From a virus, in the IMG/VR virus record IMGVR_UViG_3300027985_001328, positions 1-41,178 of that record: a DNA stretch of 41,178 bases, one strand, 5' to 3'. This document shows positions 1-41,178 of the stretch, piece after piece (within the stretch, counting starts at the first letter, position 1; every line of letters starts with the position of its first letter). Under the pieces are notes generated by a model that worked only from the letters and a program-made list of their open reading frames with translations, ran no database searches and was not told the origin of the DNA. The position numbers and the translations under genes are program-made.

Positions 1-69
1 GTCACGCAGGAGGCGAATGGTCGGCGTCTCTCCCTCTGGGATTTTCTGTTCGAGGTATCTGGGGTGCAT
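1..69 (-). CDS. Partial early gene, N-terminus only
   Basis: Reads leftward off the window edge; only the first 23 residues (MHPRYLEQKIPEGETPTIRL and three more) are visible. The ATG at 69 has a good ribosome-binding site (GAGG, 6 bases upstream) and lies just after the AlpA-like gene's stop at 77, so it is the next gene of the same leftward operon. No function can be assigned from so short a piece. If the genome is circular, its remainder would lie beyond the right end of the window. Confidence 0.55.
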   Translation of the reverse strand, partial: MHPRYLEQKIPEGETPTIRLLRD

Positions 70-76
70 GTTCGCC

Positions 77-274
77 TCACGCGGCCTTGTGGCGCTTTAT
101 GAAGTCGTTGACCTCTTCCTCGTCCCAAACGGTGGTGCGCGCTCCGATGCGCATGGGCTTGGGGAAGTGGCCTTTCTTGACCCATTCCCAGATCGTGGAT
201 CTGCTGACCGGCACGACCTCCAAAACCTGCCGGATGCGCAGGAGGCGGGGCTTGTCTTCTTGCTGGTCGGTCAT
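77..274 (-). CDS. AlpA/MerR-like DNA-binding protein, possible excisionase
   Basis: A 65-residue protein with the layout of the AlpA family of phage regulators. A winged helix-turn-helix reads 'LLRIRQVLEVVPVSRSTIWE' (about residues 11-30), followed by 'KKGHFPKPMRIG' and 'VWDEEEVNDFI'. AlpA-type proteins act as transcription activators or as excisionases that help the integrase reverse integration; which applies here is not visible. The start at 274 has a strong AAGGAG site. It is not next to the integrase in the window, but both belong to the same phage. Confident in the family, unsure of the role. Confidence 0.85.
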   Translation of the reverse strand: MTDQQEDKPRLLRIRQVLEVVPVSRSTIWEWVKKGHFPKPMRIGARTTVWDEEEVNDFIKRHKAA

Positions 275-344
275 GGGGATGCTCCTTTTTCTGACCTTCG
301 CTCGGGCGCTTCCCCGGTTGGCCGGGGAAGGTGGTGAGGGAAGG

Positions 345-569
345 TCAGGCGAGGCCTATGGGGCGGGAGGTGGTGGCGGGGGCCGCGTGCTGGTCGCGGT
401 CTTGGTCTTTGGCGGGCATGGTTGGCTCCTCTTTCTGTTCCCACTTGCTCCCGTTCCTGCAGTCGTCCAGGCCGCAGTCGTCGAGCCACGGGGTTGGGTG
501 GTGATATCTGCAGGTTTCGCATGTGGCGGCCGGGCCGGGGGCTCCCGGCCGCCTGTCCTTGTCCGGCAT
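345..569 (-). CDS. Small Cys-containing protein of unknown function
   Basis: A 74-residue protein starting at an ATG that overlaps the stop of the upstream DUF2303-like gene (TGATG), so translation is probably coupled. The N-terminal third has a CETCRYHH-type knuckle followed by 'DDCGLDDC', which could bind a metal. The rest is charged and low in complexity. An in-frame upstream extension to 722 is arginine/proline-rich and reads like a shadow, so I use the coupled start. Family not recognised. Confidence 0.6.
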   Translation of the reverse strand: MPDKDRRPGAPGPAATCETCRYHHPTPWLDDCGLDDCRNGSKWEQKEEPTMPAKDQDRDQHAAPATTSRPIGLA

Positions 570-1366
570 CAGCCGATCAGGTTCTTGTTGATGTCCTTGA
601 AGTCGGGATGGCCGCGATAGAAGGGGTGGTTTTCGAGCGCGGCCTTGAGCCGGGTAATGCGCTTCTCGACCTCGGCGCGCACGATGACGTCCAAGATCGG
701 GCAGTCGAGGCGGAAGGTGCACCGGGTATTATCCGGGTTTGGCTGGTTGAAGGCGAGGCGCCACGGGATGCTCACGCACTCGTCTTCTCCCTCGAAGATG
801 GGCAGCACTGCGTTGATTTCCTTGGGGAACTCAGTGCTACCAGCAGCCTTGTCCTGCTTGATGGAGAAGCCCATGGACTGCTGGTCTTCGGTGACGAGTT
901 CAAACTCGATACTGGCGTTGAGTTTGATGGAAGCCATGGCGATGAAAAGCTGCTCGCCTGTGGGATCGAGTTCCCCCGCCCTGAGGCTGGCCTGCAGGAA
1001 GTCGCGGAAGTTCTTGGGCGACATGGGGCCGGACTGCAGCCATTCCATGAGCCGGGTAGACTTCTTGAAGTTGTAGTCCGCGCCGCCGAACCAGGGCTTA
1101 GCGATGTGGTGCACAGCCTTGATCCCGTCGTCGGAGTAGAAGATGGCTCCGGACTTCGGGTCAACGTGGGCCGAGGCGAATTTCTCGAAGCTGTCCATAT
1201 CCTCGAAGGTGAAGTCCTGGACGTTGGTGGGCAGGGCGTGGACGGCGTAGTCCTTGTGCATGAGCAGCAGATCGCCCCCGTCCGGGGTCTGGGTCGTGTC
1301 CACGCGGGCCACGGTGTTCGTGGGGTTCAGCGCGGAGCGCAGGGCGTCGATGAGTTTTTCGATCAT
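569..1366 (-). CDS. DUF2303-like (YfdQ-type) prophage protein
   Basis: A 265-residue soluble protein without signal peptide or membrane segment. Sequence style and length match the DUF2303 family (Escherichia coli YfdQ), found in prophage early regions near recombination genes. Recognisable segments are 'HKDYAVHALPTNVQDFTF' near residues 37-54 and 'MEWLQSGPMSPKNFRDFLQ' near 107-125. The molecular function of the family is unknown; a role in phage recombination or replication is guilt by association. The start has AAGGA about 9 bases upstream. It sits third from the left edge in the leftward operon. Confidence 0.7.
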   Translation of the reverse strand: MIEKLIDALRSALNPTNTVARVDTTQTPDGGDLLLMHKDYAVHALPTNVQDFTFEDMDSFEKFASAHVDPKSGAIFYSDDGIKAVHHIAKPWFGGADYNFKKSTRLMEWLQSGPMSPKNFRDFLQASLRAGELDPTGEQLFIAMASIKLNASIEFELVTEDQQSMGFSIKQDKAAGSTEFPKEINAVLPIFEGEDECVSIPWRLAFNQPNPDNTRCTFRLDCPILDVIVRAEVEKRITRLKAALENHPFYRGHPDFKDINKNLIG

Positions 1367-1397
1367 GGCTTGGTTCCTTTTTCCGTGGATGTACGGT

Positions 1398-1997
1398 TTA
1401 GGCGTCGTTGGCGGCGGCGGCCTTGGCGTCGCGCAGGGAGAGGGGCTTCATGAGGTTCTCGGCCGTGGTGGTGAGGACGAGTTTGCCTTCCTTGCCGGTG
1501 TAGCAAATAGACTTGCACGCCGGATCGGGCGGAAGGCCGGTCTTCACGCTGTAGTCGATCTCGTTGAAGTCCGGCTTGGGCGTGATGGCGATGGTGACGG
1601 TGATGGTACGGGCCTTGCTGGTCTCGGGCCGGTCGAGGATGTCCTTGCCCAGGGCGTCGAGGGCGGTGTTGATGCGGTTGACGAGGTCGCCAGACTTGAG
1701 GGTCTGTACGGAAAGAACCGTGGCGCTCATGCTTGATCCTCCTTGGGTGTGAAGCGTGTAGAATGAACCGGGCGCGGGATGCGCTCCGGCATCGTTCGGG
1801 ACGAAGGCCGCCAGGCAGAAGAGCAGGAAGACGAGGACGGCCAGGGCGGCGAGAGTAAGGCAAAGGCTCGGCTCTTTTTGGGGGGAGTTTTCACGCCACG
1901 TTGCGCGGCGACGTTCGTATTCGTCACGCAGGACTGCGCACCACATCTCATAGTGGGCACGCTGGGCGGGGATGGGGAGGCAGGCCAGGGAGCGCAT
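1398..1997 (-). CDS. Unknown protein with membrane segment and internal in-frame start
   Basis: One uninterrupted frame of 199 residues that seems to contain two units. Residues 1-89, from an ATG with a GGAGAG site, are a soluble N-terminus and one hydrophobic helix (about 45-66). At residue 90 (base 1730) an internal Met is preceded by a near-ideal AAGGAGGA site, giving a 110-residue soluble protein, 1398..1730, beginning MSATVLSVQTLKSG. There is no stop between the units, so the long form would carry the short one as its C-terminal domain. The short form is probably the main product. No family recognised. The shadow frame at 1727..1960 is Ser/Arg/Pro-rich and rejected. Confidence 0.65.
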   Translation of the reverse strand: MRSLACLPIPAQRAHYEMWCAVLRDEYERRRATWRENSPQKEPSLCLTLAALAVLVFLLFCLAAFVPNDAGAHPAPGSFYTLHTQGGSSMSATVLSVQTLKSGDLVNRINTALDALGKDILDRPETSKARTITVTIAITPKPDFNEIDYSVKTGLPPDPACKSICYTGKEGKLVLTTTAENLMKPLSLRDAKAAAANDA

Positions 1998-1999
1998 GG

Positions 2000-2362
2000 C
2001 TACTCTCCAACCGCCTTGGGCTGGTAGGCCATTTCCTCCTCCACGAAGTCGACGCTCTGACGCAGGGAAGCGATGCGGTAGAGTTTCCCGGAACAGGCCC
2101 CCAGTATCTCGGCTAGGGCAAGGGCTTCATGGGCGGCAAGGCCGCGCTGCATCTTCCCCTCGCGCTCCAGCCGCTCGATGGTGGCGGTCACGGCGGACAG
2201 GTCCAGGCGCAATTCGGCGTGGCACAGGTCGGCGAGGGCCTCGATGCCGGAGACGATGGAAGAGGCGCGCATGGCCGAGACGGATGCGCGGAACTGCTCT
2301 TGCTGGATAAACTGGAGCGGTCCGGGCGTGTGAGGCCGAGTGGGTTTGATCTCGCCGCTCAT
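2000..2362 (-). CDS. Unknown early phage protein
   Basis: A 120-residue, mostly helical protein with alternating charged and hydrophobic residues. A likely coiled coil lies around residues 50-75 ('DLSAVTATIERLEREGKM'). The ATG at 2362 overlaps the stop of the CI-type regulator (TGATG), and the gene ends 3 bases before the next gene's start. It is therefore embedded in the leftward operon and probably translated by coupling. The longer frame upstream to 2650 is antisense-like and lies over the regulator gene. No domain recognised. Confidence 0.7.
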   Translation of the reverse strand: MSGEIKPTRPHTPGPLQFIQQEQFRASVSAMRASSIVSGIEALADLCHAELRLDLSAVTATIERLEREGKMQRGLAAHEALALAEILGACSGKLYRIASLRQSVDFVEEEMAYQPKAVGE

Positions 2363-2811
2363 GACAGGGGCCTCGCTCCGGTGGTGTCGGGCTGAATGGT
2401 CTCGGTGGGGATGGCATATCCTGCGAGGGCGTTGCGCTCTCCGATGACGAAGGCGGCATCCACGCCAGCCGCGCGGCAGCGCTCGACGACCATAGCGGCC
2501 AAGTGCTCGGTGCTCATGGTCAAGGGATTGGGAGTGGGCGGAGCGGCGAGATTTCCCTCGGAGTCGGCCGGGGCAGTGTAGCGTGCGCCCTGACCGGAGA
2601 GCATCCACACGGGGTTGATGCCGCGCTTGAAGAGCAGGGTGAGAAGCCAAGCGGCGGGAACCTGGCCACGGCGCTTGGCGTCCGAGATGGACGACTGGCG
2701 AATGCCGAGCTCCTCGGCGAGTTGAATCTGCGTGCGCAGTCCTGTGGATTCGCGCACACGGTCCATGAAGTCGTTGAATTTTACGGCGCTGAGATCGTAT
2801 GCATTCTGCAT
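2359..2811 (-). CDS. CI-type helix-turn-helix phage regulator without peptidase domain
   Basis: A 150-residue protein whose N-terminal 65 residues match the phage CI repressor helix-turn-helix family. The pattern 'TQIQLAEELGIRQSSISDAK' is followed by 'WLLTLLFKRGINPVWMLSGQG', the usual family ending. The C-terminal half has no S24 (LexA-like) peptidase signature, so RecA-driven self-cleavage is not expected. The start at 2811 (GAGGAGAGG site) is preferred over an upstream frame extending through the operators. Two TTATGCAA/TTGCATAA operators lie 99-150 bases upstream of the start, so the gene is probably controlled by one of the local regulators, perhaps itself. First gene of the leftward early operon. 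Confidence 0.85.
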   Translation of the reverse strand: MQNAYDLSAVKFNDFMDRVRESTGLRTQIQLAEELGIRQSSISDAKRRGQVPAAWLLTLLFKRGINPVWMLSGQGARYTAPADSEGNLAAPPTPNPLTMSTEHLAAMVVERCRAAGVDAAFVIGERNALAGYAIPTETIQPDTTGARPLS

Positions 2812-2909
2812 GATCCTCTCCTCGGTGTCGTTTGGACCGCGCGGCGCACTTCGCGGGGGAGTGACGTGGCGCCGCGCGGTCCGTGACAGGGTGTCCTTGA
2901 GGCGAGGAT

Positions 2910-2926
2910 TAGTGCAATTTGCATAA
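2910..2926. promoter_or_regulatory. Operator copy 1 (imperfect)
   Basis: Left half TAGTGCAA, central T, right half TTGCATAA. The right half matches the perfect copies elsewhere; the left half differs at two bases. Its centre (2918) is 33 bases from the centre of copy 2 (2951), about three helical turns, so proteins bound at both would face the same side of the DNA. It lies in the leader of the leftward CI-type regulator operon. Confidence 0.75.
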
Positions 2927-2940
2927 TCGCGCAAGAAAAA

Positions 2941-2961
2941 TTTTATGCAATTTGCATAAAA
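2941..2961. promoter_or_regulatory. Operator copy 2 (perfect 21-bp palindrome)
   Basis: A perfect odd-length palindrome centred on T2951; its core is TTATGCAATTTGCATAA (2943-2959) with two more paired bases on each side. On the minus strand it contains a TTGCAT that could act as a -35 element, 16 bases from GATTAT, a fair -10. A bound regulator would then block this leftward promoter. On the minus strand the palindrome is also followed by TTTTT, so it might partly terminate transcripts arriving from the nuclease gene; that is speculative. Confidence 0.85.
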
Positions 2962-3093
2962 AGATGGCGCAGCCTATCAGTCCAGAATATTTTCCTCTGG
3001 AGAATTAAATAGATGCTGGTGAGTTATGAGGCTTTTTTGAGAGCGGTCTAGGATTCGGCCTTGAGGATTTGGATGTGGTCTATGGAAGGTGGT
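2962..3093. other. Non-coding gap between the nuclease gene and the operators
   Basis: About 130 bases, more AT-rich than the surroundings, with no convincing gene. A 5-bp stem (CCAGA/TCTGG) is too weak to call a terminator. With the operators and leader it makes the roughly 280-base space 2812-3093. No other structure was recognised. Confidence 0.5.
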
Positions 3094-3591
3094 TCACTTG
3101 GGGGGCTGCTTCTTTCTGAACTGAGCCGGGGTAAGTTTGAGTCCGCCCTGTGCCCAAAAACCCGCTTTGGCTGTCTTGGCCTCTGTCTCTGCCATGTGCA
3201 GTCGCTTGAGGTATTTGCAATTTGGGGTGTAGCAGACAGGGATGGCCAGGCCTGCGCGGACAAGTTGCTCGTTGAACATGGCGCCGTTGCGCCAGGCGTA
3301 GGCCAGCGTGCGGTGGTAGCGGTCGGTGCGCTCCTTGTCATACTCAAGGGAGAGGCCTCCTTGATCGCACCACGTCTCAGCGAATGCCTTTGCCTCCTGG
3401 CCCCATTCCTGGCCATGCTCAGGGGCATCCACGCCGATCAGGCGGATTTTTAGAACATCTCCTCCCGCGATTTTCACCACAAGAGAATCCCCGTCTATGG
3501 CCCGAATGCATGTGGCGTCATCGGCCGCGGCTGCAGGGGGGGATGCCAGGAGCAGAAGAACGGCGACGGAGATGAGGGCTGGGCGGATCAC
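3094..3591 (-). CDS. Secreted staphylococcal-type nuclease (SNase-like)
   Basis: A 165-residue protein with an N-terminal signal peptide (hydrophobic core residues 8-18, then ASPPAAAA) and a complete SNase domain. Catalytic residues align with the Staphylococcus aureus enzyme: Asp33/Asp35 in 'AIDGDS' (Asp19/Asp21), Arg50 in 'KIRLIGVDAPE' (Arg35), Glu58 (Glu43, same spacing of 8) and Arg94 in 'DRYHRTLAY' (Arg87). It should cut DNA or RNA with calcium in the periplasm or outside the cell. It starts with GTG overlapping the stop of the upstream membrane-protein gene (GTGA), so the two are coupled. It is the last gene of the three-gene leftward operon headed by the 3840..4211 regulator, suggesting expression in the lysogen. 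Confidence 0.92.
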   Translation of the reverse strand: MIRPALISVAVLLLLASPPAAAADDATCIRAIDGDSLVVKIAGGDVLKIRLIGVDAPEHGQEWGQEAKAFAETWCDQGGLSLEYDKERTDRYHRTLAYAWRNGAMFNEQLVRAGLAIPVCYTPNCKYLKRLHMAETEAKTAKAGFWAQGGLKLTPAQFRKKQPPK

Positions 3592-3830
3592 TTCTTCGCT
3601 CCTGCCTCTCCGATGCTCACGCGCGCGGCCAGATCGGAGGCGTCTGCCGCGGCTGTGGCGTTCTTGCGGATCTCCTCAAGATAGGAAAGGGACACCCGCT
3701 GCCTGTCCTCGACCATGTCCAGGCGCTCGCGCAAAATTCCGAACTCCTGGTGCTGCACAAAGAGGACGGCGGCCACGATGGCCGTGAGCAAGACATTGAG
3801 GACGACGAGCAGTAGCGCGTGGCGGCCCAT
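3588..3830 (-). CDS. Small single-pass membrane protein with coiled coil
   Basis: 80 residues: one N-terminal transmembrane helix (about residues 6-25, 'LLLVVLNVLLTAIVAAVLFV') and then a charged helical tail likely to form a coiled coil ('ILRERLDMVEDRQ'). It is preceded by TAAGGAGAATAT, a strong ribosome-binding site. It lies 9 bases after the regulator's stop and overlaps the nuclease start. Its steady pairing with a secreted nuclease suggests the two act at the envelope together, but that is inference from position. Confidence 0.75.
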   Translation of the reverse strand: MGRHALLLVVLNVLLTAIVAAVLFVQHQEFGILRERLDMVEDRQRVSLSYLEEIRKNATAAADASDLAARVSIGEAGAKK

Positions 3831-3839
3831 ATATTCTCC

Positions 3840-4211
3840 TTAACCCTTCCTGGCCTCATACGTGGCCGATCCATCTGCGGCAGAGAGTGCCCGTTGCTCC
3901 CCTGACAGGGGAAGACTCTTCGCCTCTGACTTCCGCTGCAACTCCAGGACCTGTGCCACGCGGAAGCACAAGGTCGCCGCATCCATTCCCAGGACCGAGG
4001 CGAGCAGCACGGCATCCGAGACGGTCACGCTCTGCGGCTTTCCCGTCTCCTTTCTCGGCATGCGCATCTGTTTTAGGCGGTCGATGGACTTCTGGCCAGG
4101 GCCGAAGGCGCTTTGCGCCAAAGTGGAGTAATTTAGCCCCTTTTCCTTCATCAAGGAAATGACTTGACGGATCATTTCTCTTTCAAATTCATATGCATAA
4201 ACTGTATTCAT
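3840..4211 (-). CDS. Helix-turn-helix regulator heading the nuclease operon
   Basis: A 123-residue protein whose middle reads like an XRE/Cro-type DNA-binding domain ('MKEKGLNYSTLAQSA', a linker, then 'VTVSDAVLLASVLGMDA'). The C-terminus (from about residue 90) is polar and possibly disordered. It has no peptidase domain. Transcribed divergently from the gene at 4298, with two operators between them; one operator overlaps the inferred start of this gene's own transcript, so self-repression is likely. It is the best lysogeny-repressor candidate by position, but the CI-type protein at 2359..2811 is an alternative. Start ATG 4211 has AAGGT upstream. Confidence 0.7.
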   Translation of the reverse strand: MNTVYAYEFEREMIRQVISLMKEKGLNYSTLAQSAFGPGQKSIDRLKQMRMPRKETGKPQSVTVSDAVLLASVLGMDAATLCFRVAQVLELQRKSEAKSLPLSGEQRALSAADGSATYEARKG

Positions 4212-4220
4212 GTGATACCT

Positions 4221-4237
4221 TTATGCTTTTTGCATAT
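4221..4237. promoter_or_regulatory. Operator copy 3 (imperfect)
   Basis: Left half TTATGCTT, central T, right half TTGCATAT: three differences from the perfect 16-base consensus. It covers the inferred start point of the leftward regulator transcript, just inside the possible -10 at 4236-4241. Confidence 0.8.
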
Positions 4238-4241
4238 TTTA
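4236..4241 (-). promoter_or_regulatory. Possible -10 of the leftward regulator/nuclease operon
   Basis: Read on the minus strand this is TAAAAT, five of six bases of the -10 consensus, 24 bases upstream of the ATG at 4211. No good -35 is visible at 16-18 bases, so the promoter may be weak or activator-dependent. Confidence 0.4.
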
Positions 4242-4260
4242 TCGAGGTGGAAAATTGCCC

Positions 4261-4289
4261 TTGACCGCATTATGCAATTTGCATAAACC
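4261..4289 (+). promoter_or_regulatory. Rightward promoter with an embedded operator
   Basis: TTGACC (4261-4266) is a good -35 and TAAACC (4284-4289) a modest -10, 17 bases apart. The perfect operator at 4270-4286 fills the spacer, a classic repressible layout. The expected start point is about 4296-4298, at or next to the ATG of the 70-residue gene, so its message may be leaderless. Confidence 0.6.
4270..4286. promoter_or_regulatory. Operator copy 4 (perfect)
   Basis: TTATGCAATTTGCATAA, identical to the core of copy 2 some 1.3 kb away. It sits between the -35 and -10 of the rightward promoter and 49 bases (centre to centre) from copy 3. The same protein therefore probably silences the rightward early operon and the leftward operon that begins at 2811. 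Confidence 0.88.
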
Positions 4290-4297
4290 CCTATTTC

Positions 4298-4510
4298 ATG
4301 GACCTTAAAAACAAATTCGAGGAAATGCGGAAACTGTACGGCAGCCACGGTGCCGCCGGGCAGGAACTCGGCTATTCAGACGCATCGGCCTACTCCAGGG
4401 CCCGCCGCCAGGCGTTGTCCGGAGAGGCCGATTTCCCCGCGCACAAGCTGCGGTTGATGGATTTCCTGTTGCGCGAGGGAAAACGCTGCGTCACGGCCAA
4501 GGCCAGTTAA
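4298..4510 (+). CDS. Small Cro-like DNA-binding protein, possibly leaderless
   Basis: A 70-residue basic protein: 'FEEMRKLYGSHGAAGQELGY' followed by 'SDASAYSRARRQA' has the spacing of a helix-turn-helix. It is the first gene to the right of the switch region, where Cro-type antirepressors usually sit. No Shine-Dalgarno is present; the operator ends 11 bases before the ATG and the promoter predicts a transcript starting within about two bases of it, as in lambda cI made from PRM. The protein family is not firmly recognised. Confidence 0.65.
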   Translation: MDLKNKFEEMRKLYGSHGAAGQELGYSDASAYSRARRQALSGEADFPAHKLRLMDFLLREGKRCVTAKAS

Positions 4511-4520
4511 AGGAGAGAAT

Positions 4521-4865
4521 ATGTTCTGGGAATGCTCGTATCTTCCGCTCATTCTCGCGCTTTTCCTCGGTGTTCTTCTCGGATCTGCCGCCGTTGTGTT
4601 CTGGGCGCGCTCGCGGCGTCTGGCATCCGTTTCGCGAGAAACGATGACCGGACCGCGGGACGCAAAATTCGAGGGGGATAAGCACAAGTCAAGCGTGGAT
4701 TTCCCCCTTGTGGAGTGGGGCCGGGTTCTTGATCTCGCCCATTTGTGCAACTGCAAGCCCTCCGATGTTGTGCGCGCATCCGTCGCTTATTCCTTCGGCG
4801 CGTTCCTGGCCGACAGGTCCCTTCCCTCTCGTCTGAACACATACGGCCACGAGCCGCAAAAATAA
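4521..4865 (+). CDS. Unknown protein with N-terminal membrane anchor
   Basis: 114 residues: a transmembrane helix at about 8-28 ('LILALFLGVLLGSAAVVFWA'), a positively charged stop-transfer, a polar linker, and a small helical C-terminal domain ('WGRVLDLAHLCNCKPSDVVR'). Excellent AAAGGAGAG site; it directly follows the Cro-like gene. Presumably a cytosolic domain tethered to the inner membrane. Function unknown. Confidence 0.7.
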   Translation: MFWECSYLPLILALFLGVLLGSAAVVFWARSRRLASVSRETMTGPRDAKFEGDKHKSSVDFPLVEWGRVLDLAHLCNCKPSDVVRASVAYSFGAFLADRSLPSRLNTYGHEPQK

Positions 4866-4880
4866 TATTTCGAGGAGATC

Positions 4881-5912
4881 ATGGGCCAATACGGGGTTAT
4901 TCACGACCGATTTTGGACATGGGCCAGGACAGAAGGCTTGTCGCTCGGCGCGACGTGTCTTGGGGCCTATCTCCTTTCGTGCCCGCATCGGAGCATTCTC
5001 GGGGCGTATCGCCTCCCTCTCGCCTATGTGTGCGATGATTTAGGGAACAGTTCCGAAACTGTTTCTAAATGGTTCAAGGAACTGTCACCAAACCCGGAGA
5101 GCGCGTTCGCGCTTTTGTGCGAGAAAACCTCCTTCGTCTTCCTCCCGAAGTATCTCAAGTGGAATCAGCCCCAGAATCCGAATCAGCGGAAGGCGATAGC
5201 CCGAGCCGCCCTCGATCTACCGGATAAGTTTTGTCATTACAGACTATTGTTAGGTTCACTTGAGGCTTATTGTCAACCGTTCGACAACAGTTTCGAAACA
5301 GTTTTGGAAACCATTCGGGAACGGTCGTCGAATCAGTATCAATATCAGTACCATAAACAGAAGGAGGAATCTCCTGACGGAGATTCTTGCTCGGACTTCC
5401 CGCCTAACGGCGGGAGTCACGAGCAGTTCGTCGCCGTGGATAGTGTCGACGAGGTTTCCCCTAGGAAGGAGAAAAGGCTCGGCACGTTCAAAGGGGGAGA
5501 TGACTGCGCGATCGTGGCACTTCCCTTGGCAGGTGGCAGAGAGTTTATCCTGACCGCATCCTGGGCTGCAGAAAAGGCCCCGATTTATCCCGGCGTGGAT
5601 GTGGTGCGCGAGGCCATGCAGATGCGTGAATGGCTGCTGGCCAACACAAAGAAGCGCAAGACCGACCGTGGCATACTCGGATTTGTCACTGGTTGGCTAA
5701 AGCGGGCGCAGGATAGGGCAGGGCCGCGGATTCCATCCGTTCCAGTGCCGCGCGTCGACCGCCTGCCCTTACAGGACAAGGCTATCCAGTATTGCTCCCA
5801 GCACGGCGTCGACTATCTGAACAGGTTCTGCATCCATCACGGCCTGGATCTCGCCCAATATCATCCCGTGGTCAGTGCCGCGCTTGGCGCTGGCGCCGGA
5901 GGTGCCCCATGA
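4881..5912 (+). CDS. Phage replication initiator-like protein
   Basis: A 343-residue protein with the architecture of phage replication proteins. The N-terminal winged-helix-like region (about 1-130, with 'YVCDDLGNSSETVSKWFKEL') is followed by a polar linker (about 155-205) and a C-terminal domain containing 'RGILGFVTGWLKRAQDR', a signature of phage and plasmid replication proteins. It would bind the origin and recruit the host helicase. The gene contains iteron-like repeats (5046-5063 and 5286-5303), so the origin may lie inside it, as in lambda O. Start ATG 4881 has GAGGAG. The next gene overlaps by ATGA and may be its partner. Confidence 0.75.
   Translation: MGQYGVIHDRFWTWARTEGLSLGATCLGAYLLSCPHRSILGAYRLPLAYVCDDLGNSSETVSKWFKELSPNPESAFALLCEKTSFVFLPKYLKWNQPQNPNQRKAIARAALDLPDKFCHYRLLLGSLEAYCQPFDNSFETVLETIRERSSNQYQYQYHKQKEESPDGDSCSDFPPNGGSHEQFVAVDSVDEVSPRKEKRLGTFKGGDDCAIVALPLAGGREFILTASWAAEKAPIYPGVDVVREAMQMREWLLANTKKRKTDRGILGFVTGWLKRAQDRAGPRIPSVPVPRVDRLPLQDKAIQYCSQHGVDYLNRFCIHHGLDLAQYHPVVSAALGAGAGGAP
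5046..5303. repeat. Iteron-like repeats inside the replication gene, candidate origin
   Basis: AACAGTTCCGAAACTGTT (5046-5063) and AACAGTTTCGAAACAGTT (5286-5303) match at 16 of 18 positions, and the first is itself a near-perfect palindrome. Related pieces follow each: GGTTCAAGGAACTG after the first and GGAAACCATTCGGGAACGG after the second. Together they encode the repeated peptide pattern SSETV/NSFETV, so protein repetition is the alternative explanation. Confidence 0.45.
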
Positions 5913-6280
5913 TGCGCCAGGATTTCGACCTGCTCATACCTGATTTCTATGCCCACTTCGGTCGCCGCTGCCCTGACGGGGCGGTGCTCACTGGAATCTT
6001 CGAGGAGTTGCGCGCGATGACGCTGGAGCAACTCGCCGCGGCGCTTTCCTATCTGCGCGCGAATCTCGAAGAGTTGCGGCCGGGCATGAACGTCGTTGCC
6101 TTGGTGAAGAAAGCCCTGTCCGAGACGCAGCGCCAAAGCGGTTCGGGTAAGGTCGATTCCATCGGCACTCCGACAGACGAGCAGAAGCGCGCCTACCATG
6201 ACGCCGCGCGGCGCTGGGGTCCGAAGATCAGGGAGGCCTTGCGCGGGGCGAACGACCCGCCCCTGCAGGGGAACGCATGA
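5909..6280 (+). CDS. Unknown protein coupled to the replication initiator
   Basis: A 123-residue soluble, helical protein starting at ATG 5909, overlapping the initiator stop by ATGA (a second ATG follows at 5912). The N-terminal two thirds ('LIPDFYAHFGRRCPDGAVLT') look globular; the C-terminus is charged. Position directly behind an O-like initiator suggests a helicase loader or other replication accessory, but I see no ATPase motif and do not recognise the family. Confidence 0.65.
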   Translation: MMRQDFDLLIPDFYAHFGRRCPDGAVLTGIFEELRAMTLEQLAAALSYLRANLEELRPGMNVVALVKKALSETQRQSGSGKVDSIGTPTDEQKRAYHDAARRWGPKIREALRGANDPPLQGNA

Positions 6281-6474
6281 GCGACGATCCGCTCTGGTGT
6301 GAACTCGCTGGAAAGGGAATCTGCCTTGGCGAGTGCAACGTCCGGCGTGGTCACGCCAAGTACCATAACGGGATTTATCCGGATGCCTGCGGTAGTTGCG
6401 CCAAGGGACCGAAGCGAAGGCGCGGACGTCCGAGGAAGAGCGAGGAAGAGCGCAGGCGAGGAGGGTGGCGATGA
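6277..6474 (+). CDS. Small Cys-rich protein with AT-hook-like tail
   Basis: 65 residues, ATGA overlap with the previous gene. Cysteines occur as 'WCELAGKGICLGEC' and 'DACGSCAKG', enough for a zinc site, and the tail has 'RRRGRPRKSEEERRR', an AT-hook-like GRP core in basic residues. Probably a small nucleic-acid-binding protein. No closer family recognised. Confidence 0.65.
   Translation: MSDDPLWCELAGKGICLGECNVRRGHAKYHNGIYPDACGSCAKGPKRRRGRPRKSEEERRRGGWR
6459..6473 (+). repeat. Repeated ribosome-binding cassette AGGAGGGTGGCRATG, copy 1
   Basis: AGGAGGGTGGCGATG leads into the ATG at 6471. Nearly identical cassettes precede the genes at 9143 (9131-9145) and 9279 (9267-9281). The identity extends beyond the Shine-Dalgarno core through the spacer, so these starts were probably copied between genes. 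Confidence 0.6.
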
Positions 6475-6962
6475 AATTTAACATGATTAGGGAATTGTTA
6501 GCCAAATATCACCGCTTTAAGGAGCTTTTTGTCAAATATAATCTCTTCCCTGTTACAATTATTCCGCCCGCTCCGGAGGTCCCATTTCCCCCGCCCAGTG
6601 AAATGTGCCCAAAGCGACTCTCCAACACGAATCGTCTTGATTCCTCGGGCCATCCACCCGTCGCGTCCTTGTGCGTGCACAAGGATAGGCTGTTCGTGTT
6701 GACCGGGGAGGGAGTTTTCATCCTGCGAGAGGAAGGAGGAGCCTCTTTCCTCTCGCCTGTCCCTTGGCGTAAGCCATGGACGGACATGCACCAGGCGGAC
6801 CACTCCATCGTGGACGCCTGCTCCCACGAGTGGGACAAGCGCGATCCCATGAGCCCGTGGCGGTGCACGAAATGCGGCGTGCGCTGCGAGCCTGCCTACG
6901 TCGACCGCGTTCTGGGCGAACTTCACGAGTTGCGCCAGACGGCGCGGGAGGTGGACGCATGA
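6471..6962 (+). CDS. Unknown protein with C-terminal zinc-ribbon-like motif
   Basis: A 163-residue protein starting at ATG 6471 (ATGA overlap). The first 50 residues are hydrophobic and proline-rich ('LFPVTIIPPAPEVPFPPP'), the middle looks like small beta strands ('RLFVLTGEGVFILRE'), and the C-terminus holds 'CSHEWDKRDPMSPWRCTKCG', a Cys/His pattern that could bind zinc. The first 100 or so bases are AT-richer than neighbours. Not recognised as a known family. Confidence 0.65.
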   Translation: MKFNMIRELLAKYHRFKELFVKYNLFPVTIIPPAPEVPFPPPSEMCPKRLSNTNRLDSSGHPPVASLCVHKDRLFVLTGEGVFILREEGGASFLSPVPWRKPWTDMHQADHSIVDACSHEWDKRDPMSPWRCTKCGVRCEPAYVDRVLGELHELRQTAREVDA

Positions 6963-7498
6963 CCGTGGTAAGGGTTTTCGGGAATGGATTTCTGAGCCCA
7001 TTCGACACCGTGGCCATGTCCGAGGCCTACGACCGCGCTCTTCCGTACGAGTTGGTCCGGGCCATCATGCGCGTGGAGTCGTCCTCAACCCCCCAGGCCG
7101 CACGGTATGAGCCTGCATTTTTCAAGAAATACGTGGAACACGCCGACATCCGGCGCGATGAATACCCGAAGGCCTGCACGCTGGAGACCGAGCGCATGTT
7201 CCGGGCCACGAGTTGGGGGCCCATGCAGGTCATGGGGCAGGTCGCCCGCGAGCACGGCTTTCGCGGATGGCTGACCGAGCTTTCCGATCCGGCCATCGGC
7301 ATCTCGCTGGGCTGCGCCGTGCTGGCCAGGTTCCGCGACAAGTTCCTCTCGTTCGGCTGGGACGCTGTTTGCTCGGCCTACAACGGAGGCCGCGGCGCGG
7401 TCATCGGGCCGGGCGTGTTCCGCAATCCTCAGTATCCGGCGAAAGTGTTGCTCGCGCTGGGCGGGAAGTGGCCGGAATTGCCGCCGCACGCGGCGTAA
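6959..7498 (+). CDS. Lytic transglycosylase (SLT family), probable endolysin
   Basis: A 179-residue protein with all SLT motifs: 'YELVRAIMRVESSSTPQA' (catalytic Glu40 followed by Ser), 'SWGPMQVM' (the GLMQ-type motif) and 'AYNGG'. It cleaves the MurNAc-GlcNAc bond of peptidoglycan. No classical signal peptide is visible, although the N-terminus 'VVRVFGNGFLSPFDTVAM' is mildly hydrophobic. It could be the lysis enzyme or assist DNA entry. T7-like phages usually carry an SLT domain in gp16; the giant gp16-like protein here shows none, so this separate enzyme could fill that need. Starts by ATGA overlap. Confidence 0.9.
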   Translation: MTVVRVFGNGFLSPFDTVAMSEAYDRALPYELVRAIMRVESSSTPQAARYEPAFFKKYVEHADIRRDEYPKACTLETERMFRATSWGPMQVMGQVAREHGFRGWLTELSDPAIGISLGCAVLARFRDKFLSFGWDAVCSAYNGGRGAVIGPGVFRNPQYPAKVLLALGGKWPELPPHAA

Positions 7499-7668
7499 TC
7501 CTCTGCGCCGGGTGCTCCTCCACGGCGTTCTGGGAGAATGCCGGGGGCGCCCTGGTATGCAGGGCGTGCCATCCTCCGGCCCCAGGAGTCGAGGAGTGGG
7601 CCAGGAAGGAGCGGCAGGCCGCCAAGGCGACGGCCAAAAGGAAGGAGGCAAGCAATGGGAGTACGTAA
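7468..7668 (+). CDS. Small zinc-finger protein (CxxC...CxxCHPP type)
   Basis: A 66-residue frame overlapping the end of the transglycosylase gene by 31 bases, with the pattern CAGC - TAFWENAGG - VCRACHPPAP. This C-x2-C...FW...C-x2-CHPP arrangement is typical of small mobile-element zinc fingers related to primase-type fingers. The tail is basic ('RKERQAAKATAKRKEAS'). The start is uncertain: GTG 7468 is the best codon in frame but has a poorly spaced ribosome site. It overlaps the next gene's start by 14 bases. Confidence 0.6.
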   Translation: MAGIAAARGVILCAGCSSTAFWENAGGALVCRACHPPAPGVEEWARKERQAAKATAKRKEASNGST

Positions 7669-7891
7669 GGCATGGCCGCTGCGCTGCCCTGATTGCGGCG
7701 CGGAGATCCAGCCCGAGGAGATGGTCAAGGCCGCCTCCTTCGAGCTCCTCGTCGGCCCTGACGAGAAGAGGTTTTTGTATCGTGGCCTGGCCGCCCTGGC
7801 GAACGAGGATGAACCACAGGAAATCGAAATTTCAACCATGCTCCTCGAAACGAATGGGACAAAAGCAGGAAAGTTCCCTTTGGCTGGATAG
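7655..7891 (+). CDS. Small protein with N-terminal CPDCG knuckle
   Basis: 78 residues from ATG 7655, which has an ideal GAAGGAGG site. It begins MGVRKAWPLRCPDCGAEIQP, half of a zinc ribbon; the second Cys pair is missing, so it would need a partner or may not bind metal. The rest is acidic and unremarkable. Function unknown. Confidence 0.65.
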   Translation: MGVRKAWPLRCPDCGAEIQPEEMVKAASFELLVGPDEKRFLYRGLAALANEDEPQEIEISTMLLETNGTKAGKFPLAG

Positions 7892-7901
7892 GTGGCGTAC
7901 A

Positions 7902-8243
7902 ATGAAAGTATTTGAACCTCTGTGCCGCGCGATGACGTTCCTTTTCGGGACTTCTGCGTCAAGGGGGTTTCCGAACGGAAAGCCTGGACTCTGCAAGCAA
8001 GATACCACGCCACGTCACGAGTTTCCGAACAGACTGACCAGATTGGTATGGTTTTCAGGTGCTCGGAAACTAACCGTTTTCGAGTCGTATTACGCTTCGA
8101 CGCACGGATACGTCGCCTTCGCTGGTCTGGTTTTGCGCTGGAGAAACTGGATGGAGGCGGCTCCTTTTTTGGAATGGTTCGGCCGTGAGGAGTGGCGCTC
8201 ATTCCTCTGGTGGGATTTCAGGTTTGAGAGGAGGGTATTTTGA
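7902..8243 (+). CDS. Uncertain gene upstream of the short tyrosine recombinase
   Basis: A 113-residue frame, Trp/Phe/Arg-rich near the end ('WFGREEWRSFLWWDFRFERR'), with a mediocre AGGTGG ribosome site; its stop overlaps the next start (TGATG). A second frame (7922..8188, GTG start) also reads plausibly but lacks a ribosome site. The DNA is less GC-rich than its surroundings and contains three GTTTCCGAAC-type boxes. It may be a horizontally acquired gene or partly a non-coding control region. I favour coding in the first frame only weakly. Confidence 0.4.
   Translation: MKVFEPLCRAMTFLFGTSASRGFPNGKPGLCKQDTTPRHEFPNRLTRLVWFSGARKLTVFESYYASTHGYVAFAGLVLRWRNWMEAAPFLEWFGREEWRSFLWWDFRFERRVF
7967..8070. 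repeat. GTTTCCGAAC boxes upstream of the recombinase
   Basis: GTTTCCGAAC occurs exactly at 7967-7976 and 8021-8030, and as its complement with one change (GTTTCCGAGC on the minus strand) at 8061-8070. The first copy extends into a hyphenated palindrome, TTTCCG-AA-CGGAAA. They may be binding sites for the neighbouring recombinase or further origin-type sites; related sequence occurs in the replication gene. Confidence 0.4.
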
Positions 8244-8905
8244 TGCGAGGATGCCGCCCTTTGGCCAGGACGGAGCGCGCCGCATTCCTTCGCGCGATAC
8301 GCGGCCCGTATGAACTGCGCGACCGTGCGCTGGTCATGCTCGGGATGTGCACGGGGTTTCGCGTCTCCGAGATGCTGGCGCTACGCATGCCCGATCTGTT
8401 CCAGAACGGGCGCATGGTGCAGCGCGTGACCGTGGCCAGGCGCTCGATGAAGGGGAAGACCTCCTCACGAACCGTCCTTCTGCACCCTGCGGCGCGCGAA
8501 GCTCTCCGGGCGTGGGTCATGGAGATGATCCGCGCGGGCATGTTCACGCCTGACATGCCGCTGTTCGTGAGCCGCCGGGGTGACGCCGAAGGACGGCCGC
8601 AATCCATCAACCGGAAACAGGCGTGGCGCATCCTTGAGAAGGCCTTCGCCCGCGCCGGCCTTGAGGGACGTCTCGGGACGCACAGTCTACGCAAGACGTT
8701 CGCGGCCGAGCATTACGAGAAGCTCAAGACCCTGGCCGCGCGCGGAAAGCCCGTGGACGTGCTGCGCACGATGCAGAAACTGCTCGCGCACGTCTCCATC
8801 GAAAGTACCATGTCCTACCTGGAAGGAATCGACTCCGCGTTCGTCGACGAGATGATCCTCGGCATGGACGTCGGAGTGCCTGTCCAGACTCCGAGGGCGG
8901 CATGA
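8243..8905 (+). CDS. Short tyrosine recombinase (catalytic domain only)
   Basis: A 220-residue protein with the complete tyrosine recombinase set: Arg40 ('CTGFRVSEML'), a beta-hairpin Lys ('SMKGKTSSR'), His147-x-x-Arg150 ('HSLRKTF'), His183 ('LLAHVS') and nucleophile Tyr192 nine residues later. It lacks the N-terminal core-binding (SAM-like) domain of XerC/D and phage integrases, so DNA grip must differ or need a partner. ATG 8243 follows AGGAGGG. This is the phage's second tyrosine recombinase; the conventional one is 33411..34595. It could resolve multimers, invert a segment or act on host dif-like sites; none is demonstrable. Confidence 0.9.
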   Translation: MRGCRPLARTERAAFLRAIRGPYELRDRALVMLGMCTGFRVSEMLALRMPDLFQNGRMVQRVTVARRSMKGKTSSRTVLLHPAAREALRAWVMEMIRAGMFTPDMPLFVSRRGDAEGRPQSINRKQAWRILEKAFARAGLEGRLGTHSLRKTFAAEHYEKLKTLAARGKPVDVLRTMQKLLAHVSIESTMSYLEGIDSAFVDEMILGMDVGVPVQTPRAA

Positions 8906-9156
8906 TCGCGGACACCTACCGGGCCGAGATGGCCGCCTTGTTTCCCGACGCGGTTTACGACCTGCGCGAGTTCGCCGCGCTGCGCAAGACCAGCCTCTCC
9001 ACGCTGGAGAGGGCGGCGGCGCGGGGGGTGCTGGTCGTGCATCAAGATTCCCCCCGCGGGGCGCGCTATGTGACTCGTGCCGGGATTCTCGACTATCTGT
9101 GTGCAACGAAGATCCGGCCCGACGTGGGCGAGGAGGGTGGCAATGGCGACGGCTAG
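8902..9156 (+). CDS. Small helix-turn-helix-like protein
   Basis: 84 residues, ATGA overlap with the recombinase. 'LREFAALRKTSLSTLERAAA' followed by 'GARYVTRAGILDYLC' resembles a winged-helix excisionase or MerR-like fold (helix-turn-helix plus wing). Directly behind a recombinase gene, it could be that enzyme's directionality factor; this is inference. The tail overlaps the next start. Confidence 0.6.
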   Translation: MIADTYRAEMAALFPDAVYDLREFAALRKTSLSTLERAAARGVLVVHQDSPRGARYVTRAGILDYLCATKIRPDVGEEGGNGDG

Positions 9157-9292
9157 CCTGGGAGACGTGCTCCCAAAATTCTTTTCATGCGTTCGCCTCG
9201 ATCCGGAGCTGGTCAAGAGGTATTCCGCCAAACAGTCTCTCCGGATCGGCACGACCGATGCGGAAAAGGAGGGTGGCAATGAGCGAGAATGA
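9143..9292 (+). CDS. Tiny unknown protein
   Basis: 49 residues from ATG 9143, which carries the AGGAGGGTGGCAATG start cassette (9131-9145). It overlaps both neighbours by 14 bases. No motif beyond 'RLDPELVKRYSAKQSLR'. Support comes from the strong start and the tight packing. Confidence 0.5.
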   Translation: MATASLGDVLPKFFSCVRLDPELVKRYSAKQSLRIGTTDAEKEGGNERE

Positions 9293-9440
9293 GTTCCTCC
9301 CGAAAAACTGTCCGAACTGCGACACCCGCCTGACCGTCGTTGACACGCGGGCAAAGCCGGGAATGATTGAGCGGCAACGGATTTGCCAGGCCTGCGGATA
9401 CCGCTGCACGACCGAGGAGAAGGTCAGGAAAGCGTCGTAA
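9279..9440 (+). CDS. NrdR-like zinc ribbon mini-protein
   Basis: A 53-residue protein that is essentially one zinc ribbon: 'CPNCDTRLTVVDTR', then 'RQRICQACGYRCTTEEKV'. The order Cys pair, VVDTR, basic loop, Cys pair, TTEEKV closely parallels the N-terminal ribbon of NrdR, the repressor of ribonucleotide reductase genes, but the ATP-cone domain is absent. It may be a free-standing DNA-binding ribbon of Ogr/Delta-like activator style. As the last gene before the early terminator, a role in the early-to-late switch is attractive but unproven. Confidence 0.7.
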   Translation: MSENEFLPKNCPNCDTRLTVVDTRAKPGMIERQRICQACGYRCTTEEKVRKAS

Positions 9441-9464
9441 TCCACGGTAAACGCAGAAAGTGCC

Positions 9465-9480
9465 CTAAATAGCCATTTAG
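9465..9480. repeat. Hyphenated palindrome before the early terminator
   Basis: CTAAAT-AGCC-ATTTAG, a 6-bp inverted repeat with a 4-base centre in the 113-base gap between early and late genes. It is AT-rich in a GC-rich genome and 18 bases upstream of the terminator hairpin. It could be an operator for late transcription or an RNA element; I see no clear promoter around it. Confidence 0.4.
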
Positions 9481-9498
9481 TGTTCCGCGCCTATCAAG

Positions 9499-9534
9499 CG
9501 GCCTGTTAGTCGAGCGACTGACAGGCCGTTTTTT
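9499..9534 (+). terminator. Strong intrinsic terminator between early and late blocks
   Basis: CGGCCTGT (9499-9506) pairs with ACAGGCCG (9521-9528), and an inner AGTCG/CGACT stem continues the hairpin; six T residues (9529-9534) follow immediately. This is a textbook rho-independent terminator on the plus strand. Late genes 20 bases further on must therefore use a promoter in or after this gap, or antitermination. Confidence 0.9.
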
Positions 9535-9553
9535 CGTGGCCGCAGGAGACTCG

Positions 9554-10315
9554 ATGGCCGGGATGGTTCGCCTTCACTGCCAGCATATTTTCAACCCGCT
9601 GCACGTCTTCTGTCGCCTCCGCAGTTTCGGACTGAGCAAACCCAAAGCCAAGCGCGCGGCCCGCTGGTACGAATTGAAGATTTACAAGCGCGAGGTGCTG
9701 ACCATGGCTGAGACCAAGAGCATTCTCAAATCCACGACCATCAAGGGCGCGCTGGTGACCATCCTGGGCGGCTTCTTCGCCCTGCTGCAACTCGACTGGA
9801 ACCAGCCGATCGTCGACCTGCTGCAGCAGAACATGGAGATCATCGGAGGCTCGCTGGCCGCCATCCTGGGCGGCGTGGCCGCCATCTACGGCCGCATGCG
9901 CAAGGACATCAAGCCGCTGCTCGGCGTGCTGCTCCTGGTCTGCCTGCTGCCCGTGGCCTCCGGATGCTCTGCTCGGCAGGTCACGACCGCGTCCGGGCAG
10001 ACCGTCGAGACGCCCGCCTACGTCTACGCCCTGCAGACGGGCCAGGCCCTGCAACTCGCCTGGAAGGCCGCGCACGAGGAATGCGCGCGGCTGCGCGAGG
10101 CATTGCCCGAGCGGCGCGCCTACATCGACGAGAACATCGCCCCGGCCATCGACAAGGCCAAGGCCGCCATCATCCTCGTGCGCGATGCCTCCGAGTCCTG
10201 GGCGCGCACGCAGGTGCAGCCCGTGGATTGGGGGCGCCTCCTGGCCGATGCCACGCAGGCCTGGGCCGACGCCATGACCCTCTGGAACACTTTCACGCAG
10301 GAGGTGCAGCCGTGA
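9554..10315 (+). CDS. Holin-like protein fused in frame to a lipoprotein module
   Basis: One open frame with three units and no stop between them. Residues 1-50, from ATG 9554 with a good AGGAGA site, are a short basic piece. Residues 51-115, from a second start at 9704 with GAGGT, have two hydrophobic helices ('GALVTILGGFFALLQL' and 'IIGGSLAAILGGVAAIYG') like a holin. Residues 115-138 ('MRKDIKPLLGVLLLVCLLP' then VASGC) form a lipoprotein signal with Cys138 as lipidation site, then about 115 helical residues. Products may start at 9554, 9704 or 9896; the last has no ribosome site. Likely roles are membrane pore formation and outer-membrane disruption at lysis. The 203-residue form from 9704 is the safest call. 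Confidence 0.7.
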   Translation: MAGMVRLHCQHIFNPLHVFCRLRSFGLSKPKAKRAARWYELKIYKREVLTMAETKSILKSTTIKGALVTILGGFFALLQLDWNQPIVDLLQQNMEIIGGSLAAILGGVAAIYGRMRKDIKPLLGVLLLVCLLPVASGCSARQVTTASGQTVETPAYVYALQTGQALQLAWKAAHEECARLREALPERRAYIDENIAPAIDKAKAAIILVRDASESWARTQVQPVDWGRLLADATQAWADAMTLWNTFTQEVQP

Positions 10316-10500
10316 CGCCGCTTGAACTCATCGCCCTGATCGAATCCGGCCTGCATCTCGGCGTGTCTTCCATCAGCATCGCGCGCCAAATCTGCGCCGC
10401 GCCTTCGCTTCCCTCTGTCGAGGATCTCGACGCCTATCACGCCACCACGCAGGAGATGCGCGACACCCCGAACCTTGCCCCCCGGCAGGACGGGAAGTGA
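10312..10500 (+). CDS. Small unknown protein of the lysis/packaging block
   Basis: 62 residues, GTG start overlapping the previous stop (GTGA) with AGGAGGTG upstream. The N-terminus 'PLELIALIESGLHLGVSSIS' is amphipathic; no motif recognised. Lies between the holin-like gene and the Cys-rich gene. Confidence 0.6.
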   Translation: MTPLELIALIESGLHLGVSSISIARQICAAPSLPSVEDLDAYHATTQEMRDTPNLAPRQDGK

Positions 10501-10688
10501 GCATCGAGACCGGACACTGCTATGAGGCGTGCGAACGCCACCGCGAGCGCACGCCCTGGCCCTGCGAGGAGTGCCCGGATCGCACCTACCATTTCAGCGG
10601 TTGCGCCTCACGCCAGGGGATGACGCCTGGCCAGTTCCCTTGTGACTGCGGCAGGCCGAAGGCCCGCAAAGGCGAGGAGAAGGCGTGA
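10497..10688 (+). CDS. Small Cys-rich protein
   Basis: 63 residues, GTGA overlap. Cysteines and histidines are spread as HCYEACERH, PCEECPD, 'HFSGC' and CDCG, enough for one or two metal sites. The tail is basic. No family recognised; one of many small Cys-rich proteins in this phage. Confidence 0.6.
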   Translation: MSIETGHCYEACERHRERTPWPCEECPDRTYHFSGCASRQGMTPGQFPCDCGRPKARKGEEKA

Positions 10689-10972
10689 GCGGCGACGACG
10701 TGCGCGAACTGTGGGAGGCGATTGAAGGGCTCCGGCGCGGACAGAACGACATCCTTGTCGGGTTGTCCGAGGTCCGGGCCGCGCTTTCCGAGCGCTGCGG
10801 CGAGCGTTTCCGGCGCATCGAATCCCTGGCCACAGGGCTTGATCAGATTGACCGTCGCGTCGACCGCCTGGACAGGGGGCAAGCGCGGCTGACCGCGTGG
10901 GCAACCCTGGCCGGAGGCGCCGCCGCCCTGGCCGGGCAATGGCTGCTGCGCACCCTCACGGGGGGGCATTGA
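10685..10972 (+). CDS. Coiled-coil protein with C-terminal membrane helix
   Basis: 95 residues, GTGA overlap. A heptad-rich helix ('LSEVRAALSERCGERFRRIE' to 'LDQIDRRVDRLDRGQ') ends in a hydrophobic segment ('WATLAGGAAALAGQWLL', about residues 71-87). This topology is common among phage lysis-associated and holin-like (hemolysin XhlA-like) proteins. Probably part of the lysis group just upstream of the terminase. Confidence 0.6.
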   Translation: MSGDDVRELWEAIEGLRRGQNDILVGLSEVRAALSERCGERFRRIESLATGLDQIDRRVDRLDRGQARLTAWATLAGGAAALAGQWLLRTLTGGH

Positions 10973-11508
10973 TGGTCACCGCGCGGAAGAAAGCCAAGAA
11001 GGCAAACCCCGGCGGTCGGCCGCCAAAGTACCGCCAGCAGTATGCCGACCAGGCGCGCGAGATGTGCCGCCTTGGCGGCAGCGACCGTTCGCTGGCCAAG
11101 GCCTTCGGCGTCTCTGTCTCGACCGTCGTGCAGTGGCGCAAGGACCGAGAGGAGTTCGCCACGGCCTGCCGCGAAGGCAAGGACGAGTTCGACGCCGACA
11201 AGGTCGAGGCCGCCCTGCACAAGCGCGCCACGGGCTACCGCTTCACCGAGACTCACCGGACGTATGCCACGAGCCCCAAGACCGGGGCGGTCCTCAAGGA
11301 CGCGGACGGAAATCCCGAGATCGTGGTCACCAAGGTGCGCAAGGAAGTCCCGCCTGACACCACGGCCGGTAAATACTGGCTGAACAACCGGCGCAAGGAC
11401 CGCTGGCGCGAGGCCTCGCGCATCGAGCACACGGGGCCCGAGGGTGAGCCGCTCTCGCTGGTGATGAACCTGGGCGGGGCTGCTGCCCCCGAGAAGTCGG
11501 GGGCGTAG
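10972..11508 (+). CDS. terS: Terminase small subunit
   Basis: A 178-residue protein with a basic N-terminus ('ARKKAKKANPGGRPPKYR') and a helix-turn-helix ('SDRSLAKAFGVSVSTVVQW'), as in terminase small subunits that bind the packaging site. The C-terminal part ('GKYWLNNRRKDRWREASRIE') is typical of the family and would contact the large subunit. It directly precedes the large subunit without a gap. ATG 10972 overlaps the previous stop. Confidence 0.85.
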   Translation: MVTARKKAKKANPGGRPPKYRQQYADQAREMCRLGGSDRSLAKAFGVSVSTVVQWRKDREEFATACREGKDEFDADKVEAALHKRATGYRFTETHRTYATSPKTGAVLKDADGNPEIVVTKVRKEVPPDTTAGKYWLNNRRKDRWREASRIEHTGPEGEPLSLVMNLGGAAAPEKSGA

Positions 11509-13008
11509 GTGGCCACGGTCGTTTACAACGCCACGCCCACGGCGGCCCGCTTCCACGCAAGCCCCAAATTCGTTCGCGGAATCATGGGGCCGGTCGGCTC
11601 CGGCAAGTCCACGGCCTGCTGCATGGAACTCCTGCGCCGCGGTTCGGAGCAGGAGCCCGAGCCCGAGACAGGCGTGCGCAAGACGCGCTTCGTCGTGGTT
11701 CGCAACACCTACCGCGAGCTCAAGGACACGACCGTCAAGACGTGGCTGGAGTGGTTCCCCGAGGCTCACTTCGGCCGCTTCAATTGGTCGGACATGTCGC
11801 AGCGCATCCGCGTGCGCGACATGGAAATGGAAGTCCTCTTCCGCGCCCTGGACCGCGAGGCCGACGTCAAGAAACTCCTTTCGATGGAGGTGACTGGCGG
11901 GTGGATCAACGAAGCGCGCGAGATTCCCAAGGGAATCGTGGACGCGCTGTCCGACCGCGTGGGCCGGTATCCCTCCATGAAGTCCGGCGTGCGCTGCACC
12001 TGGTCGGGCGTCATCATGGACACCAACCCTCCCGACGACGACCATTGGTGGCATCGCCTGGCCGAGGAGGAGACGCCGGAAGGATGGGAGTTCTTCCGCC
12101 AGCCCGGCGGCCTGGTCGAGGTCGCGGACGGCGTCTTCGAGCCCAACCCCGAGGCCGAGAACATCGCCCGCTTCGACTCCCTGGGCAATGTGCTGCAGGC
12201 TGGCATCGAGCCCGACTACTACGTGAAGCGCCGCGCGGGCAAAGCCCTTGAGCACATCCGCTGCTACTACTGCGGCAAGTACACCTTCGTGGCGGACGGA
12301 AGGGCAATCTTCCCCGAGTTCCACCACAACATCCACGTGGTCGATGGCCTGGAGCCCGTGCGTGGCATCGCTCTCGGCGTGGGTATCGACTTCGGCCTGA
12401 CCCCGGCTGCAGTCCTCGGCCAGCAGTTGCCGAACGGCCGCATGATCATCGTCGACGAACTTGTGACTGAGGACATGGGCTGTCTCCGCTTCGGCGGGCT
12501 GCTCCTGCCCATGCTCACCGGGCAGTATGCCGGATTCGAGGTGACTGCTCCCTGGGGCGACCCGGCTGGAGAACAGCGCGCGCAGACCGACGAGCGTACG
12601 CCGTTCGAGATTCTCCGCGCCATGGGCATCCCGGCCCGCCCTTCGCCCGTTCCCGGCAACGATTTCACGATCCGCCGCGAGGCCGTGGCCTCCGGGCTCA
12701 CGCGCCTGATCGACGGCAAGCCCGCGCTGATCATCTCCTCGAAATGCAAGCGGCTCATCAAGGCCCTGGCCGGCGGCTACTGCTTCCGGCGACTGGCCGT
12801 GGGCGGCGAGCGGTACGCGGACAAGCCGGACAAGGGCATGTTCTCGCACGTTGCCGAGGCCGCGCAGTATCTCCTCTGCGGTTTCGGAGCAGGCCGGGCG
12901 CTCGTCTCGCGTCCGCAGACCGGTCCGCGCCAGCAGGAGGCGGATTTCTCCTTCAACTTCACCACGGAAAAGACCACGGCGGGCGGCCAGCAGGCGTTCG
13001 CCGACTAG
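11509..13008 (+). CDS. terL: Terminase large subunit (packaging ATPase/nuclease)
   Basis: A 499-residue protein starting at GTG immediately after the small-subunit stop. Walker A is 'GPVGSGKST' (about residues 26-34); the Walker B region is 'GGWINEAREI' near residue 129. The C-terminal RNase H-like nuclease begins at 'GVGIDFGLTPAAVL' with its first catalytic Asp (about residue 290). It pumps DNA into the prohead and cuts the concatemer. Length and order fit podovirus terminases. The packaging site is not visible; headful or cos cannot be decided. Confidence 0.93.
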   Translation: MATVVYNATPTAARFHASPKFVRGIMGPVGSGKSTACCMELLRRGSEQEPEPETGVRKTRFVVVRNTYRELKDTTVKTWLEWFPEAHFGRFNWSDMSQRIRVRDMEMEVLFRALDREADVKKLLSMEVTGGWINEAREIPKGIVDALSDRVGRYPSMKSGVRCTWSGVIMDTNPPDDDHWWHRLAEEETPEGWEFFRQPGGLVEVADGVFEPNPEAENIARFDSLGNVLQAGIEPDYYVKRRAGKALEHIRCYYCGKYTFVADGRAIFPEFHHNIHVVDGLEPVRGIALGVGIDFGLTPAAVLGQQLPNGRMIIVDELVTEDMGCLRFGGLLLPMLTGQYAGFEVTAPWGDPAGEQRAQTDERTPFEILRAMGIPARPSPVPGNDFTIRREAVASGLTRLIDGKPALIISSKCKRLIKALAGGYCFRRLAVGGERYADKPDKGMFSHVAEAAQYLLCGFGAGRALVSRPQTGPRQQEADFSFNFTTEKTTAGGQQAFAD

Positions 13009-13016
13009 GAGGCACC

Positions 13017-13241
13017 ATGGGCAGCTTGTTTTCCCCCCCAAAGGTTCCGACTCCCGAGCCGGTCGCTCCTCCTCCTCCCGAATCACTTCCGGGCGAGTCG
13101 GAAGAGGACAAGGCCAAGCTGCGCATGTCGCGCAAGCGTGAGCTCTCCCGTATGGCCGCGCAGCAGCCCCAGGATCTTTACACCAGCCCCACGGGCCTCG
13201 CCTCCACCGCGGCGAACCTGGGCAAGAAAACGCTGGGTTAG
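13017..13241 (+). CDS. Small proline-rich virion-region protein
   Basis: 74 residues from ATG 13017 with TAGGAGG. N-terminal 'FSPPKVPTPEPVAPPPPES' is disordered; the middle has 'KLRMSRKRELSRMA'. Small proteins of this type often sit between terminase and portal genes in podovirus genomes. No function known. Confidence 0.65.
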   Translation: MGSLFSPPKVPTPEPVAPPPPESLPGESEEDKAKLRMSRKRELSRMAAQQPQDLYTSPTGLASTAANLGKKTLG

Positions 13242-13244
13242 AAC

Positions 13245-14903
13245 ATGGCCGACGAACTGGCAAAGGAACTGCTCAAGCGGCACAGCGCCATGAAGGCGGC
13301 GCGAGTCCCGTTCGATCCGATTTACGAACAGGTGGCCGACTACATGGGCCCCGCGTTCTTCGGGTTCTCCTCGCCCCCCTCGCATCCGCGCACGCCCCAG
13401 GCGAATCGCGTGGATTCTTCGGGTAAGCAGGCCAGCCGCGTTTACGCCTCGGGCCTGCTCTCCGGCGTCTCCTCGCCGTTCCAGCGCTGGTTCGCCATGG
13501 GGCTCGAAGACCGTGAGCGCGGCAAAAGCCGCTGGGCGCGGGAATGGCTGCAGACCTACGAGCAAGACCTATACGACGACCTGTGGCGGTATGGGTTCTA
13601 TCCGTGCCAGGTCGGGGCCTACCATCAGTCCGGCCTCTTCGGAGTGCAGTGCATCTACGTCTCCGAGTCGGAGTTGCACGGCATCCGGTTCCTCAATGTT
13701 CCCCTGCGCCAAATCTACATCGAGGAGAATTTCCAGGGACACGTCGACACGGTTTCCCGTGAGTTCGAGTTGACCGCGCGCCAGGCGGCGCAGCAGTTCG
13801 GCGAGGAGCACCTCTCCGAGAAGATCAAGACCGCACGCGGGAAGAGTGACGACGACAAACGCTTCACCTTCGTGCACATCGTCATGCCCGTTGAGGATGC
13901 CCCGGAAAAGCCTCGCGGGACCATGCTGCCGTTCGTCTCCTGGTACATCGAGCAGGGCGATGCCCGCGTGGTTTCGACCGAGGGATACCACGAGTGTCCC
14001 TACATCGTGACGCGCTCCTACCGTCTGCCCGGCACGCCGTATTCCTACTCGCCCGGAACCGAAGCCCTGGCAGACGAGAAGATGATCAACGAGATGAAGA
14101 TCCTGATTCTGGAGGCCGGGCAACTCTCCATCGCTCCTCCGTATTGGGTTCCGCACGACGGGTTCGTGGGCCGCATCTCCTACAAACCGCGCGCCCTCAA
14201 CTACTACAACGCCTCCGACCGCCTGACTCCTGATTCCTTCCGCCCGCTCGACGTGGGCGGCGATCCTCGTTTCTCGCTGGAGTTGCTCCAGGAGACTAAG
14301 CGGGAAATCAACGAGGCCTTTTTCGTCGACCTCTTCCAGACCATGCAGAACCGTATCAAGTCAGGGCAGACCCCCACGGCGCGCGAGGTCTCTGAACTGG
14401 CGGGCGAGAAGATGTTCCTTCTGGCTCCCATGCTGATTCAGCAGCAGACCGAGAACCACGACGCCCTTTTCAACCGCATCTTCGCGCTCAAGATGCGGCG
14501 CGGCGAGCTTCCTCCGATTCCGCGCGAACTGGCCGGTCAGTCTCTCAAGACCGAATACGTCTCGCCCCTGGCCCTGGCGCAGCGCGAGGAGATTCCGCAG
14601 CGCGTGCTCAAGTCCTACCAGGACGCGGCCATGCTGGCTCAGATTGCCGGGTCCGAGGTGCTCGACAACTTCAACCACGACGAAAACCTGCGGGCAGTGC
14701 TCGAACTTCGCAACTTCCCGCAGAAGGGCATCAAAGACCTGCGCGAGGTCATGGCCATGCGCCAGAAGCGCGCCGAAGGACAGGCCGCGATACAGCGCCA
14801 GCAGCAGGCCGCCGCCATGCTCGGACAGTACAAGAACCTCGCTGCCGCGCCCGAAGAGGGCAGCCCGGCCGGGGCCGTTCTCGGCGGCATAGGAGGCGCG
14901 TGA
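13245..14903 (+). CDS. Portal protein (head-to-tail connector)
   Basis: A 552-residue protein of the phage head-to-tail connecting family (T7 gp8-like portals). Diagnostic stretches include 'SRVYASGLLSGVSSPFQRWF' near the N-terminus, 'SPGTEALADEKMINEMKILI' in the middle and 'GQTPTAREVSELAGEKM' later. Twelve copies form the channel through which DNA enters and leaves the capsid. The C-terminus is Gln/Ala-rich ('QAAIQRQQQAAAML'). It follows the small proline-rich gene by 3 bases and overlaps the next gene. Confidence 0.92.
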   Translation: MADELAKELLKRHSAMKAARVPFDPIYEQVADYMGPAFFGFSSPPSHPRTPQANRVDSSGKQASRVYASGLLSGVSSPFQRWFAMGLEDRERGKSRWAREWLQTYEQDLYDDLWRYGFYPCQVGAYHQSGLFGVQCIYVSESELHGIRFLNVPLRQIYIEENFQGHVDTVSREFELTARQAAQQFGEEHLSEKIKTARGKSDDDKRFTFVHIVMPVEDAPEKPRGTMLPFVSWYIEQGDARVVSTEGYHECPYIVTRSYRLPGTPYSYSPGTEALADEKMINEMKILILEAGQLSIAPPYWVPHDGFVGRISYKPRALNYYNASDRLTPDSFRPLDVGGDPRFSLELLQETKREINEAFFVDLFQTMQNRIKSGQTPTAREVSELAGEKMFLLAPMLIQQQTENHDALFNRIFALKMRRGELPPIPRELAGQSLKTEYVSPLALAQREEIPQRVLKSYQDAAMLAQIAGSEVLDNFNHDENLRAVLELRNFPQKGIKDLREVMAMRQKRAEGQAAIQRQQQAAAMLGQYKNLAAAPEEGSPAGAVLGGIGGA

Positions 14904-15172
14904 TGCAACTCGGTCAGGGAATCAAGCTCGACTCCATGAAGCCCGAGGCCGTGGCCGCGCACGTTCGCCATTGCCTCGGCACGCCCTCTGGCAAGGTGCT
15001 CGGCGCGCTGCTCGACCGGCTGTGCCACATGGAGCCGCGCAACTCCCCCGAGCCCTGGGAGAACTCCGACCAGATCCAGTTCAGATACGGGCGCATGACC
15101 CTGCATCAGGCGTTGCAGCACGCATGCGACCCGAAGAACTTCAACCCTGTAAACGAGGAGATTTCAGAATGA
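14903..15172 (+). CDS. Small conserved-looking protein between portal and scaffold
   Basis: 89 residues; ATG 14903 overlaps the portal stop (TGATG), and a GTG at 14900 is possible but too close to the AGGAGG site. The sequence ('LDSMKPEAVAAHVRHCLGT', 'RYGRMTLHQALQHAC') is globular and well composed. Probably a minor virion or assembly protein. Family not recognised. Confidence 0.65.
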   Translation: MQLGQGIKLDSMKPEAVAAHVRHCLGTPSGKVLGALLDRLCHMEPRNSPEPWENSDQIQFRYGRMTLHQALQHACDPKNFNPVNEEISE

Positions 15173-16005
15173 CCATGGGAGACCCGAATGCCCCCGCTGG
15201 CGGACACGGCGATGGGACACCTTCCGAGTCCAATTGGCTGGGGAGTCTGCCCGACGATTTGACCTTTGACCACAAGGGCGACGACGGCGCAATCGTCAAG
15301 CGGCCTCTGCGCGAGCACCCCAAACTCCAGGGCTACAAGAGCCCCGCCGATCTGGCGCGGGCCTGGTGGGGCCAGGAGCAGGTCATCGGCAAGAAGGCCG
15401 TGGGGCTGGTGAAGCCCGGCGACGACGCGAGCGATGCGGACAAGGCCGCCTACCGGTCCGAACTCCGCAAGATGCTCGGCGTTCCCGAGAAGGCCGAGGA
15501 CTACGCCTTCGACCTGCCCCAGGGTGTGGGCAAGGATGATCCGATGGCGACCTGGTTCCGTCAGGCCGCGCACAAGCACGGACTTCCGCCCGAGGAGGCG
15601 AAGGGATTGGTTGAGTCTTACCTCAACGACTTCGCCCGCCCCTACTGGCAGAAGGCGCAGGAGAGTGCCGAGGCCGAGAACAAGGCGCGCAAGGCCGAAG
15701 TGGCCACCGCGCTGGAGACGGCCTACGGCTCGCCGGAAAAGGCTGCCGAAGCCTGCGAGACCGCCAAGCGCGGTTTCGAGGCCGCGGCCTCGGCCGCCAA
15801 ACTCACGCCCGAGGAGGCGAAGTCCTACCTGGACACCTTCGGAGACTCCACGGGCATGGTCAAGGTTTGGGAGTTCGTCGGCAGACTGTTCAAGGAAGGA
15901 AGGTTCGTGGATGGCCCCGGAGGCGGCGGCCAGGGCACGGACCTGGAACAGAGCACCCAGGACTTCCTCACGGACGTCTGGGCCAACGCTCAAAAGGGAG
16001 GTTAA
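15169..16005 (+). CDS. Capsid scaffolding protein
   Basis: A 278-residue acidic, Ala/Glu/Lys-rich, strongly helical protein directly before the major capsid gene, the standard place for a scaffold. The N-terminus is disordered. Central 'MLGVPEKAEDYAFDLPQGVG' is a motif often seen in podovirus scaffolds, followed by long helices ('EVATALETAYGSPEKAAEAC'). It guides prohead assembly and leaves before maturation. No protease domain is present. ATGA overlap with the previous gene. Confidence 0.8.
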   Translation: MTMGDPNAPAGGHGDGTPSESNWLGSLPDDLTFDHKGDDGAIVKRPLREHPKLQGYKSPADLARAWWGQEQVIGKKAVGLVKPGDDASDADKAAYRSELRKMLGVPEKAEDYAFDLPQGVGKDDPMATWFRQAAHKHGLPPEEAKGLVESYLNDFARPYWQKAQESAEAENKARKAEVATALETAYGSPEKAAEACETAKRGFEAAASAAKLTPEEAKSYLDTFGDSTGMVKVWEFVGRLFKEGRFVDGPGGGGQGTDLEQSTQDFLTDVWANAQKGG

Positions 16006-16008
16006 CCC

Positions 16009-16950
16009 ATGTCCATTCCCGTCAGCGCCACCCTGCGCGAACTGTCCGCGCACTACGCCAAGAAGCAGCCCAAGCAGGTCGACAACCTGACCGAAAAGGC
16101 TCCGATCCTGGAGATCATCCCGTTCGAGGAGGCCAGCCACGGCCTTTGGAACGCCTACGAGGAGAACGTCAACATCGAGGGCGCGGCCTTCGTCGACATG
16201 AACGCGCCCCTGCCCGAGGTCGGTGCGGACTCCGAACTCAAGAAGGTCGACCTGAACATCATGGGCGGCGAGATGTTCGTGGCCGAGGACAAGTGCCAGA
16301 TGTTCGGCGGCCCGGCGAAGTACTTCGCCAAGAAGATGCCGATCATCCTGCGCGCTTCCGGCATGAGCGCGGAGCAGAAGATCGTTTACGACAACTTCCG
16401 CCAGTTCGCCATCGACAACGGCAACGCCCTGGACGGCGGCGCGGACACCGACGACTGCTATTCCATCGTCGCCGTCCGCTTCCAGCCCGGCGTCACCACG
16501 GGCCTCTACAGCCCCGAGGGTTTCAAGTCCGGCGCCATGCTCGACGTGAAGCCGATCGCCAACGGAGCCCTCTACAAGAACAGTTCCGGCGTGCTGGGCT
16601 ACGGCCAGCGGCTCAAGGGGTACTTCGGTATCCAGATCGCCGACGACCGCACCGTGGCCGCCATCCTGAACATCAACGCCTCCCATGTGCCCACGCCCGC
16701 GCAGATCGACGATCTGCTGGCCATGGTCCGGGCCGATTCCGCCGACACCAAGCTGTTCATGCACATGCGCTGCAAGAACTTCCTCAACAAGTACAAGGGT
16801 GGCGACGGCGCGACGGCCGGTGTCGGCTCCCTGCAGACCACGCCGCAGACCAAGGATCTCGTTCGCCTCTTCGAGGCCTGGAACGGCATCCCCATCGTCA
16901 CCTCCTACAACATGCTCGAAGGCACGGAAGAGTCCGTGTCCCTGAGCTAG
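16009..16950 (+). CDS. Major capsid protein
   Basis: A 313-residue protein with AGGGAGG upstream, following the scaffold after 3 bases. Length, position and segments such as 'LEIIPFEEASHGLWNAYEEN' and 'TKLFMHMRCKNFLNKYKGG' fit the HK97-fold capsid proteins of podoviruses related to Bordetella BPP-1 and similar phages. It would form the icosahedral shell. There is no N-terminal delta domain; the scaffold is separate. Codon use is highly optimised, as expected for the most abundant protein. Confidence 0.9.
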   Translation: MSIPVSATLRELSAHYAKKQPKQVDNLTEKAPILEIIPFEEASHGLWNAYEENVNIEGAAFVDMNAPLPEVGADSELKKVDLNIMGGEMFVAEDKCQMFGGPAKYFAKKMPIILRASGMSAEQKIVYDNFRQFAIDNGNALDGGADTDDCYSIVAVRFQPGVTTGLYSPEGFKSGAMLDVKPIANGALYKNSSGVLGYGQRLKGYFGIQIADDRTVAAILNINASHVPTPAQIDDLLAMVRADSADTKLFMHMRCKNFLNKYKGGDGATAGVGSLQTTPQTKDLVRLFEAWNGIPIVTSYNMLEGTEESVSLS

Positions 16951-16984
16951 CCCCCGGTCGGAAGACCAAAAGGAGGGAGCAAAA

Positions 16985-17386
16985 ATGTATAAGCACCATC
17001 TCAAGGTTTACGACGAGTACCTGGCCAAGGCGCAGGCCCTGCCCCAGAACACCACGGCGGACGGCAACGGCGCCCTGCTGCGCGTCAAGGGCGCCATGGG
17101 CGGCGTGGCCGCCACGGCGCAGATCAACACCGCGCTCACCCTGGCCGCGGGCAAGCAGCTCTCCGTCAAACTCTACCAGGACCCCGGAGAAACCGGTGTC
17201 TTCGAGTACTTGGCGGACCTGTGCACGGCCTCCGGGGCCAACGCGAACCTCTCCAATGTCGGCCACATCCTGGGCCAGTATGTTTTCCCCGAGACCCTCG
17301 CGGGTCCGGTCAAAGCCACGCTGACCACGGACGACGGAAGCGCTGCGGGCAAGCTCGACATCTTCCTGGAATACCTCGCCCGCTAG
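16985..17386 (+). CDS. Capsid cement/decoration protein (Bbp16-like)
   Basis: A 133-residue protein right after the capsid gene with an ideal AAAAGGAGGGAG site. The beta-rich sequence ('INTALTLAAGKQLSVKLYQD', 'GPVKATLTTDDGSAAGKLDI') and the N-terminal 'DEYLAKAQAL' match the cement protein that stabilises the BPP-1 capsid (Bbp16 family). It is probably present in copies similar to the capsid protein. A terminator hairpin follows, so capsid and cement could be over-transcribed relative to tail genes. Confidence 0.8.
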   Translation: MYKHHLKVYDEYLAKAQALPQNTTADGNGALLRVKGAMGGVAATAQINTALTLAAGKQLSVKLYQDPGETGVFEYLADLCTASGANANLSNVGHILGQYVFPETLAGPVKATLTTDDGSAAGKLDIFLEYLAR

Positions 17387-17405
17387 CGAGGGATGCGAAA
17401 CCAGC

Positions 17406-17435
17406 CGGGGGGCGCCGCGAGGCTCCCCCCGTTTT
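17406..17435 (+). terminator. Intra-operon terminator after capsid and cement genes
   Basis: CGGGGGG (17406-17412) pairs with CCCCCCG (17425-17431); an inner GCC/GGC pair closes a GCGA loop, with one C/T mismatch between stems. TTTT follows. The T-tract is short, so partial termination is more likely than a complete stop, tapering expression after the two major head proteins. Confidence 0.75.
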
Positions 17436-17446
17436 GAGGAAACGTC

Positions 17447-17902
17447 ATGTCGAAGAAACTCTATGTCGCGATGCGCGACTGCATGGTCGGCGGCAAGATC
17501 GTCAAGGCCGGGGCCAAGGTTGAGCTCAACGCTCCGCGCGACCATTTCACCCCCGTCAAGGTTGTGGCCAAGGCTGACGCCGTTCCCGAAGGCTCTATCG
17601 TGGTCGACGAGGTCGCGCTGAAACGCGACCTGTTCGCTCTCCTCGCGAAGCGGGCGGACGAACTCAAGACCGAGGAGGCCGTGGCCGAGATCGAGAAGCT
17701 CAAGAGCGGCGAGCTCGTCGAAGCCATCAACATCGTCCTGGGAAGCGAGTTCAAGGGCAGCAAGGAAGCCCTGGCCGAGTTCTATTTCCTGCTGCGGGCC
17801 CTCAAGGAAAACACCCCCGAGGACGCCCCCCAGGAGAACGTCGAGGGGCCGACCGAGCCCGGCCCCGGCGAGAACGGACCCAAGGGCGAAGGGGAGGGCT
17901 AG
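17447..17902 (+). CDS. Unknown structural-region protein with acidic tail
   Basis: A 151-residue protein starting at ATG 17447 with GAGGAAA upstream. The first 60 residues are beta-like ('KLYVAMRDCMVGGKIVKAGA'), followed by a helical part and a low-complexity Pro/Glu/Gly tail (about 125-151). Lies between the cement and tail-tube genes, so perhaps a head-completion or minor head protein. Not recognised. Confidence 0.65.
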   Translation: MSKKLYVAMRDCMVGGKIVKAGAKVELNAPRDHFTPVKVVAKADAVPEGSIVVDEVALKRDLFALLAKRADELKTEEAVAEIEKLKSGELVEAINIVLGSEFKGSKEALAEFYFLLRALKENTPEDAPQENVEGPTEPGPGENGPKGEGEG

Positions 17903-17905
17903 ACA

Positions 17906-18463
17906 GTGGCCTCGGATGCCTCCATCGCCTCGGACGCGCTCATACTGCTCGGCCTCACGGCCATCGCCGACCTTGAACAGGACACGCAGTCCGCGCGGGA
18001 CATCCGCGCCGTCTATGAGCAGTGCCGCGACGAGTTGATCGAAGAGCATCCCTGGAGATTCGCCAGGGCCCGCGTGGCCCTGGCGCGTCTCGCGGCGACA
18101 CCGACCTGGGGGTACGCCTACGCTTTCTCTCTGCCTTCCGACTGCATCAAGGTCATTGAGGCCGTGCCCGCCTCTCCGCACGAGATCGAGGGCGGAAAGC
18201 TGCTCTCCGACGAAAAGACGGTCAGCGTTCTTTACGTGCGCCGCGTCAAAGACCCGAACGCCATGCCCCCTCTGTTCCGCGCCGCTCTTGCCGCGAAGCT
18301 GGCCGCGCGCGTGGCCTTCAAACTCAAGGGGCAAAGCGAGGTCGAGCGCATGGAGGGACTCTTCAAGGAACGCATCTCCAAGGCCAAGGCGGCCAACGCC
18401 TTCGAGTCCGAGGACGTCGAGCCGACCCGCCCAGACCTCTTTGTCAGCGCGAGGGAATGGTAA
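17906..18463 (+). CDS. Tail tubular protein A-like (T7 gp11 type)
   Basis: A 185-residue protein starting at GTG 17906 behind GGGGAGGG. 'SDALILLGLTAIADLEQDTQ' at the N-terminus and 'CRDELIEEHPWRFARARVAL' are hallmarks of podovirus tail tubular/gatekeeper proteins, which form the ring joining portal to nozzle. The C-terminus is charged. It is directly followed, with overlap, by the nozzle-type protein, as in T7 (gp11-gp12). Confidence 0.85.
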   Translation: MASDASIASDALILLGLTAIADLEQDTQSARDIRAVYEQCRDELIEEHPWRFARARVALARLAATPTWGYAYAFSLPSDCIKVIEAVPASPHEIEGGKLLSDEKTVSVLYVRRVKDPNAMPPLFRAALAAKLAARVAFKLKGQSEVERMEGLFKERISKAKAANAFESEDVEPTRPDLFVSAREW

Positions 18464-20583
18464 TGCCGCCGCTTTCCCCTATCATCAACGGCTTCACGGG
18501 TGGAGAACTCTCCCCGGACATGGAGGGAAGGACCGACCACGAGAAATACTTCTCGGGATGCCGGAGGCTGCGCAACATGCTGGTACGACCGCACGGAGCG
18601 GCCTTCCGTCGTCCCGGACTGCGATTCATCTCCGAGGCCAAGCACCCCGACAAGGCCGCCCGTCTCATCGCCTTTGACTTCGATTCCACGGATTCGCAGT
18701 CGTACCAGATCGAGATGGGCGACGGGTATCTCCGGTTTTTCAAGGACGGCGGGCAGATTCTGGACGACGAGGACGCGCCTTACGAGATCGCGGCCCCCTG
18801 GACCGAGGAGCAGATTTTCGACGTGCGCTTCGTGCAGACGAACGACGCCGTGTATCTCGCGCATCAGGCCCACCGGCCGCGCAAACTCATCCGTCATGGC
18901 CATGCGGATTGGGAACTCGTGGAACTCGATTTCAGGATCGACGGTTACGACATCGAGATTGTCGACGCCAGCGGAGACGGAAAGAAGAGCGGTAAACAGG
19001 GCGACACCATGACCCTGCCCGCCGGCCGTGAGTTCGACGAGAAGTTCATCGTCAAGGGTCAGAATCCGGACGGGGCCGTGCGCTGGTTCGAGTACCACGG
19101 CTCGGGCTACTGGCAGGCAGCCTCGAATGCCTCCTTGCCCCTGACCTTCAAGGACGCCGACCCGCCCAATTGGGACGGGAACGAGATCGAGAGCATCTAC
19201 GATTCCTCGAACAAGCTGCGCGACGAGTTCTGGGCCGTGCTCGAATCCGACGACTCCAAGCCGGAGAACTGGAAGGACGCTAACTGGCCGGGCGTGGTCG
19301 GCATCTTCGAGGGCAGGTTGTTCTTCGGCCGCACTCCGGACAAACCGCTCGGCTATTGGGGAAGCCGCACCGACCATTTCCTCGATTTTCGGGCGAACAC
19401 CAACAACGACACCTCGGACAACCGCGGCGCACCCTACGACGACGACGCCATTCATAAGGAAATCAGCGGTTCGCGCATGAATCCGCTCTCCTGGTTTGTC
19501 GATCAGGACGACTTGCTTTTCGGCACGAGCGCAAGTGAGGGAAAGATATCGAGCGGCTCCGACACGGACCCGCTTTCCCCGGCTGCCTGCTCGGCCAAAA
19601 GGCAGTCCGGCTACGGCTCCGGCCGCGTGCCCGCGAAGCTCGTGGCGGATGGCGTGCTCTACATCTCGCGCGGCGGGCGACATGTGCGCGAGATGACCTG
19701 GGACATCAACACCTACAAGTACAAGAGCCCGGAAATTTCCATCCTGGCCCGGCACATCACCGAGTCGGGCGTGGTGGACATGGACTATGCCCGCGAGCCG
19801 TCCGGCGTGCTCTGGTGCGCCCTGGGAGACGGCGGGCTGGCCGGATGCACCTACCTGCGCGCGGAGAACGTGGTCGCCTGGCATCTGCACCCCCTGGGGG
19901 GAGATGGATGCGTCGAGTCCGTCTCGGTCATTCCCGGCTCGGCTGGAGACGAACTGTGGTGCCTTGTTCGCCGCACGGTCGGAGGGAAGACCAAGCGCTA
20001 CATCGAGCGCATGGACCCTGAGTTCGTGGAAGGCGCGGAAGACGCGCGCGACGGATTCTTCGTCGATTCCGGTCTGAGCTACGACGGCGAGGAGGAAATC
20101 GTCGAGGTTCCTGGGCTCGACCATCTGGAAGGCGAGACGGTGCAGATTTTGGCCGATGGCGCGGTCATCGCTCCACAATCCGTGCAGGGCGGCAAGGTCA
20201 CGCTGCCTCGCGCGGCAAAGAAGATCCACGTCGGCCTCGGGTATCGTTCCGTGCTGCAGCCCATGCGCTTCGAGTCGGCCGCGCTCGGCGGAACCATGCA
20301 GACCAAACTCAAGCGCGTGATGCGGGCCTCTGTCCGCTTCCGCTCCACGGTCGGCGGCAAGGTGAAGGCCGGAGACGACGACGGCGGGAACTTCGAGCAG
20401 ATTCTGCCGCACTCCCGCAACGCGGCGGCGAACGTGGCTCCTCCTGTGGTGTCGCAAGATCATCGCGTCGACCTGGGCGGCGAGTTCGATACGGACGGTC
20501 TCTTGACCATCGTGCAGGATGCCCCCTTGCCCATGACCATCACCTGTGTCGTGCCCGAGGTCGTGCCCGGAGGTTCGTCGTGA
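18463..20583 (+). CDS. Tail nozzle / tubular protein B-like
   Basis: A 706-residue beta-rich protein beginning MPPLSPIINGFTGGELSPDM, the usual start of podovirus nozzle proteins, followed by 'RRLRNMLVRPHGAAFRRPGL'. It corresponds by position and type to T7 gp12. I choose ATG 18463 (7 bases after GAGGG, overlapping the previous stop as TAATG) over ATG 18457, which is too close to the ribosome site. The C-terminus overlaps the next GTG start. Confidence 0.88.
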   Translation: MPPLSPIINGFTGGELSPDMEGRTDHEKYFSGCRRLRNMLVRPHGAAFRRPGLRFISEAKHPDKAARLIAFDFDSTDSQSYQIEMGDGYLRFFKDGGQILDDEDAPYEIAAPWTEEQIFDVRFVQTNDAVYLAHQAHRPRKLIRHGHADWELVELDFRIDGYDIEIVDASGDGKKSGKQGDTMTLPAGREFDEKFIVKGQNPDGAVRWFEYHGSGYWQAASNASLPLTFKDADPPNWDGNEIESIYDSSNKLRDEFWAVLESDDSKPENWKDANWPGVVGIFEGRLFFGRTPDKPLGYWGSRTDHFLDFRANTNNDTSDNRGAPYDDDAIHKEISGSRMNPLSWFVDQDDLLFGTSASEGKISSGSDTDPLSPAACSAKRQSGYGSGRVPAKLVADGVLYISRGGRHVREMTWDINTYKYKSPEISILARHITESGVVDMDYAREPSGVLWCALGDGGLAGCTYLRAENVVAWHLHPLGGDGCVESVSVIPGSAGDELWCLVRRTVGGKTKRYIERMDPEFVEGAEDARDGFFVDSGLSYDGEEEIVEVPGLDHLEGETVQILADGAVIAPQSVQGGKVTLPRAAKKIHVGLGYRSVLQPMRFESAALGGTMQTKLKRVMRASVRFRSTVGGKVKAGDDDGGNFEQILPHSRNAAANVAPPVVSQDHRVDLGGEFDTDGLLTIVQDAPLPMTITCVVPEVVPGGSS

Positions 20584-21044
20584 GCTTTTCCATCACGCCC
20601 ATGACCGACGAGCACCTCGCGTCCATCCGGCCGGGGGTCTTTTGCCTGCGCTCCCTGGAGGGCTTGGGCAAGTCCTCGCTGGTCGAGGCCGTGGCCGAGT
20701 TCCGCGCGCGCGGCCCCTTCTGGGCAGGCCTCTCCGATGGCGAGGTCGTCGGCGGCGCGGGTCTCATCCCCTATGTTCTCGGCGGAAAGAGAATCGGGCA
20801 GGCCCTGGCCTTCGTGGACCACGAGCGGCTGCAGCGCGCCACGCTGGGCGCGTGCAAGGCGATCCGCCGCGTGCTGGGCAGTTTGATCGAGGAATACAAA
20901 CTGGACGAGTGCGAGGCCTACGTCGCCAAGGGCTTCGACCAGGGATTCCGCTTCGCCGCGCTCTTCGGCTTCCTTCCGGAGTCCGGAGAACATCAGTACC
21001 CGCAGGGCGTTTTCGTGCGCTGCGTGAGGAGGTGTCATGGCTGA
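20580..21044 (+). CDS. Internal virion protein A-like, acetyltransferase-type fold
   Basis: A 154-residue protein starting at GTG overlapping the nozzle stop (GTGA). It is short and GNAT-like: 'FWAGLSDGEVVGGAGLIPYV' would be strands 2-4 and 'YVAKGFDQGFRFAALFGFLP' the C-terminal part. Similar proteins stand at the T7 gp13 position in podoviruses, where they assist ejection-protein assembly. Whether acetyl-CoA is bound is doubtful: no clear Q/RxxGxG/A loop is visible. Confidence 0.65.
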   Translation: MSFSITPMTDEHLASIRPGVFCLRSLEGLGKSSLVEAVAEFRARGPFWAGLSDGEVVGGAGLIPYVLGGKRIGQALAFVDHERLQRATLGACKAIRRVLGSLIEEYKLDECEAYVAKGFDQGFRFAALFGFLPESGEHQYPQGVFVRCVRRCHG

Positions 21045-21672
21045 GACTCTGTTCGGAGCCGCCGCGCTGCCCGCCATCATGTCCGAAGGCATCGTCATCG
21101 CCGAGGCCGTTCCGGCGACGGCCGGGATCATCGGTGCAGGTGGCGCGCTGACGGCCGGTGGGGCTATGACCGCGCTCGGAGCAGGCGGCACGTTGATCGG
21201 AGGAGTGAACGCCTTTTCAAGCAGCCAGCAGCAGCAGGCCATGCTCAAGGCCAACGCCAACCAGGCGCAATACGACGCGGAGCAGGCGCGGCTCATAGGC
21301 GAGCGCAACGCCCTCTCCATTGAGCAGCGCTACGCCTATGAGGCCGGTCTTTCCGAGGCCGAGTTCAAACGCGAGCAGGCGCGAAGGCGCACGCTCCTCG
21401 CGGCCGAGGACGGCGGCGGGCTCTCCGATCTGGAGATCATGTCCGGCCTGGCCGTGCAGCACGAACAGGACTTGCTCTCTCTGGACTACACCGGGCGCAG
21501 TGAGGCCGCGGCGGCACGATACGGCGGCGAGAGTTCCTACAGCAGCCGCATGGCCGAGGCTGGAATCTACGGCATGCAGGCCAGGCGTGCGCGCACGCAG
21601 GGATTTGCCGACACGGCAACCACGCTGCTCGCTGGCGGGGCGAAGACATACCGGAGTTATAGGGGGCTGTGA
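21037..21672 (+). CDS. Internal virion protein B-like (ejection protein, T7 gp14 position)
   Basis: A 211-residue protein. Residues 1-60 are Gly/Ala-rich and hydrophobic ('TAGIIGAGGALTAGGAMTAL'), a segment expected to insert into the outer membrane. The rest is a long Gln/Ala/Glu-rich helix ('KANANQAQYDAEQARLIGER'). This matches ejection proteins that form the channel for DNA entry. It overlaps the preceding gene by 8 bases and the next by ATGA. Confidence 0.8.
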   Translation: MAETLFGAAALPAIMSEGIVIAEAVPATAGIIGAGGALTAGGAMTALGAGGTLIGGVNAFSSSQQQQAMLKANANQAQYDAEQARLIGERNALSIEQRYAYEAGLSEAEFKREQARRRTLLAAEDGGGLSDLEIMSGLAVQHEQDLLSLDYTGRSEAAAARYGGESSYSSRMAEAGIYGMQARRARTQGFADTATTLLAGGAKTYRSYRGL

Positions 21673-23327
21673 TGAAGATTCCCGACTCTTCCGGCCTTGG
21701 TATTGGCGCCCCCATGCTTTCCCCCTCCGAGGGGCCGCGCCTTCCTGTCTCGACGGGAACAGGCATGGGTGTCGCGGGCGACCTGCTCACGACACTGGAC
21801 GCGATATCCTCACCATTCGAGGCGGCGCAGCGCGAGAACCTCTATTCCAAGACCAAGACCGAGTCCTTCTCGCGTTTGAACGAACTTTACTCCTCCCTGG
21901 AAGGGGAACAGGACCCGGACGAGATCGGCCGCAAGTGGAGCGAGGGGGTTGCCAGCATCGAGGAGGAGACGCGCCAAGCTCTCTCCGGCCATGATCGCGT
22001 CGGAGCAGCCTGGGGGAGTTGGTTCGCGGATTCGAGCCTGCGCACGGGCATTGCCGTGAAACGGCTCCAGCGCCAGAAGATCGTCGACCAGGGCCGGGCC
22101 ACGCTCTCGCAGGGTCTTGAAACCTACGTCGGAGCGCTGCCTCTCGCCAAAGAACAGGGAGACATCGACTATCTACGGCAAAGCGCTCTGGCAGACATCG
22201 ACGCCAAGCACAAGGCGGGAATCATCTCCGCGCAGGAAGCGCAGCAGACCGCGGATAAATTCCTGGAATCCACGGACACCTACCTCGTACAACGCGATCT
22301 CTCGGCAAACCCCGTCGCGGCCTTGGCCGCCCTGCGCGATCCGGAGAAGTACCGCTACCTTGACCCCACGCGCCGCATCGCCTTTCAGGCGAAGGCCGAG
22401 GAAAAGGCGGCGGCAGCCATGGACGAGCAGGCCGTCGAATCCGCGTACTCCTGGGCCGACAAGCGCTTCACCGACCATGAGGAGGCCGTGCGGTGGTTTG
22501 AAGACCCGGACAACAACCCGGACGGCCGCAAGCTGTCTCTGGGGCAGCGCAATTCCGTCCTGCGCCTGCTTGGAGCGCGCGCGGCCACGCAGCGCCAGGC
22601 GAGGGCCGAATCCCTGGCCAAGACCGAGCGCCAGGAGCAGGACGCCATTTTCAAGGCCATGCGCAGTGGAAACTTCGAGGAAGCGCAGCGCATCGTCGAC
22701 CGCTCCGAGGTGCTCGACTACGAGTTCCGCTCCAAGATCACGTCCGCCGTTGGTAAGGGCGGGAGCGCCCTCAAGACCGACGCCGGAGTCGAGGCGAAGA
22801 TTATCCAGGGAATCCGCACGGGCGAGATCACGGACAAGAGCCAGATTCTCGCCCTGGAGGGCAACGGGCTCTCGGCAAAGGACGCCGACAAGTACGTTGC
22901 CAAGCTGGAGAAGGCCAGTGTGCCTCCCGGCTTCAACCCCTGGGAGCAGTCTTACAAACTCTACAAGGACACGTTCAAGGACGATCAGGACATGCTCGAC
23001 CTGTTCCCCGAGTTCGTGCGGACCCTGGATTGGTACGCGGAAGAGGAAGACCTCGCGGGCATGCAGGTCTACGACCGCGCCGCCGAGCTCATGGAGCGCA
23101 GCGACCCGAACGCCGTGTTCTTCAAGGGCGACAGGAAGATCAAGGGCATGTTCGAGGGCGGCACGTTCCCTGGACGCCAGCCGCACACGCGCAACAAGGG
23201 CGCAACTCCTGCGGACATACCGCTTTCTGACCGCGAACGCATCTCCACCTTCCTACGCGAGAACAAAAAGCCCGTGAGCGAGGCGAACATCATGGCCGTG
23301 TGGAAGCAGCAGCAGGCGAAGAAATGA
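21669..23327 (+). CDS. Internal virion protein C-like (ejection protein, T7 gp15 position)
   Basis: A 552-residue, nearly all-helical protein with charged coiled coils, without signal peptide. Position between the B-like protein and the giant protein and length near 550-750 correspond to T7 gp15. It would form the periplasmic tunnel. Segments include 'LPLAKEQGDIDYLRQSALAD' and 'FKAMRSGNFEEAQRIVDRSE'. ATGA overlaps on both sides show strict co-translation with its partners. Confidence 0.8.
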   Translation: MMKIPDSSGLGIGAPMLSPSEGPRLPVSTGTGMGVAGDLLTTLDAISSPFEAAQRENLYSKTKTESFSRLNELYSSLEGEQDPDEIGRKWSEGVASIEEETRQALSGHDRVGAAWGSWFADSSLRTGIAVKRLQRQKIVDQGRATLSQGLETYVGALPLAKEQGDIDYLRQSALADIDAKHKAGIISAQEAQQTADKFLESTDTYLVQRDLSANPVAALAALRDPEKYRYLDPTRRIAFQAKAEEKAAAAMDEQAVESAYSWADKRFTDHEEAVRWFEDPDNNPDGRKLSLGQRNSVLRLLGARAATQRQARAESLAKTERQEQDAIFKAMRSGNFEEAQRIVDRSEVLDYEFRSKITSAVGKGGSALKTDAGVEAKIIQGIRTGEITDKSQILALEGNGLSAKDADKYVAKLEKASVPPGFNPWEQSYKLYKDTFKDDQDMLDLFPEFVRTLDWYAEEEDLAGMQVYDRAAELMERSDPNAVFFKGDRKIKGMFEGGTFPGRQPHTRNKGATPADIPLSDRERISTFLRENKKPVSEANIMAVWKQQQAKK

Positions 23328-26300
23328 ACGATCTGTCCCTCTCCGGCGTCGACCTCTCCGCGCTTCCCGACCAGGAAGAAGGCGCTGGAGGTCTCTCCCT
23401 AGACTCCAGGCCCGCGAACGCTCCGGCGGCATCGCGCCCCCTGCCTTCTTCGCTGGTCAGGACCGAGCAGGCCTACGATTGGACCCTCTCTGGCATGAGC
23501 GATGACGACGCGGCCCGAAGGTCGCTTCTCGATACGCTTCCCGACCGCGGGGAGCCGGGCTGGGGCGAGATGATCTCCGACGCCTGGAAGCGCGGCGAGT
23601 CGCAAAAGGAACTCGGCCTGCTGCGCTACCGGCAGGCGGCCGAGACCGGCTTCACGCCTGAAAGTGAATCCGAGGTCGCCCGTATCAAGTCGGGCATGAC
23701 CGCGCGTCCCGAGATCAGCGGTTGGTGGAAGTCTGCGGCCAGGTCGGCGGCGGAAATGGGGCCGGTCATGTGGCACGGCATGAAGGCCTACGCTCGCGGC
23801 GGACTCAAGGGCGCCATGGGATTTGGCGCGATTGCAGCGGCGGCCGGTCAGGCCGGGCCACAGGCCGCGTTCCCCGAGGAGATCGTCACCGTTCCCGCCG
23901 CGGCGGCGCTCGGCTTCGGCATCGTCGGATCGTATGAGTCCAGCGATGAAATATACAAGATCGAGACCGGCCTCCTGCTCGACGAGATGCTCGACTGGAA
24001 GGACGAGAACGGCAAGCAGTTGAATATTGGCATCGCCACCGGAATGGCGGCTGGTGGTGGCATGGTCATATCTCTTCTGGAGTCGGCGCAGATCACGACG
24101 CTGCTCAAGACCATCCCCGGTTCCGAGGCCGTGTTCAAGCAGGCTTCGCGCGCGGCCCTGACCAAGATGCTCCAAAATCCCCGCACCGTGCTGGCCGCGC
24201 TTGGCCGCCGGGCTGGCGAGTACGGCCTGACCGTGGCCGAGGAGACGGGGCAGGAGGTTCTCCAAGAAATGGCCGACGTCGCCTTCGGAGAGGGCGCAAA
24301 GGCGGTGAATAATTATTTATACGGAACGGAACTCGACCCGGCGAGCATCGAGGACATCACCGCGCGCCTCAAGGACACGGCCGTCGAGTCGGTCAAGGCC
24401 TTCACCGTCATGTCCTTGCCTGGGCACGCTGCTCGGGCGGGAATAGAAGTGGGGAAGGTGCAGTCCGGAGCAGGGGAAGTTTCCGTTTCCGCCCCGTCCG
24501 ACCTGGGCCCGGATGTGTCCACGGAAAAGACCTCGGCCGAAGGCGTGGGGGGGGCTGCTGCCGAGGACGTGGCGACGTCCGCCCCTGGAACTGCGCATTC
24601 CCCCGAAACCGCGTTCGAGATGGGGAACATCCCCTGGCAGTCGCCGGAAGCGGCGGCCGAGGTCGCGGCTGTGGATGCCGCGCAGCCTGGCCACCCGGTA
24701 AACTCTTCTCCCGAGGCCGTGGCCGAGGGACGGCGCATCGCCGACGAAGCCGCCTCCGTTCTGCGCAACCATCCGAATATCACCGAGGATCAGGCCTCGG
24801 CAGTCGGCGCGATGTGGTGGCAGTTGGCCACGGTCTGGGCCGAGAACAACGGACGCAAGCCCGAGGAGTGGTATTCCGAGCATCTGGCCGGCGTACGCAT
24901 CTCGCGGCCCGAGGACGTGGCCGGAGGAGAGGTCTTGGCGCAAGCGGCCATGAAGCGCAGCACGGCGGCGAATATCGAGGAGTTCGCGCAATTCGCGCTG
25001 GATAACCCGGACGCCGGGCGCAAGGAACAATATTTCTCCCAGGGCCCGGCCCCGGAGTCACTCGTCGACGGGATCGGCAAGGCGCTCGGCGTGCGTCCCG
25101 AAGGCGCGGAGGTGCGGGTCGCCTCGCATACCATTCGCCACGGACAGACGCGCCACAAGCTCACGGCCGCGGATTGGGCGATCCTGCCCGACACGATGCA
25201 GCGCGCCGACGACGTTTTCCGGCTGGGCCCCGGACCGAAAGCCTACCGAGGCGAGGCCGTGGCCATCGTACAGCACGAGGGAGACCGGGCGCGGGTCATC
25301 ATTGCCGAGGTCGCGCGTACCAAGAATGGTCCAGTTGTCTACGTGGCCAGTTTTTTCGAGGACAGTGCGGCGCGGGTGGGCAAATGGAAGGATGAACACG
25401 TTGCGAAGATAGAGAAGGGCTTGGGTACCGGCGGCGTCTCCGGCCTTAGCCCAAGCCCGTCGCAAGGACGGGACGACAGCCAAGACACCTTCTCTAGGAG
25501 AGAGATAAGCCCGGCTGCATCCGGCGTCAAGGCCCTGTTACAGGGACTGCACGAGCGGATTCCCGGTGCTTCTCGGGCCGAGTTCTTGGCCACCCCGGAA
25601 GAACTGCCCGAACACCTGCGCAAGGCTGACGACGATGTGGGCCGCCTGGCCGCACGCTTCGATCCTTCCAGCGGCACGGCCTACTACTTCCCCGAGGCCA
25701 TCGCTGACGCGGCCGAGGCCGCCCGAGTCTGGCTGCATGAACAGGTCGCACACAACGGCCTGCGCCGTCTGCTGGGAGACGACCGCCTGACGCTCTTCCT
25801 CGAGGACGCGGCGCGCACGCTCGGGATCGACACCGAGGCCGAAGGGTGGACCCTGCAGGCCGAGGAGGCCGTGGCGCGCATGGCCGAGAAGCTGGCCCTT
25901 GACGAGGCCCTGACCGCCCCCGAGGAGGCCGTCTGGCGGCGCGTCGTGTCCGTGGTGCGCGACTTCCTGCGCGAGGCTGGCCTCGTGGATCTCACGGAAG
26001 AGGACATCGAGCGCACCCTGAAAGATGCCGCGCGCCTGCTCATGGCTGGCCAGAAGGAAGGGGAGGCACGGCCGAACGCTCCCAGCGTTCTTTTCCAGTC
26101 TGCGTTTCATGGTTCACCGCATCGCTTTGACCGCTTCACGACACAGATGATGGGAACTGGAGAGGGAATGCAGGCGTTTGGATGGGGAATGTATTTCACT
26201 TCCAAAAAGGAAATAGCAGAATATTATAGAAAATATTTATCAAGAGCAAATTCTATTCAACCTACAGAATTAGGACTTAATGAATTTAAAAAAAGAACGG

Positions 26301-29300
26301 AAGAGTGGAAAGATAGTATCATAAAACGCGGTGAATATCTTAATGATGACTATGCAAAAGAAATCGAGAATGATGTATGGCTTGAGATGCAAGACGAGTG
26401 GGACAGAGAGCCAGAGACATATAATAGCATCAATGATTACAATAACGCAAAAGAAAGGGGATATTTCCAATTAGATAGACATCGCGGTCAACTGTATGAA
26501 GTAGAAATACCGAACGAAGAAAAATTATTCGATTGGGATAAGCCTCTTTCTGAACAAAGTGCATATGTTACTGACAAATTGGAAAACTCTACTCCTATTG
26601 AGAAAAATGGTAGGCAATACATTTTAAAAAAATATATCAATAGTTTTGATGAATACACAGGAGAACCGAACTTTAACGGACGTAGACTATACCGAACAGT
26701 GCTCGCTCCACTGTTTGGATCAGAACGTGCTGCTTCAGAATACCTCAACTCCATCGGCATTCCCGGTCTACGCTACCTTGACGGAATAAGCCGTGAATCT
26801 GGAATCGGGTCGCACAACTACGTCATCTTCGCGGATGATCACGCTCAGATCACGAACACCTTCTACCAGACCGACAAGGCCGCCGTGCAGTTCGTGGATG
26901 AATCCCGCGCGTTGCTGCACCTGTTCGAGTCTGCGGACGTTTCCTCTGCCATCCACGAAACCGGACACATGCTCCGGCGCCAGCTTTCCCCGGACGATCT
27001 CGCCGTGGTCGAAGGGCACTTCGGCGTCGAGAAAGGAGTTTGGGGCGTGGACGAGGAAGAGGCTTTCGCCTCCTCCTTCGAGGCCTACGTCATGCAGGGC
27101 CGTGCGCCCACCCCGCGTCTGGCCCTGGTCTTCGCCAAACTCAAGCAGTGGATGCTCGACATCTACGGCGCCATTTCCGGTACTTCCGTGCGCGTTGCCC
27201 CCGAGATCCGGCGCGTCTTCGACCGCATGCTCACGACTCGGGCCGAGCGTGTCCGACTGCGCATTGCCAACCCGTTCATGGTCGAGGAGGCCGAGCACAC
27301 GCTCGAAAGTCTTGGAGCCCCGCGCCCCGTCTCCGACATCAAGACATACGACGACCTCAGGGCCGAGGCCGAGCGGCGGGCTGACGAGCGGATCGCGCGG
27401 CGCGACCGCGTGGAGATGCGCCGCCTGGAGGCCGCCTGGAAGCGCGAGGCGGAAGACGTGGCCTCCGGACATTCCGTGCAGCGGATCATCGACCACATCG
27501 TCAAGGCGGGCGGCATTCCTTCCGACTGGCTCATGCAGCAATACAGCGCCGACGTCGTGCGCGAGCTCAACCGCAAGCGCATCGGCCTGGTGCGCAAGGA
27601 AGGAAAGGTCTTCCCCGACGAGTTCGTGATGGACATGCGCGCCGCCGGAGAGATCGACCAGGCCATCGAGACGGACGATGAACTCATTTCGGCCATCCTG
27701 GACGCCCCGACCAAGGGAGAAATCAAGGGCGCGGTTCTGGACAGCCTGCGTGCCGGGTATGAGATGGACCGAGCCCAGGGCGGGGCCATGCTCGACAGTT
27801 ACTTCTCCCTGCTCGAAGCCGAGGCGGACATCATGGACGAGCAACTCGGCCGCCGCATGGAGCGTATGCGCGACGAGGCAGACCGCGATGCCTACCGCTA
27901 CAACTTCGGCCGCACGCCTGTTTCCGAAGTCTTGAAGTCCGGCCAGCAGCTCGCGCGCGACCACGAGAAGGCGCAGGCCGAGGTGCGCCGCCTCTTCGAG
28001 GCCGGAGATCGGGCAGGCGCGCGCGATGCTCTTGAAACGCAGCGCATGGTGGCTATCCAACTGCGCGAGGTGGTGCGCGTCCGGCGCGAGGTGCAGGCCA
28101 AACTCAAGAGCGTGAGCGTGCTTGCTCGCCGCAACATGGAGCCCGAGTTCAAAGGGCAGTTCGACGCCTTCCTGGCTCGCTTCGGTCTTGGCCAGGGCAC
28201 GGACGAGCGGCCACAGAATCTCGCCAAGTTTCTCAGGGAGGAGGGCGAAGTCGAGGCGGCGGAAACCGTTTCCGAACGGTTCGCCAACCCATTGTACACA
28301 ATTCCCTGGGGAGCGCTGCGCACCGAGGACTTCCGCGAGATGTTCGAGACCGCGCGGCAGATCGCCTTCCTCGGGGCCCGCGCGGGGAAACTGCTGGCCG
28401 CCAGCCGCGATGCCACGGTGCAGCGTGCCCAGGGAGAGATGGCGCAAAGCATCCTGGGTGCGCTCAAAACGAAACCAGTGCCCGGAGACCACAAACCCGC
28501 CCCACCTTCCGCCAGACGCAAGGGGCCCTTCGCCCGCTTCATGCAGGGTGCGAGCGAGTTCCACGCCACGCTGCTCAAACCCGAGTTCATCTTCCGGGCT
28601 CTGGACGGAGACAAGGAAGGCGCGGTCCACCGCTGGCTTTTCCAGCCGCTCAAGAAGGCCGAGGACGCGGAGCTGCGCCTTGGGGAGTCCGTGCAGAAGA
28701 AACTAGATGAGGTCTTTGCGCCGTTCGCCTCGAAGATGCGCGAGATGCGCACCAAGCGGAACAAGGTCGACGGCGTCGACCGCATGTGGACGCGCGAGGA
28801 AATGATCATGGTCGCCCTGAACTCAGGGAACGAGGGCAACCTCGCGGCCCTGCGCGAGGGATACCTCCTTGAGGACAAGGAAATCGCGGCCATCAACGCC
28901 GCGCTCACGGCCGAGGAAAAGAAAGTGGTCGAGGACGTCTGGAACATCCTCGATTCCTTGTTCCCCGATCTGGACCGCGTGCACCGGGAACTCACCGGGA
29001 AGAAGCTGGCGAAAGTGTCCGGACGATACTTCCCCCTGGCCTTCGACCGCGAACTCTCGCTGCTCGCGGACAAACACGCCTCATTCCGCGAGGAGAGGCT
29101 CAACTCCTTCAACGCCTATCGCTCTCCTGGGACCGAGCACGGCCACCGCATCGAGCGCAAGGGGGGGCGCGAGGCCCCGCTGCTCGACTTCGGCGTCATC
29201 GGCCGCCATGTGGTGCAGACCGTCCACGACATCACCCATTCGATACCCGTGCGCGACGTGAACAAGCTCGCCTCGGCCGAGTCCTTCCGCAACCTCGTAT

Positions 29301-30421
29301 CGCAGACGCACGGCGAGGAGGTCTGGCGGCAGATACGGCCGTGGCTGCAGAACATCGCCGCGCCCCAGCGCGAGCCCGCAAGCAAGATTGAGAAGTGGGT
29401 GGGCCGCGTGCGGCGCAATGCCGCGTATGTGGCCATGGGCATGCGCCTGACCACGGCAACGCAGAACGTGGTCGGTTTCACCCAAACCATTCAGGACATC
29501 GGCTTCATGCCCACCATGCGGGGTATTGGGGCCTACATGACTGATCCATGGCAGGCCGGAGAGTTCGTACGCGACCTCTCGCCCTCCATGAAGGCCCGGC
29601 AGAAGACGTTCGACCGTGACGTGATGGCGGCCTATGGCCGCTTTGATCCTGCCGACATGAAATGGAAGCGGCAGGTTAAAGACTTCTACTTCGCTTTCTT
29701 CGCGTTGATCGACAACGTGGTGGCCTATTCTTCCTGGCTCGGTGCCTACAAACTGGCCATGGACGAGAAGGGAATGGATGAGGCCTCGGCCGTGGAGTAC
29801 GCCGATGGCGTGGTGAGGCGCACACAGCCCACCGGCTCGGCCCTGAACCTGGCCGAGGCGCAGCGCGGGAGTGAACTGCGCAAGTCCCTGACCATGTTCT
29901 ACACCTTTTTCAACGGCACATACAACATGCTGGCCGAGTCGCACCGCAAGTACCTGCGCGATCCGCGCGCCGTGCTCGACCTGGCCCGCGCCTATTGGTG
30001 GATTCTCGTTGTCCCGGCCCTGGTCGGCCAGGTCATCACGGATGGCGAACCTCCGGACAAGGACAAGGCCCTGCGCTGGGCCGGTCGCTCCATAGCCGGG
30101 TATACCCTGGCGACCATCCCCTACGTGCGCGACGTGGCCGGTCCTGTCGTTTCTGGCTTCCGCTACAACGTCTCGCCCGTGGCCGACGCGCCGGCCACGC
30201 TGGTTCGCCTGGGGCAGAAGATCGCGAAGGACGGGGTGAACCTCAACGACGAGGAATGGCGGGCCGGAACAGCGAAGATGCTCACCATGCTCGCAGGGTA
30301 TTGGTGGGGCCTTCCCTCGCGAGCGGCCATCGTCTTCGCCGATGGGGCATTGGACTTCGCGCATGGCAAGACACATGACCCGCGCAGGCTCATCTACGCG
30401 GAACGGAGGAAGAAGAAATGA
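23324..30421 (+). CDS. Giant polyvalent ejection protein with RNase-like, ADP-ribosyltransferase and metalloprotease domains
   Basis: A 2365-residue protein, start ATG 23324 (ATGA overlap). In order: a disordered N-terminus; a Gly/Ala hydrophobic stretch (about 165-205); a BECR/MuF-C-type RNase-like domain (about 580-680, 'SHTIRHGQTRH' to 'VVYVASFF'); an HEQVAH motif (805-810) of polyvalent proteins; an ADP-ribosyltransferase-like domain (about 925-1180: His929 in FHGS, Tyr957 in GWGMYF, then NYVIF); a zincin motif HETGH (1211-1215) with EEEAFASSFE from 1244; then about 1000 helical residues with hydrophobic patches near the end. The C-terminus corresponds to the T7 gp16 role. Inference: the protein enters the host with the DNA and carries effectors that disarm it. 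The ADP-ribosyltransferase part is encoded by AT-rich DNA. Confidence 0.85.
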   Translation: MNDLSLSGVDLSALPDQEEGAGGLSLDSRPANAPAASRPLPSSLVRTEQAYDWTLSGMSDDDAARRSLLDTLPDRGEPGWGEMISDAWKRGESQKELGLLRYRQAAETGFTPESESEVARIKSGMTARPEISGWWKSAARSAAEMGPVMWHGMKAYARGGLKGAMGFGAIAAAAGQAGPQAAFPEEIVTVPAAAALGFGIVGSYESSDEIYKIETGLLLDEMLDWKDENGKQLNIGIATGMAAGGGMVISLLESAQITTLLKTIPGSEAVFKQASRAALTKMLQNPRTVLAALGRRAGEYGLTVAEETGQEVLQEMADVAFGEGAKAVNNYLYGTELDPASIEDITARLKDTAVESVKAFTVMSLPGHAARAGIEVGKVQSGAGEVSVSAPSDLGPDVSTEKTSAEGVGGAAAEDVATSAPGTAHSPETAFEMGNIPWQSPEAAAEVAAVDAAQPGHPVNSSPEAVAEGRRIADEAASVLRNHPNITEDQASAVGAMWWQLATVWAENNGRKPEEWYSEHLAGVRISRPEDVAGGEVLAQAAMKRSTAANIEEFAQFALDNPDAGRKEQYFSQGPAPESLVDGIGKALGVRPEGAEVRVASHTIRHGQTRHKLTAADWAILPDTMQRADDVFRLGPGPKAYRGEAVAIVQHEGDRARVIIAEVARTKNGPVVYVASFFEDSAARVGKWKDEHVAKIEKGLGTGGVSGLSPSPSQGRDDSQDTFSRREISPAASGVKALLQGLHERIPGASRAEFLATPEELPEHLRKADDDVGRLAARFDPSSGTAYYFPEAIADAAEAARVWLHEQVAHNGLRRLLGDDRLTLFLEDAARTLGIDTEAEGWTLQAEEAVARMAEKLALDEALTAPEEAVWRRVVSVVRDFLREAGLVDLTEEDIERTLKDAARLLMAGQKEGEARPNAPSVLFQSAFHGSPHRFDRFTTQMMGTGEGMQAFGWGMYFTSKKEIAEYYRKYLSRANSIQPTELGLNEFKKRTEEWKDSIIKRGEYLNDDYAKEIENDVWLEMQDEWDREPETYNSINDYNNAKERGYFQLDRHRGQLYEVEIPNEEKLFDWDKPLSEQSAYVTDKLENSTPIEKNGRQYILKKYINSFDEYTGEPNFNGRRLYRTVLAPLFGSERAASEYLNSIGIPGLRYLDGISRESGIGSHNYVIFADDHAQITNTFYQTDKAAVQFVDESRALLHLFESADVSSAIHETGHMLRRQLSPDDLAVVEGHFGVEKGVWGVDEEEAFASSFEAYVMQGRAPTPRLALVFAKLKQWMLDIYGAISGTSVRVAPEIRRVFDRMLTTRAERVRLRIANPFMVEEAEHTLESLGAPRPVSDIKTYDDLRAEAERRADERIARRDRVEMRRLEAAWKREAEDVASGHSVQRIIDHIVKAGGIPSDWLMQQYSADVVRELNRKRIGLVRKEGKVFPDEFVMDMRAAGEIDQAIETDDELISAILDAPTKGEIKGAVLDSLRAGYEMDRAQGGAMLDSYFSLLEAEADIMDEQLGRRMERMRDEADRDAYRYNFGRTPVSEVLKSGQQLARDHEKAQAEVRRLFEAGDRAGARDALETQRMVAIQLREVVRVRREVQAKLKSVSVLARRNMEPEFKGQFDAFLARFGLGQGTDERPQNLAKFLREEGEVEAAETVSERFANPLYTIPWGALRTEDFREMFETARQIAFLGARAGKLLAASRDATVQRAQGEMAQSILGALKTKPVPGDHKPAPPSARRKGPFARFMQGASEFHATLLKPEFIFRALDGDKEGAVHRWLFQPLKKAEDAELRLGESVQKKLDEVFAPFASKMREMRTKRNKVDGVDRMWTREEMIMVALNSGNEGNLAALREGYLLEDKEIAAINAALTAEEKKVVEDVWNILDSLFPDLDRVHRELTGKKLAKVSGRYFPLAFDRELSLLADKHASFREERLNSFNAYRSPGTEHGHRIERKGGREAPLLDFGVIGRHVVQTVHDITHSIPVRDVNKLASAESFRNLVSQTHGEEVWRQIRPWLQNIAAPQREPASKIEKWVGRVRRNAAYVAMGMRLTTATQNVVGFTQTIQDIGFMPTMRGIGAYMTDPWQAGEFVRDLSPSMKARQKTFDRDVMAAYGRFDPADMKWKRQVKDFYFAFFALIDNVVAYSSWLGAYKLAMDEKGMDEASAVEYADGVVRRTQPTGSALNLAEAQRGSELRKSLTMFYTFFNGTYNMLAESHRKYLRDPRAVLDLARAYWWILVVPALVGQVITDGEPPDKDKALRWAGRSIAGYTLATIPYVRDVAGPVVSGFRYNVSPVADAPATLVRLGQKIAKDGVNLNDEEWRAGTAKMLTMLAGYWWGLPSRAAIVFADGALDFAHGKTHDPRRLIYAERRKKK
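26105..26760 (+). other. AT-rich segment encoding the ADP-ribosyltransferase-like domain
   Basis: Within the GC-rich giant gene, bases about 26191-26700 switch abruptly to AT-rich DNA with AAA, AAT, ATA, TTA and AGA codons that neighbours avoid. It then returns to the phage's normal composition by about 26740. The frame stays open throughout, and the segment codes for residues about 956-1126. This indicates recent domain transfer from a low-GC donor by in-frame recombination. Confidence 0.88.
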
Positions 30422-31407
30422 CGCTGGATACCAGCAACTCTCGCGTCCAGTACCAGGGGAACGGAGTCACGGTTGAGTGGCCCGTCGACTTCAAGTTTTA
30501 CCTGTCCTCGGATCTCGTTGTGCTCGTCTCCGACGACGACGGGAGTAACGCGGAAACGCTGGTGGAATCGACCGACTACACCGTGACGGGGGGAAGCGGC
30601 AGCACCGGAAGCGTTACCTATCCAATTTCCGGGAGCCCGATGCCCGAGGGGCGCAGCATCACCATCTCGCGCAGCATCGCCATCACGCAGCCCACCGGCT
30701 TTGAAAACATGGACTTGATTGACCTCAGTTTGATCGAGCGCACCTTCGACCGCGGGCGCATGATCGACCAGCAGTTGCAGGAGCAGCTCGACCGCTGCGT
30801 CAAGGCCCCTGTGACGTCACCGGACGCCTTGACCTTCGAGGACATTGAAGGACAGGCCGCGGCTGCAGCCGCGAGCGCGAGCGCGGCGTCGACGAGCGCC
30901 GGGCAGGCCGGGACGGCGCGGGACGCGGCCGTCGTTGCGCAGGGCCTTGCCGAGGACGCCCAGGCGGCGGCAGAAGCGGCGGCCGCAAGCGTCCCGGCAG
31001 ACGCTCTTCGTCCGGGTGACATTGGCAGCATCGTGCAGGCCTACGATGCGGCCATAGTCAAGGCCGACGAGACAAAGGATTTCACCGCCGGGTACACCAT
31101 GACCCCTGTGCAACTCACCGACGCAGCGCCTCCGACCGGTCCCGGAAGCGCGGTCTTTACCGTGGCTCTGGGGCACTTTTTCTACTGGACCCTGGGCGCA
31201 GACAGGACGCTTCCCGCCGGTATCATCCCGAGCGGGAAGTGCGCTCCGGTCTGCATCCTCGTATCCGGTGAGCACGCTCTCGGCATCAGCGCCAGCGACT
31301 ACGACCTGGAAGGTGACGCCGACCCGGCCACGGGAACGCGGCGCTGCTGGGTCTGGCGCGACGGCGCGGAGACGAAGCCGCGCGTGAAGTTCAAGGCGAG
31401 GGCCTAG
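30418..31407 (+). CDS. Tail fibre protein with T7 gp17-type N-terminus
   Basis: A 329-residue protein. Residues 1-130 match the T7 tail fibre N-terminal attachment domain ('QGNGVTVEWPVDFKFYLSSD', 'ITISRSIAITQPTGFENMDL', 'FDRGRMIDQQLQEQLDRCVK'). An Ala-rich coiled-coil shaft follows (about 140-200), then a short beta C-terminal domain. The fibre is short; the receptor-binding part is probably in the next genes. ATGA overlap with the giant gene. Confidence 0.9.
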   Translation: MTLDTSNSRVQYQGNGVTVEWPVDFKFYLSSDLVVLVSDDDGSNAETLVESTDYTVTGGSGSTGSVTYPISGSPMPEGRSITISRSIAITQPTGFENMDLIDLSLIERTFDRGRMIDQQLQEQLDRCVKAPVTSPDALTFEDIEGQAAAAAASASAASTSAGQAGTARDAAVVAQGLAEDAQAAAEAAAASVPADALRPGDIGSIVQAYDAAIVKADETKDFTAGYTMTPVQLTDAAPPTGPGSAVFTVALGHFFYWTLGADRTLPAGIIPSGKCAPVCILVSGEHALGISASDYDLEGDADPATGTRRCWVWRDGAETKPRVKFKARA

Positions 31408-31409
31408 CC

Positions 31410-32873
31410 ATGAGTTACCCGGAGGCCGCGCTGTTCGAGTTCATGCGGGACGACCTGGCAGACGACGGCTTCTGGCTTTACCTGCTGGATTATTCCGTAG
31501 CACTCGATGCTGCCGCGACAACGCATCAGTACTTCACGCGCACCTATACGACATCGGCCACATGCAGCGGTCTCATCGTCTGCAAGCGCGGTAAGCTCGG
31601 TGCAGTCTCCCCGCTGCTGGGAAACAAGATTTATTTCAACGCGAGCGACCAGCTCGTGGCTTTCGGCTCCACAAGCACCGCCGTCTTCCGCGACCCCACG
31701 GCGCATTACATCATCTGCTGGGGGCCTTCCGGAGTGTGGGTCAACGGGGTGGAGGTGATTGCATCCCTCACCACAGCGGACCTCGCATCGGCTGCCATCG
31801 GCTATGATGGGACCAACTACTTCGATGGGGTCATCACCCGCATGGCCGTGTGCTCCGGAACGGACGAGGCTGCGAACTTCACAGGCATCAAGCGTGGCGT
31901 GACCTACGTCAAGGGATACTCCGTGCCATACGGGGCCGCTGGTTTCGATCTGCGATTTGCGAACAGCGGGTCGCTCGGCCTTGACTCATCCGGGAACGGG
32001 AACAACTTCACCCCGCAGGGTTCCCCGGTACAATCCATCGACACTCCGACAAACAACCACTGTACGCTCAATCCATATGACAAGAACGCGAGTCTCACCC
32101 TTACAAACGGAAATACGCGCACGAGCGGGGGAAACCAGTACACTGTCCGGGCTACTTTTGAAGCATTCGATGGACTGTACTTCGAGATGTCCGCCGAAGC
32201 AGTAAACTATTTGAATGCTGGTCTTGGAACCAAGTTAGCACCGCTTGCTGGAGCGCTAACTTCATCGGCATATTTCTACGGAGCATACTACCACTCAGAA
32301 AACAACTTGACTTACATTTGGAAGGCCGGATCGCTGCTGTTTCAGGTGTCAGGTACTGGATGGGGAACGGGTAATGTATGGCGTTTTGCCTACAAGAATG
32401 GAAACTTCTGGATCGGCAATGCATCTGGCTGGCTCAATTCATCCGGGGGCTTCACTGGCGACCCGGCCGCCGGAACAAACCCGACCATGACGGGCATACC
32501 GACCAGCGCATTGTTCCCCATTTTTAACAACCAGTCCGCCACGTTCCTGTTCAAGTCTGGCGCTACTGGATTCACCTATACTGTCCCAACAGGATTCCTT
32601 TCTCCGAGTGCCGTTAACCTCGTAGACGAAACCATCGATACAAGCGGGTCTTTCACCGGGAATGCGTCCACTGACGGTCCCTGCGTATTCACGAACGGAC
32701 CGCTCGACACGCTGACCATCAACGGAAACGCGGTGACGTGGGGCACTCATGCGATCAGGATCGCAGACGGGTTCAAGATCATCACCTCGTCCACGAGCTA
32801 CAACAGCACGGGGACGAACACATGGACCGGAACCACGGACGAACAGCCGTTCAAGTACGCCAACGCACAATAA
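31410..32873 (+). CDS. Receptor-binding/tail protein with lectin- and SPRY-like domains
   Basis: A 487-residue protein rich in Gly, Ser, Thr, Asn and aromatic residues. Residues about 90-190 look like a concanavalin A/LamG-type beta sandwich ('FDGVITRMAVCSGTDEAANF', 'FDLRFANSGSLGLDSSGNGN'). About 205-400 look like a SPRY-like domain preceded by 'PTNNHCTLNPYDKNASLTLT'. Such modules bind carbohydrates in phage tail tips. DNA at about 32150-32620 is less GC-rich than neighbours, fitting fast exchange of host-range genes. Starts 2 bases after the fibre gene. Confidence 0.75.
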   Translation: MSYPEAALFEFMRDDLADDGFWLYLLDYSVALDAAATTHQYFTRTYTTSATCSGLIVCKRGKLGAVSPLLGNKIYFNASDQLVAFGSTSTAVFRDPTAHYIICWGPSGVWVNGVEVIASLTTADLASAAIGYDGTNYFDGVITRMAVCSGTDEAANFTGIKRGVTYVKGYSVPYGAAGFDLRFANSGSLGLDSSGNGNNFTPQGSPVQSIDTPTNNHCTLNPYDKNASLTLTNGNTRTSGGNQYTVRATFEAFDGLYFEMSAEAVNYLNAGLGTKLAPLAGALTSSAYFYGAYYHSENNLTYIWKAGSLLFQVSGTGWGTGNVWRFAYKNGNFWIGNASGWLNSSGGFTGDPAAGTNPTMTGIPTSALFPIFNNQSATFLFKSGATGFTYTVPTGFLSPSAVNLVDETIDTSGSFTGNASTDGPCVFTNGPLDTLTINGNAVTWGTHAIRIADGFKIITSSTSYNSTGTNTWTGTTDEQPFKYANAQ

Positions 32874-32887
32874 AGGAGGCCACCACG

Positions 32888-33379
32888 ATGCGCCCGATGT
32901 TCAAACTCCCTAACGGGGATACGCTCAACAAGATGAAAGATTTCCAGATCAATGGCGTCACTTGGGGGTCGAACGTCCTTGTTCGCCCAGCGGAGGACCT
33001 CTTTGCGTCGTTCGGCATCCTGACCTACATCGACGACGACAATACCCCTGTGCCCGAAGGGAGCATCGCAACGGCCTGGGAATCTGAGCGCGTGGTCGAC
33101 GAGTGCTACGTGCAGCGCATCGCTACGGCGTGGGAAACCCAAACTCCATGCCCGCGCATGACCCTGACAGTCGCCGAGTTCATGCAGCGTTTCACGTCCA
33201 TCGAATTTCAATCCTACGCCCTTTCCACTGACCCTGAGATCGCCGTTCTTCGCGTCGAGGTCAGTACCTACACGGACATAGACCTGGACAGCCCGCGACT
33301 CTCGGACGGGCTCGACCTGCTTATCTCCAAGGGGATCATTGCCGCCGAGCGTAAGGTGGAACTGATGGCCCAGGAATAG
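32888..33379 (+). CDS. Unknown protein at the end of the late operon
   Basis: A 163-residue protein; ATG 32888 has a perfect AAAGGAGG site, preferred over the GTG frame opening at 32738 inside the previous gene. It begins MRPMFKLPNGDTLNKMKDFQ and ends with a helical region ('LSDGLDLLISKGIIAAERKV'). Last gene of the late block, next to the receptor-binding gene, so possibly a fibre assembly chaperone or a tail-tip component. Not recognised. Confidence 0.65.
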   Translation: MRPMFKLPNGDTLNKMKDFQINGVTWGSNVLVRPAEDLFASFGILTYIDDDNTPVPEGSIATAWESERVVDECYVQRIATAWETQTPCPRMTLTVAEFMQRFTSIEFQSYALSTDPEIAVLRVEVSTYTDIDLDSPRLSDGLDLLISKGIIAAERKVELMAQE

Positions 33380-33410
33380 ACGCCAGAGGCGCGCAACTAG
33401 GCAATGGCGG

Positions 33411-34595
33411 CTATAACTCACCTCTGAGCCCGTCGAGGTAGTCCGCCCAGGCCTGCATCATGTGGCGCCTCTCGGCCAAGTGTTCCGCGTAGTTGTAGGC
33501 AGCTTTCACCTTGTTGCCCTCGACGTGGGCGAGTTGCCTCTCGATTGCATCCGGGGTCCATCCGAGTTCGTGAAGTCGCGTCGAGGCCATGCTGCGGAAT
33601 CCGTGTCCTGTCATCTCGTCTTTGCTGTATCCCATGCGGCGAAGCGCCGCGGTCACGGTGTTCTCGCTCATGGGTCGCGTTGAGCTCCTCATGGAGGGGA
33701 AGACGTAACGTCCAGACCCGGTCAAGGGCTGCACTTCGCGCAGGATGGCCACGGCTTGCCTAGAAAGCGGGACGATGTGCGGTCGTTCGACCTTCATCTT
33801 CTCGGCCGGGATGCGCCATTCGGCCGCGTCAAAGTCGATTTCCGACCATTCTGCATGCCGAAGCTCGCCGGGCCGCGTGAACACAAGCGGGGCAAGACGG
33901 AGCGCGCACCTGACGACGAAAGTGCCCTTGTAGGAATGAAGGGAGCGGAGCAGGGGGCCGATGTCCTGCGGGTCGGTGACGCTCGCGTGGTGCGATTTCT
34001 TCGTGGGGGGAAGCGCTCCTCGGAGGTCGGCGGCCGGGTCGCGCATGGCCAGGCCACAAGCAATCGCATAGCGCATGACTTGGCCGATTACGCCGCGAAC
34101 GCGGTGGGCCGTCTCCAGCGCGCCACGCTCTTCTATCCTCCGGAGAAGGGCGAGGATAGCCGGGGCCTCGATGCTGGAAACCGGCGTCGATCCGATCCAG
34201 GGGAAGGCGTTTTTCTCAAGGCGGTCCAATACCGTATTGGCATGGCTGGCGGTCCATCCTGTACACTGTCGCTTGTGCCAGTCTTTGGCCACGGACTCGA
34301 AGGTGGCCGCGGCCTCTGTTGCAGATTTCTTGTCCGACTTGCGCGTATCGGCTGGATCTTCGCCAAGAGCAATCATCTTTCGTGCCGCGCTGCGCTTCTC
34401 GCGTGCATCGGCGAGGGATACCTCGGGAAAGACCCCGAGCGCCAGGCGCTTCTCTTTCCCTTGGTGGCGGTACTTGAGGCGCCAGTATTTCCCGCCAGCG
34501 GGGAAAATCTCCAGATACATACCCCCGCCGTCGTGCAGCCGATAGGTCTTTTCGCGGGGCTTCGCGTTCTTGATCTCGGTCACGGTAAGCGGCAT
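33411..34595 (-). CDS. int: P4-type tyrosine integrase (DUF4102 N-terminus)
   Basis: A 394-residue integrase: an N-terminal DUF4102 arm-binding domain ('MPLTVTEIKNAKPREKTYRL', 'LALGVFPEVSLADAREKR'), a core-binding domain (about 110-190) and the catalytic domain with Arg in 'FTRPGELRHAEW', HGFR (HxxR), His in 'QLAHVEG' and Tyr in 'AAYNYAEHL'. It recombines attP with a host tRNA-like attB. ATG 34595 has GGAGG; the open frame upstream to 35303 crosses the att region and is not coding. Convergent with the late operon, 31 bases away. Confidence 0.95.
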   Translation of the reverse strand: MPLTVTEIKNAKPREKTYRLHDGGGMYLEIFPAGGKYWRLKYRHQGKEKRLALGVFPEVSLADAREKRSAARKMIALGEDPADTRKSDKKSATEAAATFESVAKDWHKRQCTGWTASHANTVLDRLEKNAFPWIGSTPVSSIEAPAILALLRRIEERGALETAHRVRGVIGQVMRYAIACGLAMRDPAADLRGALPPTKKSHHASVTDPQDIGPLLRSLHSYKGTFVVRCALRLAPLVFTRPGELRHAEWSEIDFDAAEWRIPAEKMKVERPHIVPLSRQAVAILREVQPLTGSGRYVFPSMRSSTRPMSENTVTAALRRMGYSKDEMTGHGFRSMASTRLHELGWTPDAIERQLAHVEGNKVKAAYNYAEHLAERRHMMQAWADYLDGLRGEL

Positions 34596-34767
34596 GGTCT
34601 CTTGCCTCCGATCCCCCTTGGGGGCATATCCATGAACATCCCGGCCCGCCACCCTGGGGGCACATTTCGTCGAAGGAGGCCTCCCTGTGCCTCCATGCCC
34701 CCGCATGTGCCCCCAATTTTTTCGGCTGTCAATGGACAGTATCGGACAAACTAGACATGCAGAAACT

Positions 34768-34791
34768 GAAAAAGCCCCGATTTCCGGGGCT
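34768..34791 (-). terminator. Leftward intrinsic terminator upstream of the integrase
   Basis: On the minus strand, AGCCCCG pairs with CGGGGCT (34773-34791) around a 5-base loop and is followed by TTTTTC. It would stop leftward transcripts before the integrase gene. It may shield int from transcription in the phage, or act on a host tRNA/tmRNA transcript after integration. Confidence 0.8.
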
Positions 34792-34807
34792 CTTCTTCGA
34801 CCTATCT

Positions 34808-34822
34808 GACGTAAAAAACGTC
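34808..34822. repeat. Small hairpin next to the att core
   Basis: GACGT-AAAAA-ACGTC, a 5-bp stem between the terminator and the tRNA-like end. On the minus strand it lies shortly after the CCA end, where a tRNA-type terminator would be. It might be part of the identity block shared with the host attB. Confidence 0.4.
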
Positions 34823-34836
34823 TCTGGATTTTGAAA

Positions 34837-34856
34837 TGGTGGAGGCGGCGGGAACC
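34837..34856 (-). other. attP: attP core: 3' end of a tRNA or tmRNA gene
   Basis: On the minus strand: GGTTCCCGCCGCCTCCACCA. CGCCTCC fits the 3' strand of an acceptor stem, A the discriminator, CCA the encoded end, and CCCGC the 3' strand of a T-stem. Phages integrating into tRNA or ssrA genes carry exactly this to restore the gene after insertion. The A discriminator and CTCCACCA end suit tmRNA, but other tRNAs are possible. The rest of the gene is absent, so it is not a functional RNA gene here. Confidence 0.75.
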
Positions 34857-34869
34857 AAAAATATTGATT
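34857..34869 (-). promoter_or_regulatory. IHF-like site beside the att core
   Basis: The minus strand reads AATCAATATTTTT, matching the IHF consensus WATCAANNNNTTR except for the last base. It is in the AT-rich stretch 34855-34900 between core and right arm sites, where a DNA bend is needed to build an intasome. Confidence 0.5.
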
Positions 34870-34888
34870 AAAGCTATATTTTTAATAA

Positions 34889-35140
34889 TTAAATTGGTGG
34901 CAACATGGATTGTGTGCCCCCATTTGTGCCCCCATTCTGCGCTCGTAATGCATTCCGCCTCTCCAGGGCCTCTCGCGTGTAGGCGCATCGGCCGATGTCG
35001 CCGCTTGCCTTTCCGACGTGGCGGCAACTCAACGGGCAGATCGTGCGACAGAACACGGCGAGAACCTCCGTCTTGAGGGGGTAGGCTGGAGACTGCTCTT
35101 CCGAGCCCCAGGTGTCGATATCGGTGGCGTAGGTGGTCAT
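34889..35140 (-). CDS. Small Cys-containing protein overlapping the attP right arm
   Basis: 83 residues with 'VFCRTICPLSCRHVGKASGD' and then 'IGRCAYTREALERRNALRAQ', a plausible single zinc site. Its last codons (encoding GGTNGGTQ) are the two right-arm integrase repeats, so the C-terminal sequence is dictated by att function. The ribosome site is weak. It could be a small regulator of integration, such as a directionality factor, but no such motif is clear. Confidence 0.55.
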   Translation of the reverse strand: MTTYATDIDTWGSEEQSPAYPLKTEVLAVFCRTICPLSCRHVGKASGDIGRCAYTREALERRNALRAQNGGTNGGTQSMLPPI

Positions 35141-35196
35141 GCTGTGGTTTGCGCTTCCGCGCGGCTATGGTACTTGGCACGAAAAAGGAGGCTCCC

Positions 35197-35415
35197 ATGC
35201 CGTTCGAGATCAACCCCGAGTCCCTGAGCGACGAATCGCCCATGTTCATGTGCTGCGGTATGCCCTGCGTGGCAAAGACGTGGGTAATGGCAAACTCCAG
35301 CAAGACGCTTATGCATTACGACCTCCGATGCCCGAAGTGCGGGGCCACGCGGAACGTCACCGTCGAGCGTGAAGGCGGCAAGGGCGACTGGCAGATGCGG
35401 GACCGGACGGCGTAG
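35197..35415 (+). CDS. Small zinc-ribbon protein
   Basis: 72 residues from ATG 35197 with an ideal AAAGGAGG site. Cys pairs 'MCCGMPC' and 'LRCPKCGATRN' fit a zinc ribbon. It is on the plus strand amid minus-strand genes, followed at 12 bases by a small membrane protein in the same direction. Function unknown. Confidence 0.7.
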   Translation: MPFEINPESLSDESPMFMCCGMPCVAKTWVMANSSKTLMHYDLRCPKCGATRNVTVEREGGKGDWQMRDRTA

Positions 35416-35427
35416 AGGGGGCCAGCC

Positions 35428-35577
35428 ATGACGCCAGAACACGCCAACATCGTCAGCACAATCGCGGCAATGATAAGCGCCATCGCGGCGGCATTCAGCG
35501 CGTACTTCTCATGGAAGGCCTCGCGGCAAAAGCCGCTCAAGATGAGCACGCCCGGGCCGAACAGGAGGGGGATGTAG
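35428..35577 (+). CDS. Small single-pass membrane protein (strand uncertain)
   Basis: 49 residues from ATG 35428 with GAGGGGG: 'NIVSTIAAMISAIAAAFSAY' then 'FSWKASRQK', typical of tiny phage membrane proteins. A competing minus-strand frame (35316..35582, 88 residues, MIYIPLLFGPGVLILSG) has an excellent GGAGGTG site and two hydrophobic helices. However, its C-terminal third is antisense to the zinc-ribbon gene and reads like a shadow. I favour the plus strand slightly; both could be made. Confidence 0.5.
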   Translation: MTPEHANIVSTIAAMISAIAAAFSAYFSWKASRQKPLKMSTPGPNRRGM

Positions 35578-35578
35578 A

Positions 35579-35635
35579 TCATGCGCTCACCTCCAGCAGG
35601 TTGCCGCGCAGGATGGAGTTGACGGGGGCGCTCAT
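35579..35635 (-). CDS. Possible 18-residue peptide behind the radical SAM gene
   Basis: MSAPVNSILRGNLLEVSA, with ATGA overlap both to the radical SAM stop and to the start of the alternative 88-residue minus-strand frame. The double coupling is suggestive, but the length is marginal and the ribosome site poor. It may be only a reinitiation bridge. Confidence 0.3.
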   Translation of the reverse strand: MSAPVNSILRGNLLEVSA

Positions 35636-36534
35636 GCGGCCCATCCCTTGATCACGCGGTATTCTGTCCAAGTCAGGTTGTGGTAGAGGTGGCGATTGCA
35701 CCACCAGGAAAATTGCCTTTGTTCATCGGTTGGATGGGCCGCGTTCTCAAAATCCCGGTAAGGCTGCGCGAAGGCGTTCACGTTGATGGAACGCAGGAAC
35801 ATCACGCGCTGCAAGGCGTCCTCGATGTCCTGGACCAGCACGTAGCAGAAGAAGCGTGAGGGCTTCGCGCCGTGTTTTCGGAGCAGTTCAACCGCGCGCC
35901 GGACGTGCGGGATTTGTTCCGCTCTGTCGCAGGCAAGGCGAAGCGGCCTGTACCATTTCAGTCTGGCAAGAAGGCGGGCCACGCCCTCGTCGGCGGCGAT
36001 GATCCGCGCGTCAAGCCCCTGGTTGAAGTCCACGCGGTAGGGCATCTCGGCAAGTCGCTCTATCTCGCGCAATCCGTGCTCGTGGGCCAGGACGTTGTTG
36101 TCCATGAAAACGATGTTCCGTGTGTCATGGCGGGCGATCTCTTCGACCGTCGAGCAGGCGCGGATTGCCCCCTCCTTGCGAGGAACCACGCACCAGGGGC
36201 ACGCCCGGATGCAGCCGCGCGTGAGGAAGCCGACGGCGTAGTCGCAACCCGGATAGAGCGAGTAATCCGGCCGGATGCCCTCTATCTCGGTGGGGAGAGC
36301 GGATGAAACGTCATATCCCGTCCCGCCCATCACGGTCTGCGGCGGGAGGTAGGGGCTCTCTGGCGTGAAGGTGAATACCTTCGAGGAGTACACGACATCA
36401 TACAGCGCGGCATTCAGGGGGAGGAACGGCTCTACCCTGTCGCCCCTGGCCTTGTGCCACGCGGAGAGTTTCATCAACGCGAGGTTTGGGAACGCCGTGG
36501 CGTCCGAGTCGTGCAGGCCGATGTAAGCGCTCAT
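35632..36534 (-). CDS. Phage radical SAM protein
   Basis: A 300-residue protein with the radical SAM iron-sulfur motif C-x3-C-x2-C: Cys108, Cys112 and Cys115 in 'TRGCIRACPWCVVP'. The N-terminus ('FPNLALMKLSAWHKARGDRV') resembles the degenerate cobalamin-type domain seen before some radical SAM barrels. 'IVFMDNNVLA', 'VDFNQGLDAR' and 'YVLVQDIEDA' are likely barrel strands. I recognise the overall family from phages and prophages, but its substrate is unknown. It starts one base after the methyltransferase stop, with GGGAGG, so co-expression with a DNA methylase is built in. Oxygen-labile cofactor chemistry fits an anaerobic host. Confidence 0.88.
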   Translation of the reverse strand: MSAYIGLHDSDATAFPNLALMKLSAWHKARGDRVEPFLPLNAALYDVVYSSKVFTFTPESPYLPPQTVMGGTGYDVSSALPTEIEGIRPDYSLYPGCDYAVGFLTRGCIRACPWCVVPRKEGAIRACSTVEEIARHDTRNIVFMDNNVLAHEHGLREIERLAEMPYRVDFNQGLDARIIAADEGVARLLARLKWYRPLRLACDRAEQIPHVRRAVELLRKHGAKPSRFFCYVLVQDIEDALQRVMFLRSINVNAFAQPYRDFENAAHPTDEQRQFSWWCNRHLYHNLTWTEYRVIKGWAA

Positions 36535-36535
36535 C

Positions 36536-38416
36536 CTACACCGCCTCCCTCGCCTTCTGCGGCACGTTGGCGGCCACGATGGCGCACGCCATGTCGGGGC
36601 ACACGGAATTGCCGCACAGGCGCACCTGGGCCGCCTTGGAAATGGGCTTTCCGTCCACCTTGATGTCGATGATGTAGTCGTCGGAGAAGCCCTGGGCGCG
36701 GAAGAGCTCGCGCGGCTGGAGCATGCGCATGCCGATGTCCGCGATGACGTAGGGCTCGCCGCCGATCTCGACGGTGACGAGGCCGAGGCGGTGCTTCGTG
36801 GTCGCGGTGTGCGTCGGCTCGTCGCAGGCCTGGCCGATGGCCGTGCCGAAGTATTTGACCAGGAACGCCCGGACCTCGCCGATGTGCGTGCCGCCGGCCG
36901 TCACCGTGGGCATGGGCTCGCGGTTGTCCTGGCCGTGGCGGCAGGTTCCGCGCAGCTTGACGAGATGTGAGGTCACGAGGCGGCTCTTGCCGCCGCCTCC
37001 TGCGGTCGTGGTGCGGCACGGGGCGTCTGCCGCGTGGCCCACGCCCACGCCGAAGTCGCGCTGTAGGTGCGCAGCCACGAGAGCGTTGTGATCAATGGTG
37101 GTCACCGTGGGTGCAGGGTCGCGCACGTCCGCGCCCACCACGCCCGTAAAGTGCTTGGCCAGGAAGGCGGCGGCCACGGCCTGGTGGTTCTCGGTCATGA
37201 GCGTACCGAAAGGCTTGTCGGCGGCCACGGGTTTCCCGCCGTAGGCAGGACCGCCAGCACCAACGAGGAGCGGAGAGACGAGCTGCCCGCCGTTGTCCGT
37301 GGTGACGACCGTCGCCAGCGGGTCGAGCACACTGCGGCAGCGCGGGGACTGTCCTTCGCGCTCGCCGTAGCGGGGCACGAGGTACGGCGCGACCACGGCC
37401 TTTTCCCCCCGGTGCGCGCAGGTGATCGTGCGCAGGGGCTCGTCGCCGGGCTCGATGCGCCCGCCGTGGGTCAGGTTGACGATGGAGGGCACGACGATGC
37501 CCATGTCCGTGCCGGTGCTCGGCCGCTTCGGATGTCCACCGGCGGTCACGGTCCGGAGCGGTTCGTCCAGGCCGTGGCCCACCGCGCCGGTGTTGAAGCG
37601 GACGATGAACGGCTCGGCCGCGGAGAGGACGTAGCGCCGGACGCCCTCGGCTATGCGCCGCATGGTGTTCTCGGCCAGGGGCCGGACGCGCTCGAAGATC
37701 GAGGGGCACGGGATGCTCCAGTCGATGCACTCGGCCGCCGTGCGCCAGGGCTTGAGCCTTCCGCTCGTCACGGCCTCGCTCTTGGGATCGCCGTGCGTGG
37801 GAGCGGGCCAGACGATGGGGCGTCCGTCGCAGCGGGCGATCAGGAAGAGCCGCTTGCGGATGGTTGGTGCCCTGTAGTCGCAGGCGCGCAGCTCCCGCCA
37901 CTGCACCGAGTAGCCAAGGCGGCGCAGGCTGGCCACCCAGGAGCGGAACGTGGTCCCGGCCTGGGACTTCACCGGCACGCCGCCCTTGAGCGGCCCCCAG
38001 GTCGTGAACTCCTCGACGTTCTCCAGGGCGATGACCTTGGGGCGCACCTCGCGCGCCCACTTTTCGACCACCCAGGCGAGGTCTCGGCGCTTCTCGTCGC
38101 GCGTCGGGGCCGCGCCCTTGGCCTTGGAAAAATGCGTGCAGTCCGGGCTTGCCCACAGGAGGTCAACGGGGCGGCCCTGCGTGGCCCAGCACGGCGGCAC
38201 GGCCCAAACGTCCTGGGTGTGGTGGATGGTCGTCGGATGGTTGGCCTTGTGCATGGCCACGGCCACGGGGTCGTGGTTGATGGCGATGTCGGGATCTCGG
38301 CCCAGGGCCATGCGGATGCCCTCGGACGCTCCGCCGCCACCGGCGAAGAGGTCAACTATCAGGCCGGGGCCATCGTGCAGCGAGCGGGGAATGGGGAGCC
38401 GCAGGGGGGTGGTCAT
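36536..38416 (-). CDS. DNA cytosine-5 methyltransferase with repeat-type recognition region
   Basis: A 626-residue C5 methylase. Motif I is 'VDLFAGGGGASEG' (residues 21-33), the catalytic Cys93 is in 'SPDCTHFSKAKG' (motif IV), ENV is at 132-134 (motif VI), 'TIRKRLFLI' is at about 185 (motif VIII) and GNSV at about 602 (motif IX/X). Between about 284 and 550 lie eight degenerate repeats of 31-41 residues, each starting D/E-x-P-x-x-T. This region replaces the usual target-recognition domain, so specificity may be unusual or broad. It protects phage DNA from restriction or marks it. ATG 38416 overlaps the previous gene's stop. Confidence 0.92.
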   Translation of the reverse strand: MTTPLRLPIPRSLHDGPGLIVDLFAGGGGASEGIRMALGRDPDIAINHDPVAVAMHKANHPTTIHHTQDVWAVPPCWATQGRPVDLLWASPDCTHFSKAKGAAPTRDEKRRDLAWVVEKWAREVRPKVIALENVEEFTTWGPLKGGVPVKSQAGTTFRSWVASLRRLGYSVQWRELRACDYRAPTIRKRLFLIARCDGRPIVWPAPTHGDPKSEAVTSGRLKPWRTAAECIDWSIPCPSIFERVRPLAENTMRRIAEGVRRYVLSAAEPFIVRFNTGAVGHGLDEPLRTVTAGGHPKRPSTGTDMGIVVPSIVNLTHGGRIEPGDEPLRTITCAHRGEKAVVAPYLVPRYGEREGQSPRCRSVLDPLATVVTTDNGGQLVSPLLVGAGGPAYGGKPVAADKPFGTLMTENHQAVAAAFLAKHFTGVVGADVRDPAPTVTTIDHNALVAAHLQRDFGVGVGHAADAPCRTTTAGGGGKSRLVTSHLVKLRGTCRHGQDNREPMPTVTAGGTHIGEVRAFLVKYFGTAIGQACDEPTHTATTKHRLGLVTVEIGGEPYVIADIGMRMLQPRELFRAQGFSDDYIIDIKVDGKPISKAAQVRLCGNSVCPDMACAIVAANVPQKAREAV

Positions 38417-39063
38417 GCGGGCAGCCTCTTGAACTCGACGGCCCAGACCCATTCGTTCTTGTCCCAGCCGTGTCCGCGATCCGCGTTGATGGAGTCCCAG
38501 AGGGTGCGGAAAGACTCGACAGCAGTCAGCAGGGAGAAGTTATCATGACCGGAAAGGTAATCGAGGTATCCAAATCCTGGTTCATCTTCCCACCCATGGT
38601 CGAAATCAACTCCCTCGGCCATCGCGTCCTCTTCGCTGATGTCCTGCAGGCGCTGCACGCGCACGGACACGACTTCGAGGTTGATGCGCGAGGCCCAGCG
38701 CGGCATATGGATGGAGGGCGTCCAGCGCTCATAGTTGTAGAGCATGGGGTTATAGTCGTCTGGGGCGGATAACTCTGCCTGGGTTGCGTCCGCTGCGTAG
38801 ATTATTACCCATCTATTCGGCCCAGAAGAGTGCCTGTCTGGGGGGAATGGGCAGAAACTCTCACGCACCCACAGCCTGTCGCCGGGCTGGCCATAGGGGC
38901 ACGGATAGGGACCGAATCTCCCCCCGTGGCCGTCAGGCCTGACGAGGTATCCGTTGCCGATCATCTCAAACGGAGGCTTCACGATCCGCCGCGTCTGCGT
39001 CTTGCGACCTTCGAGGATCGCCCGCACCATGGGGCCGGAAAAGAGGATGGGACGTTCAGCCAT
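38413..39063 (-). CDS. ASCH-like phage protein
   Basis: A 216-residue protein beginning MAERPILFSGPMVRAILEGR then KTQTRRIVKP, the very common opening of phage ASCH-type proteins (fold related to PUA domains, thought to bind nucleic acid or modified bases). 'GDRLWVRESF' and the ending 'WVWAVEFKRL' fit as well. The role in phages is unknown; next to a DNA methylase, reading or handling modified nucleotides is a possibility. ATG 39063 has GGGAGGTG. Confidence 0.75.
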   Translation of the reverse strand: MAERPILFSGPMVRAILEGRKTQTRRIVKPPFEMIGNGYLVRPDGHGGRFGPYPCPYGQPGDRLWVRESFCPFPPDRHSSGPNRWVIIYAADATQAELSAPDDYNPMLYNYERWTPSIHMPRWASRINLEVVSVRVQRLQDISEEDAMAEGVDFDHGWEDEPGFGYLDYLSGHDNFSLLTAVESFRTLWDSINADRGHGWDKNEWVWAVEFKRLPA

Positions 39064-39466
39064 TGTCCACCTCCCTGTGCTCGCGGCCGTCGAGGTTCGC
39101 CAGCGCGGCATCTGCCTTCTCCGCTCTTTCCTTCCATGCTTGCGGAGAAATGGCCTCCACGGACTTCTCGCTGACCATGTCGGCCACCTCGCGGAGCAGC
39201 TCTGGCAGGTTGTTCCGCGCCCAAACCAGGAACTCGGCATCGCACCTGGGGTTGCCGTCGAGCTCCGAGGCATGCACGCAATCCGTGATGACTCGGGATT
39301 GTTCGTCGTCAGTCCCGTGGCCGAAGTCCGCCACCATCCACCCATCGCCGATCTCGCCGACCTTCCAGGGTCCGGTCGTGAGGTTGGACATGAGCCGTTG
39401 GCCCTCGCGGACCTTTTCGAGCAGACCGGCGCGCAGGCCGGGGATGAGGTCATGCTGTGTGGTCAT
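39056..39466 (-). CDS. Unknown early protein
   Basis: A 136-residue protein starting at ATG 39466 with GGGAG. 'TTGPWKVGEIGDGWMVADFG', 'VITDCVHASELDGNPRCDAE' and 'FLVWARNNLPELLREV' show the pattern of small proteins (e.g. ead/Ea22-like) often found in phage early regions. The end overlaps the ASCH-like start by 8 bases. Not firmly assigned. Confidence 0.65.
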   Translation of the reverse strand: MTTQHDLIPGLRAGLLEKVREGQRLMSNLTTGPWKVGEIGDGWMVADFGHGTDDEQSRVITDCVHASELDGNPRCDAEFLVWARNNLPELLREVADMVSEKSVEAISPQAWKERAEKADAALANLDGREHREVDNG

Positions 39467-39470
39467 GGAT

Positions 39471-39815
39471 TTACTCCCTGTTGCATGGGCAGCTATCGTC
39501 ACAAGGCCCGCCGCAAGCGGACAGGCCGACGCAGGTTCGCTTTTCGATGTCCTTGAGCACCGCATCAACGAGCCCCGTTTTCCCCTTGTGGACTTCGTGC
39601 ATGACCTCCCACAGGGGCCCGAACCCGACGCGGCGCTTCATGTCTGATTCCATCCACGCGACGACATTTCGCAGGGCCTTGTTTTCGCAGCGCAGGCGTT
39701 CGTTCTCGTCCAGGGTTCGTCCCAGGTCGCTCACGATATCGTACTTGGTCCTGCGCTCCATGCGCCTGCGCCACTCTCCCGGCGTCAATGTTCTGGAAAA
39801 TTCAACAACGGTCAT
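39471..39815 (-). CDS. Unknown coiled-coil protein with Cys-rich tail
   Basis: A 114-residue protein from ATG 39815 with AAAGGGGAG. Central helix 'VSDLGRTLDENERLRCENKA' is likely coiled coil; the C-terminus 'CVGLSACGGPCDDSCPC' has five cysteines and may bind a metal. It overlaps the preceding gene by ATGA and ends 4 bases before the next start. Confidence 0.65.
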   Translation of the reverse strand: MTVVEFSRTLTPGEWRRRMERRTKYDIVSDLGRTLDENERLRCENKALRNVVAWMESDMKRRVGFGPLWEVMHEVHKGKTGLVDAVLKDIEKRTCVGLSACGGPCDDSCPCNRE

Positions 39816-40888
39816 ATTCTCCCCTTTCCTGTGTGCTTCTGGCAGTCGAGCGGCTTCTTCTCGAACATGTAGCAATGCCACAGGGGGCCGTTGTTGAAAT
39901 GGTCGCAGGTGTTGCAGTCAATATGTGAGTTGAGTATTATTCCTAACGGAACGTGTTCGACCACACATCCCACCATCACAACACCAATGCCATGTTTCAA
40001 TGCATCGTCATGCGCCTTTATTATGGCTTCTCCGCAAGCCTTTTCCCCGGTCATAGAGCGGATGATCATCGCCTGATAAATCGATCTTCTCGTTCTCTCC
40101 AAGAGTTCTTCGACGTCTACCTTACCTCCAGGAAAAGATGCGGTGCTCGCGTCGTCGAGAGGAGTGAATCTGGTACGGTTCTTCCTGTTGGGTGGAGTTC
40201 CGTGGCGGTAGTCGTTCCACTTATGGGGGATGAACCTTCCGTCCTCTCCCTTGAGGCGAACGTGATATCCTCCAGGAGGGTTGAAGTCCTCGAAGGTTTC
40301 GTCGATCTGCTCCAGGAGGGCGACGAACGCTTCCTGCCACGTCATGGGCATGTGCTGCAGAACGAGGCGCGGAAGCACGAGGTAGGAGGCATAAGAAAGG
40401 CCGAACCAGTTATGCACGGCTGCGGGGTATATGGCATTGGATTCTTCGGTGCAGGGCTTGGTAGCGAAGGTGGATTTTTTGCATAAATCAAGAGCAGAGA
40501 TGGCATTTTCTAGTGCAGAACTCTTATGCCTGCACCCTTCTGTGTGGATGCCTTCCGAGGGATGGCAACCAGGTTCATGTTCGTATCCGATGGACACCAT
40601 GCGCGCCAAAGAGACAAAAAGAGTCGAGTTGACCTCAGCTAGCGCCTTGTTGCGCTCACGCTCCTGGGCAAGTTTGGTCATGTATCCATGAAGTCTGGAC
40701 ATCCATTCGTTCCATTTGTCGAGGGCCCTGGCGCGTCCTTTGCGCGCGGCCTCAAGCTGCGCCTCGAGTTCGGCGATGCGTTTGTCGGCGTCTTCGCAGA
40801 TCGAGCGGAACTCGGCGCGGTATCCGTCGTTTCCGGCGAAAAAACCGGTGAACTCCGCGTGTTGGTCGAAGTCTTCGGCGTGGGTCAT
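39812..40888 (-). CDS. Unknown protein with coiled coil and C-terminal Cys/His motif
   Basis: A 358-residue protein from ATG 40888 with GAGGTG. The N-terminal 90 residues form a coiled coil ('RIAELEAQLEAARKGRARAL', 'LAQERERNKALAEVN'). The middle contains 'PMTWQEAFVALLEQIDETFE' and a charged loop. The end carries 'CNTCDHFNNGPLWHCYMFEK' then 'CQKH', suggestive of metal binding. The second half is less GC-rich than neighbours. Probably an early phage protein; family not recognised. Confidence 0.65.
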   Translation of the reverse strand: MTHAEDFDQHAEFTGFFAGNDGYRAEFRSICEDADKRIAELEAQLEAARKGRARALDKWNEWMSRLHGYMTKLAQERERNKALAEVNSTLFVSLARMVSIGYEHEPGCHPSEGIHTEGCRHKSSALENAISALDLCKKSTFATKPCTEESNAIYPAAVHNWFGLSYASYLVLPRLVLQHMPMTWQEAFVALLEQIDETFEDFNPPGGYHVRLKGEDGRFIPHKWNDYRHGTPPNRKNRTRFTPLDDASTASFPGGKVDVEELLERTRRSIYQAMIIRSMTGEKACGEAIIKAHDDALKHGIGVVMVGCVVEHVPLGIILNSHIDCNTCDHFNNGPLWHCYMFEKKPLDCQKHTGKGRI

Positions 40889-41070
40889 TGGGACACCTCG
40901 CTGGGGCTGTTCGGGGTGGCCTTCTTCTCGGCGCACTTGGCCGGGCGTTTCGCTCCGGTGCAGAAGCCGAGGGCGCAGTCCTCGCGGTGGGGGTGCTCGT
41001 CGCGGTGAGGGCAGGTCTTGACGTCGCGGCAGGCCGCGGCGTGGACGCAGCGAACAGGGTTGGTGCTCAT
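40885..41070 (-). CDS. Small Cys/His-rich protein
   Basis: 61 residues with ATGA overlaps on both sides. 'CVHAAACRDVKTCPHRDEH' and 'HREDCALGFC' give seven Cys and several His, probably one or two zinc sites. One of a series of such mini-proteins in this phage. Function unknown. Confidence 0.65.
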   Translation of the reverse strand: MSTNPVRCVHAAACRDVKTCPHRDEHPHREDCALGFCTGAKRPAKCAEKKATPNSPSEVSQ

Positions 41071-41178
41071 ACGGCTTTGCGCTCCTTCCTGAATTTGTCG
41101 ATGAGTAAGCGCTGGGCGGCCTCGCTGGCGGCCTCCATTGTCCAGTCGCCATCGTAGGGGGTGATTTCGTAGAAGGTG
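41067..41178 (-). CDS. Partial early gene, C-terminus only
   Basis: A minus-strand frame entering from the right edge, ending ...FYEITPYDGDWTMEAASEAA, QRLLIDKFRKERKAV and TGA at 41067. The composition is natural and its stop overlaps the next ATG (ATGA). The start lies outside. Joining the window ends directly would put it one base out of frame with the left-edge fragment, so bases would be missing if both belong to one gene. Confidence 0.6.
   Translation of the reverse strand, partial: TFYEITPYDGDWTMEAASEAAQRLLIDKFRKERKAV

What the first reader, a model, noticed from the sequence alone, without database searches (positions are those of the whole stretch)
3094..4211. Regulator-linked membrane protein plus secreted nuclease: candidate superinfection-exclusion cassette
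The operon regulator, 80-residue membrane protein, signal-peptide SNase is transcribed from the switch region in the direction expected during lysogeny. The nuclease keeps all catalytic residues and is exported. A periplasmic nuclease held near the membrane by its coupled partner could destroy incoming phage DNA; T7-type ejection crosses that very space.
Basis: inference. Interest (0 to 1): 0.62.

Follow-up and report, generated by a model that had tools for sequence, protein, structure and literature searches.

The report
Exported nuclease beside phage lysogeny switch
A temperate phage carries, next to its on/off switch, a small operon for a membrane protein and an exported DNA-cutting enzyme; the same arrangement recurs in many unrelated temperate phages, which suggests that resident phages use it to destroy foreign DNA entering the host, but neither the target DNA nor the activity has been tested.

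Summary
On the minus strand lie a 123-aa putative regulator (no family), an 80-aa protein with one strong hydrophobic segment, and a staphylococcal-nuclease homologue (SNase) with a signal-like N-terminus and the catalytic residues. They form a tight operon, on the same strand as the cI repressor and divergent from the cro-like/replication side. Four copies of one palindrome, absent elsewhere in the 41 kb, flank the cassette: two upstream of cI, two between the regulator and cro.

The 80-aa protein and regulator have no detectable relatives, so that exact pair cannot be shown to be conserved. The arrangement does recur. In 38 of 79 IMG/VR phage SNase loci (10 of 26 clusters by majority, 12 by any member), a CI-like repressor lies within three genes upstream on the same strand, against 8% of other genes. 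In 16 loci a membrane or exported protein sits between repressor and SNase. Some upstream partners match 'immunity to superinfection' or 'Sie-like' families.

Superinfection exclusion is therefore plausible but unproven, and a nuclease attacking T7-type DNA in transit is its weakest step. Blocking natural transformation, reported for the prophage SNase YokF, is a serious alternative. Verdict: a real lysogeny-module accessory cassette, a new variant of a known kind.

The parts
3094..3591 (-). exported staphylococcal-nuclease (SNase) homologue, 165 aa, GTG start, signal-like N-terminus
   Evidence: PF00565 2.7e-22; PDB thermonuclease 2e-22; catalytic residues invariant; AF2/Foldseek match to SNase structures
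3588..3830 (-). 80-aa single-span membrane protein with hydrophilic tail
   Evidence: KD hydropathy 2.97; no Pfam/PHROG/PADLOC match; no tblastn match in phages; AAGGAG ribosome site; overlaps SNase start by 4 bases
3840..4211 (-). 123-aa first gene of the operon, in the place usually held by a phage repressor; HTH-like helix order predicted weakly
   Evidence: no family match; AF2 pLDDT 63; Foldseek best E 0.37 to 434 repressor domain, not significant; no relatives found
4221..4237 (.). operator-like palindrome O3 (ATATGCAAAAAGCATAA on the minus strand), overlaps the putative -10/+1 of the cassette
   Evidence: position relative to the promoter by inspection
4270..4286 (.). operator-like palindrome O4 (TTATGCAAATTGCATAA), overlaps the putative cro promoter and lies about 49 nt upstream of the putative cassette start
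   Evidence: 7 strand matches in all, 0.01 expected
2910..2926 (.). operator-like palindrome O1 upstream of cI
2943..2959 (.). operator-like palindrome O2 upstream of cI
2359..2814 (-). CI-type repressor (Phage_CI_repr HTH)
   Evidence: PF07022 3.5e-8; phrog_4 and phrog_2328
4298..4510 (+). 70-aa cro-position gene, first gene of the divergent (lytic/replication) side; no ribosome site seen
   Evidence: position and sequence only; no family match
4881..5912 (+). DnaD-like helicase loader, marks the replication side of the switch
   Evidence: phrog_1701 5.6e-14

Best explanation
The cassette is a lysogeny-module accessory operon that makes the host envelope hostile to incoming DNA. The small membrane protein sits in the inner membrane and hinders DNA translocation; the SNase is exported to the periplasm and degrades DNA left exposed there. 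The substrate may be transforming DNA or the DNA of a superinfecting phage whose transfer has been blocked, comparable to T4 Imm plus breakdown of trapped DNA. Shown here: gene content, catalytic residues, operon structure, strand shared with cI, operator-like palindromes, and recurrence of the order repressor-(membrane protein)-exported SNase in other phages. Inferred: export, topology, lysogenic expression, cooperation of the two proteins, and the substrate.
For: SNase fold and active site intact. Tight operon. CI-like repressor within 3 genes upstream of the SNase, same strand, in 38/79 IMG/VR loci versus 8.1% of other genes in the same loci; with one representative per 60%-identity cluster, 8.8 of 26 versus 2.4 expected, with 8 or more in 0.035% of null draws. 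78/79 of those SNases have a hydrophobic N-terminus. When the gene immediately upstream is not CI, it has a TM-like segment in 23/52 loci versus 12.8% background. 16 loci are CI - membrane/exported protein - SNase, e.g. L100 (CI, 77-aa membrane protein, SNase, overlapping genes) and L116; L115 has the same order with a PF07022 regulator, 112-aa membrane protein and SNase. Immediate upstream partners include PF14373/phrog_1039 'immunity to superinfection' (L106, 1.1e-17 and 7.8e-22) and phrog_8545 'superinfection exclusion Sie-like' (L160, L124). Named phages: Curvibacter TJ1, Moraxella Mcat8 and Microcystis Mae-JY22 have the SNase downstream of a repressor or repressor-position gene. Precedents: SPbeta YokF and CJIE1 Dns lower transformation (PMC4774983); T4 superinfecting DNA is trapped in the periplasm (PMC12642591).
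Against: No transcript or activity data. The 80-aa protein and the regulator have no detectable relatives, so this exact pair is not shown to be conserved. O3 overlaps the putative start of the cassette, so CI may repress it in a lysogen. The membrane partners in other phages appear unrelated to each other and to this one. Only one contig pairs the SNase with an Imm-domain protein; of 80 loci found with that protein only one other carries any SNase, on the other strand. The Sie-like cases (L124, L160) have no CI upstream in the DNA held. The host is unknown; a periplasm is inferred from the phage type.
Confidence: 0.4

Rival explanations
1. Anti-transformation device only. The exported SNase destroys naked DNA before uptake and so protects the prophage from being replaced by homologous recombination; the membrane protein is incidental or helps export/anchoring. 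Injected phage DNA is not affected.
For: Established for mobile-element DNases, including the SNase-family prophage enzyme YokF (transformation down tenfold), C. jejuni CJIE1 Dns (a thousandfold) and V. cholerae IdeA (PMC4774983). SNase relatives are also common on plasmids (2118 records). Phage DNA crosses the periplasm in a conduit (PMC10883804).
Against: Does not explain why membrane proteins, some of superinfection-immunity families, are enriched directly upstream. Competence of the host is unknown.
Confidence: 0.27
2. Superinfection exclusion exactly: the SNase, held at the membrane by the 80-aa protein, cuts phage DNA during ejection through the periplasm.
For: A membrane-bound nuclease that cuts phage DNA during injection exists (SNIPE, PMC13190303). 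Lysogeny-module position recurs.
Against: SNIPE's nuclease faces the cytoplasm and is one polypeptide with its membrane segment. T7/P22-type DNA is enclosed in an ejection tube. There is no evidence of contact between the 80-aa protein and SNase.
Confidence: 0.1
3. Lytic or lysis-phase role: the operon is switched on at induction (CI released from O3) and the exported SNase digests host DNA around lysing cells, easing virion release.
For: O3 overlaps the putative start of the cassette, as expected of a repressed promoter.
Against: Same strand as cI and divergent from the replication and structural genes. In many other phages the SNase follows the repressor itself, which is expressed in lysogens.
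Confidence: 0.12
4. Ecological conversion: a secreted nuclease for using extracellular DNA as a nutrient or for loosening biofilm; no role in DNA entry.
For: Secreted SNases act on extracellular DNA and biofilm in other bacteria (papers listed; otherwise own knowledge).
Against: Does not explain the recurrent coupling with membrane proteins or with immunity repressors.
Confidence: 0.11

Closest known systems
SPbeta prophage YokF (exported SNase-family nuclease of Bacillus subtilis)
   Same: Prophage-encoded, exported, SNase domain (about 36% identical); reduces transformation (PMC4774983)
   Different: Lipoprotein with extra low-complexity and C-terminal parts; in SPbeta it is not next to a repressor and has no small membrane gene directly upstream on its strand
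SNIPE (DUF4041 + GIY-YIG membrane nuclease)
   Same: Idea of a nuclease at the membrane that spares the resident genome by location (PMC13190303)
   Different: Different nuclease fold; single polypeptide; nuclease faces the cytoplasm; no sequence relation found here
T4 Imm/Sp and P22 SieA superinfection exclusion
   Same: Phage-encoded membrane proteins that block DNA entry; blocked T4 DNA ends up in the periplasm (PMC12642591)
   Different: Act without a phage-encoded periplasmic nuclease; the 80-aa protein shows no match to Imm or to PHROG exclusion families
lambda PRM operon cI-rexA-rexB
   Same: Exclusion genes downstream of the immunity repressor next to divergent cro (own knowledge)
   Different: Here the first gene is not recognisable as CI; the recognisable cI lies downstream behind its own operator pair; SNase and membrane protein stand in the place of rexAB
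Curvibacter phage TJ1, Moraxella phage Mcat8, Microcystis phage Mae-JY22
   Same: SNase with signal-like N-terminus downstream of the repressor or repressor-position gene, same strand; in TJ1 an in-frame upstream start gives the intervening gene an N-terminal membrane segment
   Different: No recognised similarity in the membrane partner or first gene; Mcat8 has no gene between; the Mae-JY22 172-aa repressor-position gene was not tested against family libraries

Membership tests
Staphylococcal nuclease (PF00565) | OB-fold SNase domain above the curated cut-off | tested here: met
   79.7 bits vs cut-off 21; AF2 model matches SNase structures
Staphylococcal nuclease (PF00565) | catalytic Asp21, Arg35, Asp40, Glu43, Arg87 | tested here: met
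   D35, R50, D55, E58, R94 invariant in alignment A4
Staphylococcal nuclease (PF00565) | exported by a signal peptide | tested here: inconclusive
   n-h-c pattern and hydropathy fit, but no signal-peptide predictor and no experiment
Superinfection exclusion systems (Imm, SieA, Sp) | sequence match of the membrane protein to a known exclusion family | tested here: not met
   80-aa protein matches no Pfam, PHROG or PADLOC model; partners in other loci do (L106, L160, L124)
Superinfection exclusion systems (Imm, SieA, Sp) | expressed in the lysogen or early in infection | tested here: inconclusive
   strand and position fit; O3 overlap allows repression
[quoted passage not shown]
   needs phage challenge
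SNIPE | DUF4041 and GIY-YIG nuclease on a membrane-anchored protein | tested here: not met
   nuclease is PF00565; no DUF4041 or GIY-YIG match
Mobile-element anti-transformation DNases | exported DNase encoded by an integrated element | tested here: met
   SNase with signal-like N-terminus on a phage with integrase; export itself is inferred
Mobile-element anti-transformation DNases | lowers transformation of the host | not testable with these tools
   needs transformation assay; host unknown
Cro/C1-type repressor (for the 123-aa protein) | HTH match by profile or fold | tested here: inconclusive
   no profile match; weak model, non-significant Foldseek match to 434 repressor

The most novel reading that the evidence does not exclude
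Temperate phages widely carry a two-part envelope DNA barrier in the repressor operon: an interchangeable small membrane protein that stalls DNA transfer at the inner membrane, and an exported SNase that destroys the stalled DNA, a self-contained version of T4 Imm plus periplasmic breakdown.
Probability: 0.2. Interest if true: 0.75.

Novelty: new variant of a known kind. Interest (0 to 1): 0.5.

Why it matters
If true, many prophages guard their host's periplasm with an exported nuclease coupled to membrane proteins, adding a nuclease step to entry exclusion and linking phage immunity with control of natural transformation. It also gives a search rule (repressor - small membrane gene - exported SNase) for finding new exclusion proteins, many of which have no recognisable family.

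Tried and rejected
Direct relatives of the cassette: the SNase query in viral contigs gave none and in genome contigs only L002; regulator none; 80-aa protein none in phages. TerL relatives (80 loci, L003-L082) carry no SNase in the DNA held, so the cassette does not look like a fixed part of that lineage. Portal relatives in 398 genomes of the phylum of L002's genome were only 27-32% identical, so no host was identified. An alignment spanning SNases too distant gave no usable search pattern. The automatic promoter/terminator scan found nothing at the switch, so promoter placement is by eye. A general Imm-SNase pairing was rejected: only L106 (and L173, the same contig) has it in tandem. No family in the libraries searched recognises the regulator. 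I found no paper describing the arrangement; the library is open-access only, so this is not proof of novelty. The host-nuclease (endonuclease I) part of the T4 breakdown analogy is from my own knowledge.

Full report
What the window is. The window is a whole IMG/VR record of 41,178 bases. It is a temperate phage with T7-like structural genes (portal phrog_332, tail protein phrog_376, internal virion protein phrog_418, terminase), a P4-type integrase, an AlpA-like regulator and a DnaD-like helicase loader. No host could be assigned.

The observation. The three genes exist as described. The SNase (3094-3591, minus) matches PF00565 (2.7e-22) and S. aureus thermonuclease (2e-22). The residues equivalent to D21, R35, D40, E43 and R87 are present and invariant among 22 relatives, and the AF2 model superposes on solved SNases. 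Its N-terminus is signal-like. The 80-aa protein (3588-3830) has a single strong hydrophobic segment and no relatives found. The 123-aa protein (3840-4211) matches no family; a low-confidence model has an HTH-like helix order only. Good ribosome sites and a 4-base overlap make this a tight operon.

The switch. A CI-type repressor (2359-2814, PF07022) lies downstream on the same strand. One palindrome, TTATGCAAATTGCATAA or close to it, occurs at 2910, 2943, 4221 and 4270 and nowhere else; 7 strand matches were found against 0.01 expected. The cassette therefore sits between cI and the cro-position gene, with an operator-like pair on each side, as if inserted into an immunity region. By inspection, a -10-like TAAAAT at 4241-4236 would start transcription inside O3, while O4 overlaps the cro promoter and lies about 49 nt upstream of that start. 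This resembles lambda OR, where a strong site next to cro can activate PRM and a weak site on PRM can repress it (own knowledge). Lysogenic expression is therefore plausible, but repression by CI is equally allowed, and the automatic promoter scan is silent.

With an alignment of Gram-negative phage and plasmid SNases (A2), 80 SNase loci were fetched from IMG/VR; 79 had a readable ORF, in 26 clusters at 60% identity. Using an iteratively built CI profile, 38/79 have a CI-like protein within three genes upstream on the same strand and within 1.5 kb, versus 8.1% of other genes in the same loci. With one representative per cluster the mean is 8.8 of 26 against 2.4 (null of 8 or more in 0.035% of draws); 10 of 24 clusters still show it in at least one member when the clusters of the TJ1 and Mcat8 seeds are left out. 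In contiguous cases, 13 are CI directly followed by SNase, 16 have an intervening membrane or exported protein, and 6 another protein. Where the gene immediately upstream is not CI, 23/52 carry a TM-like segment against 12.8% background. Examples closest to the window are L100, L115 and L116. Partners with names are an Imm-domain protein in L106 (PF14373 1.1e-17; phrog_1039 7.8e-22) and phrog_8545 'Sie-like' proteins in L160 and L124. Named phages TJ1, Mcat8 and Mae-JY22 share the order repressor or repressor-position gene, then SNase; TJ1's intervening gene gains an N-terminal membrane segment if an upstream in-frame start is used. The more distant Gram-positive phages AP45 and A403 also have the nuclease downstream of the repressor.

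Limits of that test. ORFs were called as longest ORFs and TM segments by hydropathy. PHROG names are inherited annotations. The loci were found with seeds of which three are phage SNases in such a setting. The Imm pairing is a single contig: 80 loci found with that protein contained only one other SNase, on the opposite strand. The Sie-like cases lack CI upstream. The window's own membrane protein and regulator have no relatives, so the claim is about a recurring arrangement and not a conserved pair. The window's nearest SNase relative, L002, overlaps a downstream gene whose product has membrane-like segments by eye.

Mechanism. Two kinds of precedent bear on it. Mobile-element DNases, including the prophage SNase YokF, lower natural transformation (PMC4774983). 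Small phage membrane proteins block DNA entry (SieA, PMC10883804; Imm), and in T4 the blocked DNA is trapped in the periplasm (PMC12642591). A free nuclease attacking DNA in a T7- or P22-type ejection tube is the weakest version, because the tube shields the DNA. SNIPE shows that cutting during injection is possible, but with a cytoplasm-facing, single-chain nuclease that associates with the tape-measure protein (PMC13190303). I therefore favour a division of labour: the membrane protein hinders transfer and the SNase destroys DNA exposed in the periplasm, with transformation-only as the nearest rival.

Verdict. Observation confirmed; interpretation partly supported; new variant of a known kind.

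Noticed in passing
window 2834-2882 (-), leader of cI: Perfect 14-bp GC-rich inverted repeat in the cI leader; the 86-nt leader folds at -40.7 kcal/mol, z = -3.5. Could control cI expression.
   Followed up: partly
window 2910-2959 and 4221-4286: Two pairs of the same operator-like palindrome flank the 1.3-kb cassette, which looks like an insertion between cI and cro with operator duplication.
   Followed up: partly
window 4270-4300 (+): The cro-position gene at 4298 has no visible ribosome site and may be translated from a leaderless transcript.
   Followed up: no
window 8240-8905 (+): A second tyrosine-recombinase-like ORF (phrog_216, 3.2e-33) in addition to the P4-type integrase at 33411-34643 (-).
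   Followed up: no
L083 3340-3970 (Curvibacter phage TJ1): The 154-aa gene annotated between CI and SNase has an in-frame upstream start that adds an N-terminal membrane segment; the GenBank start may be wrong.
   Followed up: partly
window 3094-3591: PADLOC candidate model PDLC01096 (C3a212, SNc+LTD) matches the SNase domain at 3.6e-16; no system was assigned.
   Followed up: no
L106 5165-6414: Repressor locus with lipoprotein-like, Imm-domain and SNase genes in a row; a good candidate for testing an Imm-nuclease pair.
   Followed up: partly

Follow-up and report, generated by a model that had tools for sequence, protein, structure and literature searches.

A 2365-residue phage protein with a predicted enzyme cargo, a conserved junction zincin and a putative ejection-type chassis

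The window, a 41,178-base virus record from IMG/VR analysed over its whole length, carries a giant gene among late virion genes, with internal virion protein genes before it and a tail fibre gene after it (Table 1). The 2365-residue reading frame that an earlier note had proposed for this DNA is real, its translation containing no internal stop; the list of open reading frames begins it at a GTG 24 bases upstream, which gives 2373 aa. Further upstream lie, in order, the genes for small terminase (phrog_309), large terminase, head-tail adaptor, a protease-like protein and the major head protein, the last separated from the tail tube gene by unmatched small genes. The same order round the giant gene was found in vir555, Carin1, AF, BPP-1, PfDIW6, HU1 and others, judged by gene size and, where annotated, by name; several of the compared genes carry no annotation beyond 'hypothetical', and in Usaquen the record begins at the giant gene. 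This synteny with podophages of the BPP-1/AF/Carin1 type bears out the gp16 position claimed by the note and places the gene in the gp16/IVP-D slot.

The gene at the gp15 position could not be placed in a family: PHROG (E <= 0.01) and Pfam (E <= 1) searches with its product were negative, and no lysozyme domain was detected. In AF, HU1, Carin1 and BPP-1 this slot carries a 'structural lysozyme/endolysin', and vir555 and two Vibrio phages that were inspected have a similarly short gene there. After the tail fibre gene, positions 31410-32873 encode a 487-aa protein that matches the 'virion structural protein' family phrog_19943 (E 8e-14).

Table 1. Features of the giant gene and its neighbours (positions in the window; residues of the 2365-aa protein)
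Feature	Residues	Position	Strand	Basis
Tail tubular (gp11-like) protein		17906..18463	+	phrog_394, E 1.1e-46
Tail nozzle (gp12-like) protein		18457..20583	+	phrog_376, E 1.2e-168
Small gene in the nozzle/internal virion protein interval		20580..21044	+	phrog_4177, E 1.1e-5
Internal virion protein (gp14 position)		21037..21672	+	phrog_418 'internal virion protein', E 4.4e-5
552-aa protein, gp15/structural-lysozyme position		21669..23327	+	weak match to vir555 counterpart, E 3e-4, 9-sequence set
Giant polyvalent/ejection-type protein, 2365 aa		23324..30421	+	ORF and translation; phrog_9880, E 5.7e-156, residues 1177-2361
N-terminal segment	161-378	23804..24457	+	phrog_28077, E 1.1e-13; Gly/Ala-rich by eye
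Probable PBECR3-type RNase (RHxxxRH ... VASFF)	578-697	25055..25414	+	profiles, AF2
Zincin 1, HExxxH type (HEQVAH 805-810, E848)	730-905	25511..26038	+	alignment, AF2, IrrE match
ART domain (H929, Y957, N1165, D1171/D1172)	919-1186	26078..26881	+	Pfam, alignment, structure
Zincin 2 (HETGH 1211-1215, E1246)	1187-1309	26882..27250	+	alignment, motif count
Helical chassis	1310-2365	27251..30418	+	AF2 pLDDT 82.7, pTM 0.73
Tail fibre/spike type protein (N-terminal part)		30418..31407	+	phrog_1640 'tail protein', E 3.6e-21

From the N to the C terminus the giant protein consists of an N-terminal segment, a probable PBECR3-type RNase, an HExxxH zincin (zincin 1), an ART-fold domain, an HExxH zincin (zincin 2) and a helical C terminus of 1,056 residues, here called the chassis. 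All motifs named in the earlier note were found in their places, including FHGS at residues 928-931, GWGMYF at 953-958 and EEEAF at 1244-1248. The ART-like domain and the HETGH zincin with its downstream EEEAF, both proposed there, stood up well, the HEQVAH motif could be identified as a second zincin of the HExxxH type, and the BECR/MuF-C-like domain found weaker support. The per-domain structure prediction named beforehand as a check matched the folds of the ART and zincin 1 and modelled a helical chassis. H929 and Y957, suggested for mutagenesis, are the His and Tyr of the ART; E1212, listed with them, is the general base of zincin 2 and lies outside the ART. With the ART and two zincins well supported and the PBECR domain probable, the protein has the multi-enzyme composition of a phage-type polyvalent protein. 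Its N-terminal segment gave phmmer matches in 10 of 95 ORFs, thus in some relatives only, and in no 19-residue stretch of residues 161-378 did the hydropathy exceed 1.5.

Assignment of the RNase domain relied on profile comparisons and modelling. Pfam PBECR3 matched the protein weakly (E 0.19), and hhalign with a three-sequence profile (L031 and two relatives) returned E 0.0024 with a probability of 12%, L031 having been taken as a PBECR3 carrier from its motifs because the Pfam tally names no members. The region scored highest of 32 windows of the protein (31 evenly spaced and the chosen one), and none of 100 shuffles reached its score, by a narrow margin (23.8 versus 22.9). AF2 predicted the expected helix and four strands (block pLDDT 53-88) in a region modelled without relatives, the PBECR rows having been removed beforehand because MAFFT had aligned them with the ART. 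We regard residues about 578-697 as a probable PBECR3-type RNase domain; the least secure parts of our description are this domain, the ART's third catalytic residue, which is displaced, and the gp16 homology of the chassis.

The HEQVAH motif is very probably part of a real zincin, which recurs as a pair with the ART, because eight ORFs align with it upstream of the same ART. Of 79 ART-bearing ORFs, these eight carry a zincin motif in which HE is followed by two or three residues, an H and mostly xG, as around HEQVAH, and which precedes the ART by 118-163 aa; they were chosen by motif, and two of them read HExxH. H805, E806, H810 and E848, the residues of an HExxxH zincin, are aligned with the eight IMG/VR ORFs over residues 730-905, and all 9 rows have Glu in the column of E848. 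A phrog_873 match spans residues 777-1006. The AF2 model has strands followed by helices, with pLDDT 77-94 for about residues 725-854 and 55-75 just after, and IrrE, itself a zincin, aligned with residues 738-860 in two rows (VIA-align Z 7.2-7.3). A single-sequence IMG/VR scan with the PBECR-zincin 1 block confirmed no relatives, and with tblastn at E <= 1 the two domains recovered none from phages.

The match of the next domain to Pfam ART-PolyVal (PF18760; E 3.1e-4) reached 21.9 bits and lies below the gathering score of 31.2, so we describe the domain as having an ART fold of the HYD2/ART-PolyVal type and do not count it as a curated Pfam hit. All 12 rows of the alignment have H929 and Y957, which lie on strands in the AF2 model, and the G-x-GEG block is kept. 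In the tail NYVIFADD (NYVIF-A-DD) the Asp does not directly follow the aromatic residue, a feature shared with 12 of 79 relatives; in the other 67 it does, the counts being biased upward by scan patterns that overlap the tail and Tyr motifs. Activity of the window ART is therefore not assured.

The effector model (residues 545-1320, 20 sequences) had a mean pLDDT of 69.7 and a pTM of 0.39; the ART blocks reached pLDDT 58-92 except for a low-confidence insertion (model residues 432-509). When this model was compared with 999 chains by VIA-align, residues 919-1183 gave the best row, 9k3a_B (Z 10.5, 156 residues, 4.7 A). The other 49 rows listed comprised 47 tankyrase, PARP1 or other ART-fold chains (Z 7.1-8.5) and the two IrrE rows; two of the ART-fold rows were poor fits (over 16 A), and VIA-align warns that Z values of 7 to 8 are common by chance. 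We judge the ART fold persuasive because the structural rows agree, not because of Z alone. In Foldseek, neither the effector model nor the chassis model had a PDB match at E <= 0.001; the effector list was headed by unrelated curved sheets, and VIA-align alone was informative.

ARTs of this kind are common: an IMG/VR scan with the ART confirmed at least 531 relatives among at least 600 candidate stretches, of which 80 were kept. In the 79 ART-bearing ORFs, which come from 79 new loci (the 80th, with E = 2, was dropped), a zincin 2 match (E < 1e-3) occurs in 22 and a chassis match, at the same threshold, in 15; zincin 2 follows the ART in 18.

ARTs of the window type also occur in other settings. 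Tunturi_5, a Tunturiibacter jumbo phage, encodes a 1489-aa 'NUDIX hydrolase' (L007:2610-7079) with three ART-type [FY]HG[ST] motifs, of which those at residues 434 and 808 match the window ART by profile. Gene 5 of Sulfitobacter phage phiGT1 (L098:4918-6081), two genes before the scaffold gene, encodes a 387-aa protein with a window-type ART (25% identity, NFVVFDD end); this small head-gene version would be useful for biochemistry. The giant 'methyltransferase' of Rhodobacteraceae phage LS06-2018-MD07 (L099) combines an HEFTH zincin-like motif, a window-type ART and, by eye, a methyltransferase-like stretch.

Zincin 2 lies at the junction of cargo and chassis. H1211, E1212, H1215, E1246, E1253 and Y1255 are invariant in all 15 proteins of an alignment running from the zincin to the C terminus, in which identity to the window protein is 19-29%. 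In the AF2 model the HExxH and the later Glu both lie on helices (block pLDDT 44-85), the arrangement of a zincin metallopeptidase. Of 94 relatives, 91 have an HExxH at a distance of 1050-1600 aa from the C-terminal end, compared with 1.1% of residue-shuffled copies; the three relatives lacking it are 5'-open fragments. The set is enriched for zincins, since the downstream Glu motif is overlapped by one of the two patterns used in the scan (HExxH itself is in neither pattern). The 94 consist of 14 named phages and of 80 sequences kept from an IMG/VR profile scan with at least 563 confirmed relatives among at least 600 candidate stretches, Tunturi_5 and the window being left out. In Bbp10, residues 700-1000, which hold zincin 2, are given as a seed of the CLCA_X metalloprotease family in the available text of PMC3650047.

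We consider it quite unlikely that the enzyme-like domains are catalytically dead and work in the virion as structural or binding modules, as stated for the MuF PBECR of phage Mu. The weak PBECR match and the displaced third ART residue would agree with such a role, and the Mu domain is called inactive in the accessible part of Iyer et al. (PMC5512222). Against it, the predicted metal ligands are intact in both zincins, and H929, Y957 and the G-x-GEG block persist in the ART, which suggests that chemistry is under selection.

The C terminus had been described beforehand as helical and ejection-type. The AF2 model (50 sequences) is indeed almost entirely helical; a gp16 fold is more weakly supported than the other parts. 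The core proteins compared with it were those of PDB 9jyy, 7eyb, 9vvp and 8vb2. Among 880 chains, VIA-align ranked highest 9vvp_W (phage E1004 core, Z 7.4), 7eyb_I (Z 7.2) and 9jyy_I (T7 core, Z 7.1), all three phage core proteins, over 196-223 residues. We take 7eyb to be a T7 core structure, and its chain I, from the residue numbering, to be gp16. The T7-type matches come from chassis residues about 1750-2113. The phiM1 ejectosome was also listed (Z 5.9, 214 residues), and talin/vinculin rows were tied in Z (6.8-6.9) with about 90 residues aligned. Since Z values under about 13 may be due to chance for helical folds, the match to core proteins is suggestive; with the top rows at Z < 8, below the confident range, the model hints at a possible homology of the chassis to T7 gp16.

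The same Z values, and the absence of any sequence similarity of the chassis to PDB chains in profile searches, would equally suit an unrelated helical polyvalent module that is delivered in another way or only lines the capsid interior. We hold this to be unlikely, as the top three of 880 chains are all phage core proteins, the phiM1 ejectosome appears as well and the gene sits where gp16/IVP-D genes do. Among predicted viral proteins (BFVD) the chassis had 103 matches at E <= 0.001; the names in the best 50 of these include polyvalent-associated, MuF-C, N-acetyltransferase, ART-PolyVal, nuclease and restriction-enzyme proteins, as expected for a single carrier bearing many cargoes.

Comparison of the relatives supports such a division into carrier and cargo. 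In 50,697 phage records tblastn found 43 with a match; coverage of the query stayed below 80% in all of them, and the shared part was mainly the C-terminal half. In 61 complete IMG/VR genes the length from HExxH to the end was 1254 +/- 58 aa (1172-1401), and the part upstream of HExxH measured 1190 +/- 454 aa (628-2318); the window protein has 1154 and 1210 aa, respectively. Within 76 complete proteins, chassis similarity was detected in 5700 of 5700 ordered pairs (BLASTP E <= 1e-5). Cargo similarity, compared without the first 380 residues, was seen in 3303 of the 5700 pairs, and in 941 at >= 50% coverage. Mean cargo coverage climbs from 0.18 to 0.74 with chassis identity. The cargo therefore turns over faster than the chassis and is not freely exchanged. 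The pair Usaquen-CP2 was rejected as an example of a cargo swap, because the short upstream part of Usaquen may reflect the point at which its record was opened.

Pfam families (E <= 1e-3) were tallied in 75 upstream regions (the window, 13 named phages and 61 IMG/VR sequences; Mel-JY33 and Tunturi_5 left out). LPD22 was present in 69 regions and ART-PolyVal in 20; PBECR1/3/5, MuF_C, GNAT, GGDEF, RadC, Polbeta, LPD1/3/5/23 and a few others occurred in one to five regions each. The window protein differs in that no LPD22 was detected in its upstream region. Bbp10 of Bordetella phage BPP-1 and its counterparts in AF, HU1, PfDIW6, CP2, SR18, Carin1 and vir555 share zincin 2 and the chassis with it in the same slot (22-29% identity) and differ in the cargo upstream; only the vir555 protein matches the window ART by profile, and that of SR18 has a bare YHGT motif. 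A single-sequence IMG/VR scan with the whole protein confirmed no relatives, an NCBIfam scan gave no match, and PDB sequence profile searches returned nothing useful. Vir555 (L002) had the highest query coverage among the relatives (57%, tblastn); its listed host is archaeal (Methanomicrobiales), a label that may be doubtful, and the other named hosts are bacterial.

The note had also suggested that the domain order and the substrates were undescribed for this phage group. The class is already described: the polyvalent proteins of Iyer et al. (2017, PMC5512222) likewise unite PBECR-like, ART and zincin domains in one late-gene protein with mosaic architectures, the HExxxH subtype of zincin included. 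Only the order PBECR-HExxxH zincin-ART-HExxH zincin-chassis, not seen in the available text of that paper, may be new. The same text predicts that polyvalent proteins enter with the DNA and are processed by their own zincins. Relatives have received other labels: in the accessible parts of the papers, a 2,986-aa Bbp10 relative is called putatively lysis-related (PMC9239159) and another phage's counterpart possibly structural (PMC8951688).

An architectural parallel is the virion RNA polymerase of N4 (gp50), in which, according to the part of a preprint that was available (PMC12633501), an N-terminal domain and the polymerase are followed by a C1 domain with HExxH and a helical C2 domain of about 1,125 residues. 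That protein is packaged unprocessed and ejected, is invisible in virion maps, and its C-terminal domain (CTD) represses the polymerase (PMC12633501). The window protein has the same order of N-terminal domain, enzyme, zincin and helical CTD. Its cargo differs, as Pfam scans found no RNA polymerase family in it. Homology of the chassis to the N4 CTD was tested by sequence and not found: hhalign with a seven-sequence Schitoviridae profile gave a best E of 0.086-0.18 at a probability below 1%. N4 is therefore kept as an architectural parallel only. A study of phiRIO-1 is said to have described internal virion proteins as hosts of cytoplasm-bound domains, with the N4 polymerase inside an IVP-D homolog; if this is right, the general concept is already in print.

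T7 gp16, at the same gene position, carries an N-terminal transglycosylase, and its N-terminal part stays periplasmic (PMC8954989, available text); Pfam scans detected no transglycosylase in the window protein. In the solved pre-ejectosome of cyanophage A4, a domain inside the phage core (9k3a chain B) superposes on the window ART at 14% identity, and no sequence profile match was found between the two.

Earlier papers already cover the class, the type of ART, the zincins and the notion of injection. A search by title and abstract, with subscription papers mostly outside it, found neither the 2365-aa protein nor its domain order. As far as these searches go, the new points are the four-domain cargo order, the pairing of a HEQVAH zincin with an ART, and a fixed zincin-chassis unit with variable cargo.

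We read the window protein as a phage-type polyvalent protein on an ejection-protein chassis, with an N4 vRNAP-like order and another cargo, and think it quite likely that it is a podophage ejection protein doubling as an effector carrier. It would be packed in the internal core with the proteins of the gp14 and gp15 positions and exit through the tail nozzle, the chassis assisting DNA passage across the inner membrane. The enzyme block would arrive early in the cytoplasm, the compartment that holds NAD+ and RNA, on which the ART and PBECR domains are expected to act; there the ART may modify a host protein and the RNase may cut host or defence RNA. Counting against a carrier, the Carin1 record marks other tail proteins as structurally identified and not the giant protein, although virion maps fail to show N4 vRNAP as well. 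A literature search found no virion proteomics or activity data for the window protein or its relatives.

Because the N-terminal part of T7 gp16 is periplasmic and NAD+ and RNA are cytoplasmic, an N-terminal cargo needs either release or N4-like threading. The simplest proposal would make zincin 2 the release step: it would most likely process the protein and separate cargo from chassis. Alternatively, the zincin 2 domain may regulate the cargo, as the CTD of N4 vRNAP does. The wider proposition is tentative, and we would not yet put it forward as probable: the junction zincin would be a built-in release protease, so that the standard chassis of a podophage family cuts off a fused effector block after entry into the host or, in the manner of the N4 CTD, keeps the block inactive up to that point, and the gp16-type protein would be a general delivery carrier.

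Zincins could also act earlier. In a structural or maturation protein they would process virion proteins at assembly while the other domains act late in the producing cell, a reading with which the late-gene context agrees, as does the pre-packaging self-processing proposed for P1 DdrB in the available text of PMC5512222. We regard it as very unlikely, since N4 vRNAP, whose zincin occupies the corresponding position, enters the virion unprocessed and is ejected in the account given by the preprint (PMC12633501), and a late-active ART and RNase would presumably endanger virion production.

If the carrier reading is right, it bears on early effectors, which arrive with the DNA and are hard to find because they are hidden in proteins annotated as structural or hypothetical. 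An HExxH zincin followed by a helical chassis of ~1,100 residues in the gp16 slot would be a marker by which effector cargo could be read from podophage genomes, and it allows a concrete test of the way in which these phages bring enzymes into the cell. A published survey reports ARTs in only 3% of podoviruses (PMC9503650, available text); in the group selected here the figure is 20 of 75 upstream regions. Of the new points, the conserved zincin between cargo and chassis lends itself best to testing; should zincin 2 release the cargo, the chassis would be a natural protein-delivery scaffold.

Elsewhere in the window, the minus strand carries a gene for a 638-aa DNA methyltransferase (36536-38452; phrog_116, E 4.9e-104), adjoined by that for a radical SAM protein (35632-36534; phrog_9298, E 2.7e-82). 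The two are possible DNA-modification or anti-restriction genes.
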